Shown: positions 1-58,671, numbered from the stretch's first letter. The stretch is 58,671 nt of DNA from Candidatus Gastranaerophilales bacterium (GCA_944325535.1 CALVAL010000002.1:1-58671); one strand, 5' to 3'. Numbers and translations are program-made. The notes: generated by a model not told the origin, from the sequence alone.

Positions 1-501
1 TTTACTGATGGATTAAGCACCTGTTTAACATCAAATGGTGGAGGACAAGGTGGAAAAACAGGTTTGTATTTTATCAACAAGCCAAGATTTGATAAATATA
101 AACAGTCAGATATTGTTGAAACTCTAAAAGTTGCAGGAGATACTCCCTTAATGAAAGTTCGAAACGGAACTAAAAAAGGGTTTGATGAGGCTTGCATTGG
201 TGATGGCATTAATTTAGCTTATCCTCAATCTAAAACAAGAAGGGGACGTGTCGGTAAAGGTTGTTCTCAAACACTTGATACAAGTTGCAATATGGGAACA
301 ATTGACGATTACAGGATTAGGCGATTAACTCCTCTTGAATGTTTTAGGCTTCAGGGTTTTCCTGATGAGATGGTAAAAACTGCAAGAACTCTTGGAATGG
401 CTGACTGTCATCTATACAAAATGGCAGGAAATGCCGTTACCGTAAATGTGATAGAGGCTGTCGCTAAAAAACTGGCAGAGGTTATTAATGGTACAACTTA
501 A
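1..501 (+). CDS. C5-cytosine DNA methyltransferase, C-terminal part (5' end outside window)
   Basis: The reading frame is open from the first base, so the gene begins upstream and only about 166 C-terminal residues are visible. The segment RRLTPLECFRLQGFPDEM matches motif IX (target-recognition flank) of cytosine-C5 methylases, and MAGNAVTVNV matches motif X, which completes the SAM-binding fold. The catalytic PC motif and SAM motif I lie outside the window, so activity cannot be judged. The stop overlaps the start of the next gene by 14 bases, which implies co-transcription with the phage head gene. The enzyme probably methylates phage DNA against host restriction; a host orphan methylase is less likely given the phage neighbours. 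Confidence 0.88.
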   Translation, partial: FTDGLSTCLTSNGGGQGGKTGLYFINKPRFDKYKQSDIVETLKVAGDTPLMKVRNGTKKGFDEACIGDGINLAYPQSKTRRGRVGKGCSQTLDTSCNMGTIDDYRIRRLTPLECFRLQGFPDEMVKTARTLGMADCHLYKMAGNAVTVNVIEAVAKKLAEVINGTT

Positions 502-1237
502 AGGTTTATTTAAACTTGCACCCTCTCTTGCAATAAAATATTTCAAAAACAAAAACAACAAATTTAGTTGGGATTGGTACGAACTTTGGCAAGATGCACA
601 CAAAAAATCGTTTACGGTCGCAAAAGTTATGCGTGAAGATGTATTAAAAGATATTCGTTCTGCTTTAGACAAAGCCCTTTCAGAAGGCAAAACATTCAGG
701 GAATTTTCAAAAGAAATTAAACCAACTTTGCAAAAGAAAGGTTGGTGGGGAGAACAGATTGTTGTTGATTCAAAAGGTACTGCCGAAAAAGTTCAACTCG
801 GTTCTATGTACCGATTAAAAACAATTTACTCCGTAAATATGCAAGTAGCTTATCAAACGGGAAGATATAAAACTCAAATCGAAAACAAAGAAAACAGACC
901 TTATTGGCAATATGTAGCCGTATTGGATGCAAATACAAGACCTGAACACGCACAATTACACGATTTAGTATTCCCTTGCGATGATGCCTTTTGGACAGCA
1001 TTCTATCCTCCTAATGGTTGGAGATGTCGTTGCAGGGTTAGGGCATTATCGGATAATTATGTCAAGAAGCATAATTTAACCGTTGATTTATCAGATAACA
1101 AACTATCCGAAGAGGAAAGACTTGTCTCTAAAAAATCAGGAGAATACAAGCCCGTTACTTTCTATACAGACCCATTAACAGGTAAGAAAATTGCACCTGA
1201 TGTTGGTTGGAGTTATAACCCCGCAGCAGATTTTTAA
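488..1237 (+). CDS. Mu gpF-like / SPP1 gp7-like phage head morphogenesis protein
   Basis: Minor head protein of 249 aa related to Mu gpF, thought to sit near the portal and help start capsid assembly. The recognisable core is TRPEHAQLHD at about residues 150-159 followed by PNGWRCRCRV at about 175-184, the Arg/Cys signature that ends the Mu F-like domain. The N-terminal helical region (about 30-80) fits the family. It is shorter than Mu gpF (roughly 400 aa) but similar to short versions in other prophages. The start overlaps the upstream methylase, so translational coupling is likely. No portal (gp29-like) gene is visible; it should lie to the left of the window. Confidence 0.85.
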   Translation: MVQLKGLFKLAPSLAIKYFKNKNNKFSWDWYELWQDAHKKSFTVAKVMREDVLKDIRSALDKALSEGKTFREFSKEIKPTLQKKGWWGEQIVVDSKGTAEKVQLGSMYRLKTIYSVNMQVAYQTGRYKTQIENKENRPYWQYVAVLDANTRPEHAQLHDLVFPCDDAFWTAFYPPNGWRCRCRVRALSDNYVKKHNLTVDLSDNKLSEEERLVSKKSGEYKPVTFYTDPLTGKKIAPDVGWSYNPAADF

Positions 1238-1270
1238 AGAACGTTTAAATATAATTTAAAGGAGCATAAA

Positions 1271-2083
1271 ATGACGATTGACAAAAAAAGTTTAATTAAT
1301 TGGGTTGGTGGTAAAAGATTATTGCGAAAAACAATAGAGCCACTTATTCCAAAAGATATTGTTTCATATATTGAGCCATTTGGCGGCGGTGGTTGGATTT
1401 TATTTTACAAAGACAAATGGGCTGATTTAGAAATCTACAACGATTTAGATTCAAGACTTGTTAATCTTTTCAGAATTGTAAAATATCATCCGAATGCTTT
1501 TAAGGAAGAATACAAGTATTTATTAGGTTCAAGAGAAATGTTCTTCCAATTTATGAACGGCACATTTATTACAGATATTCAAAAAGCTGTACAATTCTAT
1601 TTTATCATCACGCGCTCCTTCGGTGGTAAAGGTGGGACTTTTGGAACTGTAAAAAAATCTACCGGTGGTGCTTGTAAATCTCAAGCAAATGTTATGGATA
1701 AAATTGATGCTATCCACAAACGTCTTGATAAAGTTATGATTGAGAATAAAGATTTTGAAAAATTAATCAAACAGTATGACCATAAAGAGGCATTTTTCTA
1801 TTGCGACCCACCATACACTTCAGGTTGTGGATATGACGTTACAACAACAGAAGGTTTTGACCATGAAAGATTAAGAGACATTTTGAAAAATATTGAAGGT
1901 CGTTTTCTTTTGTCTTATGACGATTCTCCAAAAGTACGAGAATTATACAAAGGTTTTGAAATGATAGAAGTTGAAAGACAAAATGGCATTAACAATCGTC
2001 AGGGTGCTGATAGGCAAAATAAAACATATAAAGAGCTTTTAATTGCTAATTATCCTATTAAGGAACTTCATCATGCCGGATGA
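1271..2083 (+). CDS. D12-class (Dam-like) adenine-N6 DNA methyltransferase
   Basis: This 270-aa enzyme should transfer a methyl group from SAM to adenine N6 in DNA. WVGGK at residues 11-15 and EPFGGGG at 35-41 form the SAM-binding motifs of the alpha (D12) class, and DPPY at 179-182 is the catalytic motif. Length and motif order are normal for Dam-like enzymes. The start at 1271 has a good AAAGGAG site about 8 bases upstream. It lies between the gpF-like and gpG-like genes, and its 3' end overlaps the latter by 11 bases, so it is part of the phage late operon. Target sequence is unknown; no partner endonuclease is visible. Confidence 0.92.
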   Translation: MTIDKKSLINWVGGKRLLRKTIEPLIPKDIVSYIEPFGGGGWILFYKDKWADLEIYNDLDSRLVNLFRIVKYHPNAFKEEYKYLLGSREMFFQFMNGTFITDIQKAVQFYFIITRSFGGKGGTFGTVKKSTGGACKSQANVMDKIDAIHKRLDKVMIENKDFEKLIKQYDHKEAFFYCDPPYTSGCGYDVTTTEGFDHERLRDILKNIEGRFLLSYDDSPKVRELYKGFEMIEVERQNGINNRQGADRQNKTYKELLIANYPIKELHHAG

Positions 2084-2519
2084 ACCAATAGAGATTAGAT
2101 TAGATAACAAAGCCGTTGAAGAAGCATTGCTTGAGGTTGCTAAAAAAGCATCTGATTTACGACCATTGATGAAAAATATCGCAGGAATTATGGCAGATTC
2201 TACCGAAGAGAACTTTAAAGAAGAAGGTCGCCCAAAGTGGAAAGATTTGTCAGAAAAAACTAAAACTGCAAGAAGAAAAACAGGACATTATCCCGGACAA
2301 ATTCTTCAGGTTTCAGGTCAGTTGGCAATGTCTGTTACAACTCAATATGATAATGAATCAGCTATTATCGGTTCAAATAAGGTTTATGCTGCAATTCATC
2401 AACTAGGAGGTCTAGCAGGAAAGAATAAAAAAGTTTCTATTCCTGCTAGACCTTACCTAAAATTAACTGATGATGATTTTGAAGAAATTCTTATTGCAAC
2501 TTCAAAATTCTTATCTTAA
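2073..2519 (+). CDS. Phage virion morphogenesis protein (Mu gpG / P2 S-like)
   Basis: A 148-aa protein of the phage virion morphogenesis family that acts in tail completion or head-tail joining. Recognisable features are the N-terminal helical part, the segment RPKWKDLSEKT after a conserved N-F pair, and the C-terminal AAIHQLGG...IPARPYLKL, which is typical of the family (H-Q-x-G-G, then P-A-R-P-[FY]-L). I place the start at the ATG at 2073, preceded by AAGGA, rather than at an upstream alternative start at 2043, because the family begins this way. The stop codon ends one base before the stop of the convergent wzz gene, so the prophage fragment ends exactly here. Confidence 0.88.
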   Translation: MPDEPIEIRLDNKAVEEALLEVAKKASDLRPLMKNIAGIMADSTEENFKEEGRPKWKDLSEKTKTARRKTGHYPGQILQVSGQLAMSVTTQYDNESAIIGSNKVYAAIHQLGGLAGKNKKVSIPARPYLKLTDDDFEEILIATSKFLS

Positions 2520-3884
2520 TTACACCAAAACTTCTTGTATAATTTCTTTGTTCATTCTCTCTAACAATTGTTTTACACGCTTGTATAATTTAGCATCTGT
2601 ATTTCCTATTGAAGAAATTATGATAACATTGTTAATGTTTTCGATTCCAGTTTCAAACTCGTCTGAAATATCCGCTTTGACGAACTGGATATTCTTAAAT
2701 TGCTGTAACTGGCTTATAGTTTCGTCTTTCATTCCACCAAACACAACAAATGCAAGTTGTTCTTTCTTTTTCGCTAAAAGAACAGATTTTAAGTCAATAA
2801 AATCTTTTTCGATATCATAAATAATATTGTCGCCTAACATTGAGTAAGTGAGTTTTTTGTCTGTGTTTTCAACAAAGATTACCGCAAATAATGCTGCGAT
2901 TGCCCCAAATACGATACCAAGAATAATATTTGTGAACAGTTTAGGCGAAGTTTGTTCATAATCTTGTAATCTTCTCGGTTCTTTTAAAACGATTACGTTT
3001 GAGGATTCGGACATGTTGTCAACCAATCTTGCCCATTCTACTTTCTTTGCAAGCTCTGCAACCTTTTCGGCATCTTCACGTAGTGCGATTTCAGATTTTA
3101 TACCGCTTGCATATTGTCCTTGAATCCCTGATAACGCTTTTTGAGCAGATTTTGAGAAGGCACTCATCGCCGCAAGCCCGCCTGAACCTGCCATTGTATT
3201 TGCAGGCATACCGCTGATGGAGTTCATTTTTTTATCCAAATCAGCTTTAGCCTGTTTGTATTCTGCTTCAAGAACAGTTTTGTCAGACTTGGACTTTTCA
3301 CTGTTAAGTTCTTGGTGTAGAGCGATATAGTTGTTTATTATGGAATTTACTACACCATAAGCCAGTTCTTTGTCTTTACTTTTGTAGCTTATCGTTACAA
3401 CATTTGTGCCTTTTTTGTTTTCAAACGAAATTCCTTTTTTCAAGAATTTTTCTGTTGTTAAAGGTTTTCCTGTTTTTACTGTTGGAATAATTCCGAATAA
3501 TTTTTTGAAACGCAAATCATTTTCTTGAATAACTTTATCAATCACGAGTGGAGATTGCATAATTTCAAGTTCATTCATAAGATTTCCACCACCTGACATC
3601 AAGGCAGCCATTCCACCACCAGTTCCGACTTCAGATATAAAGTACGGATTGATTTCAGCCATGTTTGAACTGTTTGTTTTATTGATGTACAAATCTGCAT
3701 CAACAGTGTATTTCTTTGCGGAAATAAAAGTCATCAAGACAAAGAATGCAAATACTGCGACAAATACTTTTGCAATAAGGAACTTTCTGCTCCAAAGTGC
3801 AAAGAAGATTTTCTTTAAGTCGATAGTGAGTTCTTCGTCCAATTCGTCCTGCGGACAGTAGTAGTTTAAATTTTGCTCTTGCAT
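2520..3884 (-). CDS. Wzz-type polysaccharide chain-length regulator (PCP family)
   Basis: An inner-membrane polysaccharide co-polymerase of 454 aa that sets chain length or couples to export. It has a cytoplasmic N-terminus, a first membrane helix at about 35-54, a long periplasmic helical domain, a Pro-rich segment with TSPK at about 312-315, and a second membrane helix at about 317-338. An unusual extra of about 115 residues follows the second helix. It has a Rossmann-like beta/alpha pattern but no Walker A or tyrosine cluster, so I do not call it a BY-kinase. It is the last gene of the polysaccharide operon, 113 bases after the fusion gene, and meets the prophage gene tail to tail. Confidence 0.88.
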   Translation of the reverse strand: MQEQNLNYYCPQDELDEELTIDLKKIFFALWSRKFLIAKVFVAVFAFFVLMTFISAKKYTVDADLYINKTNSSNMAEINPYFISEVGTGGGMAALMSGGGNLMNELEIMQSPLVIDKVIQENDLRFKKLFGIIPTVKTGKPLTTEKFLKKGISFENKKGTNVVTISYKSKDKELAYGVVNSIINNYIALHQELNSEKSKSDKTVLEAEYKQAKADLDKKMNSISGMPANTMAGSGGLAAMSAFSKSAQKALSGIQGQYASGIKSEIALREDAEKVAELAKKVEWARLVDNMSESSNVIVLKEPRRLQDYEQTSPKLFTNIILGIVFGAIAALFAVIFVENTDKKLTYSMLGDNIIYDIEKDFIDLKSVLLAKKKEQLAFVVFGGMKDETISQLQQFKNIQFVKADISDEFETGIENINNVIIISSIGNTDAKLYKRVKQLLERMNKEIIQEVLV

Positions 3885-3997
3885 AATGTCTCCTTTATAT
3901 CATTAAATAATATTCAATCTTTTATTATTTACGCAATTCATTTAAATAAATCCAATTACCATAAAGATTCCGTGTATTTAAATTAACAATGCCATAT

Positions 3998-5350
3998 TTA
4001 TAAAATATAATTAACATTTTTATTTGCTCTAAAATTTTCTAATATGTCAGCTAAAAATATAGATTCTTGTTCATTCATTTTATAAGATTTTTTATTTATA
4101 TTTATTGCATTTAGAAAATCCGCTATTTCATATCTTAATCCATCATCATCAAAATTTAAGAATACTTTTTGAACTTTATTCAAATCTTCAAATCTTACTT
4201 CAAAATATTCAGTTTTCCACCAAGGTGCAGGAACATATATATAACCTTCTGTTCCTGAAATAATACAATTACCTTCTTTCTTTATCCCAATACCAACATT
4301 TGCAGTACCAACGGAATGTTTATATTTTAAAATAACTTTTGTCATTATATCAACTTTTGTCTCTTTATCAATAGATGTTACGTATTCAATATTTATAGGT
4401 TCTGTTCCAAGTAATTTAGCAATAATAAACAATGGATAGCTGCCTAATTCTGTTAAACTTCCACCACCAAGAGCAGATTTATATTCTCTAAGTGTTTTAT
4501 CTTTAATAAGTTTAGTAAATGTTGCATCTATATCTTTTATTTCTCCTATAATACCACTTTGTGCCATACTTATTAGTTTATCAAAGCATGGCGCATATGC
4601 AGTTTTTATAGCTTCTTGTATAATTAAACCTCCATCATTTGCAATCTTAAACAACTCTTCGGTTTGTTTTTTGCTTAATGTCATTGGTTTTTCACACAAG
4701 ACATGCTTTCCTACTTGTAATGCTTTTTTTGCATATTCATAGTGCATTATATGTGGAATTGCTATATACACAGCATCAACTTGAGCTAAAAATTTATCAT
4801 AATCCGTATAATAACTGTTTAAATCTAATTGTGTTATGAACTCTTTTAAATGTTCTTCATTTCTGCCAAATACATAATCAACATTTATACCGCTAACATA
4901 CTTTGATTCCTTTACAAATCTTTTTGCAATACGACCATTGCCAACAACACCTAATCTCAAAATATCATTTGCACTATTTCTTAAATCAGTAGAAGATATA
5001 CCTTTTGTTCTTTCTAAATATACTACTTCGCAAAAATCTTTTAAATAATCGAATTTTCCAAGCCAATCAGAACCAATTACAAATATATCAACATTGTATT
5101 TCTTTATGTCACGGACTTTTTGTCCCATATATTCTTCTACAATTATTAAATCAGCAAGCCCAGTGGATTTAACATTTTCTATACGTTCAGTAAGAGATTG
5201 TGATACATTAAGTTTTCCTCTTGAGATATCATAATCTTCACCGGTCACGCCTACAATTAAGTAATCTCCAAGGGCCTTTGCTCGTTTTAAAATATTTATA
5301 TGCCCTTGATGTAATAAATCAAATGTTCCGTATGTAATAACTCGCTTCAT
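3998..5350 (-). CDS. Fusion: glycerol-3-P cytidylyltransferase-like domain + Gfo/Idh/MocA oxidoreductase
   Basis: Two enzymes in 450 aa. Residues 1-130 are a TagD-like cytidylyltransferase with HQGH at 14-17 and RTKGISSTDLR at 114-124, the nucleotide-binding signatures of the family. Residues 131-450 are a Gfo/Idh/MocA oxidoreductase with the NAD(P) motif GVVGNGRIA at 134-142 and the conserved EKP at 220-222. The likely overall product is a CDP-activated sugar or polyol made after an oxidation or reduction step; the substrate is unknown. The start has a GGAGT site, and only two bases separate it from wzx. LicD lies two genes upstream, which suggests a CDP-donor and transferase pair. The domains are read with confidence, the joint pathway is inference. 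Confidence 0.88.
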   Translation of the reverse strand: MKRVITYGTFDLLHQGHINILKRAKALGDYLIVGVTGEDYDISRGKLNVSQSLTERIENVKSTGLADLIIVEEYMGQKVRDIKKYNVDIFVIGSDWLGKFDYLKDFCEVVYLERTKGISSTDLRNSANDILRLGVVGNGRIAKRFVKESKYVSGINVDYVFGRNEEHLKEFITQLDLNSYYTDYDKFLAQVDAVYIAIPHIMHYEYAKKALQVGKHVLCEKPMTLSKKQTEELFKIANDGGLIIQEAIKTAYAPCFDKLISMAQSGIIGEIKDIDATFTKLIKDKTLREYKSALGGGSLTELGSYPLFIIAKLLGTEPINIEYVTSIDKETKVDIMTKVILKYKHSVGTANVGIGIKKEGNCIISGTEGYIYVPAPWWKTEYFEVRFEDLNKVQKVFLNFDDDGLRYEIADFLNAININKKSYKMNEQESIFLADILENFRANKNVNYIL

Positions 5351-5352
5351 TT

Positions 5353-6600
5353 TTACTCCTTTGAAGTTTCTAATAACTTATACTTCCAAATTGAATACAC
5401 TCTAATGCCAAATACAACACTTTCTGTAATCAATACCATTAAGGCTATTGAATAAATATTCATTTTGTTAATAATAAATAATGTAAATAACCCTGCAATA
5501 TGAACAACAGAGCCAACAATTACACTTCTGTTAGCCTCTTTTGTATGTCCCAACGCTCCAATTAGCGGATAACCTACCAACATTGACGGAAAAACAACCA
5601 AAGATATCACACTAAAAATTCTTAGTACGTGATAAGCATTAGTCATGTCCAATCCGTAAAAATTTGTTATAAACTCTTGTGCAAAAATAAATACGATTGA
5701 ACAAGTCACAACGTTACAAAAAACTGCAACTTTAAACCATTTTTTGTACGTTTTAATATTTTTATTCTTTGCTACAAATGGATAAAGTGCACTCCCTAAA
5801 GGTGATTGTAAACCATTTAAAGCACTATAAATTTTTTCTGCAGCAACGTAATATCCAACCATAACCGTTGAACCGATTAAACCCAAACAAAATGTATTTG
5901 TATTTGTGTAAACAGATACCGATACTCGTGATAAAAAGAATTCCGAACTATACTTAAACTGTTTTTTTATTGCTGTCCACTTCGGGATATATAATTTTGC
6001 ACCTAAATGCTTAATAGCGAAATACATACCAATAGCCCCGGCCACCAAAAACCCCATAGAGTTTAATAACGGAACAATAATATAATCGCTTTCACGTTTT
6101 ACGAAAATAAAAATAAGAACCAAAAAAATCATTTTGGACAAAATATTTAGAAAAGTTATATATTTCATCCTTTCTAGACCTTGAAAAAACCAAACGGGAT
6201 AAATTGCATTCCCGACAACCATTAAAAAAGAAAGCATAAACACAAGCCAATTCTCTCGAAGTTTCGGGATAAAGAAAATTATTATACAAAGAAGGACAAA
6301 ACTTACAGTTAACAGGATAAATTTTATAAACATCACAGCGCTGAAAATATTTGATAAATTTTTTGTATTATGCCTGTTGACAGCGACTTCACGAGTGGCA
6401 GAAAGCCCAAAACCGTAATCCGTAAGCATAATAAAATAAGACATAAATGCGAATGCAAAAAACACCAAACCAAATTTTTCAACACCAAGAACTCTTGAAA
6501 GATAGGGCAGACTTACCAACGGAATTACATAAGATACTATTTGTAAAGCCGTTAAAGATACAAAATTTTCTAATAAATTTTTCTTTTCAGCTCTCATCAT
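5353..6600 (-). CDS. Wzx-like lipid-linked oligosaccharide flippase
   Basis: A 415-aa polytopic membrane protein with about 12 hydrophobic segments and the N-terminal pattern of polysaccharide flippases: VSYVIPLVSLPYLSRVLG, then FGLVFFAFAFMSYFIMLTDYG. It should flip undecaprenyl-pyrophosphate-linked repeat units across the inner membrane for the Wzy polymerase encoded four genes upstream. Two adjacent ATG codons are possible starts; the first overlaps the stop of licD by four bases (ATGA), which implies coupled translation. Length is normal for the family. Confidence 0.92.
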   Translation of the reverse strand: MMRAEKKNLLENFVSLTALQIVSYVIPLVSLPYLSRVLGVEKFGLVFFAFAFMSYFIMLTDYGFGLSATREVAVNRHNTKNLSNIFSAVMFIKFILLTVSFVLLCIIIFFIPKLRENWLVFMLSFLMVVGNAIYPVWFFQGLERMKYITFLNILSKMIFLVLIFIFVKRESDYIIVPLLNSMGFLVAGAIGMYFAIKHLGAKLYIPKWTAIKKQFKYSSEFFLSRVSVSVYTNTNTFCLGLIGSTVMVGYYVAAEKIYSALNGLQSPLGSALYPFVAKNKNIKTYKKWFKVAVFCNVVTCSIVFIFAQEFITNFYGLDMTNAYHVLRIFSVISLVVFPSMLVGYPLIGALGHTKEANRSVIVGSVVHIAGLFTLFIINKMNIYSIALMVLITESVVFGIRVYSIWKYKLLETSKE

Positions 6601-7529
6601 TGTTTCCTTTTATTATATGCATCTATCCACTTCAAATGACGAGGTTCCTCTATAACAGAAGGAAATTTTTGCCAGTTACCATATCTGTGCTCCAAAAATT
6701 TTTCAGGGTGATTGGGGGCCCAAAATTCAGCATCTTCAAATTTTACTTTCTGTAATGGATATAAATCATCTTTTTTAAGCCATTCTCCATATTTTAATGC
6801 TCCTGCGTATGTTGGATCACTATCTATTCCATATAATAAATTACTGCCTGATACATTAATATTTTTATTATTTTGTATTTCGTTCTCTAAAAATCTAATT
6901 TCTTTGTTAAAATTATTAATTTCTAAAAATTTTTTCTTTATATTCTTTATATATTGTAAATGACTTTTATAAGCATAATCGTCAGAATAAAAATCTAATG
7001 AGAAAAAATCACAAATATGAAAATCTTTGAAAGATGTTCCCATATAAATCTGTAACATACTACTTGTATGAATAAAAATCAACTGATTTGGATATTTTTT
7101 TAATAAATCATCTTCAAATTTTAATCTTTTACTAACACTCCAATACCTATTTCCAGCTCTTTTTACATAAATATATTTTTCTTTTGCTAATTGAATTAAT
7201 TTTTCATAATCGCTTCTGATTAAATCAAAATCCATATCATCATCCCACGGAATAAATCCCTTGTGCCGGACTGCACCAAGCAATGAGCCATATCCTATTA
7301 TTGGTGTAATTCCATTATTTTCAAGAATATTTGTAATATATTTAGCAAATTCTAAAGACTTTAACTGTACTTCTCTTAAATGTCCTGAAACTGGTTTTAA
7401 ATTATATATATCTGAAATTTTAGTTAAAAATTCATAGCTTTTTTTATAAGTACTAATTAGTGTGAAATTTTTGACAATTTTATTGATTATGTACCTTAAA
7501 ATAGCGTATAATTTATTAATATAATACAT
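6597..7529 (-). CDS. LicD-family phosphotransferase
   Basis: A 310-aa protein of the LicD/fukutin-type nucleotidyltransferase family, which transfers phosphocholine, phospho-ribitol or similar groups from a CDP donor to a glycan. The diagnostic block is GYGSLLGAVRHKGFIPWDDD at residues 79-98, followed by MDFDL, with the GS and WDDDxD residues that bind metal and nucleotide. The N-terminus is basic and hydrophobic and may associate with the membrane. It is coupled to wzx by a four-base overlap. The cytidylyltransferase fusion two genes downstream is a plausible maker of its donor. The transferred group cannot be named from the sequence. Confidence 0.9.
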   Translation of the reverse strand: MYYINKLYAILRYIINKIVKNFTLISTYKKSYEFLTKISDIYNLKPVSGHLREVQLKSLEFAKYITNILENNGITPIIGYGSLLGAVRHKGFIPWDDDMDFDLIRSDYEKLIQLAKEKYIYVKRAGNRYWSVSKRLKFEDDLLKKYPNQLIFIHTSSMLQIYMGTSFKDFHICDFFSLDFYSDDYAYKSHLQYIKNIKKKFLEINNFNKEIRFLENEIQNNKNINVSGSNLLYGIDSDPTYAGALKYGEWLKKDDLYPLQKVKFEDAEFWAPNHPEKFLEHRYGNWQKFPSVIEEPRHLKWIDAYNKRKQ

Positions 7530-7564
7530 GAAATATCCTTTCTATTATTTATTCATCATAATTC

Positions 7565-9268
7565 TTATTTAAAATATTTTTTTAGTTTATTGTACAAATT
7601 TTTATTATATCTGTTTTGAATATTTCCATCTGAAAGAAGTGTATTTTTATATCCTACAATATCTTGTTTGCAAGAATGCTGAACATATTTATACAAATAT
7701 TCATTTATTATTTCTTTGGGAAATTCTATATCACCAAAAAACTCTGTAAGTTCATCTATAAATTGATTTATGCCATTTTCTGTTGCTATATTCTTCTTAT
7801 AAACCTTTTTTGAAATCTCATCAGAGTATTCATTATATACCGGTTTACCATTTTTAATACCTTGAATAGCAGGTTCATTTGATGTAAACAGTGGCTCAGC
7901 AATTAAGTACATATCTTTTTCTTTAAATAAAAGTTCCCTTTTCATATAAATACAACAATTATTTTCTATTTTTTTACTCGCTGTTGAAAAAAACATACCT
8001 ATTACATTTTTATTTGGCAACATCTTTTGCAAAAAACGTTTTGAAGTAAAATTACCGGTTGTCATATCAATACTAAGCAAAGTATTACCTGGTATATTTA
8101 TATTATCTAAATACTTTTTATATTCTTTTCTGTTTTTCTCTTGCCATAATAATATATCTTTCTGATATTTTTGATAATATTGATTTCGTCTAAAATAAAC
8201 ATCCCACTTATTATATTTTATATTATTAGAACTTAAATATACCTTTGTTGTTAGATATTTATCAGACTCATAACCAAAACACTGTATATTAAGAATTCTT
8301 TGGGCATTTATATAAATATTGGTCTTTATTTCTTTTGCTAATTTTCTGTATATCTTTTGCAATAAGTAACCATCTCTTGCAACAAATAATAATGTTTCAT
8401 AGTTTTCACTTACAGAAATAATAAACTTTACATATGAATATGCCACGATACCGCCAATATAATATCCTAACAATTCATCAAAAGAACTGAATTTTTTATT
8501 TTTCAATGAGTGTAACGCAAAAACTGCAATTAATATACTAACATATACATTTTGCTTATTTAATTTATAAAAAACAGAGAATTTCCGGTTGTTTTTATCT
8601 GTCAAAAAATCAGAAATATATGATTCTAATTTATAACAATCTATTTTATGTTTTTTTGCTTGCTTTATATCATTATGATAACTATCACCAAAGTGTATAA
8701 TTTCAGATGGCTGAACCTTCATATCTTTTAAAACATAGTCATACAAAGAACCTTTGAGTTTTGTCTTTCCAATTTCTCCAGAAATGAATATTTTCTCATA
8801 CCTGGTATAACCATTTTTCTCTAGAAGATTTGATAAGAACTCTTTTGGTAGATACATATCAGATACCAAAATAATTGTTTTATTTTGTCTAAGAGCCTCA
8901 TTATATATTTTGAAATTAACTTGATGCTGGACTGTATATTTTTGTTCATAAATAAGTTCAATATCTTTAAACAATTTTAAGTTGTTAGGCATGTAATTAT
9001 AAATATCATCTATAGTTATATCTTCTTTGTCTATACTTGAATTTTTTCGAGCTGTTATTTCAGCATTAATTCTTTGCTCATAAAACTCTTCTTTTTTTTC
9101 TTTTATTGATATGTATTTAAATAAATCAGTCGGATTACAAAATAATCTTATTAATAAAGTGTCATAAATATCAAAGGAAATTATTTTGTGAGTAGATATT
9201 AATTTTATAATATCTTCATCTGTAATTTCAGTATTTATAACTGTACTAACTCTATTTTGTTTTAGCAT
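7565..9268 (-). CDS. HAD-superfamily hydrolase-like protein of a polysaccharide cluster
   Basis: This 567-aa protein starts with a haloacid-dehalogenase fold: FDIYDTLL (nucleophile D33; the usual second Asp is Tyr35, so general-acid phosphatase chemistry is doubtful), VSDMY with S136, KTKLKGS, and GDSYHND with D195 and D200. The C-terminal half (about 240-567) has no motif I can name, but the segment LLFVARDGYLLQKIY recurs, from memory, in similar HAD proteins within glycan clusters. Role in polymer modification or as a glycosyltransferase partner is unknown. It overlaps the upstream Wzy gene by 17 bases, so it belongs to the same transcript. Confidence 0.75.
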   Translation of the reverse strand: MLKQNRVSTVINTEITDEDIIKLISTHKIISFDIYDTLLIRLFCNPTDLFKYISIKEKKEEFYEQRINAEITARKNSSIDKEDITIDDIYNYMPNNLKLFKDIELIYEQKYTVQHQVNFKIYNEALRQNKTIILVSDMYLPKEFLSNLLEKNGYTRYEKIFISGEIGKTKLKGSLYDYVLKDMKVQPSEIIHFGDSYHNDIKQAKKHKIDCYKLESYISDFLTDKNNRKFSVFYKLNKQNVYVSILIAVFALHSLKNKKFSSFDELLGYYIGGIVAYSYVKFIISVSENYETLLFVARDGYLLQKIYRKLAKEIKTNIYINAQRILNIQCFGYESDKYLTTKVYLSSNNIKYNKWDVYFRRNQYYQKYQKDILLWQEKNRKEYKKYLDNINIPGNTLLSIDMTTGNFTSKRFLQKMLPNKNVIGMFFSTASKKIENNCCIYMKRELLFKEKDMYLIAEPLFTSNEPAIQGIKNGKPVYNEYSDEISKKVYKKNIATENGINQFIDELTEFFGDIEFPKEIINEYLYKYVQHSCKQDIVGYKNTLLSDGNIQNRYNKNLYNKLKKYFK

Positions 9269-10703
9269 TATTATTCTCCTGTTGTATTTTATTTTTTTTT
9301 GCGATTAATATTATTGACATAGAAATTCCAAGCAATATAGTGGCATACTCATCAAGTAAATTTTGATTATAAATTATTGACAAAGAAAATAAAATTATTA
9401 TTGATTGTTTCAGAGCTTGTATAAATTTTGATATTTGTATATTACAATATTTTCTTGCATATTCAATTTTGTTTATAGATTTGATTATAAATACACAATA
9501 TATTATAAAACCAATAAGACCCGTTTGATATAACAGAGAATACATTGCATTTGTTGTAATAGAAATTTTGTCAATTGCACTAGCAAGAATCATTTGCATT
9601 TCTGCTGTCAAAATAACTGGAGAATTCATAAGTTGTTTAATGAGTACACTCCCTGTATTCATAAATCCAACGCCCCATAAAGGGTGTTTTAAAAATATAC
9701 AAAATTGATTATAATTATTAACAATTCTTGTTCCTAACGATGGCTCTGCAACAACCATGGAGTCTAATGACATTTTCGGTATTGTTTCCAAAACATTAAT
9801 AATCCGTAATACATATGTTTTTGATAAGTCAATGCAACTATTAAGATATATGATACATATAATGAGAATTATAAGAAAAGAAACAAATACAGAAAAATGT
9901 TTTATAATATATTTTAGTATATTTTTACCAAAATATACTAATAAAATAATACTTATGAAAATAAGATAAATTGGTGATTGGGTTAGAAATGCAGAAATTA
10001 AAAATAATATCGGCAAGCTTCTTTTACAATAAATATTTAAAAATGGATTATTAAATATTTTAAGTTTTGTTTTTGCAAAGAAAAAAATTAAGGGCAAATT
10101 TATCGCAATGAATTTTGCATAAACACCAGGTTCCATAAAAACACTTCTTATTCTTGGAATGCCTGAATTTACTTCTATAATAACATTTGCATCTTCTGGA
10201 CGTATATTAGATATTAAATGCATTATATCAAGAATAATATTGATATTTAACAATGCTCCAATAAATTCAATAAAACCAATTAGAACAATAACATTGTAAA
10301 TAATTAATATTGTCTTAATTACTTGTTTTAATGATATGTACCTAGGTATAATATATATTACATATAAAAGTGGTAAAAAAAATCTTAAACCGAATCCCAA
10401 TATAGTTACATATAAATATCGTGACAGGGAATAATAATTATATACAACTGCCATTAATCCTGATATAAATATCCATATGTAAAGAATTGTAAAATATCTA
10501 AAGGGAGTATGTTTAAAAAGAAATTTAAATTTTTTGATACAGCGGTTTGGTTGAATTAATAATAAAAATATAGAAATAGGTATAACTGTTAAAAACGCCA
10601 ATGAAATATAACTTGTTTCACTTAAAAATAAAACAGTTGCTGGAAAAAATAAAAATATTAATGGTAACCTTATTATATAAGATATAATATGCGAATACTT
10701 CAA
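9252..10703 (-). CDS. Wzy-like O-antigen/EPS polymerase
   Basis: A 483-aa membrane protein with roughly 11-12 hydrophobic helices and a large periplasmic loop between helices in the second half. In that loop a Pro-Arg segment (GIPRIRSVFMEPGVYAKF) and later HPLWGVGFMNTG resemble the H-x-x-x-G-x-G loop of O-antigen polymerases and ligases. It probably polymerises repeat units delivered by the Wzx encoded downstream. The stop overlaps the next gene by 17 bases and the start lies two bases after the GT4 gene. A ligase of the same fold is an alternative, but the Wzx/Wzz context favours polymerase. Confidence 0.85.
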   Translation of the reverse strand: MKYSHIISYIIRLPLIFLFFPATVLFLSETSYISLAFLTVIPISIFLLLIQPNRCIKKFKFLFKHTPFRYFTILYIWIFISGLMAVVYNYYSLSRYLYVTILGFGLRFFLPLLYVIYIIPRYISLKQVIKTILIIYNVIVLIGFIEFIGALLNINIILDIMHLISNIRPEDANVIIEVNSGIPRIRSVFMEPGVYAKFIAINLPLIFFFAKTKLKIFNNPFLNIYCKRSLPILFLISAFLTQSPIYLIFISIILLVYFGKNILKYIIKHFSVFVSFLIILIICIIYLNSCIDLSKTYVLRIINVLETIPKMSLDSMVVAEPSLGTRIVNNYNQFCIFLKHPLWGVGFMNTGSVLIKQLMNSPVILTAEMQMILASAIDKISITTNAMYSLLYQTGLIGFIIYCVFIIKSINKIEYARKYCNIQISKFIQALKQSIIILFSLSIIYNQNLLDEYATILLGISMSIILIAKKNKIQQENNNAKTK

Positions 10704-10705
10704 TC

Positions 10706-11893
10706 CTATTCCTCCAACAGCTTATTTATTACCATTAACAAGACTTTTTCATCCAATGACCAATTATACTTATTTTTAATCGCATTATATCCATTTTGTG
10801 CTTTTTCATATAATTCAGACTTGTTATTTAAAATATAATTTATACATTCGGCTAAACTTTGTGGGTTACAAGCTTCATACACATAACCACAATTTGTTTC
10901 TTCTACAATACGTTTCAGTGGTCTTGCAGATGATACAACAACAGGCAAAGAATGAGCCATATAATCAAAAATTTTATTTGGTATAGTATATTTTATATAA
11001 TCAGAATTGTCATGCGGAATGATTCCAATATGCTGTTCTTCCAAAGCTTTTAATAATTCATGATGGCTCAATTTACCTATTAAATTTATATTTTTTAAAT
11101 TATTTAACTTAATTTCTTCCTGTATTTTTGCAATATAAGTACCATCACCAATGATATTAAATTCAATATTTTGATTTTTTAACAATTTTGCAGCTTCTAC
11201 CAATGTCATTATACCTCTGAATGTACCATCAACATTTCCAGTATAAACAACTTTTAGTTTAGAGATTTCCTGAAAATTGTCTTTTAAAAATAATGTTTTA
11301 AGTTCCGGAGTATTGGAAACTACCGATATTTTATCAGAGCTTATTTTACTATGTGTTTGTAACCGTTCAATATTATCTTCCACAACGATAAATATATGAT
11401 TAGCATTTTGACAAGCTTTATTTTCAATATATTGATACCAATCTAATGTCTTAAACAAAAATCTTGTAATACAATTATTCATATATTTATCAAAAACTTT
11501 AATAGCACAAGGATATGGTTCTGCCATATCAATTATTGTTTTTATATTTAATAATTTTGCAATAAACTGTACTGATAATGCCAGTGGAATATCCCTTATT
11601 ATAATAATATCTGGACGTATCATAAACACTGTTTTTAAAATGCTAAAAATCCATAGAGGGTTGATATAAAAAGGGAATGAAAGTATTTTATCCAACTTCG
11701 AATTTGAAACAAACCTGCCAACTCTATATATATGCAATCCGTTTATACACTCTTTATTAGGGCTCAACTTAGTGTTTCGAACTAATAGCGAGCATTTATA
11801 GCCATTTTGTTGTAATGAATTAATTTCTTTTTCCAGGCGTACATCCCAAGGATAATCCGCTGACCACACAAATAATATTGATTTTTTATTCAT
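10706..11893 (-). CDS. GT4-family glycosyltransferase
   Basis: A 395-aa cytoplasmic glycosyltransferase with two Rossmann domains (GT-B). The N-terminal acceptor domain begins ILFVWSADYPWDVRLEKE. The C-terminal donor domain contains KLKVVYTGNVDGTFRG and the E-x7-type region IGIIPHDNSD...PNKIFDYMAHSLPVV, typical of GT4 enzymes binding a nucleotide sugar. The sugar specificity is not visible. It follows the relic gene at 11895-12182 with one base between them and precedes wzy by two bases. Confidence 0.92.
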   Translation of the reverse strand: MNKKSILFVWSADYPWDVRLEKEINSLQQNGYKCSLLVRNTKLSPNKECINGLHIYRVGRFVSNSKLDKILSFPFYINPLWIFSILKTVFMIRPDIIIIRDIPLALSVQFIAKLLNIKTIIDMAEPYPCAIKVFDKYMNNCITRFLFKTLDWYQYIENKACQNANHIFIVVEDNIERLQTHSKISSDKISVVSNTPELKTLFLKDNFQEISKLKVVYTGNVDGTFRGIMTLVEAAKLLKNQNIEFNIIGDGTYIAKIQEEIKLNNLKNINLIGKLSHHELLKALEEQHIGIIPHDNSDYIKYTIPNKIFDYMAHSLPVVVSSARPLKRIVEETNCGYVYEACNPQSLAECINYILNNKSELYEKAQNGYNAIKNKYNWSLDEKVLLMVINKLLEE

Positions 11894-11894
11894 T

Positions 11895-12182
11895 TTATCT
11901 CATAAACCTCAACAATCTTCCAAAAGCTTTTAAATTACGTTTCATTTCATCTAAGTTTTTTAATGACTGAAATACTTTATAAACTAAATATCTTGATCTT
12001 AAATAGAATTTTCTTCTGGCATAAGTACAAAAACCTACCAAATTTTCACTTGTTAAATCTGACCAGTTGTCTACAACAAAAATTTCATACTCTAAACCTT
12101 CTGTGTTTTCTAATATAGAGTTTATAGCATTTTTTGTTAAATCTTTTGACTTGTAATTAACTATTATTCCTGATACATCCAA
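11895..12182 (-). pseudogene. Chimeric relic: GT2 N-terminus joined to the C-terminus of a radical SAM protein
   Basis: About 95 codons. The first 35 (VSGIIVNYKSKDLTKNAINS through FVVDNWS) are the N-terminus of a WbbL-like GT2 glycosyltransferase, up to the beta strand before its DxD region. From DLTSEN to the end it matches the C-terminus of the radical SAM enzyme at 13366-14814 almost residue for residue (FCTYARRKFYLR, then NLDEMKRNLKAF). Both source enzymes are cut, so neither catalytic domain is complete and the product is probably inactive. There is no ATG; the best start is a TTG at 12182 about 7 bases after GAGGAAA, with another TTG at 12197. It records a deletion or recombination between a lost GT2 gene and a lost radical SAM paralogue. 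Confidence 0.75.
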
Positions 12183-12212
12183 TTTGTATTTCCTCAATTG
12201 TATACTATATCG

Positions 12213-13325
12213 TTATTTAAACCTGCATCCCTGCAACATTCTGCTTACTAGGATTTTCGCATACATGGTAATTCGTTTATAAACAATGTTTGCAATTATT
12301 GGCAAAACTATTCCTGCCGTAAGATATAAAAGCCACCATAAACCATCTGAATGAAAAGTCCCTAATACAGCAAGATTATTTATAGATTCTTGGTAAAAAA
12401 TAATTTGTGTATATGTTATTAACTTAAAAGAAACATAATGCAATAATAATAATATAGGTATTGTATTTTGACCAATATATGAACAAATTTTTGCCATTAA
12501 TTGACTTTTTATTAACGAAGCAAATGACATTACAAAAATAAATCCGACAATTGATAGTAATATATATAATGCAGGATTATAATATTGGCTTACACTTATG
12601 TTAATATTACACGGTAAAATAATAGTAAATATAATTAGTATTATAGATGTTAATATAAAATAATATTTATTAAAAATAGCTTTAATATTAATTTTTTGAA
12701 ATAAAGTTCCTATAAATAAAGCTGTTAATGTAGAGCTTATTGTTCCAATATATAAAAATTTATATTTTATGCTTCCTAAATGATATCCTAATAGCAGAAA
12801 AGATAACAAAAACAATATTAAATTTAATTTATAATTATATTTTATTTTTTTACAAAGAAAATTAATTACCGCATACAGAACTAGTGCACAAAAAAGGACA
12901 TACAGAAACCAAGATGGATCAACTAAAGGTTCTAACGTGGTAAAAAACCTAATAACTGGTTCTTGAATATTTGTATAATAGTGCATAATAGATTTTACAC
13001 AATTAAAATTCTTATCTGTTGTATAAAAATGAATATTAATAAAAAAATTATGTAGTATTTCAAACAGAATATTAAAACATATATAAGGAATCATTAACCT
13101 AATAAATTTATTTTTTATAAACTCTGATAAATTGCTAATTGAAGAATAGTATTTTTCTTTAAAAAAATATCCGGCTAAAACAAAAAAGAATAACATGTGC
13201 CACAGATAAATATATCTATGTATAAAAGTTGTGGTCTTTATATGCCCTAAAACCACAGCAATAATAGCAATTCCTTTTGCAATATCGAATAATTCAATTC
13301 TATTTTGTTTATCTAACTCCAACAT
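12213..13325 (-). CDS. Acyltransferase family 3 (OafA/NodX type) membrane protein
   Basis: A 370-aa integral membrane O-acyltransferase with about 10 helices. The N-terminal signature ELFDIAKGIAIIAVVLGHIK followed by YLWHMLFFFVLAGYFF is typical of family 3, with the His of LGH likely catalytic. It would add acetyl or another acyl group to the repeat unit, using a donor from the cytoplasm. It lies 40 bases after the radical SAM gene and 30 before the chimeric relic, in the same orientation. The acyl group and position are unknown. Confidence 0.87.
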   Translation of the reverse strand: MLELDKQNRIELFDIAKGIAIIAVVLGHIKTTTFIHRYIYLWHMLFFFVLAGYFFKEKYYSSISNLSEFIKNKFIRLMIPYICFNILFEILHNFFINIHFYTTDKNFNCVKSIMHYYTNIQEPVIRFFTTLEPLVDPSWFLYVLFCALVLYAVINFLCKKIKYNYKLNLILFLLSFLLLGYHLGSIKYKFLYIGTISSTLTALFIGTLFQKINIKAIFNKYYFILTSIILIIFTIILPCNINISVSQYYNPALYILLSIVGFIFVMSFASLIKSQLMAKICSYIGQNTIPILLLLHYVSFKLITYTQIIFYQESINNLAVLGTFHSDGLWWLLYLTAGIVLPIIANIVYKRITMYAKILVSRMLQGCRFK

Positions 13326-13365
13326 TATTTTTTATATTTACCCTTTTGTCTGATTATTTTTTAAT

Positions 13366-14814
13366 CTACATGTAACCCAACAATCTTGAAAAAGCTTTTA
13401 AATTACGTTTCATTTCATCTAAGTTTGTTACTGATTGAATAGTTTTGTAAATTAAATATCTCGGTCTTAGGTAAAACTTTCTTCTTGCGTAAGTACAAAA
13501 ATCTACCAAATCTTCACTTGTTAAATTCGGATAACTTACAACGCATTCATGATTACCGTCCTCTTTAAGCCATTTTGAATAATCAAATGTTTTAATATAT
13601 CCGTTTTCTTTAGCCCAAGCATAAGCTTCTGTACCAGGGTATGGAATAAGAGGGAAAAATTGGGCTGAGTCAGGATTTAATTTAATGGCAAATTTGAGTG
13701 TTTGTTCCATTGTTTCTCTTGTTTCGCCCTTATTTCCAACCATAAAGCAACCGTGTACAAGCAACCCTGCTTTTCTTGCATTTTTCATATATTTATGTGC
13801 TTGCTCAACGGTTGTTCCTTTATGAATATTCTTTAAAATTTCTTGTGAACCGGATTCAAAGCCCGGAATAATCAAACGGCAGCCTGCTTTTTTCATAAGT
13901 TTCATTAACTCTAAATCTGTATGAACTCTTGTATTTGCCCACCATTTAACTTTTTTGTGGATGCCTTTTTCTATAAGCATTCTACAAATTTGCTTTGCTC
14001 TGTCAGGATTTGCAGTGAAAGTATCATCTTCAATGCCTATTGATTTAACTTCTGGAAGATTATTTACTATCCACTCGAATTCAGCAACTACATTTTCTGC
14101 ACTTCTGAGTCTATATTTATGTCCGTGGAATGTTTGAGGATATACACAGAAGAAACATCTTGAAGGGCATCCTCTTCCTGTCATTATCATAACCATAGGT
14201 AATGTCGCTGCGGAGAAAAAGTAATTATTAATATTTAAATGCTTTTTATAAATTTCTGTGACAAATGGAAATTCATCTAAATTTTCAATGTATGCCCTAT
14301 CAGGATTATTAATAATATGTCCGTCTTTTCTATAAGAGATTCCATCTACAGTGGATAAATCTCTATTTTCATTAATTGCTTTAGCTAAATCAACAACAGT
14401 AGCATCATATTCATGTCTTGCAATGCTATCAATTGAAGTTGACATATTTAAAACTTCTTCAGTAAGGACACTTGGGTGTGTCCCAACTAAACAAATATGA
14501 ACATTTGGCATTACTTTTTTTATTTCTTCTGCACAATGCACATCTTCATTGATACTTGGTGTGCTTGTATCTAAAACTATTAATTGTGGATTATAATTTT
14601 TTATAATTTTTAGAGTTTTGTCAAGATTTGTTTGTTCAGCACAACTATCATAAAGTTTTGTCTCAATGTTATTTTTTTCTAAATAAGCGCAAGCATAGGC
14701 TAACCAAAGTGGATTGTATAATGTGCCAGATTTTGTTATTGCAGGTGAGCGTGAAGCTCTCGAAAACTTTCCTAATTCAGTTTTAAATGGCGGATTCAAT
14801 AAAAATACTTTCAT
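13366..14814 (-). CDS. Cobalamin-binding-type (class B-like) radical SAM enzyme
   Basis: A 482-aa protein with an N-terminal B12-binding-type domain (about 1-150, KVFLLNPPF at the start, TSTPSINED and HICLVGTHPSV inside) and a radical SAM barrel with the cluster motif C216-x3-C220-x2-C223 in GRGCPSRCFFCVYP. The lower cobalamin ligand motif DxHxxG is not obvious, so cobalamin binding is likely but not certain. Enzymes of this architecture methylate or rearrange unactivated carbons. Inside a glycan operon the substrate may be a sugar or lipid carrier. Its last 50 codons are repeated in the relic at 11895-12182, evidence that a second copy once existed. Confidence 0.88.
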   Translation of the reverse strand: MKVFLLNPPFKTELGKFSRASRSPAITKSGTLYNPLWLAYACAYLEKNNIETKLYDSCAEQTNLDKTLKIIKNYNPQLIVLDTSTPSINEDVHCAEEIKKVMPNVHICLVGTHPSVLTEEVLNMSTSIDSIARHEYDATVVDLAKAINENRDLSTVDGISYRKDGHIINNPDRAYIENLDEFPFVTEIYKKHLNINNYFFSAATLPMVMIMTGRGCPSRCFFCVYPQTFHGHKYRLRSAENVVAEFEWIVNNLPEVKSIGIEDDTFTANPDRAKQICRMLIEKGIHKKVKWWANTRVHTDLELMKLMKKAGCRLIIPGFESGSQEILKNIHKGTTVEQAHKYMKNARKAGLLVHGCFMVGNKGETRETMEQTLKFAIKLNPDSAQFFPLIPYPGTEAYAWAKENGYIKTFDYSKWLKEDGNHECVVSYPNLTSEDLVDFCTYARRKFYLRPRYLIYKTIQSVTNLDEMKRNLKAFSRLLGYM

Positions 14815-14824
14815 AATTGTTCTT

Positions 14825-15661
14825 TTATATAAAAAAAAAAAAAAAATTATTATATATCCAACTTCGAAACCATGTTGGGATTATTCTCAACAAAAATTTT
14901 AGACTTACATTTCTTAAAAATTCATAGATATTTATGTATCCCATTTTATAAAATGTCCAAAATAATTTAAATTCTTGTATAATTCTACTTAACCCAATTC
15001 TTTTAGCTAACATGCCATAACCACCTCTGGCATTTACCAAACATTCTTCAAAATTATGAAATTTACAACCATTCATAAGCATTTTGGCGAATAACAAATA
15101 ATCTTCTCCAAAATTAAATGAATTATATCCTCCAACTTCTAAAACTTTATCTTTTTTGTAAATAATAGTCATATTGTTCATTGGAGAACGCCATTTGCCA
15201 AATTTGAAAATATTTTCGTGAGTTAATGGTACAACTTTTTTAGATATAATATTTTCTTGTTCTCCTTCGAATTCTGTTATATTAGAGCCTATACAATCAA
15301 TTTCAGGATGTTTTTCTAGATATCCAATTTGTTTTTCAAATCTTGTTAAATCTGCAATATCATCACTATCCATTAAAGCAATATAATCATACTTACAAGC
15401 TTGCAATCCAGCGTTTCTAGCTTTACCTTGTCCTACATTTTGTTCTAATGCAACAATATTAAATAAATTTGTATATTTTGAAGTATATGTTTCAACTACA
15501 GACTCTAAGCCTTTTGTTAAAGGACCATCTTTAACAATTACTATTTCATCAGGGAGTAATGTTTGATTTAAAATACTACCTAATGCCTGCTCGAAAAACA
15601 ACGGATTTTCTTTATAGTATACAGGTATTAAAACGCTAAATTTTATCTTTTCTTTTTTCAA
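14825..15661 (-). CDS. GT2-family glycosyltransferase
   Basis: A 278-aa GT-A fold transferase: FSVLIPVYYKENP at the N-terminus, VGQGKARNAGL at about 76-85 and the metal-binding DSDD at 98-101. The C-terminal part carries the acceptor-side region with NFGEDYLLFAKM. It should add a sugar to the lipid-linked repeat unit. The final residues NNFFFFFI are encoded by a run of 16 thymines in the coding strand (16 A on the plus strand, 14831-14846), so the exact C-terminus depends on the length of that tract and may be misread or variable. It lies ten bases before the radical SAM gene. Confidence 0.9.
   Translation of the reverse strand: MKKEKIKFSVLIPVYYKENPLFFEQALGSILNQTLLPDEIVIVKDGPLTKGLESVVETYTSKYTNLFNIVALEQNVGQGKARNAGLQACKYDYIALMDSDDIADLTRFEKQIGYLEKHPEIDCIGSNITEFEGEQENIISKKVVPLTHENIFKFGKWRSPMNNMTIIYKKDKVLEVGGYNSFNFGEDYLLFAKMLMNGCKFHNFEECLVNARGGYGMLAKRIGLSRIIQEFKLFWTFYKMGYINIYEFLRNVSLKFLLRIIPTWFRSWIYNNFFFFFI
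14831..14846. repeat. A16 homopolymer at the 3' end of the GT2 gene
   Basis: Sixteen consecutive A on the plus strand, read as T16 by the minus-strand GT2 gene. It encodes the last phenylalanines and sits a few codons before the stop. A one-base change would alter only the final few residues, so strong phase control is unlikely. It is also a likely spot for sequencing error. Confidence 0.95.
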
Positions 15662-15760
15662 TTTCTACCCCGAAAAATTTTTACTACATTTCTACAATTT
15701 AATCATAAATACAGTTTCTTTTATATAAAAAATCTTGATTTTGTTACATTTGGTTTCTTA

Positions 15761-17119
15761 TTATCCATGTCTTCCTCCTAGAGCCAAAAACACGGCTTTT
15801 ATTAGGATTCCGATTTCCCACAACACATTTCTATGTTTGAGGTAATACAAATCATATTGTAATTTTTCAGCTTCAGCATCACTTGAGAACAAATGACCTT
15901 GATTAATTTGTGCCCATCCTGTCCAGCCCGTTTTTACCCAATGACGACAACCATGATATGGGACTTGTTCTGAATAAACTTTTACGACTTCATCCCATTC
16001 TGTTCGTGGACCAACAATTGACATTTCACCTTTCAAAATATTTATCATTTGAGGAATCTCATCGAAACGAGCTTTTCTTACAAACTTACAGAATGGAATA
16101 ACTCTATCATCAGCATTCTGATTATCAGCTTTATTTAAATTATCTCCAGTCGGTACATAATCGTTCAAATACATCGTCCTTAATTTATACGCTTCGAATA
16201 TTTTTCCACCTTTTCCAACTCGATTTTGGGTATAAATCGCAGGACCACCGTCAGTCTTTTTAACTCTTATTCCGATATAAACTAAGATTGGAGAAGTAAC
16301 TGTCAAGATAATTAATGCAGCTATTATATCAAATGCTCGTTTACAAAAATCATAAACCAAACTTCTCTTGTTCATAAAATCATAGTAAAGCCAATTTATT
16401 GACATTTTGCTAACATAATATTTTCCAGTTACCATTTCATAGAATTCCGGCATGCGATAGACTTTTACATAATTTGGAACATTATCTACCATATTAGTAA
16501 GTAAATTTTCTTCCATTCTTCGTTTAATCGCAACTATTAGAATATCTACTTCATATTTTTGAATAACATCTTTTAATTCTTCTTGATTAAAAACTTTTGT
16601 TTGAGAATCTTTTATTATATTTTCTTCTTCTTTATCATCAACAAAGCCAACAACAGACATTTTAAGAGCTTTTTTATTCATAATTTCATCTGCAATTAAT
16701 TTTGCTTCTTGATTTGTTCCCATTATTAAAACATTTTTATTCTTTTTAAATTTGAACAAATATAGATGAAATAGATTTCTATAAATCGCTAAAGATAAAT
16801 ATATAGTTAAAATATTTAGTGCAATAAATTCCAGTATTTGCAAATTATGATTGAATAATAACAAAAATATTGTCAAAGGAACGTGAGCAAAAACAACACC
16901 TTCGAATAACAAGTAATAATTTTTTGAAGAAATATTGAACTCTCTTATTTTGTAATTATCTTTCAAGAATAAAACTACAAAACCTGTAATTACAATTAAT
17001 GCTATAGCAAAGAAAAATAAGTTTTGCGGTAAATTAAAAAATTTATACCAAAAACTTGATGATATACTAAACACTAATATATCGAAAATAAGCATAAATA
17101 AAATTGAACGTGATAGCAT
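15761..17119 (-). CDS. Polyprenyl-phosphate sugar-1-phosphate transferase (WbaP/WcaJ type)
   Basis: The initiating enzyme, 452 aa, loads the first sugar phosphate onto undecaprenyl phosphate at the inner membrane. It has four N-terminal membrane helices (about 1-120), a CoA-binding-like middle domain (VLIMGTNQEAKLIADE, about 130-235), a re-entrant helix starting at KRAFDIIAALI, and the catalytic region with QNRVGKGGKIFEAYKLRTM, ARFDEIPQMINILKGEMSIV and GPRTEWDE. All expected catalytic blocks of the family are present. It is the first gene of the minus-strand polysaccharide operon, diverging from the epimerase at 17260 across a 140-base spacer that must hold both promoters. Confidence 0.95.
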   Translation of the reverse strand: MLSRSILFMLIFDILVFSISSSFWYKFFNLPQNLFFFAIALIVITGFVVLFLKDNYKIREFNISSKNYYLLFEGVVFAHVPLTIFLLLFNHNLQILEFIALNILTIYLSLAIYRNLFHLYLFKFKKNKNVLIMGTNQEAKLIADEIMNKKALKMSVVGFVDDKEEENIIKDSQTKVFNQEELKDVIQKYEVDILIVAIKRRMEENLLTNMVDNVPNYVKVYRMPEFYEMVTGKYYVSKMSINWLYYDFMNKRSLVYDFCKRAFDIIAALIILTVTSPILVYIGIRVKKTDGGPAIYTQNRVGKGGKIFEAYKLRTMYLNDYVPTGDNLNKADNQNADDRVIPFCKFVRKARFDEIPQMINILKGEMSIVGPRTEWDEVVKVYSEQVPYHGCRHWVKTGWTGWAQINQGHLFSSDAEAEKLQYDLYYLKHRNVLWEIGILIKAVFLALGGRHG

Positions 17120-17259
17120 TCTTAAATTCCACTCCTATATCTTTATAGTCTATAATAAACAAAAAAAAATATATATAGTAAACTGGCTGATTTTATTTTT
17201 GCTTATATTAATTTATTTTTGTAGTAGCATGGGAAATATATTAATAAAATGAGGTTTAT

Positions 17260-18171
17260 ATGAAAAAAGTTTTAATCACTGGTGGGGCTGGGTTTATTGG
17301 TTCTCATATTGTAGATAAATTAATTATGAATGATTATAAAGTTGTAATTATTGATAATTTATTAACAGGTTCAATAAATAATTTGCCCCAAAGTGATAAA
17401 ATTGAGTTTTATAAAAATGATATTTATAAAGATGATATAGAATTTATTTTTGATAGAGAAAGACCTGATTTTTGCATACATTTAGCAGCTCAGACAAGTG
17501 TTGCATATTCAGAAAAAAAACCTGTTTATGATGCAAATTTAAATATAGTTAGTTCAATAAAAATATTAGAACTTTGTAAAAAATATAATGTTAAAAAGTA
17601 TTTGACAGCATCATCTGCTGCGGTATATGGTATGCCAAAAACTTTACCGATTACAGAAGAGCATCCAACAAAACCGATTTCTTTTTATGGAATATCTAAA
17701 TTAACAATGGAAAAATATATAGAATTATTTAATTTGCCATATGTTATTTTTAGATTCTCGAATGTTTATGGTCCAAGGCAATTTTCATCAAAAGAAAGTG
17801 GAGTTATTGCAATTTTCCATGATGCAATGCTAAATAATAAAGAGATTAATATTTTTGATGATGGAACTCAAATAAGAGATTTTTTGTTTGTAAAAGATAT
17901 TGCACAAATTGTTTTATTGACAATAGAATCTGATATTGTTAATAAAACATATAATTTCTCCAGCAATACCGGAATTAATATTAATAAGCTTTTTGTAATG
18001 ATGAAAAACTTATATAGATATAATAAATCTCCGAACTATTTACCTCCAAGAATTGGAGATATTAAAGATAGTATATTAGATAATTCTCAAATAAAATCCA
18101 TCTTCAAAGAATTTAAAAATACTTCTCTTGAAAATGGATTAAAAGAACTATACCTATCAAAAATTTGTTGA
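17260..18171 (+). CDS. NAD-dependent sugar epimerase/dehydratase (GalE-like extended SDR)
   Basis: A 303-aa extended short-chain dehydrogenase with the NAD motif G8-x2-G11-x2-G14 (GGAGFIGSH) and the catalytic Tyr143-x3-Lys147 in YGISK, with the preceding ASSAAVYG supplying the Ser. Length and motifs fit UDP-glucose/UDP-GlcNAc 4-epimerases and relatives. It probably provides a nucleotide sugar for the neighbouring glycan operon. It is the only plus-strand gene between 2520 and 26100. A GAGG site lies about 6 bases before the ATG. Its stop lies two bases from the end of the small convergent ORF at 18174. Confidence 0.92.
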   Translation: MKKVLITGGAGFIGSHIVDKLIMNDYKVVIIDNLLTGSINNLPQSDKIEFYKNDIYKDDIEFIFDRERPDFCIHLAAQTSVAYSEKKPVYDANLNIVSSIKILELCKKYNVKKYLTASSAAVYGMPKTLPITEEHPTKPISFYGISKLTMEKYIELFNLPYVIFRFSNVYGPRQFSSKESGVIAIFHDAMLNNKEINIFDDGTQIRDFLFVKDIAQIVLLTIESDIVNKTYNFSSNTGININKLFVMMKNLYRYNKSPNYLPPRIGDIKDSILDNSQIKSIFKEFKNTSLENGLKELYLSKIC

Positions 18172-18173
18172 AT

Positions 18174-18281
18174 TTATAAATTAGGTTCTTGAAAAAATCC
18201 ATACCAAAATGTTGTTGACAATCCTAAAATTATCAAATCGGAAGTAAACATTATTGGTATAGATTTTGACAATATTTTCAT
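18174..18281 (-). CDS. Possible small hydrophobic protein, 35 aa
   Basis: A short ORF starting 11 bases after the stop of the SLBB gene, with GGAAG about 8 bases before its ATG. The peptide MKILSKSIPIMFTSDLIILG continues with LSTTFWYGFF and ends EPNL, which suggests one short membrane-associated helix. It fills the gap between the SLBB gene and the convergent epimerase almost exactly (two bases to the epimerase stop). I recognise no family. It could be a real small membrane protein of the export operon or a chance ORF; ribosome-binding site, position and composition favour a real gene only modestly. Confidence 0.4.
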   Translation of the reverse strand: MKILSKSIPIMFTSDLIILGLSTTFWYGFFQEPNL

Positions 18282-18292
18282 TATCTTACTTC

Positions 18293-20848
18293 CTAAATTT
18301 TGGTTACAATAAATGCTGCTGTCATTACAGAAACAATGCTTCTTAATGTGTCACAAACTGGAGTTATCCAATCGTTTCCTGCAATTTTACGAGGTACAAC
18401 AATTACATCACCAGGTTCTACCTGAGCTAATAGTCCAACTTTTTCAGCCCTACCATTTACTCCAACCTTATAAATTCTGAATTTGTTTGCATTTGGAGTA
18501 TATCCACCTACTTCTTTAATATAAGAACTAACACTACCACCTCGTCTATATGTAAAAGATTGTTCATTGTAAACTTCTCCCATAACACTGACTTGGTTAT
18601 TTATTCGAGGAATATAAATGTCATCTCCATCTTGAACTTCTATATTATCGATATCTCGAATTTTTCTAATATCATTACTCTTTATATTTAAAGCTATCTG
18701 CCCAGAATAACGTTTTATAAGGTCTTTTTCTTCATTTTTCATCATTGTAATCATGTCCATCTTACTTTGTTGATCTGCTTCAGTTGCTTTCCAAGCTCCA
18801 GCCATTCGACCTTCTAGCAATCGAATATCTCTATCATTATTTTTTCTAGCGATATTAAGTTGAGTACCTTGTAAGTTTGCTCTTTTATATACAATTCCTC
18901 TTAAATCTGCTTTTTCAGTTAATCCTCCTGCTAACATTATCATATCAATTAGCTTTTTACCTTCTATGCTTGTATATACACCAGGGCGTTCAACAAAACC
19001 AGATATTTTAACATATTTAATTGCTTCATTATCTCTTAAAGTACGGAAAAATATTTTATCATTTGCTTGAATTGGAATTTCTTTGATTCTGTCTGAATTA
19101 ATCATGATATCGTATAAATAATACAATGTGGTATTACCATCTTCATTTGTGATTTCTACAGCCACTTTTTCAGCAGGAATTAGTTTGTTATCACTTGTGG
19201 TTACTGCTGTTAGCATAACATCATCATTTGATTGTTTTTTATAAGAAACTTTTTGAACTTCTGAATTTTCATTGTTAACATTTGTTTCCATAAAACGAAT
19301 ATCAGTCATTACATCATCTAAGGTCAGACCATCAATGTAAGCAAGGTGTTTTGGTTGATTGATACATCCATAAATATCAACAAATTCAGAATTTGTATTT
19401 TTGTAGATACTTATAACATCCTTTGGTTGCAGAAGTGGATCTGACAATCCTTCAAAGAAGTCTTTTAAGAATACTGGTATAGTTTCCACCATATTGTCTT
19501 TACCAGAAACTCTTCTGATTACTGCTTGATTTAAAAATGTTTCTTCCAAAAGCTCATCTTCTGATTTTAAGATGTCTGATAATCTCATTCCTTTTGTATA
19601 TGCATAAGTTGCTGGGTGTTTTATGTTACCTTGAATGGTTACAATATTCTCAACTTCATTATATAATTCTCTGAATTCTAAAGAATCACCATTATTTAAT
19701 TCGACATTTTTTGCTTTATTCCAAACTATATTTTTAGCAGTTTTTTGATTTGCTTCTTTATCGAACCCAATAAGTGTTACTTCCGATATTTGGGTTGTAG
19801 GAGCAAAGCCTCCAGCATATTTAACTATTTTCTGTATATCTTCTTTGTCTTTTGTTTCATAAATACCAGGTTCAATGACACCATTTTTTATTGCAACTAC
19901 ATTACCAATTTTATTAACGAAAATTTTATCATTTGGTCTTAAAATAATGCCATCATCTTCGCCTAAGAAAATAGTTTTATACAAGTCAATATTCTTTGGT
20001 TTTGAATTATTTGTTGAATATGAAATGTTTCTCAATGTACCTGATTTTTTAACACCACCAGCCATATTTAAAGCATCAAATACAGTAGAATTGTTTCCCA
20101 CAAGTACTTTACCAGGTCTATTTACTTGACCAAAAACGAAAACTGCAAATTCTTGTCCAGTTGTTACATTAAGGTGAATTTTTAAACTTTTATATTTAGC
20201 ATTTGCTAATTTATTAATAGCTGCTTCTACTTCTCCGATACTTTTACCTTCTGCCTGAACCATTCCTATACCTTGAATAAATAAATTCCCCTTTGAATCT
20301 ACAGAGGTTGTTGTCATTGGATTAAGTAAAGAAGCTCCAGAAATTGCCATAACATCAACAGAATCTCCTTGGAGATATGCTGTAACTTTTTCACCAATAT
20401 TTAATTTGTAATTATTATCAAATTTTCCGGTTGTAGCATTTGATGATACGACATTCCCAAATAAATCATAACCAACTTGTTTTAGCATAGAGCCTGAAAT
20501 TTCAACATTTTTCCCATTGAACATTTCTTCAATTGGACTTATTAAAGAATTGTTATATAATCTTTCTCCTGCTTTATATTTATTTGTGAAAGCATCGCTT
20601 TGTTTTTTTGATTTTACAACATCTTCTATTGTATTTTCATTTTCATTATTTAACATTTTACTTGAAGATTGTTGTACTTGGTTATAATTTCCCTGCTGTA
20701 ATTTAAGATTAGAATATTGTAATTCCTCTTGTTGTTTTATTTTTTCTAATTTTGCTTTTTCAGCAGGAGAAACAAAACGTCTTGCTTCTGTTGGCACAGT
20801 CGTTACAGAAAATATTAATAAAATTAAAATTGCAATATATTTTTTCAT
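18293..20848 (-). CDS. Large SLBB-domain polysaccharide export protein (Wza-like)
   Basis: An 851-aa exported protein with a signal peptide (MKKYIAILILLIFSVTTVPTEA). A polysaccharide-export domain lies at about 140-235, and several SLBB beta-grasp repeats follow, visible as recurring units such as VFGQVNRPGKV, GVIEPGIYETKD, IQGNIKHPATYAY, ISGFVERPGVYTS and VMGEVYNEQSFTYRRGG. The last 25 residues are hydrophobic. It should form or line the outer-membrane exit channel for the polymer. It is about twice the size of Wza, because of the extra SLBB repeats. There is no lipobox cysteine at the signal cleavage site. It ends the operon that starts at 25271, ten bases after the radical SAM gene. Confidence 0.9.
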   Translation of the reverse strand: MKKYIAILILLIFSVTTVPTEARRFVSPAEKAKLEKIKQQEELQYSNLKLQQGNYNQVQQSSSKMLNNENENTIEDVVKSKKQSDAFTNKYKAGERLYNNSLISPIEEMFNGKNVEISGSMLKQVGYDLFGNVVSSNATTGKFDNNYKLNIGEKVTAYLQGDSVDVMAISGASLLNPMTTTSVDSKGNLFIQGIGMVQAEGKSIGEVEAAINKLANAKYKSLKIHLNVTTGQEFAVFVFGQVNRPGKVLVGNNSTVFDALNMAGGVKKSGTLRNISYSTNNSKPKNIDLYKTIFLGEDDGIILRPNDKIFVNKIGNVVAIKNGVIEPGIYETKDKEDIQKIVKYAGGFAPTTQISEVTLIGFDKEANQKTAKNIVWNKAKNVELNNGDSLEFRELYNEVENIVTIQGNIKHPATYAYTKGMRLSDILKSEDELLEETFLNQAVIRRVSGKDNMVETIPVFLKDFFEGLSDPLLQPKDVISIYKNTNSEFVDIYGCINQPKHLAYIDGLTLDDVMTDIRFMETNVNNENSEVQKVSYKKQSNDDVMLTAVTTSDNKLIPAEKVAVEITNEDGNTTLYYLYDIMINSDRIKEIPIQANDKIFFRTLRDNEAIKYVKISGFVERPGVYTSIEGKKLIDMIMLAGGLTEKADLRGIVYKRANLQGTQLNIARKNNDRDIRLLEGRMAGAWKATEADQQSKMDMITMMKNEEKDLIKRYSGQIALNIKSNDIRKIRDIDNIEVQDGDDIYIPRINNQVSVMGEVYNEQSFTYRRGGSVSSYIKEVGGYTPNANKFRIYKVGVNGRAEKVGLLAQVEPGDVIVVPRKIAGNDWITPVCDTLRSIVSVMTAAFIVTKI

Positions 20849-20858
20849 TTTTTACTCC

Positions 20859-21917
20859 TTAAGTTATAGCAATTTCCATTAATGATTTGATTGCAGGCCA
20901 CTCAAGCTTCCATAGTCCAGAAGCATCTAGTGCATAATTCCCTACACAAGCTAACTTGCAATCTTTGCATTTATTTACTGTTTCTATAAATAATGGATCT
21001 TTGATTACTTCTTTCAAAGGTCTATTTTTAACACTAATAAATGGTTTTCTATCATAGCATCTAAGCATATCGCCATTTGAATAAATAACAGTTGCAATTC
21101 TTGGCCAATGGCATTCATAGTAAGTTTTTTTATTAATAATGTAATCCATAAAATAATATGAATTTCTAATTGGATAACCTTGTTTTTTTAGTTCTTTAAT
21201 TTTTATGAACATTTCTGCTAATTGATCATTTTCTAACTCTGTTTCGACGACATTTTGAGCTTCTTCTGGTCTTGAAGCAGCTTTATTAACAGTAAAGTAA
21301 AGAAGAATATCTGCATCTTTACAATATTGAGCAACTTCTTTAATTTGTTCAAAACTGGTTTGAGTTGATACAGTACAGCAAATATATATTCTCATTTTAG
21401 GGGAGTGAATTTTGTGATATTCAATTCCACTCATAACTTTGTCACAAATACCTGGCATATGACGGATATCATCATGTGCTTTTCCAATTGCATCAAGTGA
21501 AATAAATGATAAATCTGTATATTTTGCGAAATCAGGATTCGTTTCTAAAAACCATCCGTTTGTTGCAATTTTTGTATAAAGTCCTGCATCATGAGAGGCT
21601 TTACAAATTTCTGCAAAATCTTGTCTCAATAAAGGTTCTCCCCCCCAAAGTATGCTATCCATATAGCCAATTTCTCCAGCTTCTGTGAGAAGTCTAATGA
21701 TTTCTTCTTTTGGCATATCATCTTGACCTTTTTTAGATTTCCAAAAACAGAAATCACAGTCACAATTGCAAGCACTTGTAACCATTAAAGAAAAACACAA
21801 TGGTTTAGGATTTTTTGATAGTCTACTTTGAATACATTCTAAAGCTCCTCCAAAAAGATGTCTGTAGTATTTGATTCTTTCTAATGTCATTTTGTTTCTA
21901 GATTCTTGCTTTAACAT
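20859..21917 (-). CDS. Radical SAM protein with SPASM-like C-terminus
   Basis: A 352-aa radical SAM enzyme with the cluster motif C50-x3-C54-x2-C57 in VTSACNCDCDFCFWK and the following WGGEPLLR segment of the SAM-binding region. The C-terminal part holds a second group of cysteines (CHWPRIA, LRCYDRKP, NKCKDCKLAC) consistent with an auxiliary iron-sulfur cluster of SPASM or twitch type. The substrate is unknown. The start overlaps the preceding gene by seven bases and the SLBB gene follows ten bases later, tying a radical enzyme to polymer export. Confidence 0.88.
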   Translation of the reverse strand: MLKQESRNKMTLERIKYYRHLFGGALECIQSRLSKNPKPLCFSLMVTSACNCDCDFCFWKSKKGQDDMPKEEIIRLLTEAGEIGYMDSILWGGEPLLRQDFAEICKASHDAGLYTKIATNGWFLETNPDFAKYTDLSFISLDAIGKAHDDIRHMPGICDKVMSGIEYHKIHSPKMRIYICCTVSTQTSFEQIKEVAQYCKDADILLYFTVNKAASRPEEAQNVVETELENDQLAEMFIKIKELKKQGYPIRNSYYFMDYIINKKTYYECHWPRIATVIYSNGDMLRCYDRKPFISVKNRPLKEVIKDPLFIETVNKCKDCKLACVGNYALDASGLWKLEWPAIKSLMEIAIT

Positions 21918-23113
21918 TGCAAAATACCCTCTTCCTTATTTTTTATATTTTTTTGTCTTACTTTTTTACGTTTAACCAAATCTATAAAAGCTTCGATTCT
22001 TGTTTGATATCCAGCTTTTCCTGTTTGTTCATCTAAAACTAAACTCATTACAGGGATATTTTCTTCTTTACTTACTTTTGTAAGAATATTTTGAGAAACA
22101 ATTTCTGGCATGCAAGAGAATGGCATTATATGAATTACCCCATCAATCCCATTTTTAGCCGCAAAAACGGTATCACCTATTGTTTCAATAGTTTCTCCTC
22201 CAATTGCTCGTTTCATATATTTTTCAGCAAATCTTACACAACGTTCTCTGTGAGATTCTTTTTTGTATAAAAAAGACGGTTGTAAGACGTGTTCAAGCCA
22301 ATCTGAAAAGAAGATCTGTCGTTCAACTTCTACTCCTAAATCTCCTAAAGTTTTTTCAATTTCTTTATTAGTATATGGGTCAAGGAGTACAAAGAATTCA
22401 CCCAATAAATAGACTTTTGGAACAATTTTATTCTTATCAATTGGTATTTTTTTGAAATCTTTAATTATATGTTTTTTTAGCTGTTTACAGCCCCAAATAG
22501 AAGTTGTTTCTGCAATTTTTTTGTACCATTTTTTATAACAACGCTCAGCTTCTCCCTTATTTAATTCTCTTGGACGAGTGTAGAATAATAATCTTTCCGC
22601 AGTATCAATTGCAAAAGCTTTGTTAAAACCAGTACTAAAACCCTTATAATACCTATAAGGATTTGCACATCTTGTAACATGCCAGAAAGCTTGCAGTGTT
22701 TGCTTCATTTTGCTTTGGTACATGTCGAATACTACCATATCAAATTTATAGCCCATTTTCTTTAAAGTTTTTTGAGCCATTTTTGTATAATTACCAAATC
22801 TGCAAGAGCCGGGAGCTTGGAACATCATTAGTGTATTAGCACCTTTTTCAAGTGCCATTATATAATTTGCCAAATTTAATTTATAAGGTAAGCAAATCCC
22901 TTCAATACTATTTTTAACTCCAATTTCTAATGCTTCATTTGTATTAGGAGGAGCCTCTACTATTTTCACGCCTAAAGAACTTACAAGAGCATTCATAGAA
23001 AGGTCAATGTTTCCCATTCTTGGCCAAGCTACAACTCTATTTTTTGTAGCTATTGTATTATCTTTCTGGAAAAATCTATTTTTTTGTTCTTTTCTTTGTT
23101 TTAGTTCGTTCAA
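21911..23113 (-). CDS. COG3581-like protein of the HgdB/CoA-dehydratase activase group
   Basis: A 400-aa relative of the 2-hydroxyacyl-CoA dehydratase/activase-associated proteins. The N-terminal region (PRMGNIDLSMNALVSSLGVK, then EIGVKNSIEGICLPYKLNLA and APGSCRFGNY) matches the COG3581 pattern as I remember it. Three cysteines at conserved places, C74, C104 and C334 (FSCMPEIV), could bind an iron-sulfur cluster. In other bacteria this domain is often fused to an ASKHA ATPase activase; none is encoded in this window. It is co-transcribed with a COG3580-like gene two genes upstream, forming a probable heterodimer. Function is not established. Confidence 0.8.
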   Translation of the reverse strand: MNELKQRKEQKNRFFQKDNTIATKNRVVAWPRMGNIDLSMNALVSSLGVKIVEAPPNTNEALEIGVKNSIEGICLPYKLNLANYIMALEKGANTLMMFQAPGSCRFGNYTKMAQKTLKKMGYKFDMVVFDMYQSKMKQTLQAFWHVTRCANPYRYYKGFSTGFNKAFAIDTAERLLFYTRPRELNKGEAERCYKKWYKKIAETTSIWGCKQLKKHIIKDFKKIPIDKNKIVPKVYLLGEFFVLLDPYTNKEIEKTLGDLGVEVERQIFFSDWLEHVLQPSFLYKKESHRERCVRFAEKYMKRAIGGETIETIGDTVFAAKNGIDGVIHIMPFSCMPEIVSQNILTKVSKEENIPVMSLVLDEQTGKAGYQTRIEAFIDLVKRKKVRQKNIKNKEEGILQC

Positions 23114-23125
23114 AACAAACTCCTG

Positions 23126-24163
23126 CTAAATTACAACAATAGGATTTGAGTATGCAAAGCCTCTATTGTTTATATGTATTTCAATACGATATTTACCAAT
23201 TTGTGTTAATAATAGGTTACATTTTTTAGCAACACATTCATAAAGCTCTCGACCATTCAAAATAACTTTGATTAAAGCTTTTTTATTAACATCTACTTTT
23301 AAATAAGTTTTTTTATCTAAGTTTAAGAAATCTCCACTATTAGCAGATTTTAAACTATTACTAATTTCAATATTTGGAATTTCATTGAGTATATGACGAT
23401 TTACTATTGTGTTATTACCATTTTTTATGGCATTCAAGATTTGTTCTTTTGCTATATTAAAATCGTTTGATAAAGGTTTAGTTAAATATATAATATTGTT
23501 TATAGTTTTAAACATCGTTCTATATGGAAAAATTGTAATAGGTAGTATATAATTGTTTATTTTTAATGCATGAGCATCAACTCCACCTATTGCAGGCACA
23601 ATTGTTTGCGTTTTAGAGTTTAATTTATCCCACCATTTTAAAGATTCTTGTGAAGCTTTTGATATAAGCTTATGTTTGAATAAATATGAATAGGCTAAGG
23701 TAAAAATATTTTTACTATTTAATTTATCTCCCCAACAAGAAAACCAATTCCATATTTCTACACCATCTGGCATGAAATTCTTATTCCAGGTAATAGGAGG
23801 ATAGTTATTTTTTCTTTTTTGATATTCATCTGGATGAGCTGCAAAGCCAATTCCATTTTGTTTTCTTACTTCGTTTATATAAACTTGTGGATTTTCATTA
23901 GGTTCTATCTGTTTATTTATACCAAGAGCAATGTAGTGATTTTCTTTTTTAGGTGAAATTTCTTCTCCTTTTATTACATAAACACCATTATAAAGACCTT
24001 CTTTTGTATCAAAAAAATTGTGGTCAGTAATTATAATCCAAGATAATCCAGCTTTTTTTGCTGCCTTAGAAATTGTTTCAATATCTCCACTCCCATCTGA
24101 ATTTAGAGAATGGATATGAATAACTCCTTTATATTTAAAATTTTTCAAATTATCGTTTTTCAA
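23126..24163 (-). CDS. PHP-domain metal-dependent phosphoesterase
   Basis: A 345-aa protein whose first 250 residues form a PHP domain: HIHS at 16-19, TDHN with D47 and H48, GEE with E67, HYIALG with H76, AAHP with H110 and the late GGVDAH motif. These residues usually bind two or three metals and hydrolyse phosphoesters or phosphoanhydrides. The last 80 residues look like a beta-rich domain. Close relatives include 3',5'-nucleoside bisphosphate phosphatases and histidinol phosphatase-like enzymes, but the substrate here is unknown. It sits between the two HgdB-like genes, 13 and 12 bases from them. Confidence 0.85.
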   Translation of the reverse strand: MKNDNLKNFKYKGVIHIHSLNSDGSGDIETISKAAKKAGLSWIIITDHNFFDTKEGLYNGVYVIKGEEISPKKENHYIALGINKQIEPNENPQVYINEVRKQNGIGFAAHPDEYQKRKNNYPPITWNKNFMPDGVEIWNWFSCWGDKLNSKNIFTLAYSYLFKHKLISKASQESLKWWDKLNSKTQTIVPAIGGVDAHALKINNYILPITIFPYRTMFKTINNIIYLTKPLSNDFNIAKEQILNAIKNGNNTIVNRHILNEIPNIEISNSLKSANSGDFLNLDKKTYLKVDVNKKALIKVILNGRELYECVAKKCNLLLTQIGKYRIEIHINNRGFAYSNPIVVI

Positions 24164-24176
24164 TTAACTATCCTGT

Positions 24177-25271
24177 CTATACAAAATTTACGGTCTTATC
24201 ATCTTTTTTTGCAGTTTGTTCTCTTTTTGAAGAAGGTAATCTTTTGATATTGTTATTATCTTTAAGAATTTTACGCTTTCTTCTAATTAGCATATCAACA
24301 AAGGCTTCAACTCTTGTTATAAATCCGGCCTCTCCAGTATGCTCATCTATTGTTAAATGCATCATAGGAAGTCCTTTTTCAGAAGCATGGTATTGGATTT
24401 CATCAACCATCAATGAATCTGGACCACAACCAAAAGCAGAAAGTGCAATAATACCATCTACTTTGTTATTCAACATATAATAAGCTGCTGCTCCAGTTAA
24501 ATCTAATTCATTTGCCCAATATTGAATTTCTCCAAGTTTTTCAATAGAACTGATAGCATCTTGTTTTGAGACATTTAATCCTGTATATGCTTTTACCCCC
24601 ATTTTTTCTAGTTTTTTTATCAAACTCATGGAAATTCTTTCATCAAACAAATTATATCCATGTGCCATGATTACAACAGATAAAGGCTTAACAATTTCAA
24701 TCGGTTTTGAAACGATTTTGTTTTCAATTGCATATTTAATGGCATCTTCAAATGGAATGCCTGCTAATGTCATTTGTTGGAAATTATTGTAAATAGACCA
24801 ACCATATTGAATTGCAACTTCTATTTTATTTTCATCAAAAATATCTAATTGATGGGCTGTATCGTAACAAAAATCTTTAAAAAAAATATTATTTGTCTTA
24901 TCTAGAGTTGGTTCAATCATTTTAAAAGGTCTATCTATAACATTTCTAATAATTTCAGGTAACCCCCTGATTTTTGTACAGTTATTAACTTTATATGCTG
25001 TTGATTGTAAAGATGGTATGAAAATGGTATTACATCCTTTTTCTAATAAATTGACTACATGACCTACAAAAACTTTAATAGGTAAGCAAGTATCAGAAAC
25101 CACGTAATTGGAACCTTCATTAATTAGTTTTGTAGTAGTTTTATCCGATAAAAGAATATCAAACCCAAGACCTTTGAAAAAACCAAAATAAAAAGGATAA
25201 TTATTATAATAAGAAATTGCTTTTGGAATTCCTATAATATTATTACAAATTTCATTATTATCTTTTTTCAT
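24177..25271 (-). CDS. COG3580-like (DUF2229) protein of the HgdB/CoA-dehydratase activase group
   Basis: The first gene of the operon, 364 aa. It carries the DUF2229 signature IGIPKAISYYNNYPFYFGFF followed by GFDILLSDKTTTKL, and cysteines C62 (SDTCLPIK), C98 (NNCTKIRG) and C282 (FGCGPDS) in positions mirroring those of its partner at 21911. The pairing of COG3580-like and COG3581-like proteins is known next to activases of radical dehydratases, whose role is ATP-driven low-potential electron transfer. The ATPase itself is absent here. GAGG lies about 5 bases before the start, and an extended -10 promoter candidate lies about 70 bases upstream. Confidence 0.8.
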   Translation of the reverse strand: MKKDNNEICNNIIGIPKAISYYNNYPFYFGFFKGLGFDILLSDKTTTKLINEGSNYVVSDTCLPIKVFVGHVVNLLEKGCNTIFIPSLQSTAYKVNNCTKIRGLPEIIRNVIDRPFKMIEPTLDKTNNIFFKDFCYDTAHQLDIFDENKIEVAIQYGWSIYNNFQQMTLAGIPFEDAIKYAIENKIVSKPIEIVKPLSVVIMAHGYNLFDERISMSLIKKLEKMGVKAYTGLNVSKQDAISSIEKLGEIQYWANELDLTGAAAYYMLNNKVDGIIALSAFGCGPDSLMVDEIQYHASEKGLPMMHLTIDEHTGEAGFITRVEAFVDMLIRRKRKILKDNNNIKRLPSSKREQTAKKDDKTVNFV

Positions 25272-25340
25272 TATACCTCTTTGTATTAATTCCTATTGTT
25301 ATGCAATTTAATGCAAAGAATAATAACATATTCTGAGTAT

Positions 25341-25349
25341 ATAGTAGCA
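25341..25349 (-). promoter_or_regulatory. Candidate extended -10 promoter of the HgdB-like operon
   Basis: On the minus strand the sequence reads TGCTACTAT, an extended -10 (TGn plus a TACTAT hexamer), about 70 bases before the first gene at 25271. No strong -35 is visible, which is normal for extended -10 promoters. The leader would be about 60 bases. Confidence 0.4.
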
Positions 25350-25444
25350 CAAACAAAATAATAAATTTTATAAATAAGTAACGTGGCCTATTTTTGTAAC
25401 AAATTTATAATTTTATCTTTTAAAATTCAGCAATAACAAACTTT

Positions 25445-25725
25445 TTAGGGCTTGTGCTTAATAATATAAAATGTTGTATATATTGTTTTATGTTCACTGT
25501 AAATATTGGTAAATGCTAACATTAAGTTTTTAATGTTTGTGATAAAATCAATTTTGCTTTGCTCAAGCTCAAGGTATCGTAGAGTTATTTCAGGAGGACT
25601 ATGTTTTAAACTTTTTGTAACATAACTTCATCTTTATACTTTTCGTAATAATGACATCCGAATGTTTTATGTAAGGTGTGTGTTTCTATATTAGCTTCAA
25701 TACCACCGTTGGAACAGAAAGTAGG
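25445..25725 (-). pseudogene. Tyrosine recombinase (phage integrase) C-terminal relic, frameshifted
   Basis: In one minus-strand frame the sequence reads NIETHTLHKTFGCHYYEKYK, then DEVMLQKV and a stop. One frame over it continues with HSPPEITLRYLELEQ. Together these are the C-terminal catalytic part of a tyrosine integrase (H-x-L-R-K-T-F-G, then H-S-S-P-x-x-T-x-R-Y) split by a frameshift near 25605-25615. The catalytic Arg of HxLR is His (CAT at 25669-25671), while the Tyr codon at 25574-25576 is kept. The N-terminal two thirds are missing; upstream sequence ends at the REP element starting at 25721. It is a dead trace of a former integrated element. Confidence 0.75.
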
Positions 25726-25753
25726 ATGTGGTAAATCTTTGATTTACCGCATC
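25721..25753 (+). repeat. REP element with GTAG head (copy 1)
   Basis: GTAG at 25721-25724 is followed by a hairpin: a 13-base stem at 25725-25737, a TTT loop and the complementary arm at 25741-25753 with one G-T pair. A GTAG or GGAG tetranucleotide 5' of an imperfect palindrome is the hallmark of REP sequences recognised by RAYT transposases. An inverted copy lies at 26007-26039. Confidence 0.8.
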
Positions 25754-25766
25754 AAAACTTATTGAA

Positions 25767-25889
25767 TTATTCATAATCTAAATCTGCAATTTTATATTTA
25801 TCTTCAAAATTACACCAATCGGTCTCATAATATCCATTTTTAACAAAATTGTTAAACGTAGAATATTTCCAATTCCTTGGTCTAATTTG
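25767..25889 (-). pseudogene. C-terminal relic of a REP-associated tyrosine transposase (RAYT, IS200/IS605-related)
   Basis: A 40-codon minus-strand stretch between two stops reads RPRNWKYSTFNNFVKNGYYE, then TDWCNFEDKYKIADLDYE. This matches the C-terminus of RAYT/Y1 transposases (W-x-Y-S-S-F, then V-x-x-G-x-Y, then D-W). The catalytic HUH and Tyr region is gone. The relic lies between two GTAG-headed REP palindromes facing each other, the expected layout of a decayed REPtron. Confidence 0.75.
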
Positions 25890-26006
25890 CTAATGTTTTA
25901 TCTGATTATATTACGTATTTTATTTGTAACAATAGTAATAAAAATTATACTATTTGGAATATAGAATCTTTTGTAATTTATAAATGTATTTTAGCATATA
26001 TTAAAA

Positions 26007-26039
26007 GATGTGGTAAATCAAAGATTTACCACATCCTAC
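26007..26039 (-). repeat. REP element with GTAG head (copy 2, inverted)
   Basis: On the minus strand GTAG (26039-26036) precedes a perfect 13-base stem hairpin with a three-base loop (26035-26007). It differs from copy 1 in only one base of the second arm. The two copies face each other and bracket about 250 bases with the RAYT relic. Confidence 0.82.
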
Positions 26040-26100
26040 GAACTATTTTAGTTGTTTTTTATAATATCAGTCGGATTTATTTACGAAAGATGTTGCCAAA

Positions 26101-26361
26101 ATGGTTATGAATCAAATTTCTCGTGATAATTTAGATAAAGAGTTGGAGTTGGTGAATAAAAAAGCAGCGAATTGTATATCAAGCTTTGATATTTTGCAAG
26201 CAAATGAAATACTTGATGAATATTTATCAATAATTGCGGATAAAAATTTATCTCCAAAGTCACATATTCTAAATTGTGGAGGAATCCCGATGAAACTAAC
26301 ACTAGAAAATATAAACAAAAACTCTGAATTTTTTAATACATTATTCAAAAACATAAAATAG
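26101..26361 (+). CDS. Hypothetical protein, possibly a truncated gene end
   Basis: An 86-aa helical protein of unknown family (KELELVNKKAANCISSFDIL). No clear ribosome-binding site precedes the ATG at 26101. The same frame stays open upstream for a dozen codons (SDLFTKDVAKM) before a stop close to the REP element at 26039. This suggests the 3' end of a longer gene cut by the REP/RAYT insertion, or a small gene with a poor start. No membrane segment, signal peptide or known motif is visible. It is convergent with thrB. Confidence 0.5.
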   Translation: MVMNQISRDNLDKELELVNKKAANCISSFDILQANEILDEYLSIIADKNLSPKSHILNCGGIPMKLTLENINKNSEFFNTLFKNIK

Positions 26362-26423
26362 ATTTTACAGTTTAGAATTGATATAAAAATTCAGAGTAGT
26401 TCAAAATATTATAAATGTTTATT

Positions 26424-27365
26424 TTATTCTAAAATCACAGCGCCTTGAGTTTCAACTTTTAAGGTTCTGATATCGACCTTAACACTTTGAGGTTCCCAAA
26501 TCTCTTTTACTGTTGATTTTATTTTATCCAAGTCATATTTATGAGAAATAATTAGAAGAGTAGGGCCTGCTCCTGAAAGAACACATCCTAGAACTCCATC
26601 TTCGTGTTTGAATGCATTCATTATTTCTTTCATTCCTGGTACTAATTTTTCTCTATATGGTTGGTGAATTTTATCTTGTAATGCAACTTTCATTAATTTT
26701 GCATCTTTTGTATTTACTGCATCAATTAACATCGCTAAGTGCTTTGCATTAAATATTGCATCTGCTCTTGGAATACTATCAGGTAATACTGAGCGCGCAA
26801 TATTTGTAGATAATTCAAAATCAGGAATACACACTGTAATGTCCCAATCATTTGGCCAATCAAGTTTTCTATAAACGATTGATCCGTCATCTTCTTGAGA
26901 TGCTAAAACAAATCCACCCAAAATAGCAGGTGCAACATTATCAGGATGTCCTTCTACTTCAGTTGCAATAGATAGTATAGCAGTTTCATCTGCTGGAGAA
27001 CCTAGTAATTTATTTGCAGCCATAAGTCCACCAACAATTACAGCAGCTGAACTTCCCAAACCTCTTGTTATAGGAATTTGGGATTGAATATTAATTCTTA
27101 ATTCAGAAGGTTCTTGCCCAATAGAGTTATAAAGCATTTCTACTGCTTTATATACAATATTATTTTCGTCACGAGGAATATCATCAAAAATCATTTCATC
27201 GATTGTTTCATTCTCTTCTGACATCATATTTATTTCTATTCCTGTTCCTGGAAGAACAGTCTCTTCAATTGTAATTGTATTATAAATCGGAAGTGCAATA
27301 CCCAAGCAATCAAACCCAGGGCCTAAATTAGCCGATGTTGCGGGTACTTTTACGCTTACTTTCAT
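26424..27365 (-). CDS. thrB: Homoserine kinase
   Basis: A 313-aa GHMP-family kinase that phosphorylates homoserine in threonine synthesis. The N-terminal KVPATSANLGPGFDCLGIAL is the homoserine kinase signature, PITRGLGSSAAVIVGGL at about 92-108 is the ATP-binding glycine/serine loop, and VLGCVLSGAGPTLLII is the C-terminal GHMP motif 3. Length is normal. A GGAG site precedes the ATG. thrA and thrC are not adjacent, so it is transcribed alone, diverging from the gene at 27542. Confidence 0.97.
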   Translation of the reverse strand: MKVSVKVPATSANLGPGFDCLGIALPIYNTITIEETVLPGTGIEINMMSEENETIDEMIFDDIPRDENNIVYKAVEMLYNSIGQEPSELRINIQSQIPITRGLGSSAAVIVGGLMAANKLLGSPADETAILSIATEVEGHPDNVAPAILGGFVLASQEDDGSIVYRKLDWPNDWDITVCIPDFELSTNIARSVLPDSIPRADAIFNAKHLAMLIDAVNTKDAKLMKVALQDKIHQPYREKLVPGMKEIMNAFKHEDGVLGCVLSGAGPTLLIISHKYDLDKIKSTVKEIWEPQSVKVDIRTLKVETQGAVILE

Positions 27366-27541
27366 TAAAAATATCTCCTTACTAAAAGTATATGGTGATT
27401 ATACAATAAATATAATCAAAAATAAAAGTACGTTATATTTTTAGAGAATTTCTTTTTGTTACTTTTCTTAATAATAAGGCAAGTTTTTTATTAAAAATAA
27501 CTTTATATAGATAGTGTAGTGTAATATCGGAGTGTGTATTT

Positions 27542-28222
27542 ATGACAAGTTCTTATATGATGAATGGTAATTACTATGGACCGCAGTATAATCAAACATA
27601 TTCACCTTATCAAAATCAAAATAATAGAGGGCTTCCTGTGATTGGTCTTGCCACAGGTGGTGCATTAGCTGGTGGTGCTGTTGGATTTTTTAAGAGTAGG
27701 TTTCCTGTATCAAAAGAGGGGACTGTAGCTGATAGTTTCGCAAAAGCAGCTTTTCAAAAACATGTCGATAAGAATTTATCATCAAAAGGTAAAGAGTTTT
27801 TTAAGCAAATTGATAATATAATGTCAAAAGTTGATAAAATAAAGACTCCAGAGGAGTTCAAAAAATTGCTTAAAGATAACAAGCTTGTAAGTGAGTCAAA
27901 TATAAATGGTCTGTCTTTAGATACTCTACTTGAGACTGTTAATTCAGATAATCTTAAAAGCAAGAAAGATGCTTTGAAAAAAAGTATCGAAGCAATTAAT
28001 GAATATAATATTGAAAATATGAAAGAGACCATAAAAGCTTGCTGGGATAAAGAAGGCAAAAAATTTGTTAAGCCTAGTGGGATAAAAGATAACTTATTTG
28101 ATGTAATAAAAAATACTAAGCGTAATGACCAATGGAAAAAAGCTGGAAAATATGCTGGAATTTCTGCGGCTGTAGCTGGCGGTTTGGCTGTTTTGTATAA
28201 TATGTTTATTAATAAAAATTAG
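27542..28222 (+). CDS. Orphan protein with glycine-zipper segment and C-terminal hydrophobic helix
   Basis: A 226-aa protein without a recognised family. An N-terminal Tyr/Asn/Gln-rich region (YYGPQYNQTYSPYQNQNN) is followed by a glycine-rich hydrophobic stretch (GLATGGALAGGAVGFF), a charged helical middle, and a second hydrophobic stretch near the C-terminus (YAGISAAVAGGLAVLYNMF). The two small-residue segments could insert in a membrane or pack together. A GGAG site lies about 10 bases before the ATG. I judge it lineage-type. It is followed 20 bases later by mazG. Confidence 0.75.
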   Translation: MTSSYMMNGNYYGPQYNQTYSPYQNQNNRGLPVIGLATGGALAGGAVGFFKSRFPVSKEGTVADSFAKAAFQKHVDKNLSSKGKEFFKQIDNIMSKVDKIKTPEEFKKLLKDNKLVSESNINGLSLDTLLETVNSDNLKSKKDALKKSIEAINEYNIENMKETIKACWDKEGKKFVKPSGIKDNLFDVIKNTKRNDQWKKAGKYAGISAAVAGGLAVLYNMFINKN

Positions 28223-28242
28223 TTTATAGTATAATCTTATTT

Positions 28243-29007
28243 ATGAAATATCCAAACTTAGAAAAACTTGTCGATATTATTGCAATATTACGTAGTGAAA
28301 ATGGCTGTGAGTGGGATAGGGAACAAACTCATAAGTCTTTACGTCCAAATATGTTAGAAGAAGCATACGAAGCGGTTGATGCAATTGATGATAATAATAT
28401 TCCTAATTTAAGAGAAGAGTTAGGAGATGTTCTTTTGCAAGTAGTTTTGCATGCTCAAATTGCAAAAGATAATAATGAATTTGATATTGAGGATGTTGCA
28501 AAAGAATTGAGCGAAAAATTAATTCATAGACATCCACACGTTTTTGGAGATGCAAAAGTTAATTCTACTCAAGATATCATAAACGCTTGGGATAGACTGA
28601 AAAAAGAAGAGAAAAAAGATAGAAAATCTGTTCTTGATGGAATTACAAAATCTCAATCTGCTTTAATGGCAGCTCAAAAAATTAGTAAAAAGGTTGTTAA
28701 AGTAGGTTTTGAATGGGATTCTATAGATAGTTTAAAAAAATGTATACAATCAGAATATCATGAGTTTGATGAAGCTGTAAAAGATGGTAGTCCAGAAAAA
28801 ATGGAAGATGAGATGGGCGATATTTTCTTTGCTACAGTTAATCTTGCTAGATGGTATAAAATTGATGCAGAACAAGCTTTATTAAGAGCAAATAAGAAAT
28901 TCGTTAAACGTTTCAAAAAAATGGAAGAAATAAAAGAAAAACCTTTTGAAGAGTATACATTTGAGGAATTTAACGATTTGTGGCAAAGAGCTAAACTATT
29001 AGTGTAA
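28243..29007 (+). CDS. mazG: Nucleoside triphosphate pyrophosphohydrolase MazG
   Basis: A 254-aa all-alpha NTP pyrophosphatase that cleaves NTPs or dNTPs to NMP and pyrophosphate. It has two MazG domains: CEWDREQTHKSLRPNMLEEA with EELGDVLLQVVLHAQIA in the first, and EWDSIDSLKKCI with EMGDIFFATVNLARW in the second. The E-x-x-E/D pairs of the metal site are present. Length is standard. No ribosome-binding site is visible before the ATG; TATAAT at 28230-28235 lies only seven bases upstream, so the mRNA may begin at or next to the start codon. Confidence 0.96.
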   Translation: MKYPNLEKLVDIIAILRSENGCEWDREQTHKSLRPNMLEEAYEAVDAIDDNNIPNLREELGDVLLQVVLHAQIAKDNNEFDIEDVAKELSEKLIHRHPHVFGDAKVNSTQDIINAWDRLKKEEKKDRKSVLDGITKSQSALMAAQKISKKVVKVGFEWDSIDSLKKCIQSEYHEFDEAVKDGSPEKMEDEMGDIFFATVNLARWYKIDAEQALLRANKKFVKRFKKMEEIKEKPFEEYTFEEFNDLWQRAKLLV

Positions 29008-29025
29008 TAATTTAAGGAGTAAAAA

Positions 29026-29370
29026 ATGAAAAGAGTTTTTAGCATACTATTTTTAATAGCATCATTTGCTGTACCAGCTTTAGCAGAAGAATTTTCGACA
29101 GTTTGTGCAAGTCACATTCTTGTACCTACTGAAATGGAAGCTATTAAGTTAAAGAGTCAGATTAAGGATTTTGATGATTTTAAATATTATGCCAAAATGT
29201 ATTCTAAATGTCCTTCAGGTAAAGATGGTGGTGATTTAGGTTGTTTTAGTAGAGGTCAAATGGTTAAGCCATTTGAGGAAGCTGCTTTTGATGGGAACAT
29301 TGGAGAAGTATCTGATCCTATAAAAACTCAATTTGGCTATCATCTTATTTGGGTTACTGAGAAGAAATAA
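29026..29370 (+). CDS. Exported parvulin-type peptidyl-prolyl isomerase
   Basis: A 114-aa single-domain parvulin with a signal peptide (MKRVFSILFLIASFAVPALA). The mature part covers the fold: ASHILVPTEMEA, FDDFKYYAKMYSKCPSGKDG, GDLGCFSRGQMVKPFEEAAF and a closing FGYHLIWV. These are the substrate and proline-pocket motifs (two His, Cys/Asp, Phe). It probably helps folding in the periplasm. A GGAG site precedes the start, and the small exported gene at 29384 follows 13 bases later. Confidence 0.9.
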   Translation: MKRVFSILFLIASFAVPALAEEFSTVCASHILVPTEMEAIKLKSQIKDFDDFKYYAKMYSKCPSGKDGGDLGCFSRGQMVKPFEEAAFDGNIGEVSDPIKTQFGYHLIWVTEKK

Positions 29371-29383
29371 GGAATAAAATTGT

Positions 29384-29665
29384 ATGAAGAAGATATTATC
29401 AATTTTTATATTTATGATATTTTTAATATCACCTGCATTTTCAGCTCCTACCGAAGGTCAGCCTGGAAAAATTTCAGGTCGCTCTGTTGGTGCTGCAGCA
29501 GTTTCATTATTCATATGGCCTGGACTTGGTCAGCTTATTAATGATAATCCTCTAGATAAAAATGTTACTCATGCTGTGCTTGGTCTAACTGGTATTTTTA
29601 GATTTTGGTCTTGTTATGATGCCTTGGTAGATAGAAGAGGCGGAGTATGGCATAATAGAATTTAG
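29384..29665 (+). CDS. Small exported or membrane protein of unknown function
   Basis: A 93-aa protein with an N-terminal signal-like helix (MKKILSIFIFMIFLISPAFS) followed by one or two hydrophobic segments (AAAVSLFIWPGLGQLINDN, then HAVLGLTGIFRFWSCY) and a basic end (DRRGGVWHNRI). The Pro-Gly-Leu-Gly-Gln segment recalls small TM2-like proteins, but I cannot assign it. It lies 13 bases after the parvulin gene and its stop overlaps the region of the next start, so it is part of the same operon. Confidence 0.7.
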   Translation: MKKILSIFIFMIFLISPAFSAPTEGQPGKISGRSVGAAAVSLFIWPGLGQLINDNPLDKNVTHAVLGLTGIFRFWSCYDALVDRRGGVWHNRI

Positions 29666-29673
29666 TGAGAAAT

Positions 29674-30570
29674 ATGAAAAACAGAATTTTAGGAAATATT
29701 GCACTATTTTTAACAGCTATGATTTGGGGACTCTCATTTGTTGCCCAAAGAGCTGGTATGGAATTTATTGGACCTTTTACTTTTAATATGGTGAGAAGTT
29801 TTTTAGGTGCAATAAGTCTTTTGCCACTAATTTTCTGGGTAAAATATTCGAAGCCTGATACAAGAACTAAAAGAAGAAAAAGATTTCAACATATCAATCT
29901 AGCAAGAGCTGGTATAGGCTGCGGTATTGCTTTATTTATTGCAATGTCTATTCAACAGTATTGTATGTTATATGCTACAGCGGGTAAAGCTGGTTTTATA
30001 ACTGCTTTGTATATAATTTTTGTTCCAATAATTTCTATATTACAGGGAGAAAAGTTGCAGAAAAATATTGTTATAAGTGTTATTTTAGCAACTATTGGTC
30101 TGTATCTATTATGCTATAAAACTGAAAGTGGATTCAGTGTTTATGATTTATTTCTTCTTGTAGGTGCTTTTTTCTATGGGTTACATATTCTAGTTGTGAA
30201 TTATTATTCAGAAAAAGTACATCCTGTTAAAGCTTGTGCGTTGCAGTTTTTTGTTGTGGGAATATTATCAGCTGTTCTAACATTTTTATTTGAGACACCT
30301 TCAATGAGTAGCATAGTAGCTTGTAAAGTTCCAATTTTTTATGCAGGTGTGCTGACTTGTGGTGTTGCATATACTCTACAAATTTTTGGGCAGAAATATA
30401 CGCTTCCAATCGTTGCAACATTGATTCTTTGTTTGGAATCAGTTTTTGCAGTATTGGGTGGTGTATTAATTTTGGGTGAGTCTATGATTCCAAAAGAAAT
30501 TTTTGGCTGTATTTTCATGATAACAGCAGTTATTCTTGCAAATCTTAATTTTGATACAAAAAATAATTAA
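29674..30570 (+). CDS. DMT-family (EamA) transporter
   Basis: An inner-membrane permease of about 298 aa with ten predicted helices in two EamA repeats. The first begins LFLTAMIWGLSFVAQRAGM, and the second half ends with LCLESVFAVLGGVLILGE, a typical EamA C-terminal helix. It probably exports metabolites; the substrate is unknown. I take the ATG at 29674; a GTG at 29665 overlapping the previous stop is the alternative. Its 3' end overlaps the convergent orphan gene by four bases. Confidence 0.9.
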   Translation: MKNRILGNIALFLTAMIWGLSFVAQRAGMEFIGPFTFNMVRSFLGAISLLPLIFWVKYSKPDTRTKRRKRFQHINLARAGIGCGIALFIAMSIQQYCMLYATAGKAGFITALYIIFVPIISILQGEKLQKNIVISVILATIGLYLLCYKTESGFSVYDLFLLVGAFFYGLHILVVNYYSEKVHPVKACALQFFVVGILSAVLTFLFETPSMSSIVACKVPIFYAGVLTCGVAYTLQIFGQKYTLPIVATLILCLESVFAVLGGVLILGESMIPKEIFGCIFMITAVILANLNFDTKNN

Positions 30571-33488
30571 TCTTTTAAATTAAGATTATAATTTTTTATT
30601 CTTTGTTCAACAAATTTGTCTAGATTAGATTTGTTTTCATCTGGATTTAAAATAAAAACTAAATCTTCCAATGTTAAATTTTTACTTTCAACCATGCTTT
30701 CATGCAGCCATTGTTGAATTTCTTGTCTATATTCTTCTGCTAGTCTATTTATACTTGCAATATTTAATTTCCTTTTTGCAGAAATAGAAATATTTTTGCC
30801 TAATGTCTGAGCATAATAATTTCTTTCTGCTGTTGGGAATTTTTTTACCAAATTAAATAATTCAAGGTTATCACATAAGTCCTCAAATCCAAGAGCGTAG
30901 ACTTCTGGGTTTTCGGTCGCATCATATAAAATATCTGCCATAGCTTGTTCAATTACTAACATTTTTAGTTTGTTTTCTACTGCCATAGACATTTTAGGTA
31001 TTACAGCAATTTGAGAGTTTTCATCTGATGATTTTCGCTTTGTGCAAAAGTTTTCTTTAAAATGTTTTAGTTCTTCTTGTACACTTTCATCACTTTTTCT
31101 TAAGCTTTTTATCATTTCATCTTGGTAAGCATTTGCATACATTGTTGGTAAGAAAGGATATTTTGAGGTGTATTGATAAGCGATGTTCTTTAAATTATTT
31201 TCTAGCTCAAAAGATGTATTTTTTTCAAAAATACAATTCTTGAAGAATAGATCTAATGAACTAGGAGCATTAGCTTTTACTTTTTCATAAAAAGCTTTTT
31301 TTACAGATGTTGGATATAAGCTTTTATTTGAGAATAGAATTAATAAAGATTTTCCATATGTTTCTAAATAATCTGCTAGTTCTTGATATTTTGCTTCTAA
31401 TGTTTGTTGAACGTATTTTTCTCCAATTGATGATACTTTAGGGAATGAAAAATAATTATCAATAATATCTTCTATACTAAGAGGGTCTAACTTTTCTCTA
31501 TATGTCTTATAGAGTTTTTCTAGTTTTAGATCATCAATATGTTTTTTTTCTACAGGGATTATAAAATCTCTTTCTAATTTCAAAGAACCGAGCTCTATTG
31601 GATTTTGCCCGATATCCAGTTTATATAGGGCAGTTTTTACATCAGAATGAGACATTAAAAATACTCTTGGATCTTTTGTACAATCATAGAGGATAGTTGC
31701 AACTGCTGCTTCAATAGCTCTATTTATTTCAGCTCCAGATTTTGGCTCTGTAGTAGAGAGTTTTTTTAGGTTTTCTCTATCTTCAAGTGTAAGTTGCTGC
31801 CCTTTTAGATTTTTTGTCCAAGCTGTTATTTGTTCTTTTGGTATACTTGTCGTGATTACTTCTACAAAGTCTTCTAAATATTTTTTAGGCAGGTGTTTTA
31901 GTCTTAATTTGATTAATCCGTTAAAATATGCATCTTTAAATTCTTGGATATATTCAGGGATTTCTTTGTTATTTTCATTTTCACCAGTTTTACCAGTTTG
32001 TTTTTTTAAAGCTTCGAGTTCTTTTATACGTTGATTTTTATTTCTCATAATTTCCTTTTTTAAGGCTTCAAAAGTTCCATGAGAAATTGCATCATTAATT
32101 TTTTCTTGTGATTTTAGAATTTTTTCACCAAGCTCTGTTGCATAGTTAGGGTGATTTTGCCAGAATTCACTCATTAACTTAGATTGGAATTCACTAAATT
32201 CAGCGCTTGAAAATAGAATATCAGAAGGTCTGAATATTTGATTATTTTTGAGATGCTCTGATAAATCTTTAATTAAATTAATGCTATTGTTCCAAGCATC
32301 AATCATAGTATATCTTAATGGCTCAGAGCCGGATTTCATTTTAGAAATGTACTCAGTTCTCTCGCTTGGACTCATTTCTGCCCAACGATGAGTCATTCGT
32401 TGCATTCTTTTTACATATAATGTATCTTTTTCTGCTTCACTCAAGCCTTCTTCAAAAATTTTAAGATTATTAGTTGCCCATTTTATAAAAAGTTCATCTT
32501 GTGAAAGTTTATTTGAACCTACTTTTGTTTTAATTTTTTGAGTATTATTTTGATTTTGAGCTTCTTCTGTTTTTACTTGAGTTAGTTGTTTATTTTTTTC
32601 AATTGCTCTTTCATTTTTTTTGAAAGCTTTTAACATATCTAAGGTAGAAGTCTGCTCTGCTATCATTTCAATTATTTGCTTTCTGGATAATGAACTCCAC
32701 CATTTTTCAAATTTTCCAACGCTAATTTTGGCTCTTGCAGTTCGCTCATTTTCGCTTAATGAGTTCCAAAATTCTCGTTGTCCTTTAGAAATGTTTTCTC
32801 CCACTAAGTCAGAATACCCGTCTCTAGTATATCTTAGTGATTGTAAGTATTCGGTATCCGGAAGTTTTATACCTAAAGCTTTTAGCGTTGATGAATAAAT
32901 ATATTTACTATCTTTGTTTTTGAATTTAAAATCTGCTTTAAAATCTTCATTCAAATCGTTATCTAAATCATTATTTATTTCAGGTATAGTTTTTCCTTCA
33001 AGGAAAATTTTTCTCAGAAGATATATTGATAAATTTGTATTATCTTTTAGTACTCCTTGTTCTGAGAGTGCAAGAATTTCTTCATTTTCTTTTAATGATT
33101 GTAAAATTCCCCTTGTGGCTTTAGTTTGGTTTGGCTCAATTAAACCTTTAAATAAATCTTCCTCTGGAAATAATTTTTTCACTTCTTCGATTGTATTTGC
33201 AATATTGAGGTTTTGAAAAGCTTGTTTTTGAGCTTCTAGAGGAGTGATTATTTTTTCTCCTAAAGAATCAATATATGTTTTAAGTGTTTGTGGCATGTGA
33301 TTTTCATTGACTTCATAAAAGCGCACTAAGCCTTTATCAACTCTGGCTTGAAATGCTAGAAAATCGTTAAACTTGTTTTCTAGTTGTAAATTTGGATTAG
33401 TTATATTTTGATTATTTGTTTCTTTTTCTTTTTTTAGATTTTTCTTGTCATAATATCCTAATTTAGGGGTAATAAAATTTATTTTCAT
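30567..33488 (-). CDS. Large lineage-type orphan protein, 973 aa
   Basis: A very long, mostly helical, charged protein without a signal peptide, membrane helix or enzyme motif that I can see. The N-terminus (MKINFITPKLGYYDKK, then FLAFQARVDKGLVRF) resembles the start of other Gastranaerophilales orphans. Repeated units such as AKISVGKFEKWWSSLSRKQI, RTEYISKMKSGSEPLRY and the twice-seen IEAAVATILYDCTKDPRVF / IEQAMADILYDATENPEVYA (about residues 600 and 850) point to internal duplication. Function is unknown; a structural or effector-like role is only a guess. It is transcribed alone and overlaps the EamA gene tail to tail. Confidence 0.8.
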   Translation of the reverse strand: MKINFITPKLGYYDKKNLKKEKETNNQNITNPNLQLENKFNDFLAFQARVDKGLVRFYEVNENHMPQTLKTYIDSLGEKIITPLEAQKQAFQNLNIANTIEEVKKLFPEEDLFKGLIEPNQTKATRGILQSLKENEEILALSEQGVLKDNTNLSIYLLRKIFLEGKTIPEINNDLDNDLNEDFKADFKFKNKDSKYIYSSTLKALGIKLPDTEYLQSLRYTRDGYSDLVGENISKGQREFWNSLSENERTARAKISVGKFEKWWSSLSRKQIIEMIAEQTSTLDMLKAFKKNERAIEKNKQLTQVKTEEAQNQNNTQKIKTKVGSNKLSQDELFIKWATNNLKIFEEGLSEAEKDTLYVKRMQRMTHRWAEMSPSERTEYISKMKSGSEPLRYTMIDAWNNSINLIKDLSEHLKNNQIFRPSDILFSSAEFSEFQSKLMSEFWQNHPNYATELGEKILKSQEKINDAISHGTFEALKKEIMRNKNQRIKELEALKKQTGKTGENENNKEIPEYIQEFKDAYFNGLIKLRLKHLPKKYLEDFVEVITTSIPKEQITAWTKNLKGQQLTLEDRENLKKLSTTEPKSGAEINRAIEAAVATILYDCTKDPRVFLMSHSDVKTALYKLDIGQNPIELGSLKLERDFIIPVEKKHIDDLKLEKLYKTYREKLDPLSIEDIIDNYFSFPKVSSIGEKYVQQTLEAKYQELADYLETYGKSLLILFSNKSLYPTSVKKAFYEKVKANAPSSLDLFFKNCIFEKNTSFELENNLKNIAYQYTSKYPFLPTMYANAYQDEMIKSLRKSDESVQEELKHFKENFCTKRKSSDENSQIAVIPKMSMAVENKLKMLVIEQAMADILYDATENPEVYALGFEDLCDNLELFNLVKKFPTAERNYYAQTLGKNISISAKRKLNIASINRLAEEYRQEIQQWLHESMVESKNLTLEDLVFILNPDENKSNLDKFVEQRIKNYNLNLKD

Positions 33489-33549
33489 AACAATTAGACC
33501 TTTCTCAAAATGTGTGTATTTATTTTAAGACCCCTAAAAATTTTTTTTG

Positions 33550-34434
33550 CTAGTTTGTTTTATTTTTTTTTGTAACAACTAGAAAAACCCCTAAAAGGAT
33601 TAGACAGACTCCGAAAAAAATTCTTAGAGTCAATTGTTCATGGAAAATTAATACTCCAAAAAATATTGCTGTAAGCGGTTCAAGAGCTCCTAATATTGCT
33701 GTAAGGGTAGAGCCTATAAGCTTTATAGAAACATTAATTGTCTCAAGTGATATAATAGTCGGAAATAAAGAAAGACCTATGACATAAAGCCAGTGTTTAG
33801 GCTCAGTGATAATTTGAAGCTGGGTACAAAATTTAAGATTGATTATGTAGACAAAGAGTCCAAAGAACATAATATAAAAGCTCATTTTATATCTGTTGAT
33901 ATGTTGAATCGGTTTAATATTTTTTACTCCAACTATATAGAGTGCATATAAAATTGCGGATAGAAAAATTATGCCTACTCCTATTGGATTCAATGTTGTT
34001 CCTGAATTGCCATGATATAAAAGAATAATTCCTAGAGAGGTTAATAGGATTGAGAAAATAGTAGTTTTTGTTAATTTTTCTTTGAAAAATAACGTCATGA
34101 TAATTGCAACGAGAACCGGATAGATAAATAGAATAGTGCATGCTATTCCAGCATCAATATAGTTGAACGCATCAAATAGAGTAAGTGATGAGAGTGAAAA
34201 TAATGTAGCTAGGCAAAATAAAATTAAAATTTCTTTTAGAGAAATTTTTAAAGAAACTTTTTTGAATAATTTAATCCAAATTGCATAGATAATAAGTGCA
34301 ATAGCGTATCTGTAAAATAGAACAGAATTTACTCCAAATCCTCTTGCATATAAAGGTAATGCAAATAAAGGATTTGTTCCATAGCTTACTGATGCGATTA
34401 TTCCGTTTAAAATTCCAAGTGTTTTTCTTCTCAA
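33550..34434 (-). CDS. DMT-family (EamA) transporter
   Basis: A 294-aa permease with ten helices in two EamA repeats: GIIASVSYGTNPLFALPLY at the N-terminus and LTAILGALEPLTAIFFGVLI near the C-terminus, followed by a basic tail (TKKNKTN). The E-P motif in the last repeat is typical. It is distinct from the EamA at 29674 and not obviously a recent copy of it. The substrate is unknown. Confidence 0.9.
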   Translation of the reverse strand: MRRKTLGILNGIIASVSYGTNPLFALPLYARGFGVNSVLFYRYAIALIIYAIWIKLFKKVSLKISLKEILILFCLATLFSLSSLTLFDAFNYIDAGIACTILFIYPVLVAIIMTLFFKEKLTKTTIFSILLTSLGIILLYHGNSGTTLNPIGVGIIFLSAILYALYIVGVKNIKPIQHINRYKMSFYIMFFGLFVYIINLKFCTQLQIITEPKHWLYVIGLSLFPTIISLETINVSIKLIGSTLTAILGALEPLTAIFFGVLIFHEQLTLRIFFGVCLILLGVFLVVTKKNKTN

Positions 34435-34564
34435 GAGCTTTTCTCCGAGAATATTATATAAAAAATTTGAATTTTATTAATAAGATAAAAGATGGATTTT
34501 TAATATCTAGTTTAAAAAATTAATTATTTGAGTTTGTGTGAAAAACGTTAATTTTTCCGCATCC

Positions 34565-35410
34565 TCATTTTAACTTTAGGTATTCATTATCTCCAACTTG
34601 TTCAAGCCATTCATTAGAGGTATCAATTCCATCAATTTCTACAGCAATATGAGAAAACCAGCTATCTGGAGCTGCGCCATGCCAATGTTTTACATTAGCA
34701 GGAATATTTATGACATCTCCAGGGTTCATTTCGATAGGTTCTTTTCCCCATTCCTGATAGTATCCGCGTCCTCCAATAGCAATTAGCATTTGCCCGCCGC
34801 CTTCTTTTGCATGGTGGATATGCCAGTTGTTACGACATTTGGGCTCAAATGTAACGTTATACATTTTTACTTGAGATGTTGATATTGGTGCAAGATAGCT
34901 TTGACCTATAAAATATTTTGCATAAGCATTATTAGGCTCTCCAATTGGGAACATTATTGAATTTGCATATTTTTCTTTTTCATTTGATGCATTGCAATTT
35001 TCTTCATTCCAAACCTCTTTAGCTAAATTAAATGCAGCCCAAGCTTTTGGCCAACCTGCATAAAAAGCTGTGTTTGTAATAATTGCTGAAGCCTCGTTTT
35101 TGGTGACTCCATGATTTTTTGCATTTACTAAATGGTATTTTAAAGACGAGTCAGTTATTCCTTGTGAAATTAGCGATACCATTGTTATTATACTTCTAGT
35201 TTTGGTGTCTATATCTTGATTATTCCAATTTTCACCGAATAAAATGTCATCATTAAAATGTGCAAAATCAGGCGCAAAGTCGCCAAGTTGATTTCTTCCA
35301 GCTGTTTGGACAATTTTTTTCATATTTTTACCCTCATTATTTTTTGCTAAAACTAATGTGTTTGGAAGTATAAATAATACTAATAAAAATGATATTATTT
35401 TCTTTTGCAA
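34565..35410 (-). CDS. Exported carboxymuconolactone decarboxylase-like / cupin fusion
   Basis: A 281-aa protein with a signal peptide (MQKKIISFLLVLFILPNTLV). The first mature domain (about 35-130) is CMD/AhpD-like (LGDFAPDFAHFNDDILFGENW, RSIITMVSLISQG and HLVNAKNHGVTKNEASAII), but the Cys pair of peroxidase AhpD is absent. The second (about 170-270) is a cupin with WHIHHAKEGGGQMLIAIGGR and the later PGDVINIPANVKHWHGA, so the metal-binding His and Glu residues are present. A related two-domain architecture occurs in proteins annotated as carboxymuconolactone decarboxylase plus cupin; periplasmic placement is notable. Substrate unknown. Confidence 0.85.
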   Translation of the reverse strand: MQKKIISFLLVLFILPNTLVLAKNNEGKNMKKIVQTAGRNQLGDFAPDFAHFNDDILFGENWNNQDIDTKTRSIITMVSLISQGITDSSLKYHLVNAKNHGVTKNEASAIITNTAFYAGWPKAWAAFNLAKEVWNEENCNASNEKEKYANSIMFPIGEPNNAYAKYFIGQSYLAPISTSQVKMYNVTFEPKCRNNWHIHHAKEGGGQMLIAIGGRGYYQEWGKEPIEMNPGDVINIPANVKHWHGAAPDSWFSHIAVEIDGIDTSNEWLEQVGDNEYLKLK

Positions 35411-35460
35411 AATTTTTTCCTTTGATTTTAATTTTATAACTATTCAAATTATTTACGAGA

Positions 35461-35476
35461 TTGCTAAAAATAGCAA
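35461..35476. promoter_or_regulatory. Inverted repeat, possible operator between the CMD-cupin gene and the siroheme operon
   Basis: TTGCTA, four A, then TAGCAA: a perfect 6-base inverted repeat. It lies in the 194-base divergent spacer, about 130 bases before the reductase start and 50 before the cupin gene. It could bind a dimeric regulator. No known consensus is claimed. Confidence 0.3.
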
Positions 35477-35604
35477 ATACTTATATTGTATTCATTATTA
35501 TGCTTACAGAGTATATATTAACTTGGCGAGAATCAATCTTTAGAAATATTTAATATAAAAAGTTTTAATTTAGTTTAAAATATAAATAGGATAGAAAGTG
35601 GAGA

Positions 35605-37173
35605 ATGAAAAAGATGCCTATGATTATTGAAAACTCTGATAGAGCTCGTATAAGATCTGAAATAGAAGATTTTGCGAAAGTTTGTAAAAGTTATTATAAT
35701 GGAGAGCTTTCAATTCCTGAATATAAATCTCAATCAGGAGGTTTCGGAACTTATTCAGAACGTGGGCATAAAACCGGCATGTTAAGATTAAGAATTACTG
35801 CCGGAAATTTAACAAAAGAACATTTCAAGTTCTTAATTGATAGTATTGAAAAATATGATATCAAACATGTTCATATAACAACAAACCAATCTATTCAATT
35901 ACATAATTTAAATCCTGATATTATTCCACAATTAATGTTAGAAGCTTTTGATATAGGCATAATAACTCGAGGCGGTGGCGGAGATTATCCGCGAAACGCT
36001 TTGTGTTCACCGCTTTCTGGTGTTGAAAAAGATGAATACTTTGATGTTCTTCCTTATGCTAAAGCTATTTCAGAATATTTAATCAGTTTGATAGGAAAGA
36101 TTAAATTACCAAGAAAATTAAAAGTTGGATTTTCTAATTCTTCAAAAAATATAGTACATGCTACATATAGAGATATGGGATTTGTTGCTAAACAAAATGG
36201 AAAATTTGATTTATATACTGCAGGAGGGCTAGGCGTAAATCCTGAATTTGGAATTAAAACCCTTGAAGATATTGAACCTAAGGATATATTATATTGTGCA
36301 AAGGCAATGGTTAAAATCTTTATGGAATATGGAAATTATGAAAGCAGAGCTAAAGCCAGAACAAGATATATTCCTAGAACCATTGGAGAAGAAAAATATT
36401 TGTCAGAATTTAAGAGAATTCTTGATGAAGTCAAAGAGCAAGAAGATTTGACTTTAAATATAGAACCTAAAACCTTGAAAAAAGAAGGTAATGGAACTTT
36501 TGCTAAAAAATCAATTAATATAATAGAGCAAAAACAAACTGGTCTATATGCAGTAAAATATCATCCTGCTTTAGGTAATCCTTCTATCGAAGTTTTGAAA
36601 AATTTATATAGTGAAATTTCTAATTTAGAATATGTAGAAGTTAGATTATCTCCAAAAGAAGAGATGTATATTATAAATTTAACAGGTGATGAAGCTAATA
36701 AAATAGAAGAAACTCTAAAATCAGATAATGCAAATACTCAATTACAGCAGTCTGTAAGTTGTGTAGGTGCAACAATATGCCAACAGGGAATTTCTGATTC
36801 CAGCGGACTTTTATATAAGATTATACAGATGGATAAAGAAGAAAAATTTGCTGATGGAGTATTACCAAAACTTTGCGTTTCAGGCTGTCAATCTTCTTGT
36901 GCGGCTCATCAGACTGCAATTATTGGGTTTAAGGGTGGGAAGAAAAAAGTTGATGGTATTTTAGTTGATGCTTTTGACTTATTCTTTAATGGTTCAGAAC
37001 TTCAAGGGGATGAACGTTTTGGAGATGTGATTGGAACTATTCCTGCTGATAATATTCCTGAAATGTTTAGAAAAATCGGAAGAGAAGTGCAAGATAAAGG
37101 TTTAATTTTTGCAGAATGGATTAAAGATAATCAGGAAAGATTTTTAGATATTGTTAAGGAGTATGCAATTTGA
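35605..37173 (+). CDS. Siroheme-dependent nitrite/sulfite reductase
   Basis: A 522-aa assimilatory reductase carrying siroheme and a [4Fe-4S] cluster. Cluster ligands are C386-x5-C392 (SCVGATICQQG) and C428-x3-C432 (VSGCQSSCAAH), the standard arrangement. Two half-domains are visible: GMLRLRITAGNLTKEHFKFL with HVHITTNQSIQLHNL, and YAVKYHPALGNPSIEVLKN. GGGGDYPRNALCSPLSG is the siroheme-site Arg region. Choice between nitrite and sulfite cannot be made from sequence alone. It heads an operon that encodes its own cofactor pathway, with hemA starting inside its stop codon. The annotated ATG at 35605 is preceded by GTGGAG. Confidence 0.9.
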   Translation: MKKMPMIIENSDRARIRSEIEDFAKVCKSYYNGELSIPEYKSQSGGFGTYSERGHKTGMLRLRITAGNLTKEHFKFLIDSIEKYDIKHVHITTNQSIQLHNLNPDIIPQLMLEAFDIGIITRGGGGDYPRNALCSPLSGVEKDEYFDVLPYAKAISEYLISLIGKIKLPRKLKVGFSNSSKNIVHATYRDMGFVAKQNGKFDLYTAGGLGVNPEFGIKTLEDIEPKDILYCAKAMVKIFMEYGNYESRAKARTRYIPRTIGEEKYLSEFKRILDEVKEQEDLTLNIEPKTLKKEGNGTFAKKSINIIEQKQTGLYAVKYHPALGNPSIEVLKNLYSEISNLEYVEVRLSPKEEMYIINLTGDEANKIEETLKSDNANTQLQQSVSCVGATICQQGISDSSGLLYKIIQMDKEEKFADGVLPKLCVSGCQSSCAAHQTAIIGFKGGKKKVDGILVDAFDLFFNGSELQGDERFGDVIGTIPADNIPEMFRKIGREVQDKGLIFAEWIKDNQERFLDIVKEYAI

Positions 37174-38327
37174 AATGTATAAGTGTAAGTTTCAAGACTG
37201 CTCCGGAAGAAATCAGAAATAGATTTGCTTTTACTGATGATGAGAAAGAAAAATTTATTAATAATCTAAATATATTTTCTAAAGAAACAAAATGTATAAT
37301 TTTAACCACTTGTAATCGTACAGAAATTTATATTGAATTGGGAAGTAAAATTTTTTCTGTTTTAGAAAATTTATTATCAGAAAAGACAGGATTAACGGTA
37401 AGTGAAATTAGAAAATATGCCAGATATTATGAAAATCAAAGTGCAATTGAACATTTGTTTAAAGTGACTTGCGGTTTGGATTCAATGATAATTGGGGAAA
37501 ATGAAATACTGGCTCAAATTAAACAAACTTATTTAGAGGCTTTAGATAAAAAAAGAACCGGATATGAATTGAATACAATTTTTTTAGGGGCCCTTTCTTG
37601 TGCAAAAAAAATTAAGACAAAAACAGAAATTTCTAAAACGGCTATATCTTACGCTACATTAGCCTGCAGTGAAATCAAAAAATTTATACAGAAAAAAAAT
37701 ATTTCTGAACCTAGGATATTAATAATTGGAGGAAGTGGTAAGATAGGGTCTTCTATTATTAATAATATTGTGAATAAAGATTTTAGTGCTAAACTTTTTG
37801 CAACAAAAAGAATTCATGGAAATTGTTTGGACTGTAGTGGGAATATAGAAATAGTTGACTATTTAAAGCGTTTTGAGATTTTAAAAGATATTGATATCGT
37901 AGTTTCGGCAACAAAAAGTCCACATTATACAATTAATTATGATGATGTTGTTAAAAATATTTCTTTTCAAAAAGAAATGCTTTTTATAGATTTAGCTTCG
38001 CCTTATGATATCGATAGAGAAATTGGAAAATTAGAGAATTGTAAGCTTATTACAATAGATTATTTTGAAAATTTAGTAAAAAATAACAATCAAAAAAAAG
38101 AAATGGCGATTCAGGATGCTTATGATATTTTAGAACAAGATTTAGATAAAGTTTATAAAACTATTATTTATCATGATGCATCTGAAAAAATTAGGATTGA
38201 AAGTGATAAGTATAAAGATTTTTCGTTAGAAAAATTTATGTTTTATTTAAAAGATAAACTTGATGTGAATTCTTTTTCTAAGGTAGTTAATGTTATAAAG
38301 GAAGAGGAAGGGAGTTTAGTTAGATAA
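37170..38327 (+). CDS. hemA: Glutamyl-tRNA reductase
   Basis: A 385-aa enzyme that reduces glutamyl-tRNA to glutamate-1-semialdehyde, the first committed step. ILTTCNRTEIY carries the catalytic Cys, GLDSMIIGENEILAQIK is the family signature, and ILIIGGSGKIGS is the NADPH motif. The start is TTG at 37170, sharing bases with the TGA of the reductase gene, with AAGGAG about 8 bases upstream, so translation is coupled. Its stop overlaps the next ATG (TAATG). Confidence 0.95.
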   Translation: MKCISVSFKTAPEEIRNRFAFTDDEKEKFINNLNIFSKETKCIILTTCNRTEIYIELGSKIFSVLENLLSEKTGLTVSEIRKYARYYENQSAIEHLFKVTCGLDSMIIGENEILAQIKQTYLEALDKKRTGYELNTIFLGALSCAKKIKTKTEISKTAISYATLACSEIKKFIQKKNISEPRILIIGGSGKIGSSIINNIVNKDFSAKLFATKRIHGNCLDCSGNIEIVDYLKRFEILKDIDIVVSATKSPHYTINYDDVVKNISFQKEMLFIDLASPYDIDREIGKLENCKLITIDYFENLVKNNNQKKEMAIQDAYDILEQDLDKVYKTIIYHDASEKIRIESDKYKDFSLEKFMFYLKDKLDVNSFSKVVNVIKEEEGSLVR

Positions 38328-38965
38328 TGGCATATTTCCCAATGTTTGTGGATTTAAAAGATAAGAAAATTATTGTAATTGGAGGGGGAAATGTTGCTTA
38401 TAGGAAAGTTTTAAAACTTTTAGAGTTTGAAGCTAAAATAACTTTAGTTGCTCCTAAAATTTGTTTGGAGATTAAAGATTTGGCTAATAATAATTCTAAT
38501 TTAAGTTTGAAAAATAAAGATTTTGAAATAAATGATATAAAAGAAGCGTTTATGGTAATTTCTGCAACAAATGATAATTTTTTAAATAAACAGGTTGCAG
38601 AAATTTGTGGGAATTTAAATATTCCTATAAATTCGGTTGATGATATTGAAAATTGTTCATTTTTATTCCCTGCATTAATAAAAAAAGATTCTTTGGTAGT
38701 TGGGTTTTCTACTAATGGTAAAGCTCCTAATATCTCTGCTTTTATAAAAAATATTATAGAAGGGAATTTACCTGAAAATATTGGTGAGTTTGTAGAAATA
38801 TTAGGATTATTGAGGGAAGAATTAAAGAATAAAGTTTTAGCTCAAGAAGATAGAGCGAGAATTATTAATAATCTTATAGAATATTCACAGATAAGAGATT
38901 TTAAAATTAGTTATAATGAATTAGAAGAAAAAATGTTATCATTAATTAAAGAGATTAGTAAATAG
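38327..38965 (+). CDS. Precorrin-2 dehydrogenase / sirohydrochlorin ferrochelatase (SirC/Met8-like)
   Basis: A 212-aa protein like the N-terminal half of CysG and yeast Met8p. It oxidises precorrin-2 to sirohydrochlorin with NAD and may insert iron. The NAD motif VIGGGNVAYRK is at about 18-27, INSVDDIENCSFLFPALIKK includes the conserved Asp, and GFSTNGKAPNISAFIKN is the family's Ser/Gly-rich stretch. With cobA fused to hemD two genes further on and no other chelatase in the operon, it is the likely chelatase as well. Confidence 0.9.
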   Translation: MAYFPMFVDLKDKKIIVIGGGNVAYRKVLKLLEFEAKITLVAPKICLEIKDLANNNSNLSLKNKDFEINDIKEAFMVISATNDNFLNKQVAEICGNLNIPINSVDDIENCSFLFPALIKKDSLVVGFSTNGKAPNISAFIKNIIEGNLPENIGEFVEILGLLREELKNKVLAQEDRARIINNLIEYSQIRDFKISYNELEEKMLSLIKEISK

Positions 38966-38972
38966 GTATTTA

Positions 38973-39839
38973 ATGAAAAAAATAAAAATAGGAACAAGAG
39001 GTAGTAAATTAGCACTTGCTCAAACAAAAATTATAGAAGATGCTTTGAAAAAACAATTTTCAAATTTACAGACTGAAATTGTTGTAATAAAAACTAAAGG
39101 GGATAAAATTTTAGATAAACCGATACACGAAATTGGGGATAAAGGGCTTTTTATAAATGAATTTGAAGAGGCTATTTTTAATAAACAAATTGATATAGCA
39201 GTTCATAGCGCTAAGGATTTACCATCTAATTTAAAGGATGGGTTAGATATTATTTGTACTCCTCCAAGAGCTGATGCCAGAGATGTTTTGATTACTCAAA
39301 AAGGTTTGGAAAATATAAATGTCGTAGGAACAAGTAGTCCAAGAAGGGAATTTTATATAAAACAAATTTTTCCGAATATTCAAGTAAAAATGATTAGAGG
39401 AAATGTTGATACAAGATTAAAAAAATTAATTGATGGTGAGTATGATGCAATTGTTTTAGCAAAAGCCGGTTTGGATAGATTAAATTTTTCTGAAAAAGAA
39501 TTATCAAATTTTGATGTCAAAATTTTAGATATAGAATCTTGTCTTCCGGCTGCTTGTCAAGGTATTATTGCTGTTGAGGCTAGAAAAGATTTTGAATATA
39601 TTAAAGAATTTCAACAAATCAGTGATGAAAAAACTTTTTTACAATACAAAATAGAAAGAGAAGTTTTAAAATATTTAGATGTAGATTGTTCAGAAATTAA
39701 TGCTGTATATAGTAATTTTTCTGATGAAAATAAAATAGAACTTAGAATAATGTATAAAGGTCGTGAAGTGAAAACTCTAGGAGAGTATTCAAAAATCTTT
39801 GAAGAAATTCCTCTAATCGTTTCTAAAATAAAATCATAG
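38973..39839 (+). CDS. hemC: Porphobilinogen deaminase (hydroxymethylbilane synthase)
   Basis: A 288-aa enzyme joining four porphobilinogens into hydroxymethylbilane. KIGTRGSKLALAQT at the N-terminus, AVHSAKDLPS at 77-85 and MIRGNVDTRLKKL are family signatures. C239 in LDVDCSEINA is the likely dipyrromethane cofactor cysteine. The C-terminal domain is about 20 residues shorter than usual. It is seven bases from sirC and 12 from the next gene. Confidence 0.95.
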   Translation: MKKIKIGTRGSKLALAQTKIIEDALKKQFSNLQTEIVVIKTKGDKILDKPIHEIGDKGLFINEFEEAIFNKQIDIAVHSAKDLPSNLKDGLDIICTPPRADARDVLITQKGLENINVVGTSSPRREFYIKQIFPNIQVKMIRGNVDTRLKKLIDGEYDAIVLAKAGLDRLNFSEKELSNFDVKILDIESCLPAACQGIIAVEARKDFEYIKEFQQISDEKTFLQYKIEREVLKYLDVDCSEINAVYSNFSDENKIELRIMYKGREVKTLGEYSKIFEEIPLIVSKIKS

Positions 39840-39851
39840 GAAAATAAAAAA

Positions 39852-41366
39852 ATGACAGGGAAAGTTTATATTATTGGTGCAGGCTGTGGTGATGCTGATT
39901 TAATAACAATAAGGGGGCTAAAAAGATTATCGGATTCAGATGTTGTTTTATATGATTCCTTAATTGATGAAGAATTAATAAATAATCTTTCCTGTGAAGT
40001 TGAAAAAATTTATGTTGGTAAAAGATATAATCAAAAATCGATGCCTCAAAATGAGATTAATAATTTATTAGTTGAAAAAGCAAAAGAAGGAAAAATAGTT
40101 GCAAGATTAAAAGGTGGCGATCCTTATGTTTTTGGAAGAGGTTCGGAAGAAGCACAAGTTTTAGAGCAAGAAAATATCCAATATGAGATTATCCCAGGAA
40201 TTTCATCTGCAATTGCAGTGCCTGAACTTGCAGGGATTCCTGTTACTCATAGACAATTAAGTCGAAATTTTACAGTTTTGACAGGCTCATCTGTAGGAAT
40301 TGATGATAAAGAAAATGTTACTCCGATAAATTATAAAGCTTTAACTCAACTTGGAGGAACAATTGTGTTTTTAATGGGGTATCACCATATTCAAGAAATT
40401 ATAAATAATTTTTTGGATGCTGGCATGGATAAAAATACTCCTTGTGCAATAATTTCTAAGGGCTGCTCAAAGGAACAAAAAATTATAAGAGGAAATATAG
40501 ATAATATTATTTCCAAAGTCGAAAATGAAAATCCTAAAGCTCCAATTATTATTTTGATTGGTGAATGTGTTAATTTAAATTTAAAAGAAATGATTTATGA
40601 AAATTTAGAAATTAAAAAGAATTATAAAGAGTTGAAAATTGGTGTTGTAGGAACAGAAAATTTTACTAAAAAATTTGGTTTAAAATCTGTAAATAAAAAT
40701 TGGAAAACTATAGATTTAAGTTTCTTGGATGTAATTCCGACAGAAGACTATTTACCTAAATTGGAAAAATATACTTGGGTTGTTTTTACAAGCCAAAATG
40801 GGATTGAACAATTTTTCTTTAAACTAAAAAAAGAAAATAAAGATTTTAGAATATTATCTAATTTAAAATTTGCAGTGATAGGCTCCGGAACAGCTGATAA
40901 ACTTTTAGAATATGGTATTTATGCTGATTTTGTTCCAACGCATTATGAAGTAAAAACTTTAGCAAATGAATTTTTAAAAGAACTTAAGGCAGATGATAAG
41001 ATTTTAGTTTGTCGTGCAGAAAATGGAAGCGATGATTTAATAAATGCATTAGAAAATAATAATTTTAATTATACAGATTATAAAATTTATTCTTTAAAAG
41101 AAAACGAATTGAAAAAAAGTATTATTTTTACTTTAAAGGAAGAGTATTTTGATGTAGATTATTTAGTATTTGGAAGTTCAAATGGCGTAGATAGATTTTT
41201 TAAAAATTTTTATAATGATATTAATAAAAAAATTAAAATTGCCTGTATTGGAGAAAAATGTGCAGAAGCTTTAAAAAAATATAACGTAGCACAAGTTTTA
41301 ATAGCAGAAAAATACAATATTGATGGCATAATTGAATGTATAGAAAAAGATTTTAATAAGGGCTAA
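39852..41366 (+). CDS. CobA-HemD fusion: uroporphyrinogen-III methyltransferase / synthase
   Basis: A 504-aa bifunctional enzyme. Residues 1-240 are SUMT ([20 protein letters not shown], then [19 protein letters not shown] and [15 protein letters not shown]), which methylates uroporphyrinogen III at C2 and C7 to precorrin-2. Residues 255-504 are uroporphyrinogen-III synthase (HemD), seen in [26 protein letters not shown] and [14 protein letters not shown]. Such fusions are common in Gram-positive and some other bacteria. It supplies the immediate substrate for SirC. Confidence 0.92.
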
Positions 41367-41368
41367 AT

Positions 41369-42337
41369 ATGAAAAGATTGAGACGACTAAGACAAAATGA
41401 AATTGTTAGGGATTTAGTAAGAGAAACAAGGCTTAGTGTAAAAAATTTTATTTATCCGATTTTTGTAATAGATGGAGAAAATATAAAAGCTCCAGTTAAA
41501 TCAATGCCCAATATTTATCAATATTCAATTGACAGATTAGCAGAAATTCTTGATGAAGTGAGAGAAAGTAAAATAACTGGTATTATGTTATTTGGGATTC
41601 CAAAAACGGAAGATAAAGATGAATTTGGCTCCAAAGCTTATGCAGAAGATGGAATAACTCAAAGAGCAGTTAGGTATATTAAAGAAAATTATCCAGAAAT
41701 TTATTGTATAGTTGATGTATGTTTATGTGAATACACTTCTCACGGTCATTGCGGACTTGTTAAAAATGGCAAAATTTTAAACGATGAAACGTTACCATTG
41801 TTATCCAAAATGGCAGTAAGTCTCGTAAAATCAGGTGCCGATATGGTTGCACCTTCCGATATGATGGATGGAAGAGTTGCTGCAATAAGAGAAGCTCTTG
41901 ATTTAGAAGGATTTATAAATACTCCGATTATGGCTTATAGTGCAAAATTTGCATCTGCATATTATGGTCCGTTTAGAGATGCCGCTCATTCAGCTCCTTG
42001 CTTTGGAGATAGAAGAAGCTATCAAATGGATTTTGCCAATGGAAAAGAAGCTTTAAGAGAAATTGAATCTGATATAGAAGAAGGTGCTGACATTGTTATG
42101 GTAAAACCGGCTTTAGCATATTTGGATGTATTAAAAAAAGCTTCTGAAATTTATAATATGCCTTTTGCGGTTTATAATGTTAGCGGGGAATATTCAATGG
42201 TAAAGGCTGCTGCTATGCAAGGTTGGATTGATGAAAAAAGAATAGTTACTGAAAATCTTATTGCAATGAAACGGGCCGGTGCTAAAATAATCATTACATA
42301 TCATGCATTAGATATGGCAAAATGGTTGAGTGAATAA
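41369..42337 (+). CDS. hemB: Delta-aminolevulinic acid dehydratase (porphobilinogen synthase)
   Basis: A 322-aa enzyme condensing two 5-aminolevulinates into porphobilinogen. C118, C120 and C128 ([12 protein letters not shown]) form the zinc site, K191 ([15 protein letters not shown]) and K244 ([10 protein letters not shown]) are the Schiff-base lysines, and the Arg-rich N-terminus (RLRRLRQN) is typical. It begins two bases after the cobA-hemD stop. Confidence 0.97.
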
Positions 42338-42357
42338 TGGTTTAAAAAAGGAATATT

Positions 42358-43617
42358 ATGACAAAATCAGAAGAACTTTTTAATAAAGCACTAAATAAAA
42401 TGCCCGGTGGAGTAAATAGCCCTGTAAGAGCATTTAATGCCGTAAAAAAAACTCCATTTTTTGTAGAAAAAGCTCAAGGACCTTATATTTATGACGTTGA
42501 TGGGAATAAGTATATTGATTATGTATGCTCTTGGGGACCTGGAATTTTAGGCCATGCTCATCCTAAAGTAATTGAAGCTGTAAAAAAAGTTTGTGAAAAT
42601 GGATTAACGTTTGGTGCACCGACTGAAAAAGAATTAATATTAGCAGAATTAATACAAAAATGTGTTCCATCAATGCAGATGATGAGACTTGTAAGCTCAG
42701 GTACTGAAGCTGTAATGAGTGCTGTAAGAGTTGCAAGAGGTTGCACAAAACGAGAAAAAATAATAAAATTTATTGGATGTTATCATGGGCATTCAGACGG
42801 TTTATTGATGAAAGCAGGTTCAGGAGTTTTAACAGAAGCAATTCCTGATAGTGCAGGAATACCAAAAGATTATTCAAAATTTACCCTCCTTGCAAATTAT
42901 AATGATGAGAATTCTGTGCGACAAATAATGGAAAAATATGGAGATGATATTGCTTGTATTGTGGTTGAACCAGTAGCCGCAAATATGGGAGTTGTGCCGC
43001 CTAAATCTAATTTTTTAAGGTTTTTAAGAGATATTACTAAACAATATGGTTCATTATTAATTTTTGATGAAGTCATAACAGGTTTTAGATTAGCTCTTGG
43101 CGGAGCTCAAGAATATTATGGAATTACTCCTGATTTATCAACTTTTGGTAAAATCGTAGGTGGAGGTATGCCACTTGCTGTTTATGGAGGACGTAAAGAT
43201 GTTATGTCTTGTGTAGCACCAGTTGGAGCTGTTTATCAAGCTGGAACGCTTTCTGGAAATCCTGTAGCAGTTACTGCAGGGATTGAAACTTTGAAAATTC
43301 TTATTGAAAATAAAGAAATTTATTCAGAAATTGATAAAAAAACTGAAATTTTAGAAAATGCATTTAGAAAAATTGGTTTACAAACTCATAGAGTAGGTTC
43401 GTTATTGTCAGCATTTTTTACAGATAAACCAATAATAAATTATGATGATGTTTCAACTTGTGACACAAATAAATTTGCAAAATATTTTGATTATATGTTA
43501 AAAAATAAAATCTATGTTGCACCATCTCAATTTGAGGCTATGTTTGTTTCATTTGCACATACGGATAAAATAATTGAACAGACTGCGAATATAATATTAA
43601 AAAATATTAACTTGTAA
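42358..43617 (+). CDS. hemL: Glutamate-1-semialdehyde 2,1-aminomutase
   Basis: A 419-aa PLP enzyme converting glutamate-1-semialdehyde to 5-aminolevulinate. The PLP lysine is K265 in STFGKIVGGGMPLAV; LLIFDEVITGFRLALGGAQ and the N-terminal MPGGVNSPVRAF are family signatures. Length is normal. It is the last gene of the siroheme operon, so the whole route from glutamyl-tRNA to siroheme is encoded in one transcript. No clear terminator follows before the abi promoter at 43675. Confidence 0.97.
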   Translation: MTKSEELFNKALNKMPGGVNSPVRAFNAVKKTPFFVEKAQGPYIYDVDGNKYIDYVCSWGPGILGHAHPKVIEAVKKVCENGLTFGAPTEKELILAELIQKCVPSMQMMRLVSSGTEAVMSAVRVARGCTKREKIIKFIGCYHGHSDGLLMKAGSGVLTEAIPDSAGIPKDYSKFTLLANYNDENSVRQIMEKYGDDIACIVVEPVAANMGVVPPKSNFLRFLRDITKQYGSLLIFDEVITGFRLALGGAQEYYGITPDLSTFGKIVGGGMPLAVYGGRKDVMSCVAPVGAVYQAGTLSGNPVAVTAGIETLKILIENKEIYSEIDKKTEILENAFRKIGLQTHRVGSLLSAFFTDKPIINYDDVSTCDTNKFAKYFDYMLKNKIYVAPSQFEAMFVSFAHTDKIIEQTANIILKNINL

Positions 43618-43674
43618 AAATCAAGATATATCATGTTTTTAGTAAAAGAGCTTTTATATCGCTAAAAAGAAGTA

Positions 43675-43703
43675 TTGCATATGTCATGAAGGCATGTTAA
43701 AAT
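43675..43703 (+). promoter_or_regulatory. Sigma70-type promoter ahead of the abi-associated RNA
   Basis: TTGCAT (43675-43680), a 17-base spacer and TAAAAT (43698-43703). Transcription should start near 43710, right before the hairpin RNA. It lies well outside the hemL gene and gives the abi module its own expression. Confidence 0.6.
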
Positions 43704-43709
43704 GTAAAT

Positions 43710-43758
43710 ATTAGTGCAGACCAAGCCTCTGAATATGCTAAAATGGGTCTGCCTTTTT
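43710..43758 (+). ncRNA. Short structured RNA upstream of the Abi gene, ends in an intrinsic terminator
   Basis: GCAGACC at 43716-43722 pairs with GGTCTGC at 43746-43752; inside, AGC (43724-43726) can pair with GCT (43737-43739); a C and five T follow. With the promoter at 43675 this would yield an RNA of about 45-50 bases that stops just before the abi ATG at 43772. abiF-type genes are known to carry a conserved RNA motif nearby and AbiF has been proposed to pair with RNA antitoxins (from memory). The hairpin could also act as an attenuator for the abi gene. Confidence 0.55.
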
Positions 43759-43771
43759 CATTTTATGGGGG

Positions 43772-44758
43772 ATGGTTTTGGAACAATTTAATAAAAAATC
43801 TTTAACTGTAGAAGAACAATTAAATTTATTAATATCTCGAAATCTTAAAGTTGATGATTATAATTCAGCTCTAAAAATCTTAAAAAGAGTAGGATATTAT
43901 CATTTATCTTCTTATATGCGAATGTTTCAAACAGGTGACAATCATTTTTTTTATGAAGGAGTTGAATTTGCAGATTTGATAAGTTTATTCAATTTTGATA
44001 ATGAATTACGACATATAACTTTTAAAGCAATCGAAAAAATTGAAATTGCATATCGAGTAGCTATTTCTAACATAATGTGTAAAAAATATGGTTCTCATTG
44101 GTTTAATAAAAAAGAAACTTTCAAAACACAAATTGATTCAAAAACAAATCAAGAAATTGATTATGTACAAATTTGCAAAGATATTATAAACAAAGAAATT
44201 AAGAAAAAAGACGATGAATACGCTGAAACTTTTATTGCAAATTATTATAATAAATATAGTGAACCAGAATTTCCACCATTTTGGATGGTCATAGAAACAT
44301 TTACCATTGGTTCATTAAATAAACTTTATCAAAATATTAACCCTAAAGATAAAAAAGAAATAATTGAATATTTAGGGTTTACTTCTGATGCAAAATTTAT
44401 TAGATTTTCAAATTGGTTATATGCTTTAAGCGTTATAAGAAATATTTGTGCACATCATTCTAGACTTTTTAATAGAATATTTCGTATTTCACCTTCTAAA
44501 CATGAAAAAATTGAAGAATTCAAAAAAGCAGATAATAATCGCTTTTATTACATCGCAATGATTATTAACTATTACCTGATAACTATGGCTCAAGATAAAT
44601 CATTCGAAAATGATTTACAAAAATTATTCAATAAATATAAATTTGTAAATAAAACAAAAATGGGTTTTCCTGATCAATGGTCAAAATTTACTGTAACTTA
44701 TTCTAATAAAAATATTATTAAAAATAGAAATCTTTTTTGCAAAGAAGTGTACCCATGA
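43772..44758 (+). CDS. Abi family (AbiF/AbiD-like, Abi_2 domain) HEPN protein
   Basis: A 328-aa abortive-infection-type protein. The N-terminal region (LTVEEQLNLLISRNLKV then RVGYYHLSSYM) and the middle FDNELRHITFKAIEKIEIAY are the Abi_2 pattern. RNICAHHSRLFNR contains a HEPN RNase motif R223-x4-H228. FPPFWMVIETFTIGSLNKLY is also characteristic. Such proteins are thought to cut RNA when phage infect, often as part of a toxin-antitoxin pair. The start at 43772 follows the terminator hairpin by 13 bases and has GGGG close by. It is flanked by a tRNA region and is probably mobile. Confidence 0.88.
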   Translation: MVLEQFNKKSLTVEEQLNLLISRNLKVDDYNSALKILKRVGYYHLSSYMRMFQTGDNHFFYEGVEFADLISLFNFDNELRHITFKAIEKIEIAYRVAISNIMCKKYGSHWFNKKETFKTQIDSKTNQEIDYVQICKDIINKEIKKKDDEYAETFIANYYNKYSEPEFPPFWMVIETFTIGSLNKLYQNINPKDKKEIIEYLGFTSDAKFIRFSNWLYALSVIRNICAHHSRLFNRIFRISPSKHEKIEEFKKADNNRFYYIAMIINYYLITMAQDKSFENDLQKLFNKYKFVNKTKMGFPDQWSKFTVTYSNKNIIKNRNLFCKEVYP

Positions 44759-44816
44759 ATCGGGCTCTCCCCATCCACACCACACAAAAAAGAAGGTTTT
44801 CACTCTCCTTTTAAAA

Positions 44817-44892
44817 TGGTGGGTGTGGTGGGACTCGAACCCACGACCAATTGATTAAGAGTCAACTGCGCTACCAACTGCGCCACGCACCC
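44817..44892 (-). tRNA. tRNA-Lys (anticodon CTT)
   Basis: Read on the minus strand: acceptor GGGTGCG, TG, D stem GCGC/GCGC, anticodon stem GTTGA with loop CTCTTAA and TCAAT, variable TGGTC, T stem GTGGG/CCCAC with TTCGAGT, 3' acceptor CACACCC, discriminator A and an encoded CCA. One acceptor pair (position 6-67) is a C-A mismatch. The anticodon CTT reads AAG lysine codons. Confidence 0.93.
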
Positions 44893-45032
44893 ATATTTTA
44901 TTTAATTTTCACATCCTGATGCGCAGTTGGTATATCTTATATACGGCTCGTCTCACTCTCGCTCGAACTCGCCTCCCATCCAAAAAAATGATACTTAATC
45001 ATTTTTTTGGAGTCCTTGCCACGCACCCATAT
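44872..45032. repeat. Mosaic of tRNA-Lys fragments beside the tRNA gene
   Basis: The 15 bases covering the tRNA 5' end and leader (GCCACGCACCCATAT, 44883-44897) recur in direct orientation at 45018-45032, 135 bases away. The D-arm segment TACCAACTGCGC (44872-44883) recurs inverted at 44921-44932. The stretch between holds GCTCGAACTCG, weakly similar to the T-arm. No complete second tRNA can be folded. The layout looks like a duplicated, rearranged piece or a small element inserted at the tRNA end. Confidence 0.75.
44980..45010. terminator. Perfect 13-base inverted repeat, possible bidirectional terminator
   Basis: CCAAAAAAATGAT, ACTTA, then ATCATTTTTTTGG. The A and T runs lie inside the stem, so it may work in both directions. 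It lies upstream of the tRNA on the minus strand and before the gene at 45104 on the plus strand. Confidence 0.45.
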
Positions 45033-45103
45033 ATTAATCTTTCAACAAAACCATTCTAGCATAAAATTTTTTTTAGGCAAAATTTTTTTTGTTTAGTTTT
45101 ATA

Positions 45104-46219
45104 ATGGATATGAAGGCTAATTTTTCTTACAATAATCATATAAATCCAAACTTCAAATCGTTAGTTTCTAAAACTAAAACGTTAAAAGATGTATTTTATA
45201 AAAATCAGTTTGCTCAAATGCAAAAAAAATCTATTAATCAAATTGTGGATATAACGCCTATTCAATTTGCTGGAACAAGTTGTAAAGGCTCTATTCCACT
45301 TCAAAATTTTTGGCATTTTTTTAAACTCAAAAATCCAAAACTAAAATCAAATTACTTTGGACTTTCTACTAATAAAGATGGTTATGCAGATAGCTTTTTA
45401 AAAGAAAAGTCAAATGTTCCACTTTCTACATCTTTTGTTCATAATTGTTCAGCTATGTATCTTTATAATGACAAGACAAAAACTCATGCACTATATCATG
45501 CTGCTCCTGATTGTAGTGCTGAACATTTAAACTCAATGATTCAAAGATTAATGCCGGAAGGAATTTCTAAAGCTGCAATCATTCCTGGGGATTTCTTTTT
45601 TTATAATGAACATTCTCATAATATGAATAATATGCTCAAATTAATTAAACAAAATAGTCCAAATGCAAAAGTAAATGTCTATCATGATTCGACCAGATTT
45701 CCTGAAGTTGTAGGATATAGAGGTGATGTATATGAAATTCCTAATAAAATAGTTATGAAAGAAATGAAAATAAATCCTCTTAGTGCTCATGATGAAGGAC
45801 AAGCAAGTTTTAAAATTCTTGATTTACAAGGGGCAAATACCTTGAATGAAATTTATAGTAAAGCTATTTCAGAAGATAATATAAATGCTTTGAAAAAAGA
45901 GTTTAAACAAAAAAAATATCCAGCGTTACTCTCTGAAATTTTTATAAATGAAATTAATGAAGTAGAAAAAATTCTAAAATATATTAATAAAATTGACTCT
46001 CTTGAAGATTTGGAATTTTATCAAGCAAATTATCCTCAAAAGACTTTTAAGCAGGTATTTAGAAAAAGAAAAGAAGAATTATTATTAAAAGAATTAGAGA
46101 AAGTAGATAGCTTAGAAGGACTTCAATATTTTTATAAAAAAGCTCGATTGGAATTTGTTAGGATGAGAAATTTATTTGCACAATTTAGTCAAAAAAAGAA
46201 AGAGTTTTATAATAAGTAG
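45104..46219 (+). CDS. Lineage-type orphan protein, possible Cys/His hydrolase
   Basis: About 371 aa. The N-terminus has the INPNFKSLVSK and ITPIQFAGTSC motifs seen in other proteins of this lineage. A middle domain (about 115-215) reads TSFVHNCSAMYLYNDKTKTH, ALYHAAPDCS, AAIIPGDFFF and later KVNVYHDSTRF. The Cys, the short strand YLYND and the His-Ala-Ala-Pro stretch loosely recall CheD-type deamidases, but I cannot claim homology. The C-terminal third is helical. I place the start at ATG 45104 (a second ATG at 45110 is possible); no clear ribosome-binding site is seen. Confidence 0.65.
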   Translation: MDMKANFSYNNHINPNFKSLVSKTKTLKDVFYKNQFAQMQKKSINQIVDITPIQFAGTSCKGSIPLQNFWHFFKLKNPKLKSNYFGLSTNKDGYADSFLKEKSNVPLSTSFVHNCSAMYLYNDKTKTHALYHAAPDCSAEHLNSMIQRLMPEGISKAAIIPGDFFFYNEHSHNMNNMLKLIKQNSPNAKVNVYHDSTRFPEVVGYRGDVYEIPNKIVMKEMKINPLSAHDEGQASFKILDLQGANTLNEIYSKAISEDNINALKKEFKQKKYPALLSEIFINEINEVEKILKYINKIDSLEDLEFYQANYPQKTFKQVFRKRKEELLLKELEKVDSLEGLQYFYKKARLEFVRMRNLFAQFSQKKKEFYNK

Positions 46220-46254
46220 CAAATTTATTTTTTATGGGGTTTAATATAATCACT

Positions 46255-46599
46255 ATGGATATAAGAAACATACAATCATCACCAAATTTTTATAATACAA
46301 AAACAAATAAACCAAAACGAGAATTTATTGATGTTATCGCTGATAATGTAAGAAATCCCAGAGATGTAAATGATTGCGTTGCCGTACCGCGTGGTATTTT
46401 TAAAGCATATATTTATTTAATGGCAGGAAGCGGGCTTATGACAATTGCTAATTTTTTACCTCAAAAATGGAAGGGAATAAAAACTTCATTAAATGTTCTA
46501 GGTGCGGGGCTTAATATTATTAGTGCAGTATATTTTGCAAAACCATTTGCCGTAAAAGGACTAGCACCTACAGTTAAAAAAGAAGATTTAAATAAATAA
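46255..46599 (+). CDS. Lineage-type orphan with two hydrophobic segments
   Basis: About 114 aa, start ATG at 46255 (MDIRNIQSSPNFYN), or an upstream ATG at 46234. The N-terminal SSPNF resembles the short motif of the neighbours. Two hydrophobic stretches (FKAYIYLMAGSGLMTIANFL and LNVLGAGLNIISAVYF) suggest a small membrane protein. No known domain. The stop is followed at once by a strong terminator. Confidence 0.6.
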   Translation: MDIRNIQSSPNFYNTKTNKPKREFIDVIADNVRNPRDVNDCVAVPRGIFKAYIYLMAGSGLMTIANFLPQKWKGIKTSLNVLGAGLNIISAVYFAKPFAVKGLAPTVKKEDLNK

Positions 46600-46603
46600 A
46601 AAA

Positions 46604-46631
46604 AGCTCCGAAATTTTCGGAGCTTTTTTTA
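46604..46631. terminator. Bidirectional intrinsic terminator
   Basis: AGCTCCG, AAATTTT loop, CGGAGCT and a run of seven T, with a run of A on the other side. It serves both the plus-strand gene ending at 46599 and the minus-strand gene ending at 46652. Confidence 0.9.
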
Positions 46632-46651
46632 AACCTCTGCTAATCAGAAAA

Positions 46652-46879
46652 CTATCTTAATTTTACAGTTACTGATTTAGCTTTTTGAGTATATTCTAAT
46701 TTATCTTCTCTTGATAACCAGCCTAAGCCCATTTCAGCAAAGTTCTCATTTAAGCTTAAGTCTTTTTTCATTTTGTTGATAGATACTTCACCTTTGTTTG
46801 AAAGGTAGTTGTAAATTTGACCAGCTGATTCGATAATTTGTTCTTGGATACCTTTTCTTTCTTCTTTAATCTTTGCCAT
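46652..46879 (-). CDS. Small winged-helix protein (DUF2582-like)
   Basis: A 75-aa protein with a winged-helix pattern: IQEQIIESAGQIYNYLSNKG, SINKMKKDLSLNENFAEMGL and GWLSREDKLEYTQ, then a short C-terminal strand. It resembles the DUF2582 family of small DNA-binding-like proteins. GGAG precedes the start. It diverges from the helicase gene at 47000. Confidence 0.75.
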   Translation of the reverse strand: MAKIKEERKGIQEQIIESAGQIYNYLSNKGEVSINKMKKDLSLNENFAEMGLGWLSREDKLEYTQKAKSVTVKLR

Positions 46880-46999
46880 TTTAAAAATCTCCTTCTTAAA
46901 TAGTGTAACCGTAATAACTTACCCAATCATTGTAGTAAAAATTTTTTTATTTTGCAAGAGGCTAAAACCCTGTTTATGATAAAATAGTACATAAGGAGT

Positions 47000-49900
47000 A
47001 TGTTATTAAATTTTATTAAAGTCGATTTTCGAACTAAAGTATTAGTCGATAAATACTTGGATTTGATCTCTAAATGTGTAAAACCTTCAGAAATACTTGT
47101 GCTTGTCCAAAATTCAACATTAAAAAAACAATTTGCTGACAAAATTTTAGAAAAAATTGATTCTATTGCGATTGAAAAATTAAACATTCACTCTTTTTTT
47201 TCGATAGTCTATAACACTCTTATCGAGAATTGGTGTTTTATTGAAAATATGATTCCTGGAGATAAAAATTTTATTCTTCCAAATCTTGTTGGGTTAGAAG
47301 TTTCACAGTTTTTACTTAAGGATATTTTAAAAAAAGTTGATGTAAAAGGATATAATTCTAAAAAATCTTTACTTCATCAAATTTTTAGAAGATATTCATT
47401 AATAGTTCAGAACCATTTAACAAATGATGATGTAAAAGAGCGTTCTAAAATTTTAAAAGAGGCTTTTGCAGATGATGCAGAATTAATTATAAAAAAACTT
47501 TTATCATCAACTCTTAAAACAAGAAGTTTGGATTATTTAAGGCAGATTCTTATTTTTAATCTTGTCTATACTCATACGGATTATTTTAAGAATATAAAAT
47601 ATCTTTTAGTTGATGATGCTGATGAAATGACTCCTGTTTGTTTTGATTTTATCTCTTACTTAAGACCTCAATTAAAAGATTGGGTAATTTGTTTTGATTC
47701 ACTAGGATCTAGCCGTTGTGGCTATTTGAGTGCAGATACTTCTATTGAATATAAATTATCAGAATTATTTAATGAAAAAGTGATTGATGATGTAAATGAA
47801 ATAGATAGTTTACGAAATTTAAGTAGTGATGAAAAAAATAAATTCAATCAAGGGGAGATAATTTTTTCCAATATTTTAGAGGATAAGCAAGAAAGATTAG
47901 AAAATTTTACATTAATCTCTCTTTCAAAACGTGCAGAAATACTTGATTATACGATTGAAAAGATACAAAATTTATTCAAAAAAAATATTAATCCCAAAGA
48001 TATTGCAATAATTACTCCACTACAGGATGACATGTTAAAGTTTACCCTAGAAGAAAATTTAAAAAAATCATGTAATCTTTTATTTCTTTCGGGTAGTGAA
48101 AAGTTAATAGATAATCCGCTTGTAAGAGCTAGTTTGAATATTCTAAAATTAATGCATAATATTCAAATTTCAAATTTTGATTTGCGTGTTATTTTATCTG
48201 ATTATGTGGGAATTCCTTTAAAATATTGTAATAAAATTTTAGCAGGTTATGAAAAATCAAAAATTTTACCCGAAATAGAATTAGAATTTTATAATGAAAA
48301 ATATCAAAATTTTTATAAATCATTTGAAGAAATTAAGAATGAAAATCTAAAATTATCTCAGACGGTATATGAGATGTTCTATCGTGTAGTTGACTTTGTA
48401 GATGAGACAAAGATTAATAAATTTAACTTTTTTATAAAACAACTAAAAGATTTTGAAAAAGTGCTTGGGGAAAATCTTGTAATTGAAAGAGCTGATGAAA
48501 TTATTAATCAGATAGAAAATTCTATTATTGCAGAAAATCCAAGCTCTACTTTAGAAATTCATGATAATGATTTAATAATTGCTACACCTCAAAAAATTAT
48601 TGATAATAAGATTCAAACAAAATATCAGTTTTGGCTTGATGTTTCTCATTCTGATTGGGTAAAAACTGATACAGGCCCTCTTTACAATGCTTGGGTGTTT
48701 CAGGCTGACTGGTCTAAGGATGAATATACTATTGAGGATGATATCTTTTTATCCAAACAAAAAATTGCTAGAATTTTAAGAAAGCTTTTATTACTTGCTT
48801 CTGATCATATTTGGGCTTGTTCTAGTCTTTTTGATCCTACAGGTGTTGAAAATTTAGGCGGAATTGAATCATATCTAAAAGGTGGTGAAGATAAGCTTGA
48901 TGGTGAGCAAAATAAAACTTTTAAAATTATACCAAGAGCTGATCAAAAGCCTGTTCTTGACTATAAAAAAGGCTCAATGGCAATTTCAGCTGTTCCAGGA
49001 GCAGGAAAAACGACTATTTTATTAGCTTTAATTATAAAACTAATAGAAAGGGGAGTTATTCCTACTAACATTTTTGTTTTGACTTATATGGATTCTGCTG
49101 CAAGGAATTTTAGAGAACGTATAAAAAATATGTGTCCGAATTCTACATTGCTTCCTAATATTAGTACAATTCACGGATTAGCTTTAAAAATTTTGAAAGA
49201 AAATTCTAATTTTGAAAGATTAAATTTACCATCTGATTTTGATATTTGCGATGATACTCAAAGAATTAGAATTATAAAAAGTATTAGCGGTAAAAGTACA
49301 AAAACTGAAGTCGAAGAATTTGATAGAGCAATCTCTGTTTTAAAACTTCAAGAAGGCGATATTGAAAAAACTTCTTCTGATAAAAAGATCGAAAAATTTA
49401 AATCTTTTTATAAGGAATATCAAGCACAATTAAAAGAAGCAAATTTGATTGATTATGATGATATTTTAATAATGTCAGTAAAATTATTAGAAAATAATTC
49501 TGATATTTTAGAATACTATCAAAAAATTTGTGAATATATAATTGAAGATGAAGCGCAAGACTCATCAGGGGTGCAGCAAAGATTAATCGGGCTTTTGAGC
49601 GGTAAACATAAAAATTTAATCCGATGTGGTGATATTAATCAAGCGATTACAACAACTTTTTCTAATGCTGATGTTGAAGGCTTTAGAAATTTTATCCAGA
49701 CTGCTGATACAACAGTAGAAATGAATCATTCTCAAAGATGTACTCAAGCGGTTATGGATTTAGCGAACAAACTCGTTGATTTTGGAAACACAATTTTACC
49801 GAAAGCTTTTTTTACAAGCTATATGAATGGAGTAGATGGAAAAAATCCGATTAGTGAAAATGCAATTTTCTCAAATGTTTTTGAAAATACTTTTGCAGAA

Positions 49901-50857
49901 AAGAATTTTATTTTAAAAGAAATAAAAAATATACTTACCCAAAATAAAAATGCTACAATCGGAATTTTATTAAGGAATAATTATCAAGTAAATTCTTGGG
50001 CAGAATTTATTAATAATGCTGGATTAAAAAGTATTACAAGAAGTGAATCTTTAGGACAAAAAGGAGTATTTAATACAATATTTTCAATCCTTAAATTTAT
50101 CCAAAATCCGTTTGATAATGAAATAGTTGTATCGACTTATGAAACTCTTGCTGATTTAGGTTTTTATAAACCTAGATTACAATTAGAAATTAGAGCATCA
50201 GAAATTCCTTTTATTGAAAAAAATGGAGATGATATTGAATCAAATGATTTAGCGCAATTCCTTTGGGATATGCAATATTGGCTTAATTCTTCAACTTTAC
50301 CACTGGAAGAATTGGTAATAAGAATAGGACTTTTTTATTATACAAGTGATATTGAAAAATCTAATGTATATTTAATTGCAACTTTAGTAAAAAGATTAAA
50401 TTCTACAGGCAAATTTGATTTAACATTGCAAAGATTAGAAGAACTCGCTAAAAAACCTACATTAAGCGGTTTTAAATTCTTTTCTGAGGAGGAAGATAAA
50501 GATGCTATGAAGGGTAAAGTCCAAATAATGACATTGCATAAATCAAAAGGTGATGAATTTGATTATGTATTCCTTCCTGAAATGGCAGAAAAAAATCTTT
50601 CAATAGATGTTAATCAAGCTAAACTTAAAGCTTCATCATTATTTATGGAGGAGGTAAAATCATTCAATCCAACATATAAAAGAAAATCTGAAATGGAATT
50701 AAAAGAATTTAATTCAGAAGAGAGTCTTAGATTGTTATATGTAGCGATTACTCGTGCACAAAGAAAACTCTATATAACAACATCAGCTAAAGCTAAAGGC
50801 TGGGGAAATAAAGAAACCGAACAAGAAGCGAGTATAATTTTTAATAATATACTGTAG
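47000..50857 (+). CDS. Large UvrD/Rep-like SF1 helicase with a degenerate second helicase half
   Basis: A 1285-aa protein. The C-terminal half is an intact SF1A helicase: Walker A VPGAGKTTILLAL at about 665, IFVLTYMDSAARNFRERI (motif Ia), LPNISTIHGLALKIL, IIEDEAQDSSGVQQRL (motif II) near 850, MNHSQRCTQA, GKVQIMTLHKSKGDEFDYVF and EESLRLLYVAITRAQRKLYI (motif VI). The N-terminal half (about 1-650) resembles another helicase without Walker A: VLVQNSTLKKQF, YLLVDDADEMTPVCF near 201-215 in place of DExQ, and DIAIITPLQDDMLKF. The layout recalls AddB-like partners, but no nuclease motif is seen. AAGGAG ends one base before the ATG, which is unusually close. Confidence 0.85.
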   Translation: MLLNFIKVDFRTKVLVDKYLDLISKCVKPSEILVLVQNSTLKKQFADKILEKIDSIAIEKLNIHSFFSIVYNTLIENWCFIENMIPGDKNFILPNLVGLEVSQFLLKDILKKVDVKGYNSKKSLLHQIFRRYSLIVQNHLTNDDVKERSKILKEAFADDAELIIKKLLSSTLKTRSLDYLRQILIFNLVYTHTDYFKNIKYLLVDDADEMTPVCFDFISYLRPQLKDWVICFDSLGSSRCGYLSADTSIEYKLSELFNEKVIDDVNEIDSLRNLSSDEKNKFNQGEIIFSNILEDKQERLENFTLISLSKRAEILDYTIEKIQNLFKKNINPKDIAIITPLQDDMLKFTLEENLKKSCNLLFLSGSEKLIDNPLVRASLNILKLMHNIQISNFDLRVILSDYVGIPLKYCNKILAGYEKSKILPEIELEFYNEKYQNFYKSFEEIKNENLKLSQTVYEMFYRVVDFVDETKINKFNFFIKQLKDFEKVLGENLVIERADEIINQIENSIIAENPSSTLEIHDNDLIIATPQKIIDNKIQTKYQFWLDVSHSDWVKTDTGPLYNAWVFQADWSKDEYTIEDDIFLSKQKIARILRKLLLLASDHIWACSSLFDPTGVENLGGIESYLKGGEDKLDGEQNKTFKIIPRADQKPVLDYKKGSMAISAVPGAGKTTILLALIIKLIERGVIPTNIFVLTYMDSAARNFRERIKNMCPNSTLLPNISTIHGLALKILKENSNFERLNLPSDFDICDDTQRIRIIKSISGKSTKTEVEEFDRAISVLKLQEGDIEKTSSDKKIEKFKSFYKEYQAQLKEANLIDYDDILIMSVKLLENNSDILEYYQKICEYIIEDEAQDSSGVQQRLIGLLSGKHKNLIRCGDINQAITTTFSNADVEGFRNFIQTADTTVEMNHSQRCTQAVMDLANKLVDFGNTILPKAFFTSYMNGVDGKNPISENAIFSNVFENTFAEKNFILKEIKNILTQNKNATIGILLRNNYQVNSWAEFINNAGLKSITRSESLGQKGVFNTIFSILKFIQNPFDNEIVVSTYETLADLGFYKPRLQLEIRASEIPFIEKNGDDIESNDLAQFLWDMQYWLNSSTLPLEELVIRIGLFYYTSDIEKSNVYLIATLVKRLNSTGKFDLTLQRLEELAKKPTLSGFKFFSEEEDKDAMKGKVQIMTLHKSKGDEFDYVFLPEMAEKNLSIDVNQAKLKASSLFMEEVKSFNPTYKRKSEMELKEFNSEESLRLLYVAITRAQRKLYITTSAKAKGWGNKETEQEASIIFNNIL

Positions 50858-50860
50858 TAA

Positions 50861-52234
50861 TTAAGTTCGAGCTTTTCTAAGTTCTTGTTGTTTTTTGAAA
50901 ATAAATCTTTTGATTGTAGAGTAATATCCTACTGCAAGAACAAGAGCAGCTGTTACCCAAGCAATCGGACCGGCATAAAATACTCCAAAGTATCTGATTC
51001 TTGTTGCAAGATAAATCGCTGCAAAAGCTCTTACTAAGAGTTCTCCAATAGAAGCTAATAATGGGATTGTAGCCCTTCCTAGACCTTGTAGTGCATTTCT
51101 ATAAATAAAAATTTGTGCTAGGAAGAAATAAAATAATGAGCTTATAAATAAATAATCATGAGCTAATTTTACTATTGAATTGTTTCCATCTCCGATAAAA
51201 ATGCGAACTAAATTTCCGCCATAAAAATGCATAATAAATGCCATAAAAAGACTAAGTCCGACGTTTATGAGAGATGCTCTTTTTACTCCATATCTAATTC
51301 TTGAAAAATTATTAGCGCCAAAGTTTTGTGCAACAAATGTTGCAAGGGCAACTCCAAAAGAAATCATTGGTAGTGTTGCAATTTGTTCTATTCTAAGAGC
51401 TGCGGTAAATGATGCTATAATGTCAGCACCAAAAGAGTTGCATACGCTTTGGATTATCAAAATACTTAGTCCAAGGATTGCAAATTGCATTGACATTGGA
51501 AGTCCTACTTTTAAATGTTCAAGTGCAAATTTGTAATCTTCTTTCCAGTTAAATTTCCAATCTGATTTTTTTAGATGTAGTATTGGAAATTGTTTTTTTA
51601 CATATAAAAGGCATAGTATTACTGATATCCCCTGAGAAAGAACTACGGCAATTGCTGAGCCTGAGACTCCCCAATGGAATTTTAGAATAAATAATAATGC
51701 TAAAAATATATTCAAAACAGATGCAATAATAAGACAATATAGGGGAGTCATGCTGTCTCCTAATGCTCTAATTACGCTAGCAAGCATATTGTAAAAGGTT
51801 ACAATCATAAGTCCATATACAATAATTTGGATATAGTAAAAAGCATCTTTGAAAATTTCAGCTGGAACATTCATCCAAATTAAAATGTATTTCATTAGTA
51901 TCGTGCAAACGATTGTAAATAGTGCTGTAAAAATAAATCCTAAGATGCAAGACATTGTGACTGATCTTCTTACACCGTTATAGTCTTTAGCTCCAAATCT
52001 TTGTCCTGTAATTACTGAAAATCCGTTTGTAAGACCGACTAAAATAAACATTATAAGAAAAAACAGTGGAGATACTGCTCCTACTGCCGCTAGTGCATTT
52101 ATACCTAAAGTTCTTCCAACAATAATGATATCTGCAATGTTATAAAATTGTTGAAAAATATTCCCTATAAGTAAAGGAATCGAAAAAAGCAACATTAATT
52201 TTACAGGTGCTCCCTTTGTCAAATCATTAATCAT
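50861..52234 (-). CDS. MATE-family efflux transporter
   Basis: A 457-aa exporter of 12 helices. The N-terminus LFSIPLLIGNIFQQFYNIAD is the MATE signature, and the second half repeats it (GLPMSMQFAILGLSILIIQS). It should exchange Na+ or H+ for drugs or metabolites. Convergent with the helicase gene, with three bases between the stops. Confidence 0.95.
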   Translation of the reverse strand: MINDLTKGAPVKLMLLFSIPLLIGNIFQQFYNIADIIIVGRTLGINALAAVGAVSPLFFLIMFILVGLTNGFSVITGQRFGAKDYNGVRRSVTMSCILGFIFTALFTIVCTILMKYILIWMNVPAEIFKDAFYYIQIIVYGLMIVTFYNMLASVIRALGDSMTPLYCLIIASVLNIFLALLFILKFHWGVSGSAIAVVLSQGISVILCLLYVKKQFPILHLKKSDWKFNWKEDYKFALEHLKVGLPMSMQFAILGLSILIIQSVCNSFGADIIASFTAALRIEQIATLPMISFGVALATFVAQNFGANNFSRIRYGVKRASLINVGLSLFMAFIMHFYGGNLVRIFIGDGNNSIVKLAHDYLFISSLFYFFLAQIFIYRNALQGLGRATIPLLASIGELLVRAFAAIYLATRIRYFGVFYAGPIAWVTAALVLAVGYYSTIKRFIFKKQQELRKART

Positions 52235-52306
52235 TTCGTCTAGCCTTTTTTGTTATTATCAATAAATTTCTTTTAATCTATAATATCAAAAAAAGGAGAG
52301 TAAGTT

Positions 52307-52765
52307 ATGAAAAATATAAAATTAAAAGGTATTGATGAGAATGGTAATGAAAAAGAATTCTCATTAAATGATTTTAAAGGTGAGAAAATTGTATTATACT
52401 TCTATCCTAAAGATAACACATCAGGTTGCACTCAGGAGGCTTGTAATTTTAGGGATAATTTAAATAGAATTCTGAAATATGCAAAAATTATAGGTGTAAG
52501 TCCTGATAGTATAAAAAGCCATTTGAGTTTTAAATCAAAACAAGATTTAAATTTCCCTTTGCTTTCTGATGATGAGCATAAACTAGCTGAGGCATTTGAG
52601 GTTTGGAAAGAAAAATCAATGTATGGTAAAAAATACATGGGAATTGAGCGTTCCACTTTTATTATTTCTCCAGATGGTGAAATCGAGAAAGAATGGAGAA
52701 AGGTTAAAGTGAATGGACATGTTGACGAAGTCATTGATTATTTGACAGGTCTTTCTTCCAAATAA
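52307..52765 (+). CDS. bcp: Peroxiredoxin of the BCP/PrxQ type
   Basis: A 152-aa thiol peroxidase. YPKDNTSGCTQEACNFRD holds the peroxidatic C41 (P-x3-T-x2-C) and the resolving C46, the two-Cys BCP arrangement. FPLLSDDEHKLAEAF and the late GIERSTFIISPDG are family blocks. GGAGAG lies before the ATG. The last 35 bases overlap the convergent pnuC gene. Confidence 0.95.
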   Translation: MKNIKLKGIDENGNEKEFSLNDFKGEKIVLYFYPKDNTSGCTQEACNFRDNLNRILKYAKIIGVSPDSIKSHLSFKSKQDLNFPLLSDDEHKLAEAFEVWKEKSMYGKKYMGIERSTFIISPDGEIEKEWRKVKVNGHVDEVIDYLTGLSSK

Positions 52766-53408
52766 AATAAAAATAAATTGCGAGAATAAAGTATACGCTC
52801 CACATAATTACTGTGGAGTATACTTTTTCTCCACTCAAAGCAATATTTATCCACATAATGGCACTTAGTCCATTTACAACCATCCAAAAAATCCATTGTT
52901 CAATACATCTTTTGACTGTAAGATACATTCCGCTAAGTGATAAAATTGTTGTAATAGAGTCGATATAAGGATGTTTATCATCAAAAATAACTAGTATAAT
53001 TGATGTAATAATAATTGCAAGTAAGGAAGTTATTCCTATTTTTATGAACGTTTTTCTATCAAGAGATGTTTTTATGATTTCGTATTTATTTGTTTTTAGG
53101 TGTTTTTTCCATCTAAAAAACCCTAAAATTTGCATAGGGACATAGTATGCTGCATATAAAAGCAGATTTCCCCATAGTGAATTATTGAAAGCCAAATATA
53201 TATAAAAAGAAGAGCCTGAAAGACCGAATAAATAACAGATAGGATTTCCTTTTCCAGCAAGAATTGTATATGTAATTCCAAAAAATGCAGATAAAATAGC
53301 TGCTAAGCTATCATTGAATATGAAGTAATTGAGAATTAAAAGAAAATATATAAATAAAAGCATTATAAACTCGCTGTATTTGAAAAGTTTTAGTTTAATA
53401 ATTCTCAT
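52731..53408 (-). CDS. pnuC: PnuC-like nicotinamide nucleoside transporter
   Basis: A 225-aa membrane protein with about seven helices. SLWGNLLLYAAYYVPMQILG and FRWKKHL match the PnuC signature, and IEQWIFWMVVNGLSAIMW is the conserved W-x-x-W..N region near the C-terminus. It would facilitate uptake of nicotinamide riboside or a related vitamin. Stop overlaps bcp tail to tail by 35 bases. Confidence 0.9.
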   Translation of the reverse strand: MRIIKLKLFKYSEFIMLLFIYFLLILNYFIFNDSLAAILSAFFGITYTILAGKGNPICYLFGLSGSSFYIYLAFNNSLWGNLLLYAAYYVPMQILGFFRWKKHLKTNKYEIIKTSLDRKTFIKIGITSLLAIIITSIILVIFDDKHPYIDSITTILSLSGMYLTVKRCIEQWIFWMVVNGLSAIMWINIALSGEKVYSTVIMWSVYFILAIYFYFIWKKDLSNNQ

Positions 53409-53432
53409 ATTTATGTTATCTAATAAAAATAG

Positions 53433-54461
53433 ATGAAAGTAAATTCAAATAGGGATATCTCATTCAAAGGATTTTATAATAATAAAGCTTTAAAAAAGAG
53501 CTTAGAATTTGCAGCGGATTATGGTGCTATGTTTGCAGCTACGACTACGCTTGCGTTATCAACATTTGCAAGACCTGCAGCTATTATGTTAGCGCCTCAT
53601 ACGGATAAAGAGAATAAGAAATTTGCTTGTGCAAAGTCTTTAGCAAGCAGTATCGCTCAATTTATTTTAACTTTTTTAGTAGCAACACCAATAGGGAATG
53701 CTATTAAAAATATTGATAGAGAACCTCAAAAATATTTAAAAAATGAAACTATTAAAAATTTGCAAAAAACTAGTAAAACTCTAGTAGAATCTAAAAATTA
53801 TGAATTTGCAACTCAATTATTTAAATTGGGCTCCGGTCTAATTGTTTCAATTCCAAAGGCGATTTTAACAGCAGCTTGTATGCCATTTATATTGCAAAAA
53901 ATATTTCATAAGCCCAAACCACACCATGAGGATTTGGATAATAATAACGAGTTGAGCTTCAAAGGTAAAGGTGTAGAAAAAATTTCAAAAGGTATTGGAA
54001 AAGTTCTTGATAAAAAATGGTTGCAAAATTTCAGTGAAAAATACAAAGACAGTAATTTTGTAATGCATATTATTGCATTGACAGATGCGCTTACAACAGG
54101 AACTTTTATTCACGAAGTTTATGAAAGCGATAATATTGAGGAGCGACGCAAGAAAGCGGTTATGTATAATGCAGGGATTTCTACGGCTTTGAGTATAGGT
54201 ACTGGATACTTGTTTGATAAAATAATGGATAAGCCGACACAGAAATTTGTAGAGAATTTTAAAAAGGCAAATAAAGGTCAGCCTAATTTGGAGAAACAAC
54301 TATTAGGTATAAAAGTTGCAAAGCCTATTTTAATTGTAGGAAGTGTTTATTATATGATAATCCCTTTTATTTCTACTATTTTAGCTGATATTGCCGATCA
54401 TGACCCAAGGTTTGATTTACCACATAAAAAGCCAAAGAACAAAAAAGATATGAAGGCTTGA
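53433..54461 (+). CDS. Lineage-type orphan protein with ISFKG motifs and hydrophobic segments
   Basis: A 342-aa protein with DISFKGFYNN near the N-terminus and a second copy of the motif, NELSFKGKG, in the middle (about residue 172). Several hydrophobic stretches (YGAMFAATTTLALSTFARPA, SSIAQFILTFLVATPIG, KAILTAACMPFILQ, KPILIVGSVYYMIIPF) suggest an integral membrane protein. The C-terminus is Lys-rich. I recognise no family outside the lineage. There is no good ribosome-binding site. Confidence 0.75.
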   Translation: MKVNSNRDISFKGFYNNKALKKSLEFAADYGAMFAATTTLALSTFARPAAIMLAPHTDKENKKFACAKSLASSIAQFILTFLVATPIGNAIKNIDREPQKYLKNETIKNLQKTSKTLVESKNYEFATQLFKLGSGLIVSIPKAILTAACMPFILQKIFHKPKPHHEDLDNNNELSFKGKGVEKISKGIGKVLDKKWLQNFSEKYKDSNFVMHIIALTDALTTGTFIHEVYESDNIEERRKKAVMYNAGISTALSIGTGYLFDKIMDKPTQKFVENFKKANKGQPNLEKQLLGIKVAKPILIVGSVYYMIIPFISTILADIADHDPRFDLPHKKPKNKKDMKA

Positions 54462-54590
54462 TTGAGTTTGCAGAAAAATTTAACATTTTTCTTACTAACA
54501 TCTATGGTTGGATTTGAAAATCTCAAAAATTTGTCAATTTTTTTTTGTTTTCTGTATTCTCGATTTGTAAACAAAAATTAACATCTTGAC

Positions 54591-54620
54591 TTGACACTAG
54601 CTTACTGACCATGGTAAAAA
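54591..54620 (+). promoter_or_regulatory. Candidate promoter for rplU-rpmA
   Basis: TTGACA (54591-54596), an 18-base spacer and TAAAAA (54615-54620), about 120 bases before rplU. The resulting leader contains a short palindrome (TTAGCGCTAA) before the ribosome-binding site. No known leader motif is recognised. Confidence 0.45.
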
Positions 54621-54742
54621 TAGTAATATAAATAGTGTATAGATAGGTAAATCGTATCAAAATGGGCTAAAATTAAGCAAGATAGGCGTTAGCGCTAATT
54701 GGTTATATGCCCTACGATTCCTCAAAAAGAAAGGAAAATACA

Positions 54743-55099
54743 ATGTACGCAATAGTCGAAACAGGTGGTAAACAATACCAAGTTGAAGAAGGACGTTATG
54801 TAGACGTTGAATTATTAGGCGAAGAAAAAGACGCTAAGGTTGTTTTTGATAAAGTTGTTATGATTGTAAACGGTAAAAAATCAAAAGTTGGTCAACCTTA
54901 TGTTGCTAATGCAAAAGTTGAAGGTACTGTATTAAAAACAGACCGTGCAAAGAAAATTATTGTTTACAAACAAAGACCTAAAAAAGGTTATAGAAAAAAA
55001 CAAGGTCATAGACAAGGCTTTGCTAGAGTTATGATTAATAAAATCAGAACAACAGCTTCTAAGGCTAAATCAGAAGCAGCTGAAACAACTGAAGCATAA
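54743..55099 (+). CDS. rplU: 50S ribosomal protein L21
   Basis: 118 aa. MYAIVETGGKQYQVEEGRYV at the start and KIIVYKQRPKKGYRKKQGHR are the L21 signatures. AAAGGA lies about 8 bases before the ATG at 54743; an upstream in-frame ATG at 54707 would add 12 residues absent from the family. Followed by rpmA in the usual order. Confidence 0.97.
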   Translation: MYAIVETGGKQYQVEEGRYVDVELLGEEKDAKVVFDKVVMIVNGKKSKVGQPYVANAKVEGTVLKTDRAKKIIVYKQRPKKGYRKKQGHRQGFARVMINKIRTTASKAKSEAAETTEA

Positions 55100-55132
55100 C
55101 TAATATCCTTTAGTTGGGATAAAAGCTGAATA

Positions 55133-55161
55133 GGTTGACAGAATATATTGTAATGTCAACT
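55133..55161 (+). promoter_or_regulatory. Stem-loop between rplU and rpmA
   Basis: GTTGACA (55134-55140) pairs with TGTCAAC (55154-55160) around a 13-base loop, extended by a G-T pair. There is no T tract, so it is not a terminator. It may stabilise or process the mRNA or modulate rpmA. Confidence 0.4.
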
Positions 55162-55196
55162 ACTCTAAAGAAAAATAATAAAAAGGAGATATAAAA

Positions 55197-55451
55197 ATGG
55201 CACATAAGAAAGGTATGGGTTCCACCCGTAACGGTCGTGATTCCGAAGCGAAGCGATTAGGCGTTAAAAAATTCGGTGGTGAAATTGTTAAAGCTGGTAA
55301 TATCATTGTTCGCCAAAGAGGAACTAAATTCCACCCTGGTAACAATGTAGGTATCGGTTCAGATGATACATTGTTCGCTTTAATTGATGGACAAGTAAAA
55401 TTTGAAGCTCATAGACGTGATAGAAAACAAGTAAGCGTTTACGCTGTGTAG
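55197..55451 (+). CDS. rpmA: 50S ribosomal protein L27
   Basis: 84 aa. [20 protein letters not shown] follows the initiator Met, so the protein begins like Gram-negative L27 without the cleavable extension of Firmicutes. [19 protein letters not shown] is the family core. AAGGAG lies before the start, and a clear terminator follows. Confidence 0.98.
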
Positions 55452-55473
55452 TTTAGAACAATAGAAGTAAAAA

Positions 55474-55502
55474 AGAGCTTTCATAATTGAAAGCTCTTTT
55501 TG
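55474..55502 (+). terminator. Intrinsic terminator of the rplU-rpmA transcript
   Basis: AGAGCTTTC, ATAATT loop, GAAAGCTCT, then five T. It lies 23 bases after the rpmA stop. Confidence 0.9.
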
Positions 55503-55539
55503 TCTAATTAAGATGATAGTTTTGAAAGGAATATAGATT

Positions 55540-55827
55540 ATGGGATTGAATAGAATAGCGGCTTCACTTTATAGTCCAAAAAAATTAACTAATTCAAGAA
55601 CTTTTAAAGCTCCGCTTAAAGATGGTTCAGAAGCATCTTTAAAAATAGGTACTAAAGCATATGAATGTGTTATTACTAAAAATAATCAGATCCAAGAGGC
55701 AAAAAGAGCTTACAATCCTAAGGGGTTAGGACAAGATTTTGTGGATTTGATGGGCAATTTACAAGCAAATGCTAAAGAAGGTTTTGATTTTTTAGGTGAA
55801 TTTTTGAAAGCAATGATTGCTAGATAA
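55540..55827 (+). CDS. Small orphan protein, 95 aa
   Basis: A basic, soluble-looking protein (SLYSPKKLTNSRTFKAPLKD, then IGTKAYECVITKNNQ and QDFVDLMGNLQANAKEGFDF). I recognise no family. GAAAGGAATA precedes the ATG. It lies alone between the rpmA terminator and the methyltransferase. Confidence 0.65.
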   Translation: MGLNRIAASLYSPKKLTNSRTFKAPLKDGSEASLKIGTKAYECVITKNNQIQEAKRAYNPKGLGQDFVDLMGNLQANAKEGFDFLGEFLKAMIAR

Positions 55828-55892
55828 TTGCAGTAGTAACAAAAATATAGTATAATCGTCTTGTATTATTCCCAATAAGTAAGGACGATTAG

Positions 55893-56759
55893 ATGAGCGA
55901 GATTTGTAAGAATTGGACACAGTGGCTTAAGCAGAACCGTTTTGCTGGGCAAACTCTTGAGATGCAAGAGCAGACAATGAAATGGCTAGAAGCTGTTCGT
56001 GATGTAATTTTAGTTTATGCTGAAATAAAACCTTATGATATAGTAATAGATTTAGGTACAGGAACTGGTCTTTTAGCTTTTAAAGCTCTAGAAATGCAGG
56101 ACTGCAAAGGTAAAGTCATTTTCTCTGATATGTTTCAAGATTGTCTTGATGATTGTCAGAAAATTTTGGACGAAATGGGAGTGACATCAGGTTATGAAAT
56201 GCTTAAGTGTCCTGTAGAGCACATTGCTTTGCCAGATGGTAGCGTGCATAAAGCTCTTATGCGTTCAGTGTTAGTTCATATTGTTAATAAGCAATTAGCA
56301 ATTAATGAGGTCTATAGAATTTTAAAACCAGGCGGTAAATTTTGTGCTTTTGAGCCTGTAATTAAATCGAATACTCGTTATTGGGAAATTTTAGATCCTA
56401 TGTATATTGAAAAATATGAGGATTTCAAACGAGTAGAAAATGAAATTATGGAAAATCCGATTGATTCTCTATGTAATTTTGATGATAAAACTCTAAAGAC
56501 TAATTTAGAAATTGCAGGATTTTCGATTCCTGATGTAAAATTGCAGGAAGTTCGCTCAAAATATGTAGTTCAGCCAAATATGGTGAAAGAGTGGTTTATA
56601 AATCCACCATCTCCAAATCAGCCTTCTACTAAGGAAAGATATTTAAAATATTTTGATGAAGCTACTGTTGAGAAATATATGCAAGATGTCCAAAATTATT
56701 TAACAGGACGTGAAATTAGTTTGAAAACTAATACAGTGTTTATAAACGCTACAAAATAA
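55893..56759 (+). CDS. Class I SAM-dependent methyltransferase
   Basis: A 288-aa methyltransferase with motif I VIDLGTGTGLLAFKALEM (about 48-65) and motif II/III regions KVIFSDMFQDCLDD and LPDGSVHKALMRSVLVHI. It resembles the UbiE/type-11 methyltransferases. RILKPGGKFCAFEPV is the typical post-motif III strand. The substrate is unknown. Start follows AAGGACG. It precedes kdsB by 12 bases, so may be part of that operon. Confidence 0.88.
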   Translation: MSEICKNWTQWLKQNRFAGQTLEMQEQTMKWLEAVRDVILVYAEIKPYDIVIDLGTGTGLLAFKALEMQDCKGKVIFSDMFQDCLDDCQKILDEMGVTSGYEMLKCPVEHIALPDGSVHKALMRSVLVHIVNKQLAINEVYRILKPGGKFCAFEPVIKSNTRYWEILDPMYIEKYEDFKRVENEIMENPIDSLCNFDDKTLKTNLEIAGFSIPDVKLQEVRSKYVVQPNMVKEWFINPPSPNQPSTKERYLKYFDEATVEKYMQDVQNYLTGREISLKTNTVFINATK

Positions 56760-56771
56760 GATAGGAAAGTT

Positions 56772-57509
56772 ATGAAAGAAAATCAAATAGCAATAATAAT
56801 ACCGGCTCGATATGGTTCATCAAGACTCGAGGGAAAGCCTCTTTTAAAAGCAAATAATAAACCTATTATCCAATGGGTATGGGAAAAAGCAAGCAGTTGC
56901 GAGCGAGTAGATAGGGTTATTGTTGCTACTGATGATGATAGAATTTTTAATGCTTGTAAAGAATTCGGAGCTGAAGTTGAAATGACATCGTCTGAGCATA
57001 AAAGTGGTAGTGATAGAATTGCAGAAGTTGCTAAAAGACATCCTGAAATAGGTTATATAATTAATTTACAAGGTGATGAGCCTTTAATAGAAAAATCTAA
57101 CATTGAACTAGTTATTGATGGAATTCTTGAAGATGAAATGGCAGATATTTCAACACTTGTTAGAGAAATAAAAGAAGAGGATGAAATCAATAATCCTAAT
57201 CTTGTAAAATGTGTATTTGATTTGAATAATTATGCAATGTATTTTTCTCGTTCAAAAATTCCTTATGAAAGAAATATAGGTAAAACAAAATTTTATGGGC
57301 ATTTAGGAATCTATGGATATAAAAAAGATGCTTTATTTAAAATGACATCTTTATCTCAGACAACATATGAACAGGCTGAAAGCTTGGAACAATTAAGAGC
57401 TTTACAAAATGGAATGAAAATTAAAATCGCAGTTGTCAATAATATTCCAGTAGGCATTGACACTTTAGAAGATTTTGAAAAATTTAAATCTATGGTAGAG
57501 GCTCAATAA
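56772..57509 (+). CDS. kdsB: CMP-KDO synthetase (3-deoxy-manno-octulosonate cytidylyltransferase)
   Basis: A 245-aa enzyme that activates KDO with CTP for LPS inner core synthesis. IIPARYGSSRLEGKPL at the N-terminus, RVDRVIVATDDDRIF, the YIINLQGDEPLIE motif and FYGHLGIYGYKKD are the family blocks. The stop overlaps the lpxK ATG (ATAATG). Confidence 0.97.
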   Translation: MKENQIAIIIPARYGSSRLEGKPLLKANNKPIIQWVWEKASSCERVDRVIVATDDDRIFNACKEFGAEVEMTSSEHKSGSDRIAEVAKRHPEIGYIINLQGDEPLIEKSNIELVIDGILEDEMADISTLVREIKEEDEINNPNLVKCVFDLNNYAMYFSRSKIPYERNIGKTKFYGHLGIYGYKKDALFKMTSLSQTTYEQAESLEQLRALQNGMKIKIAVVNNIPVGIDTLEDFEKFKSMVEAQ

Positions 57510-58528
57510 TGGATTTTAAAACAAGAATTACTAAGATTCATTATGATAAAAATGCCAGTGGAGCTTTTTTTAATATTCTGAAGTTTTGCTCGTTTTTTTA
57601 TGGTATTGGGAGTGGATTTAAGAATTTTTTGTATGATAAAAAAATCTTAAAGCCTAAAAAAGTCGATGCATATGTAATTTCTATAGGTAATTTTACAACA
57701 GGTGGTGTTGGGAAGACTCCTATTGTGGCAGAAATAGCGAAATATTTTGTAGAAAAAGGTGAGAGAGTTGCTATTATTTCTCGTGGATATGGCGGGAGAT
57801 TAGACAATAAAAAAGTTAATTTGATTTCAGATGGGATTAATTTATACTACAAAGCTGATATGGCAGGCGATGAGCCTTACTGGCTAGCAGTAAATCTGAA
57901 TATGTGTGCAGTACTTACTTGCTCTAATAGAGTGAAAGCTGCTCAATATGCAATAAAAGAGCTTGGTGTTACTAAAATAATTTTAGATGATGCTTTCCAA
58001 CATAGAAAAATCTATCGTGATTTAGATGTTGTGCTAGTGGATTCAGAAAAAATGTTTGGAAACGAGAATTTACTCCCTGCAGGCCCCCTAAGAGAAGGTA
58101 TAGAAGGGTTCAATAGGCTTGATAAATTAGTGATAGTAAGTAAGAATATTGATCATAAAAGAGCTGAAAAGTTAGCCAAAATAATGCAAAAGAAACAAAA
58201 TACGCAGACTTTTGTTGCAAAAGTAGAGCCTGATTATGTTTATAATATTGTCACAGGTGAGCATTTGCAAAAAGGATGTGATGTTACGGCAATATCTGCT
58301 ATAGGTCAGCCGGAACAATTTTATCAATTTGTAGAGAAGGATTATAATATTGTTGAAAAACGTACATTTGATGATCATCACAAATACCAGCTATCAGATA
58401 TTGATGATATAAATGGGAATATTTTAACTACCGAAAAAGATGCTGTAAAGCTTGCGCTTTTTGGGAAAACTAATATTTATGCTCTTAAATTAAAAACTAT
58501 TTTAGATGTAGAGAATCTTATGCTATAA
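57509..58528 (+). CDS. lpxK: Tetraacyldisaccharide 4'-kinase
   Basis: A 339-aa inner-membrane-associated kinase of lipid A synthesis. The P-loop is IGNFTTGGVGKTPIVAEIAK (about 62-81); ILDDAFQHRKIYRDLDVVLV is the LpxK signature. A hydrophobic N-terminal helix anchors it. It confirms a lipid A-containing outer membrane. It overlaps kdsB by one base. Confidence 0.96.
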   Translation: MDFKTRITKIHYDKNASGAFFNILKFCSFFYGIGSGFKNFLYDKKILKPKKVDAYVISIGNFTTGGVGKTPIVAEIAKYFVEKGERVAIISRGYGGRLDNKKVNLISDGINLYYKADMAGDEPYWLAVNLNMCAVLTCSNRVKAAQYAIKELGVTKIILDDAFQHRKIYRDLDVVLVDSEKMFGNENLLPAGPLREGIEGFNRLDKLVIVSKNIDHKRAEKLAKIMQKKQNTQTFVAKVEPDYVYNIVTGEHLQKGCDVTAISAIGQPEQFYQFVEKDYNIVEKRTFDDHHKYQLSDIDDINGNILTTEKDAVKLALFGKTNIYALKLKTILDVENLML

Positions 58529-58543
58529 TTCAATTGGAATAAA

Positions 58544-58671
58544 GCAGTCGGATAATCGCGCCGAATTGAAGAAAGTGAAATATCTGCTTTGAGTAGGTGA
58601 GGAAAGTCCGTGCATCCAAGGACAGACCGCCGGAGAAACTCCGGGCAGCGTGAGCTGGCGGATAGGACCAC
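58544..58671 (+). ncRNA. rnpB: RNase P RNA, 5' part (3' end outside window)
   Basis: GAGGAAAGTCC at about 58599 is the universally conserved CR-I box of bacterial RNase P RNA. It is preceded by a P1/P2/P3-type region and followed by GCATCC and the start of P10-P11 (CAGCGTGAGCTGGCGG). It begins about 15 bases after lpxK and runs beyond the window. Confidence 0.92.

Follow-up and report, generated by a model that had tools for sequence, protein, structure and literature searches.

A putative reductase pair tied to radical SAM enzymes and polysaccharide export in Candidatus Gastranaerophilales

Why should two iron-sulfur proteins that resemble benzoyl-CoA reductases share an operon with a polysaccharide exporter? 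The question is raised by a stretch of 58,671 nucleotides (GCA_944325535.1 CALVAL010000002.1:1-58671), called the window in what follows, from a genome that the names of its relatives place in Candidatus Gastranaerophilales, a group of the cyanobacterial phylum that lives in the gut. Enzymes of the benzoyl-CoA reductase/2-hydroxyacyl-CoA dehydratase (BCR/HAD) family are known from amino acid fermentation, from the degradation of aromatic compounds and, recently, from plasmalogen synthesis. A copy that comes and goes strictly together with polysaccharide export would bring strongly reducing chemistry to the assembly of the cell surface, here in uncultured gut relatives of the cyanobacteria. The reading that we tentatively favour, with a probability of about 0.45, is that a reductase pair of this type modifies the lipid end of an exported polysaccharide, and shares its activase with other proteins of the cell.

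The operon and its iron-sulfur pair

Five open reading frames, all on the minus strand, occupy positions 18293-25271 of the window and are separated by spacers of 13, 12, -7 and 10 bases. In operon order, they are:

24177..25271, minus strand: COG3580-like subunit, 364 aa; Pfam DUF2229 9.1e-45, HGD-D 1.6e-8; cysteines C62/C98/C282; like the 'Red1' half of PlsA
23126..24163, minus strand: PHP metallohydrolase (CehA/McbA-like), 345 aa, TTG start; PHP 5.5e-6, CehA/McbA 9.3e-18, under that model's own cut-off
21911..23113, minus strand: COG3581-like subunit, 400 aa; HGD-D 5.7e-10, weak DUF2229; cysteines C74/C104/C334; like the 'Red2' half, PlsR
20859..21917, minus strand: radical SAM enzyme rSAM1, 352 aa; Radical_SAM 2.6e-11; best NCBIfam match TIGR03961 4.2e-31, under cut-off
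18293..20848, minus strand: Wza-type polysaccharide exporter with SLBB repeats, 851 aa; SLBB 9.5e-33, SLBB_2 8e-20, Poly_export 7.7e-7

A first-pass annotation of the window had described the same five genes with the same order, lengths and spacers, including the 851-aa SLBB exporter, and our gene calls reproduce all of this; the coordinates that it gave, 20859-25271, cover four of the genes, but the exporter falls just beyond them. Two of the five genes start with TTG; in a close relative, the codon at the corresponding place of the COG3581 gene is ATG. The Poly_export domain of the exporter barely clears the Pfam cut-off; together with the SLBB domains it places the protein among Wza-type exporters, and a search for PF02563 finds it to be the only such protein in the genome. 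Upstream of the operon, positions 25272-26423 form a region of about 1.1 kb without any open reading frame of at least 100 aa.

The six cysteines of the pair had also been singled out in that annotation. The positions are right, and they are conserved: C62, C98, C282, C74 and C334 are invariant among accessory and core homologues, and C104 is nearly so. Structure models of the COG3581-like protein (P0002, pLDDT 85.6) and of the COG3580-like protein (P0001, pLDDT 80.5), searched with Foldseek against the PDB, match only BCR/HAD chains below an E-value of 1e-3, with best values in the 1e-8 range: the double-cubane protein DCCP, HadBC (2-hydroxyisocaproyl-CoA dehydratase) and the benzoyl-CoA reductases BzdNO and MbdON. 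The COG3581-like model reaches a VIA Z of 15.0 (rmsd 4.8 over 306 residues), and the COG3580-like model, 15.3 (rmsd 4.1 over 284 residues); against these values near 15, the first entries unrelated to the family score about 9. Judged by these models, both proteins have the fold of BCR/HAD subunits. They are also homologous to each other (hhalign 99.7%). Since a HAD dehydratase pairs two different but homologous subunits, each holding one cluster (PMC11574389), two clusters are the natural expectation for this pair. By this analogy, the six cysteines probably hold two [4Fe-4S] clusters, one in each subunit of a putative heterodimer and each bound by three cysteines, rather than one joint site. 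The DCCP family itself is rejected, the NCBIfam equivalog NF040772 scoring 18.3 bits against a cut-off of 350.

The likeness to the BCR/HAD superfamily thus extends to the predicted fold, the two homologous subunits, the three conserved cysteines in each, and the presence in the genome of an activase of the BcrAD_BadFG type. However, identity to solved members is only 9-16%, the setting is a polysaccharide locus, and no genes for CoA substrates are recognised nearby.

Core copies, activase and known relatives

Neither the two iron-sulfur proteins nor the rest of the window contains an activase (BcrAD_BadFG) domain, and the first-pass annotation had built an argument on this lack. The argument finds no support at the scale of the genome, whose sole full-length match to the domain, a protein of 334 aa, is encoded on another contig (C32) and could serve the accessory pair as well as a core set. 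This core set consists of separate copies of COG3580, on contig C25, and COG3581, on contig C73. It had further been asked whether an activase might be encoded elsewhere together with a known dehydratase partner: one does lie outside the window, yet the core proteins that it probably serves are uncharacterised, so that no known dehydratase claims it. We infer that the core activase also serves the accessory pair, to which it would probably pass electrons; several reductases served by one activase are then suggested.

Outside the accessory group, the closest relatives of the pair (33-47% identity, with the same split domains) are this core set and a run of Monoglobus in which COG3580, COG3581 and activase genes are adjacent. 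Identities to the Monoglobus run are 33% and 34%, and 51% for the core activase. Unlike the accessory pair, Monoglobus has its activase next door, and in family f1 neither its run nor the core set lies beside radical SAM or exporter genes. In trees, the accessory copies group with the core and Monoglobus-type copies, apart from PlsA/PlsR, on long branches that leave the depth of this grouping unsure. On the reading that we favour, the pair is a second, pathway-specific BCR/HAD-type reductase that originated as a duplicate of the core set.

A further comparison is with lipid reductases, which act on lipid esters by means of related reductase domains: the products are vinyl ethers with PlsA/PlsR and alkyl ethers with Ger (PMC12838417, PMC13274423, PMC9702350). 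The likeness lies in the DUF2229- and HGD-D-type halves (Red1 and Red2) and in the lipid setting. Here, however, the halves are separate genes in an operon without an activation domain, which in those systems is fused to Red1; and the pair, 20-28% identical to fused or PlsA/PlsR-type proteins (E-values of about 1e-7 to 1e-31), sits on a separate branch, and its genes go with two radical SAM genes and one for a polysaccharide exporter. Architecture and tree placement both reject true membership in PlsA. Homologues of PlsA without the activation domain, of a role reported as unclear, are described in Bacillota (PMC13274423), and the present locus would offer a place to seek that role.

The earlier annotation knew of no described system like this one, and the open-access literature that we searched holds no matching system either. 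As a system, the conserved locus seems not to have been described in that literature, each of its enzyme families being already known.

Gene order and co-occurrence

The annotation had asked whether the five-gene order is conserved among genomes. Among 80 named loci, the complete run is found in 57, and in 10 others rSAM1 lies too close to a contig end for judgement. The order is conserved far beyond chance, and the idea that it is unique to this genome is rejected. The run is made of two blocks, COG3580-PHP-COG3581 and rSAM1-exporter, which lie on opposite strands in loci L132 and L191. In L125, L127, L144, L150 and L176, COG3580 and PHP, and mostly COG3581 too, are not recognised beside rSAM1, and family f7 has COG3581-rSAM1-exporter only. 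In one locus, that of Candidatus Adamsella (L183, 6334-8658), the place of COG3580-PHP is taken by a deaminase-like protein and one of 574 aa that matches no Pfam family.

rSAM1 and the exporter are adjacent in 74 of the 80 loci, rearranged ones included. This invites the conjecture that the exporter, or some protein that works with it, is modified by rSAM1, the radical SAM enzymes drawing low-potential electrons from the iron-sulfur pair. The sequence of rSAM1 bears on this. A CX3CX2C motif stands at C50/C54/C57, and the C-terminus carries C269-X12-G-X4-C287, which fits CX9-15GX4C, plus C317/C320/C324, a short SPASM- or twitch-like end; these motif cysteines are invariant in 14 orthologues, and the protein has no match to the Pfam SPASM model. 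Such an end suits a maturase, but SPASM-type ends are not confined to peptide maturases; moreover, rSAM1 lies away from any exporter in L187, L188, L190 and L193, and protein maturation would account neither for rSAM2, a second radical SAM enzyme, nor for the lipid genes described below. We consider it improbable. Distant relatives of rSAM1 away from the exporter context have housekeeping neighbours.

In the genus to which the window belongs, 11 of the 34 genomes have the accessory COG3581, and the same 11 have PHP, rSAM1 and the sole PF02563 exporter; PHP occurs only where the module is present, and rSAM2 is found in those 11 genomes plus G024. For the whole order, the tree of the core COG3581 served as a stand-in for the species tree. 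On it, presence of the pair changes 11 times, and rSAM2 follows the pair: 6 to 7 of 8 independent comparisons agree and none disagrees (sign test, p = 0.016-0.031). The genus alone yields four supported comparisons, with which the tree-corrected test is unable to reach significance. Two points weigh against the reading that we favour: three genomes of family f3 have the COG3581 gene and no rSAM1 at E<1e-60; and linked genes move together, which explains part of their co-occurrence.

Mobility also raises the question of whether the pair is just a redundant duplicate of the core set, in the same housekeeping role, that happened to be carried into the locus. Core-type copies are indeed present in nearly all genomes of the order that we searched, while the accessory copy is patchy; genes of the phage-integrase family lie directly upstream of the module in L045 (11249-12133) and L116 (5852-6394), fitting such a patchy spread. 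However, redundancy accords poorly with the perfect co-presence with the sole exporter in the genus, with the conserved gene order, and with the fate of the accessory COG3581 where it is unlinked from rSAM1 and the exporter: all six genomes with rearranged loci that were searched (L125, L127, L132, L144, L150 and L176) keep it, at 75-77% identity. We regard redundancy as very improbable.

Constant ends of a polysaccharide locus

The remainder of the window adds the usual parts of a Wzx/Wzy/Wza-type locus:

15761..17119, minus strand: priming glycosylphosphotransferase of the same polysaccharide locus; Bac_transf 2.2e-49, EPS_sugtrans over cut-off
9252..10703, minus strand: Wzy-like polymerase of the variable middle, 483 aa; Wzy_C 2.8e-7, just below cut-off; about 30% identical in the nearest relatives
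5353..6600, minus strand: Wzx-like flippase of the variable middle, 415 aa; Polysacc_synt 1e-59
2520..3884, minus strand: Wzz chain-length protein, 454 aa; Wzz 8.4e-12

In the two nearest relatives (G022 and G007) the locus is a single run that leads from the iron-sulfur module, through glycosyltransferases and the Wzy-like gene, to Wzz, rSAM2, a PAP2 phosphatase and a lipid kinase. Compared with G007, identity lies at 87-100% for Wzz and each of the first five genes, while the middle genes are 30-74% identical or absent; PAP2 and the kinase, at 47% and 58%, are far below the pair. In the window's genome, the trio rSAM2-PAP2-kinase is on contig C52. Mu-like phage genes (Phage_Mu_F, a D12-class adenine methylase, virion morphogenesis) adjoin the 3' end of Wzz at window positions 1-2519, and on C52 (L085, 7583-11221) Mu-type transposase genes lie beside rSAM2 and a 63-aa Wzz tail that shares 54% identity with the Wzz of the window. 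The locus may have been split by a Mu-like insertion or by a contig join.

The parallel is with group 2 capsule loci, whose conserved flanks encode export and a common lipid end. Here, too, the ends are constant and the middle variable; what sets these ends apart from known Wzx/Wzy/Wza loci is the BCR/HAD pair with PHP, the two radical SAM enzymes, and PAP2 with the lipid kinase. Over the 80 loci, the commonest further neighbours are the lipid kinase (40), rSAM2 (39) and PAP2 (36), then the priming transferase (30), Wzz (17) and a PlsC acyltransferase (15), and in families f2 to f4 rSAM2 often directly adjoins the accessory COG3581 gene. These constant ends and the PAP2, kinase and PlsC neighbours together make a lipid the favoured target.

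By the same parallel, the pair, PHP, rSAM1 and the exporter at one end, and rSAM2, PAP2 and the YegS-type kinase at the other, with variable sugar genes between them, most likely serve to produce a shared lipid end and to export it. The pair would reduce an oxygenated group of this lipid, most plausibly turning an acyl ester into an ether, and the radical SAM enzymes would modify the lipid further. Because PlsA/PlsR and Ger convert lipid esters with related reductase domains, the same step is our leading guess at the chemistry. A low-potential modification of a surface glycan or lipid had been proposed in the first-pass annotation; the proposal outlives its premise of a missing activase and is still the best reading, given the conserved tie to a radical SAM enzyme and an exporter and the BCR/HAD fold. 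Against the lipid version stand the closer kinship of the pair to the uncharacterised Monoglobus-type set than to PlsA, and the fact that PAP2 and the kinase could be engaged in ordinary carrier recycling and, as noted, resemble their G007 counterparts far less than the pair does. A bolder form, in which the ATP-driven pair works with both radical SAM enzymes to give a lipid end in reduced form, ether-type or carbon-carbon-coupled, that anchors every capsule or exopolysaccharide leaving through the sole Wza-type exporter, strikes us as doubtful.

Two other substrates have to be weighed. With radical SAM help, the pair might make a deoxygenated or otherwise unusual common sugar by reductive or radical dehydration: the setting is a polysaccharide locus, HAD enzymes do dehydrate, and cytosylglucuronate decarboxylase is among the matches of rSAM1. 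However, the module stays constant while the sugar genes differ between loci, its commonest constant neighbours are lipid genes, and the known substrates of BCR/HAD enzymes are CoA thioesters or lipids and, to our knowledge, no sugars. We hold a sugar target to be unlikely. Alternatively, the module might alter a dedicated polyprenyl or glycerolipid carrier of the repeat units, recycled by PAP2 and the lipid kinase, which stand side by side after Wzz in a locus of Wzx/Wzy type. Yet no polyprenyl-specific enzyme is seen, the PlsC genes of 15 loci point to glycerolipids, and we know of no BCR/HAD enzyme described as acting on polyprenols; this carrier seems quite unlikely.

Apart from the favoured lipid end, the radical SAM enzymes call for a few remarks. 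Tes and Mss are lipid-coupling enzymes of this class. rSAM1 matches Tes (7TOL) weakly, over the common core, and a sequence search of the PDB with rSAM2 gives no match to it at E<=1e-3. Plasmid relatives of rSAM2, in Escherichia albertii, Klebsiella and Methanosphaera, have unrelated neighbours; those on the E. albertii and Klebsiella plasmids (L201, 2254-3633, and L202, 8896-10197) are about 34% identical, with no recognisable lipid or polysaccharide genes beside them. The variable middle of the window encodes one more radical SAM enzyme, B12-binding (13366-14814, minus strand), which is 92.5% identical in G022 and was not found in G007. Finally, a 100-aa open reading frame at 11895-12197 begins like a glycosyltransferase, ends like the C-terminus of this B12-binding protein, and looks like a remnant of recombination.
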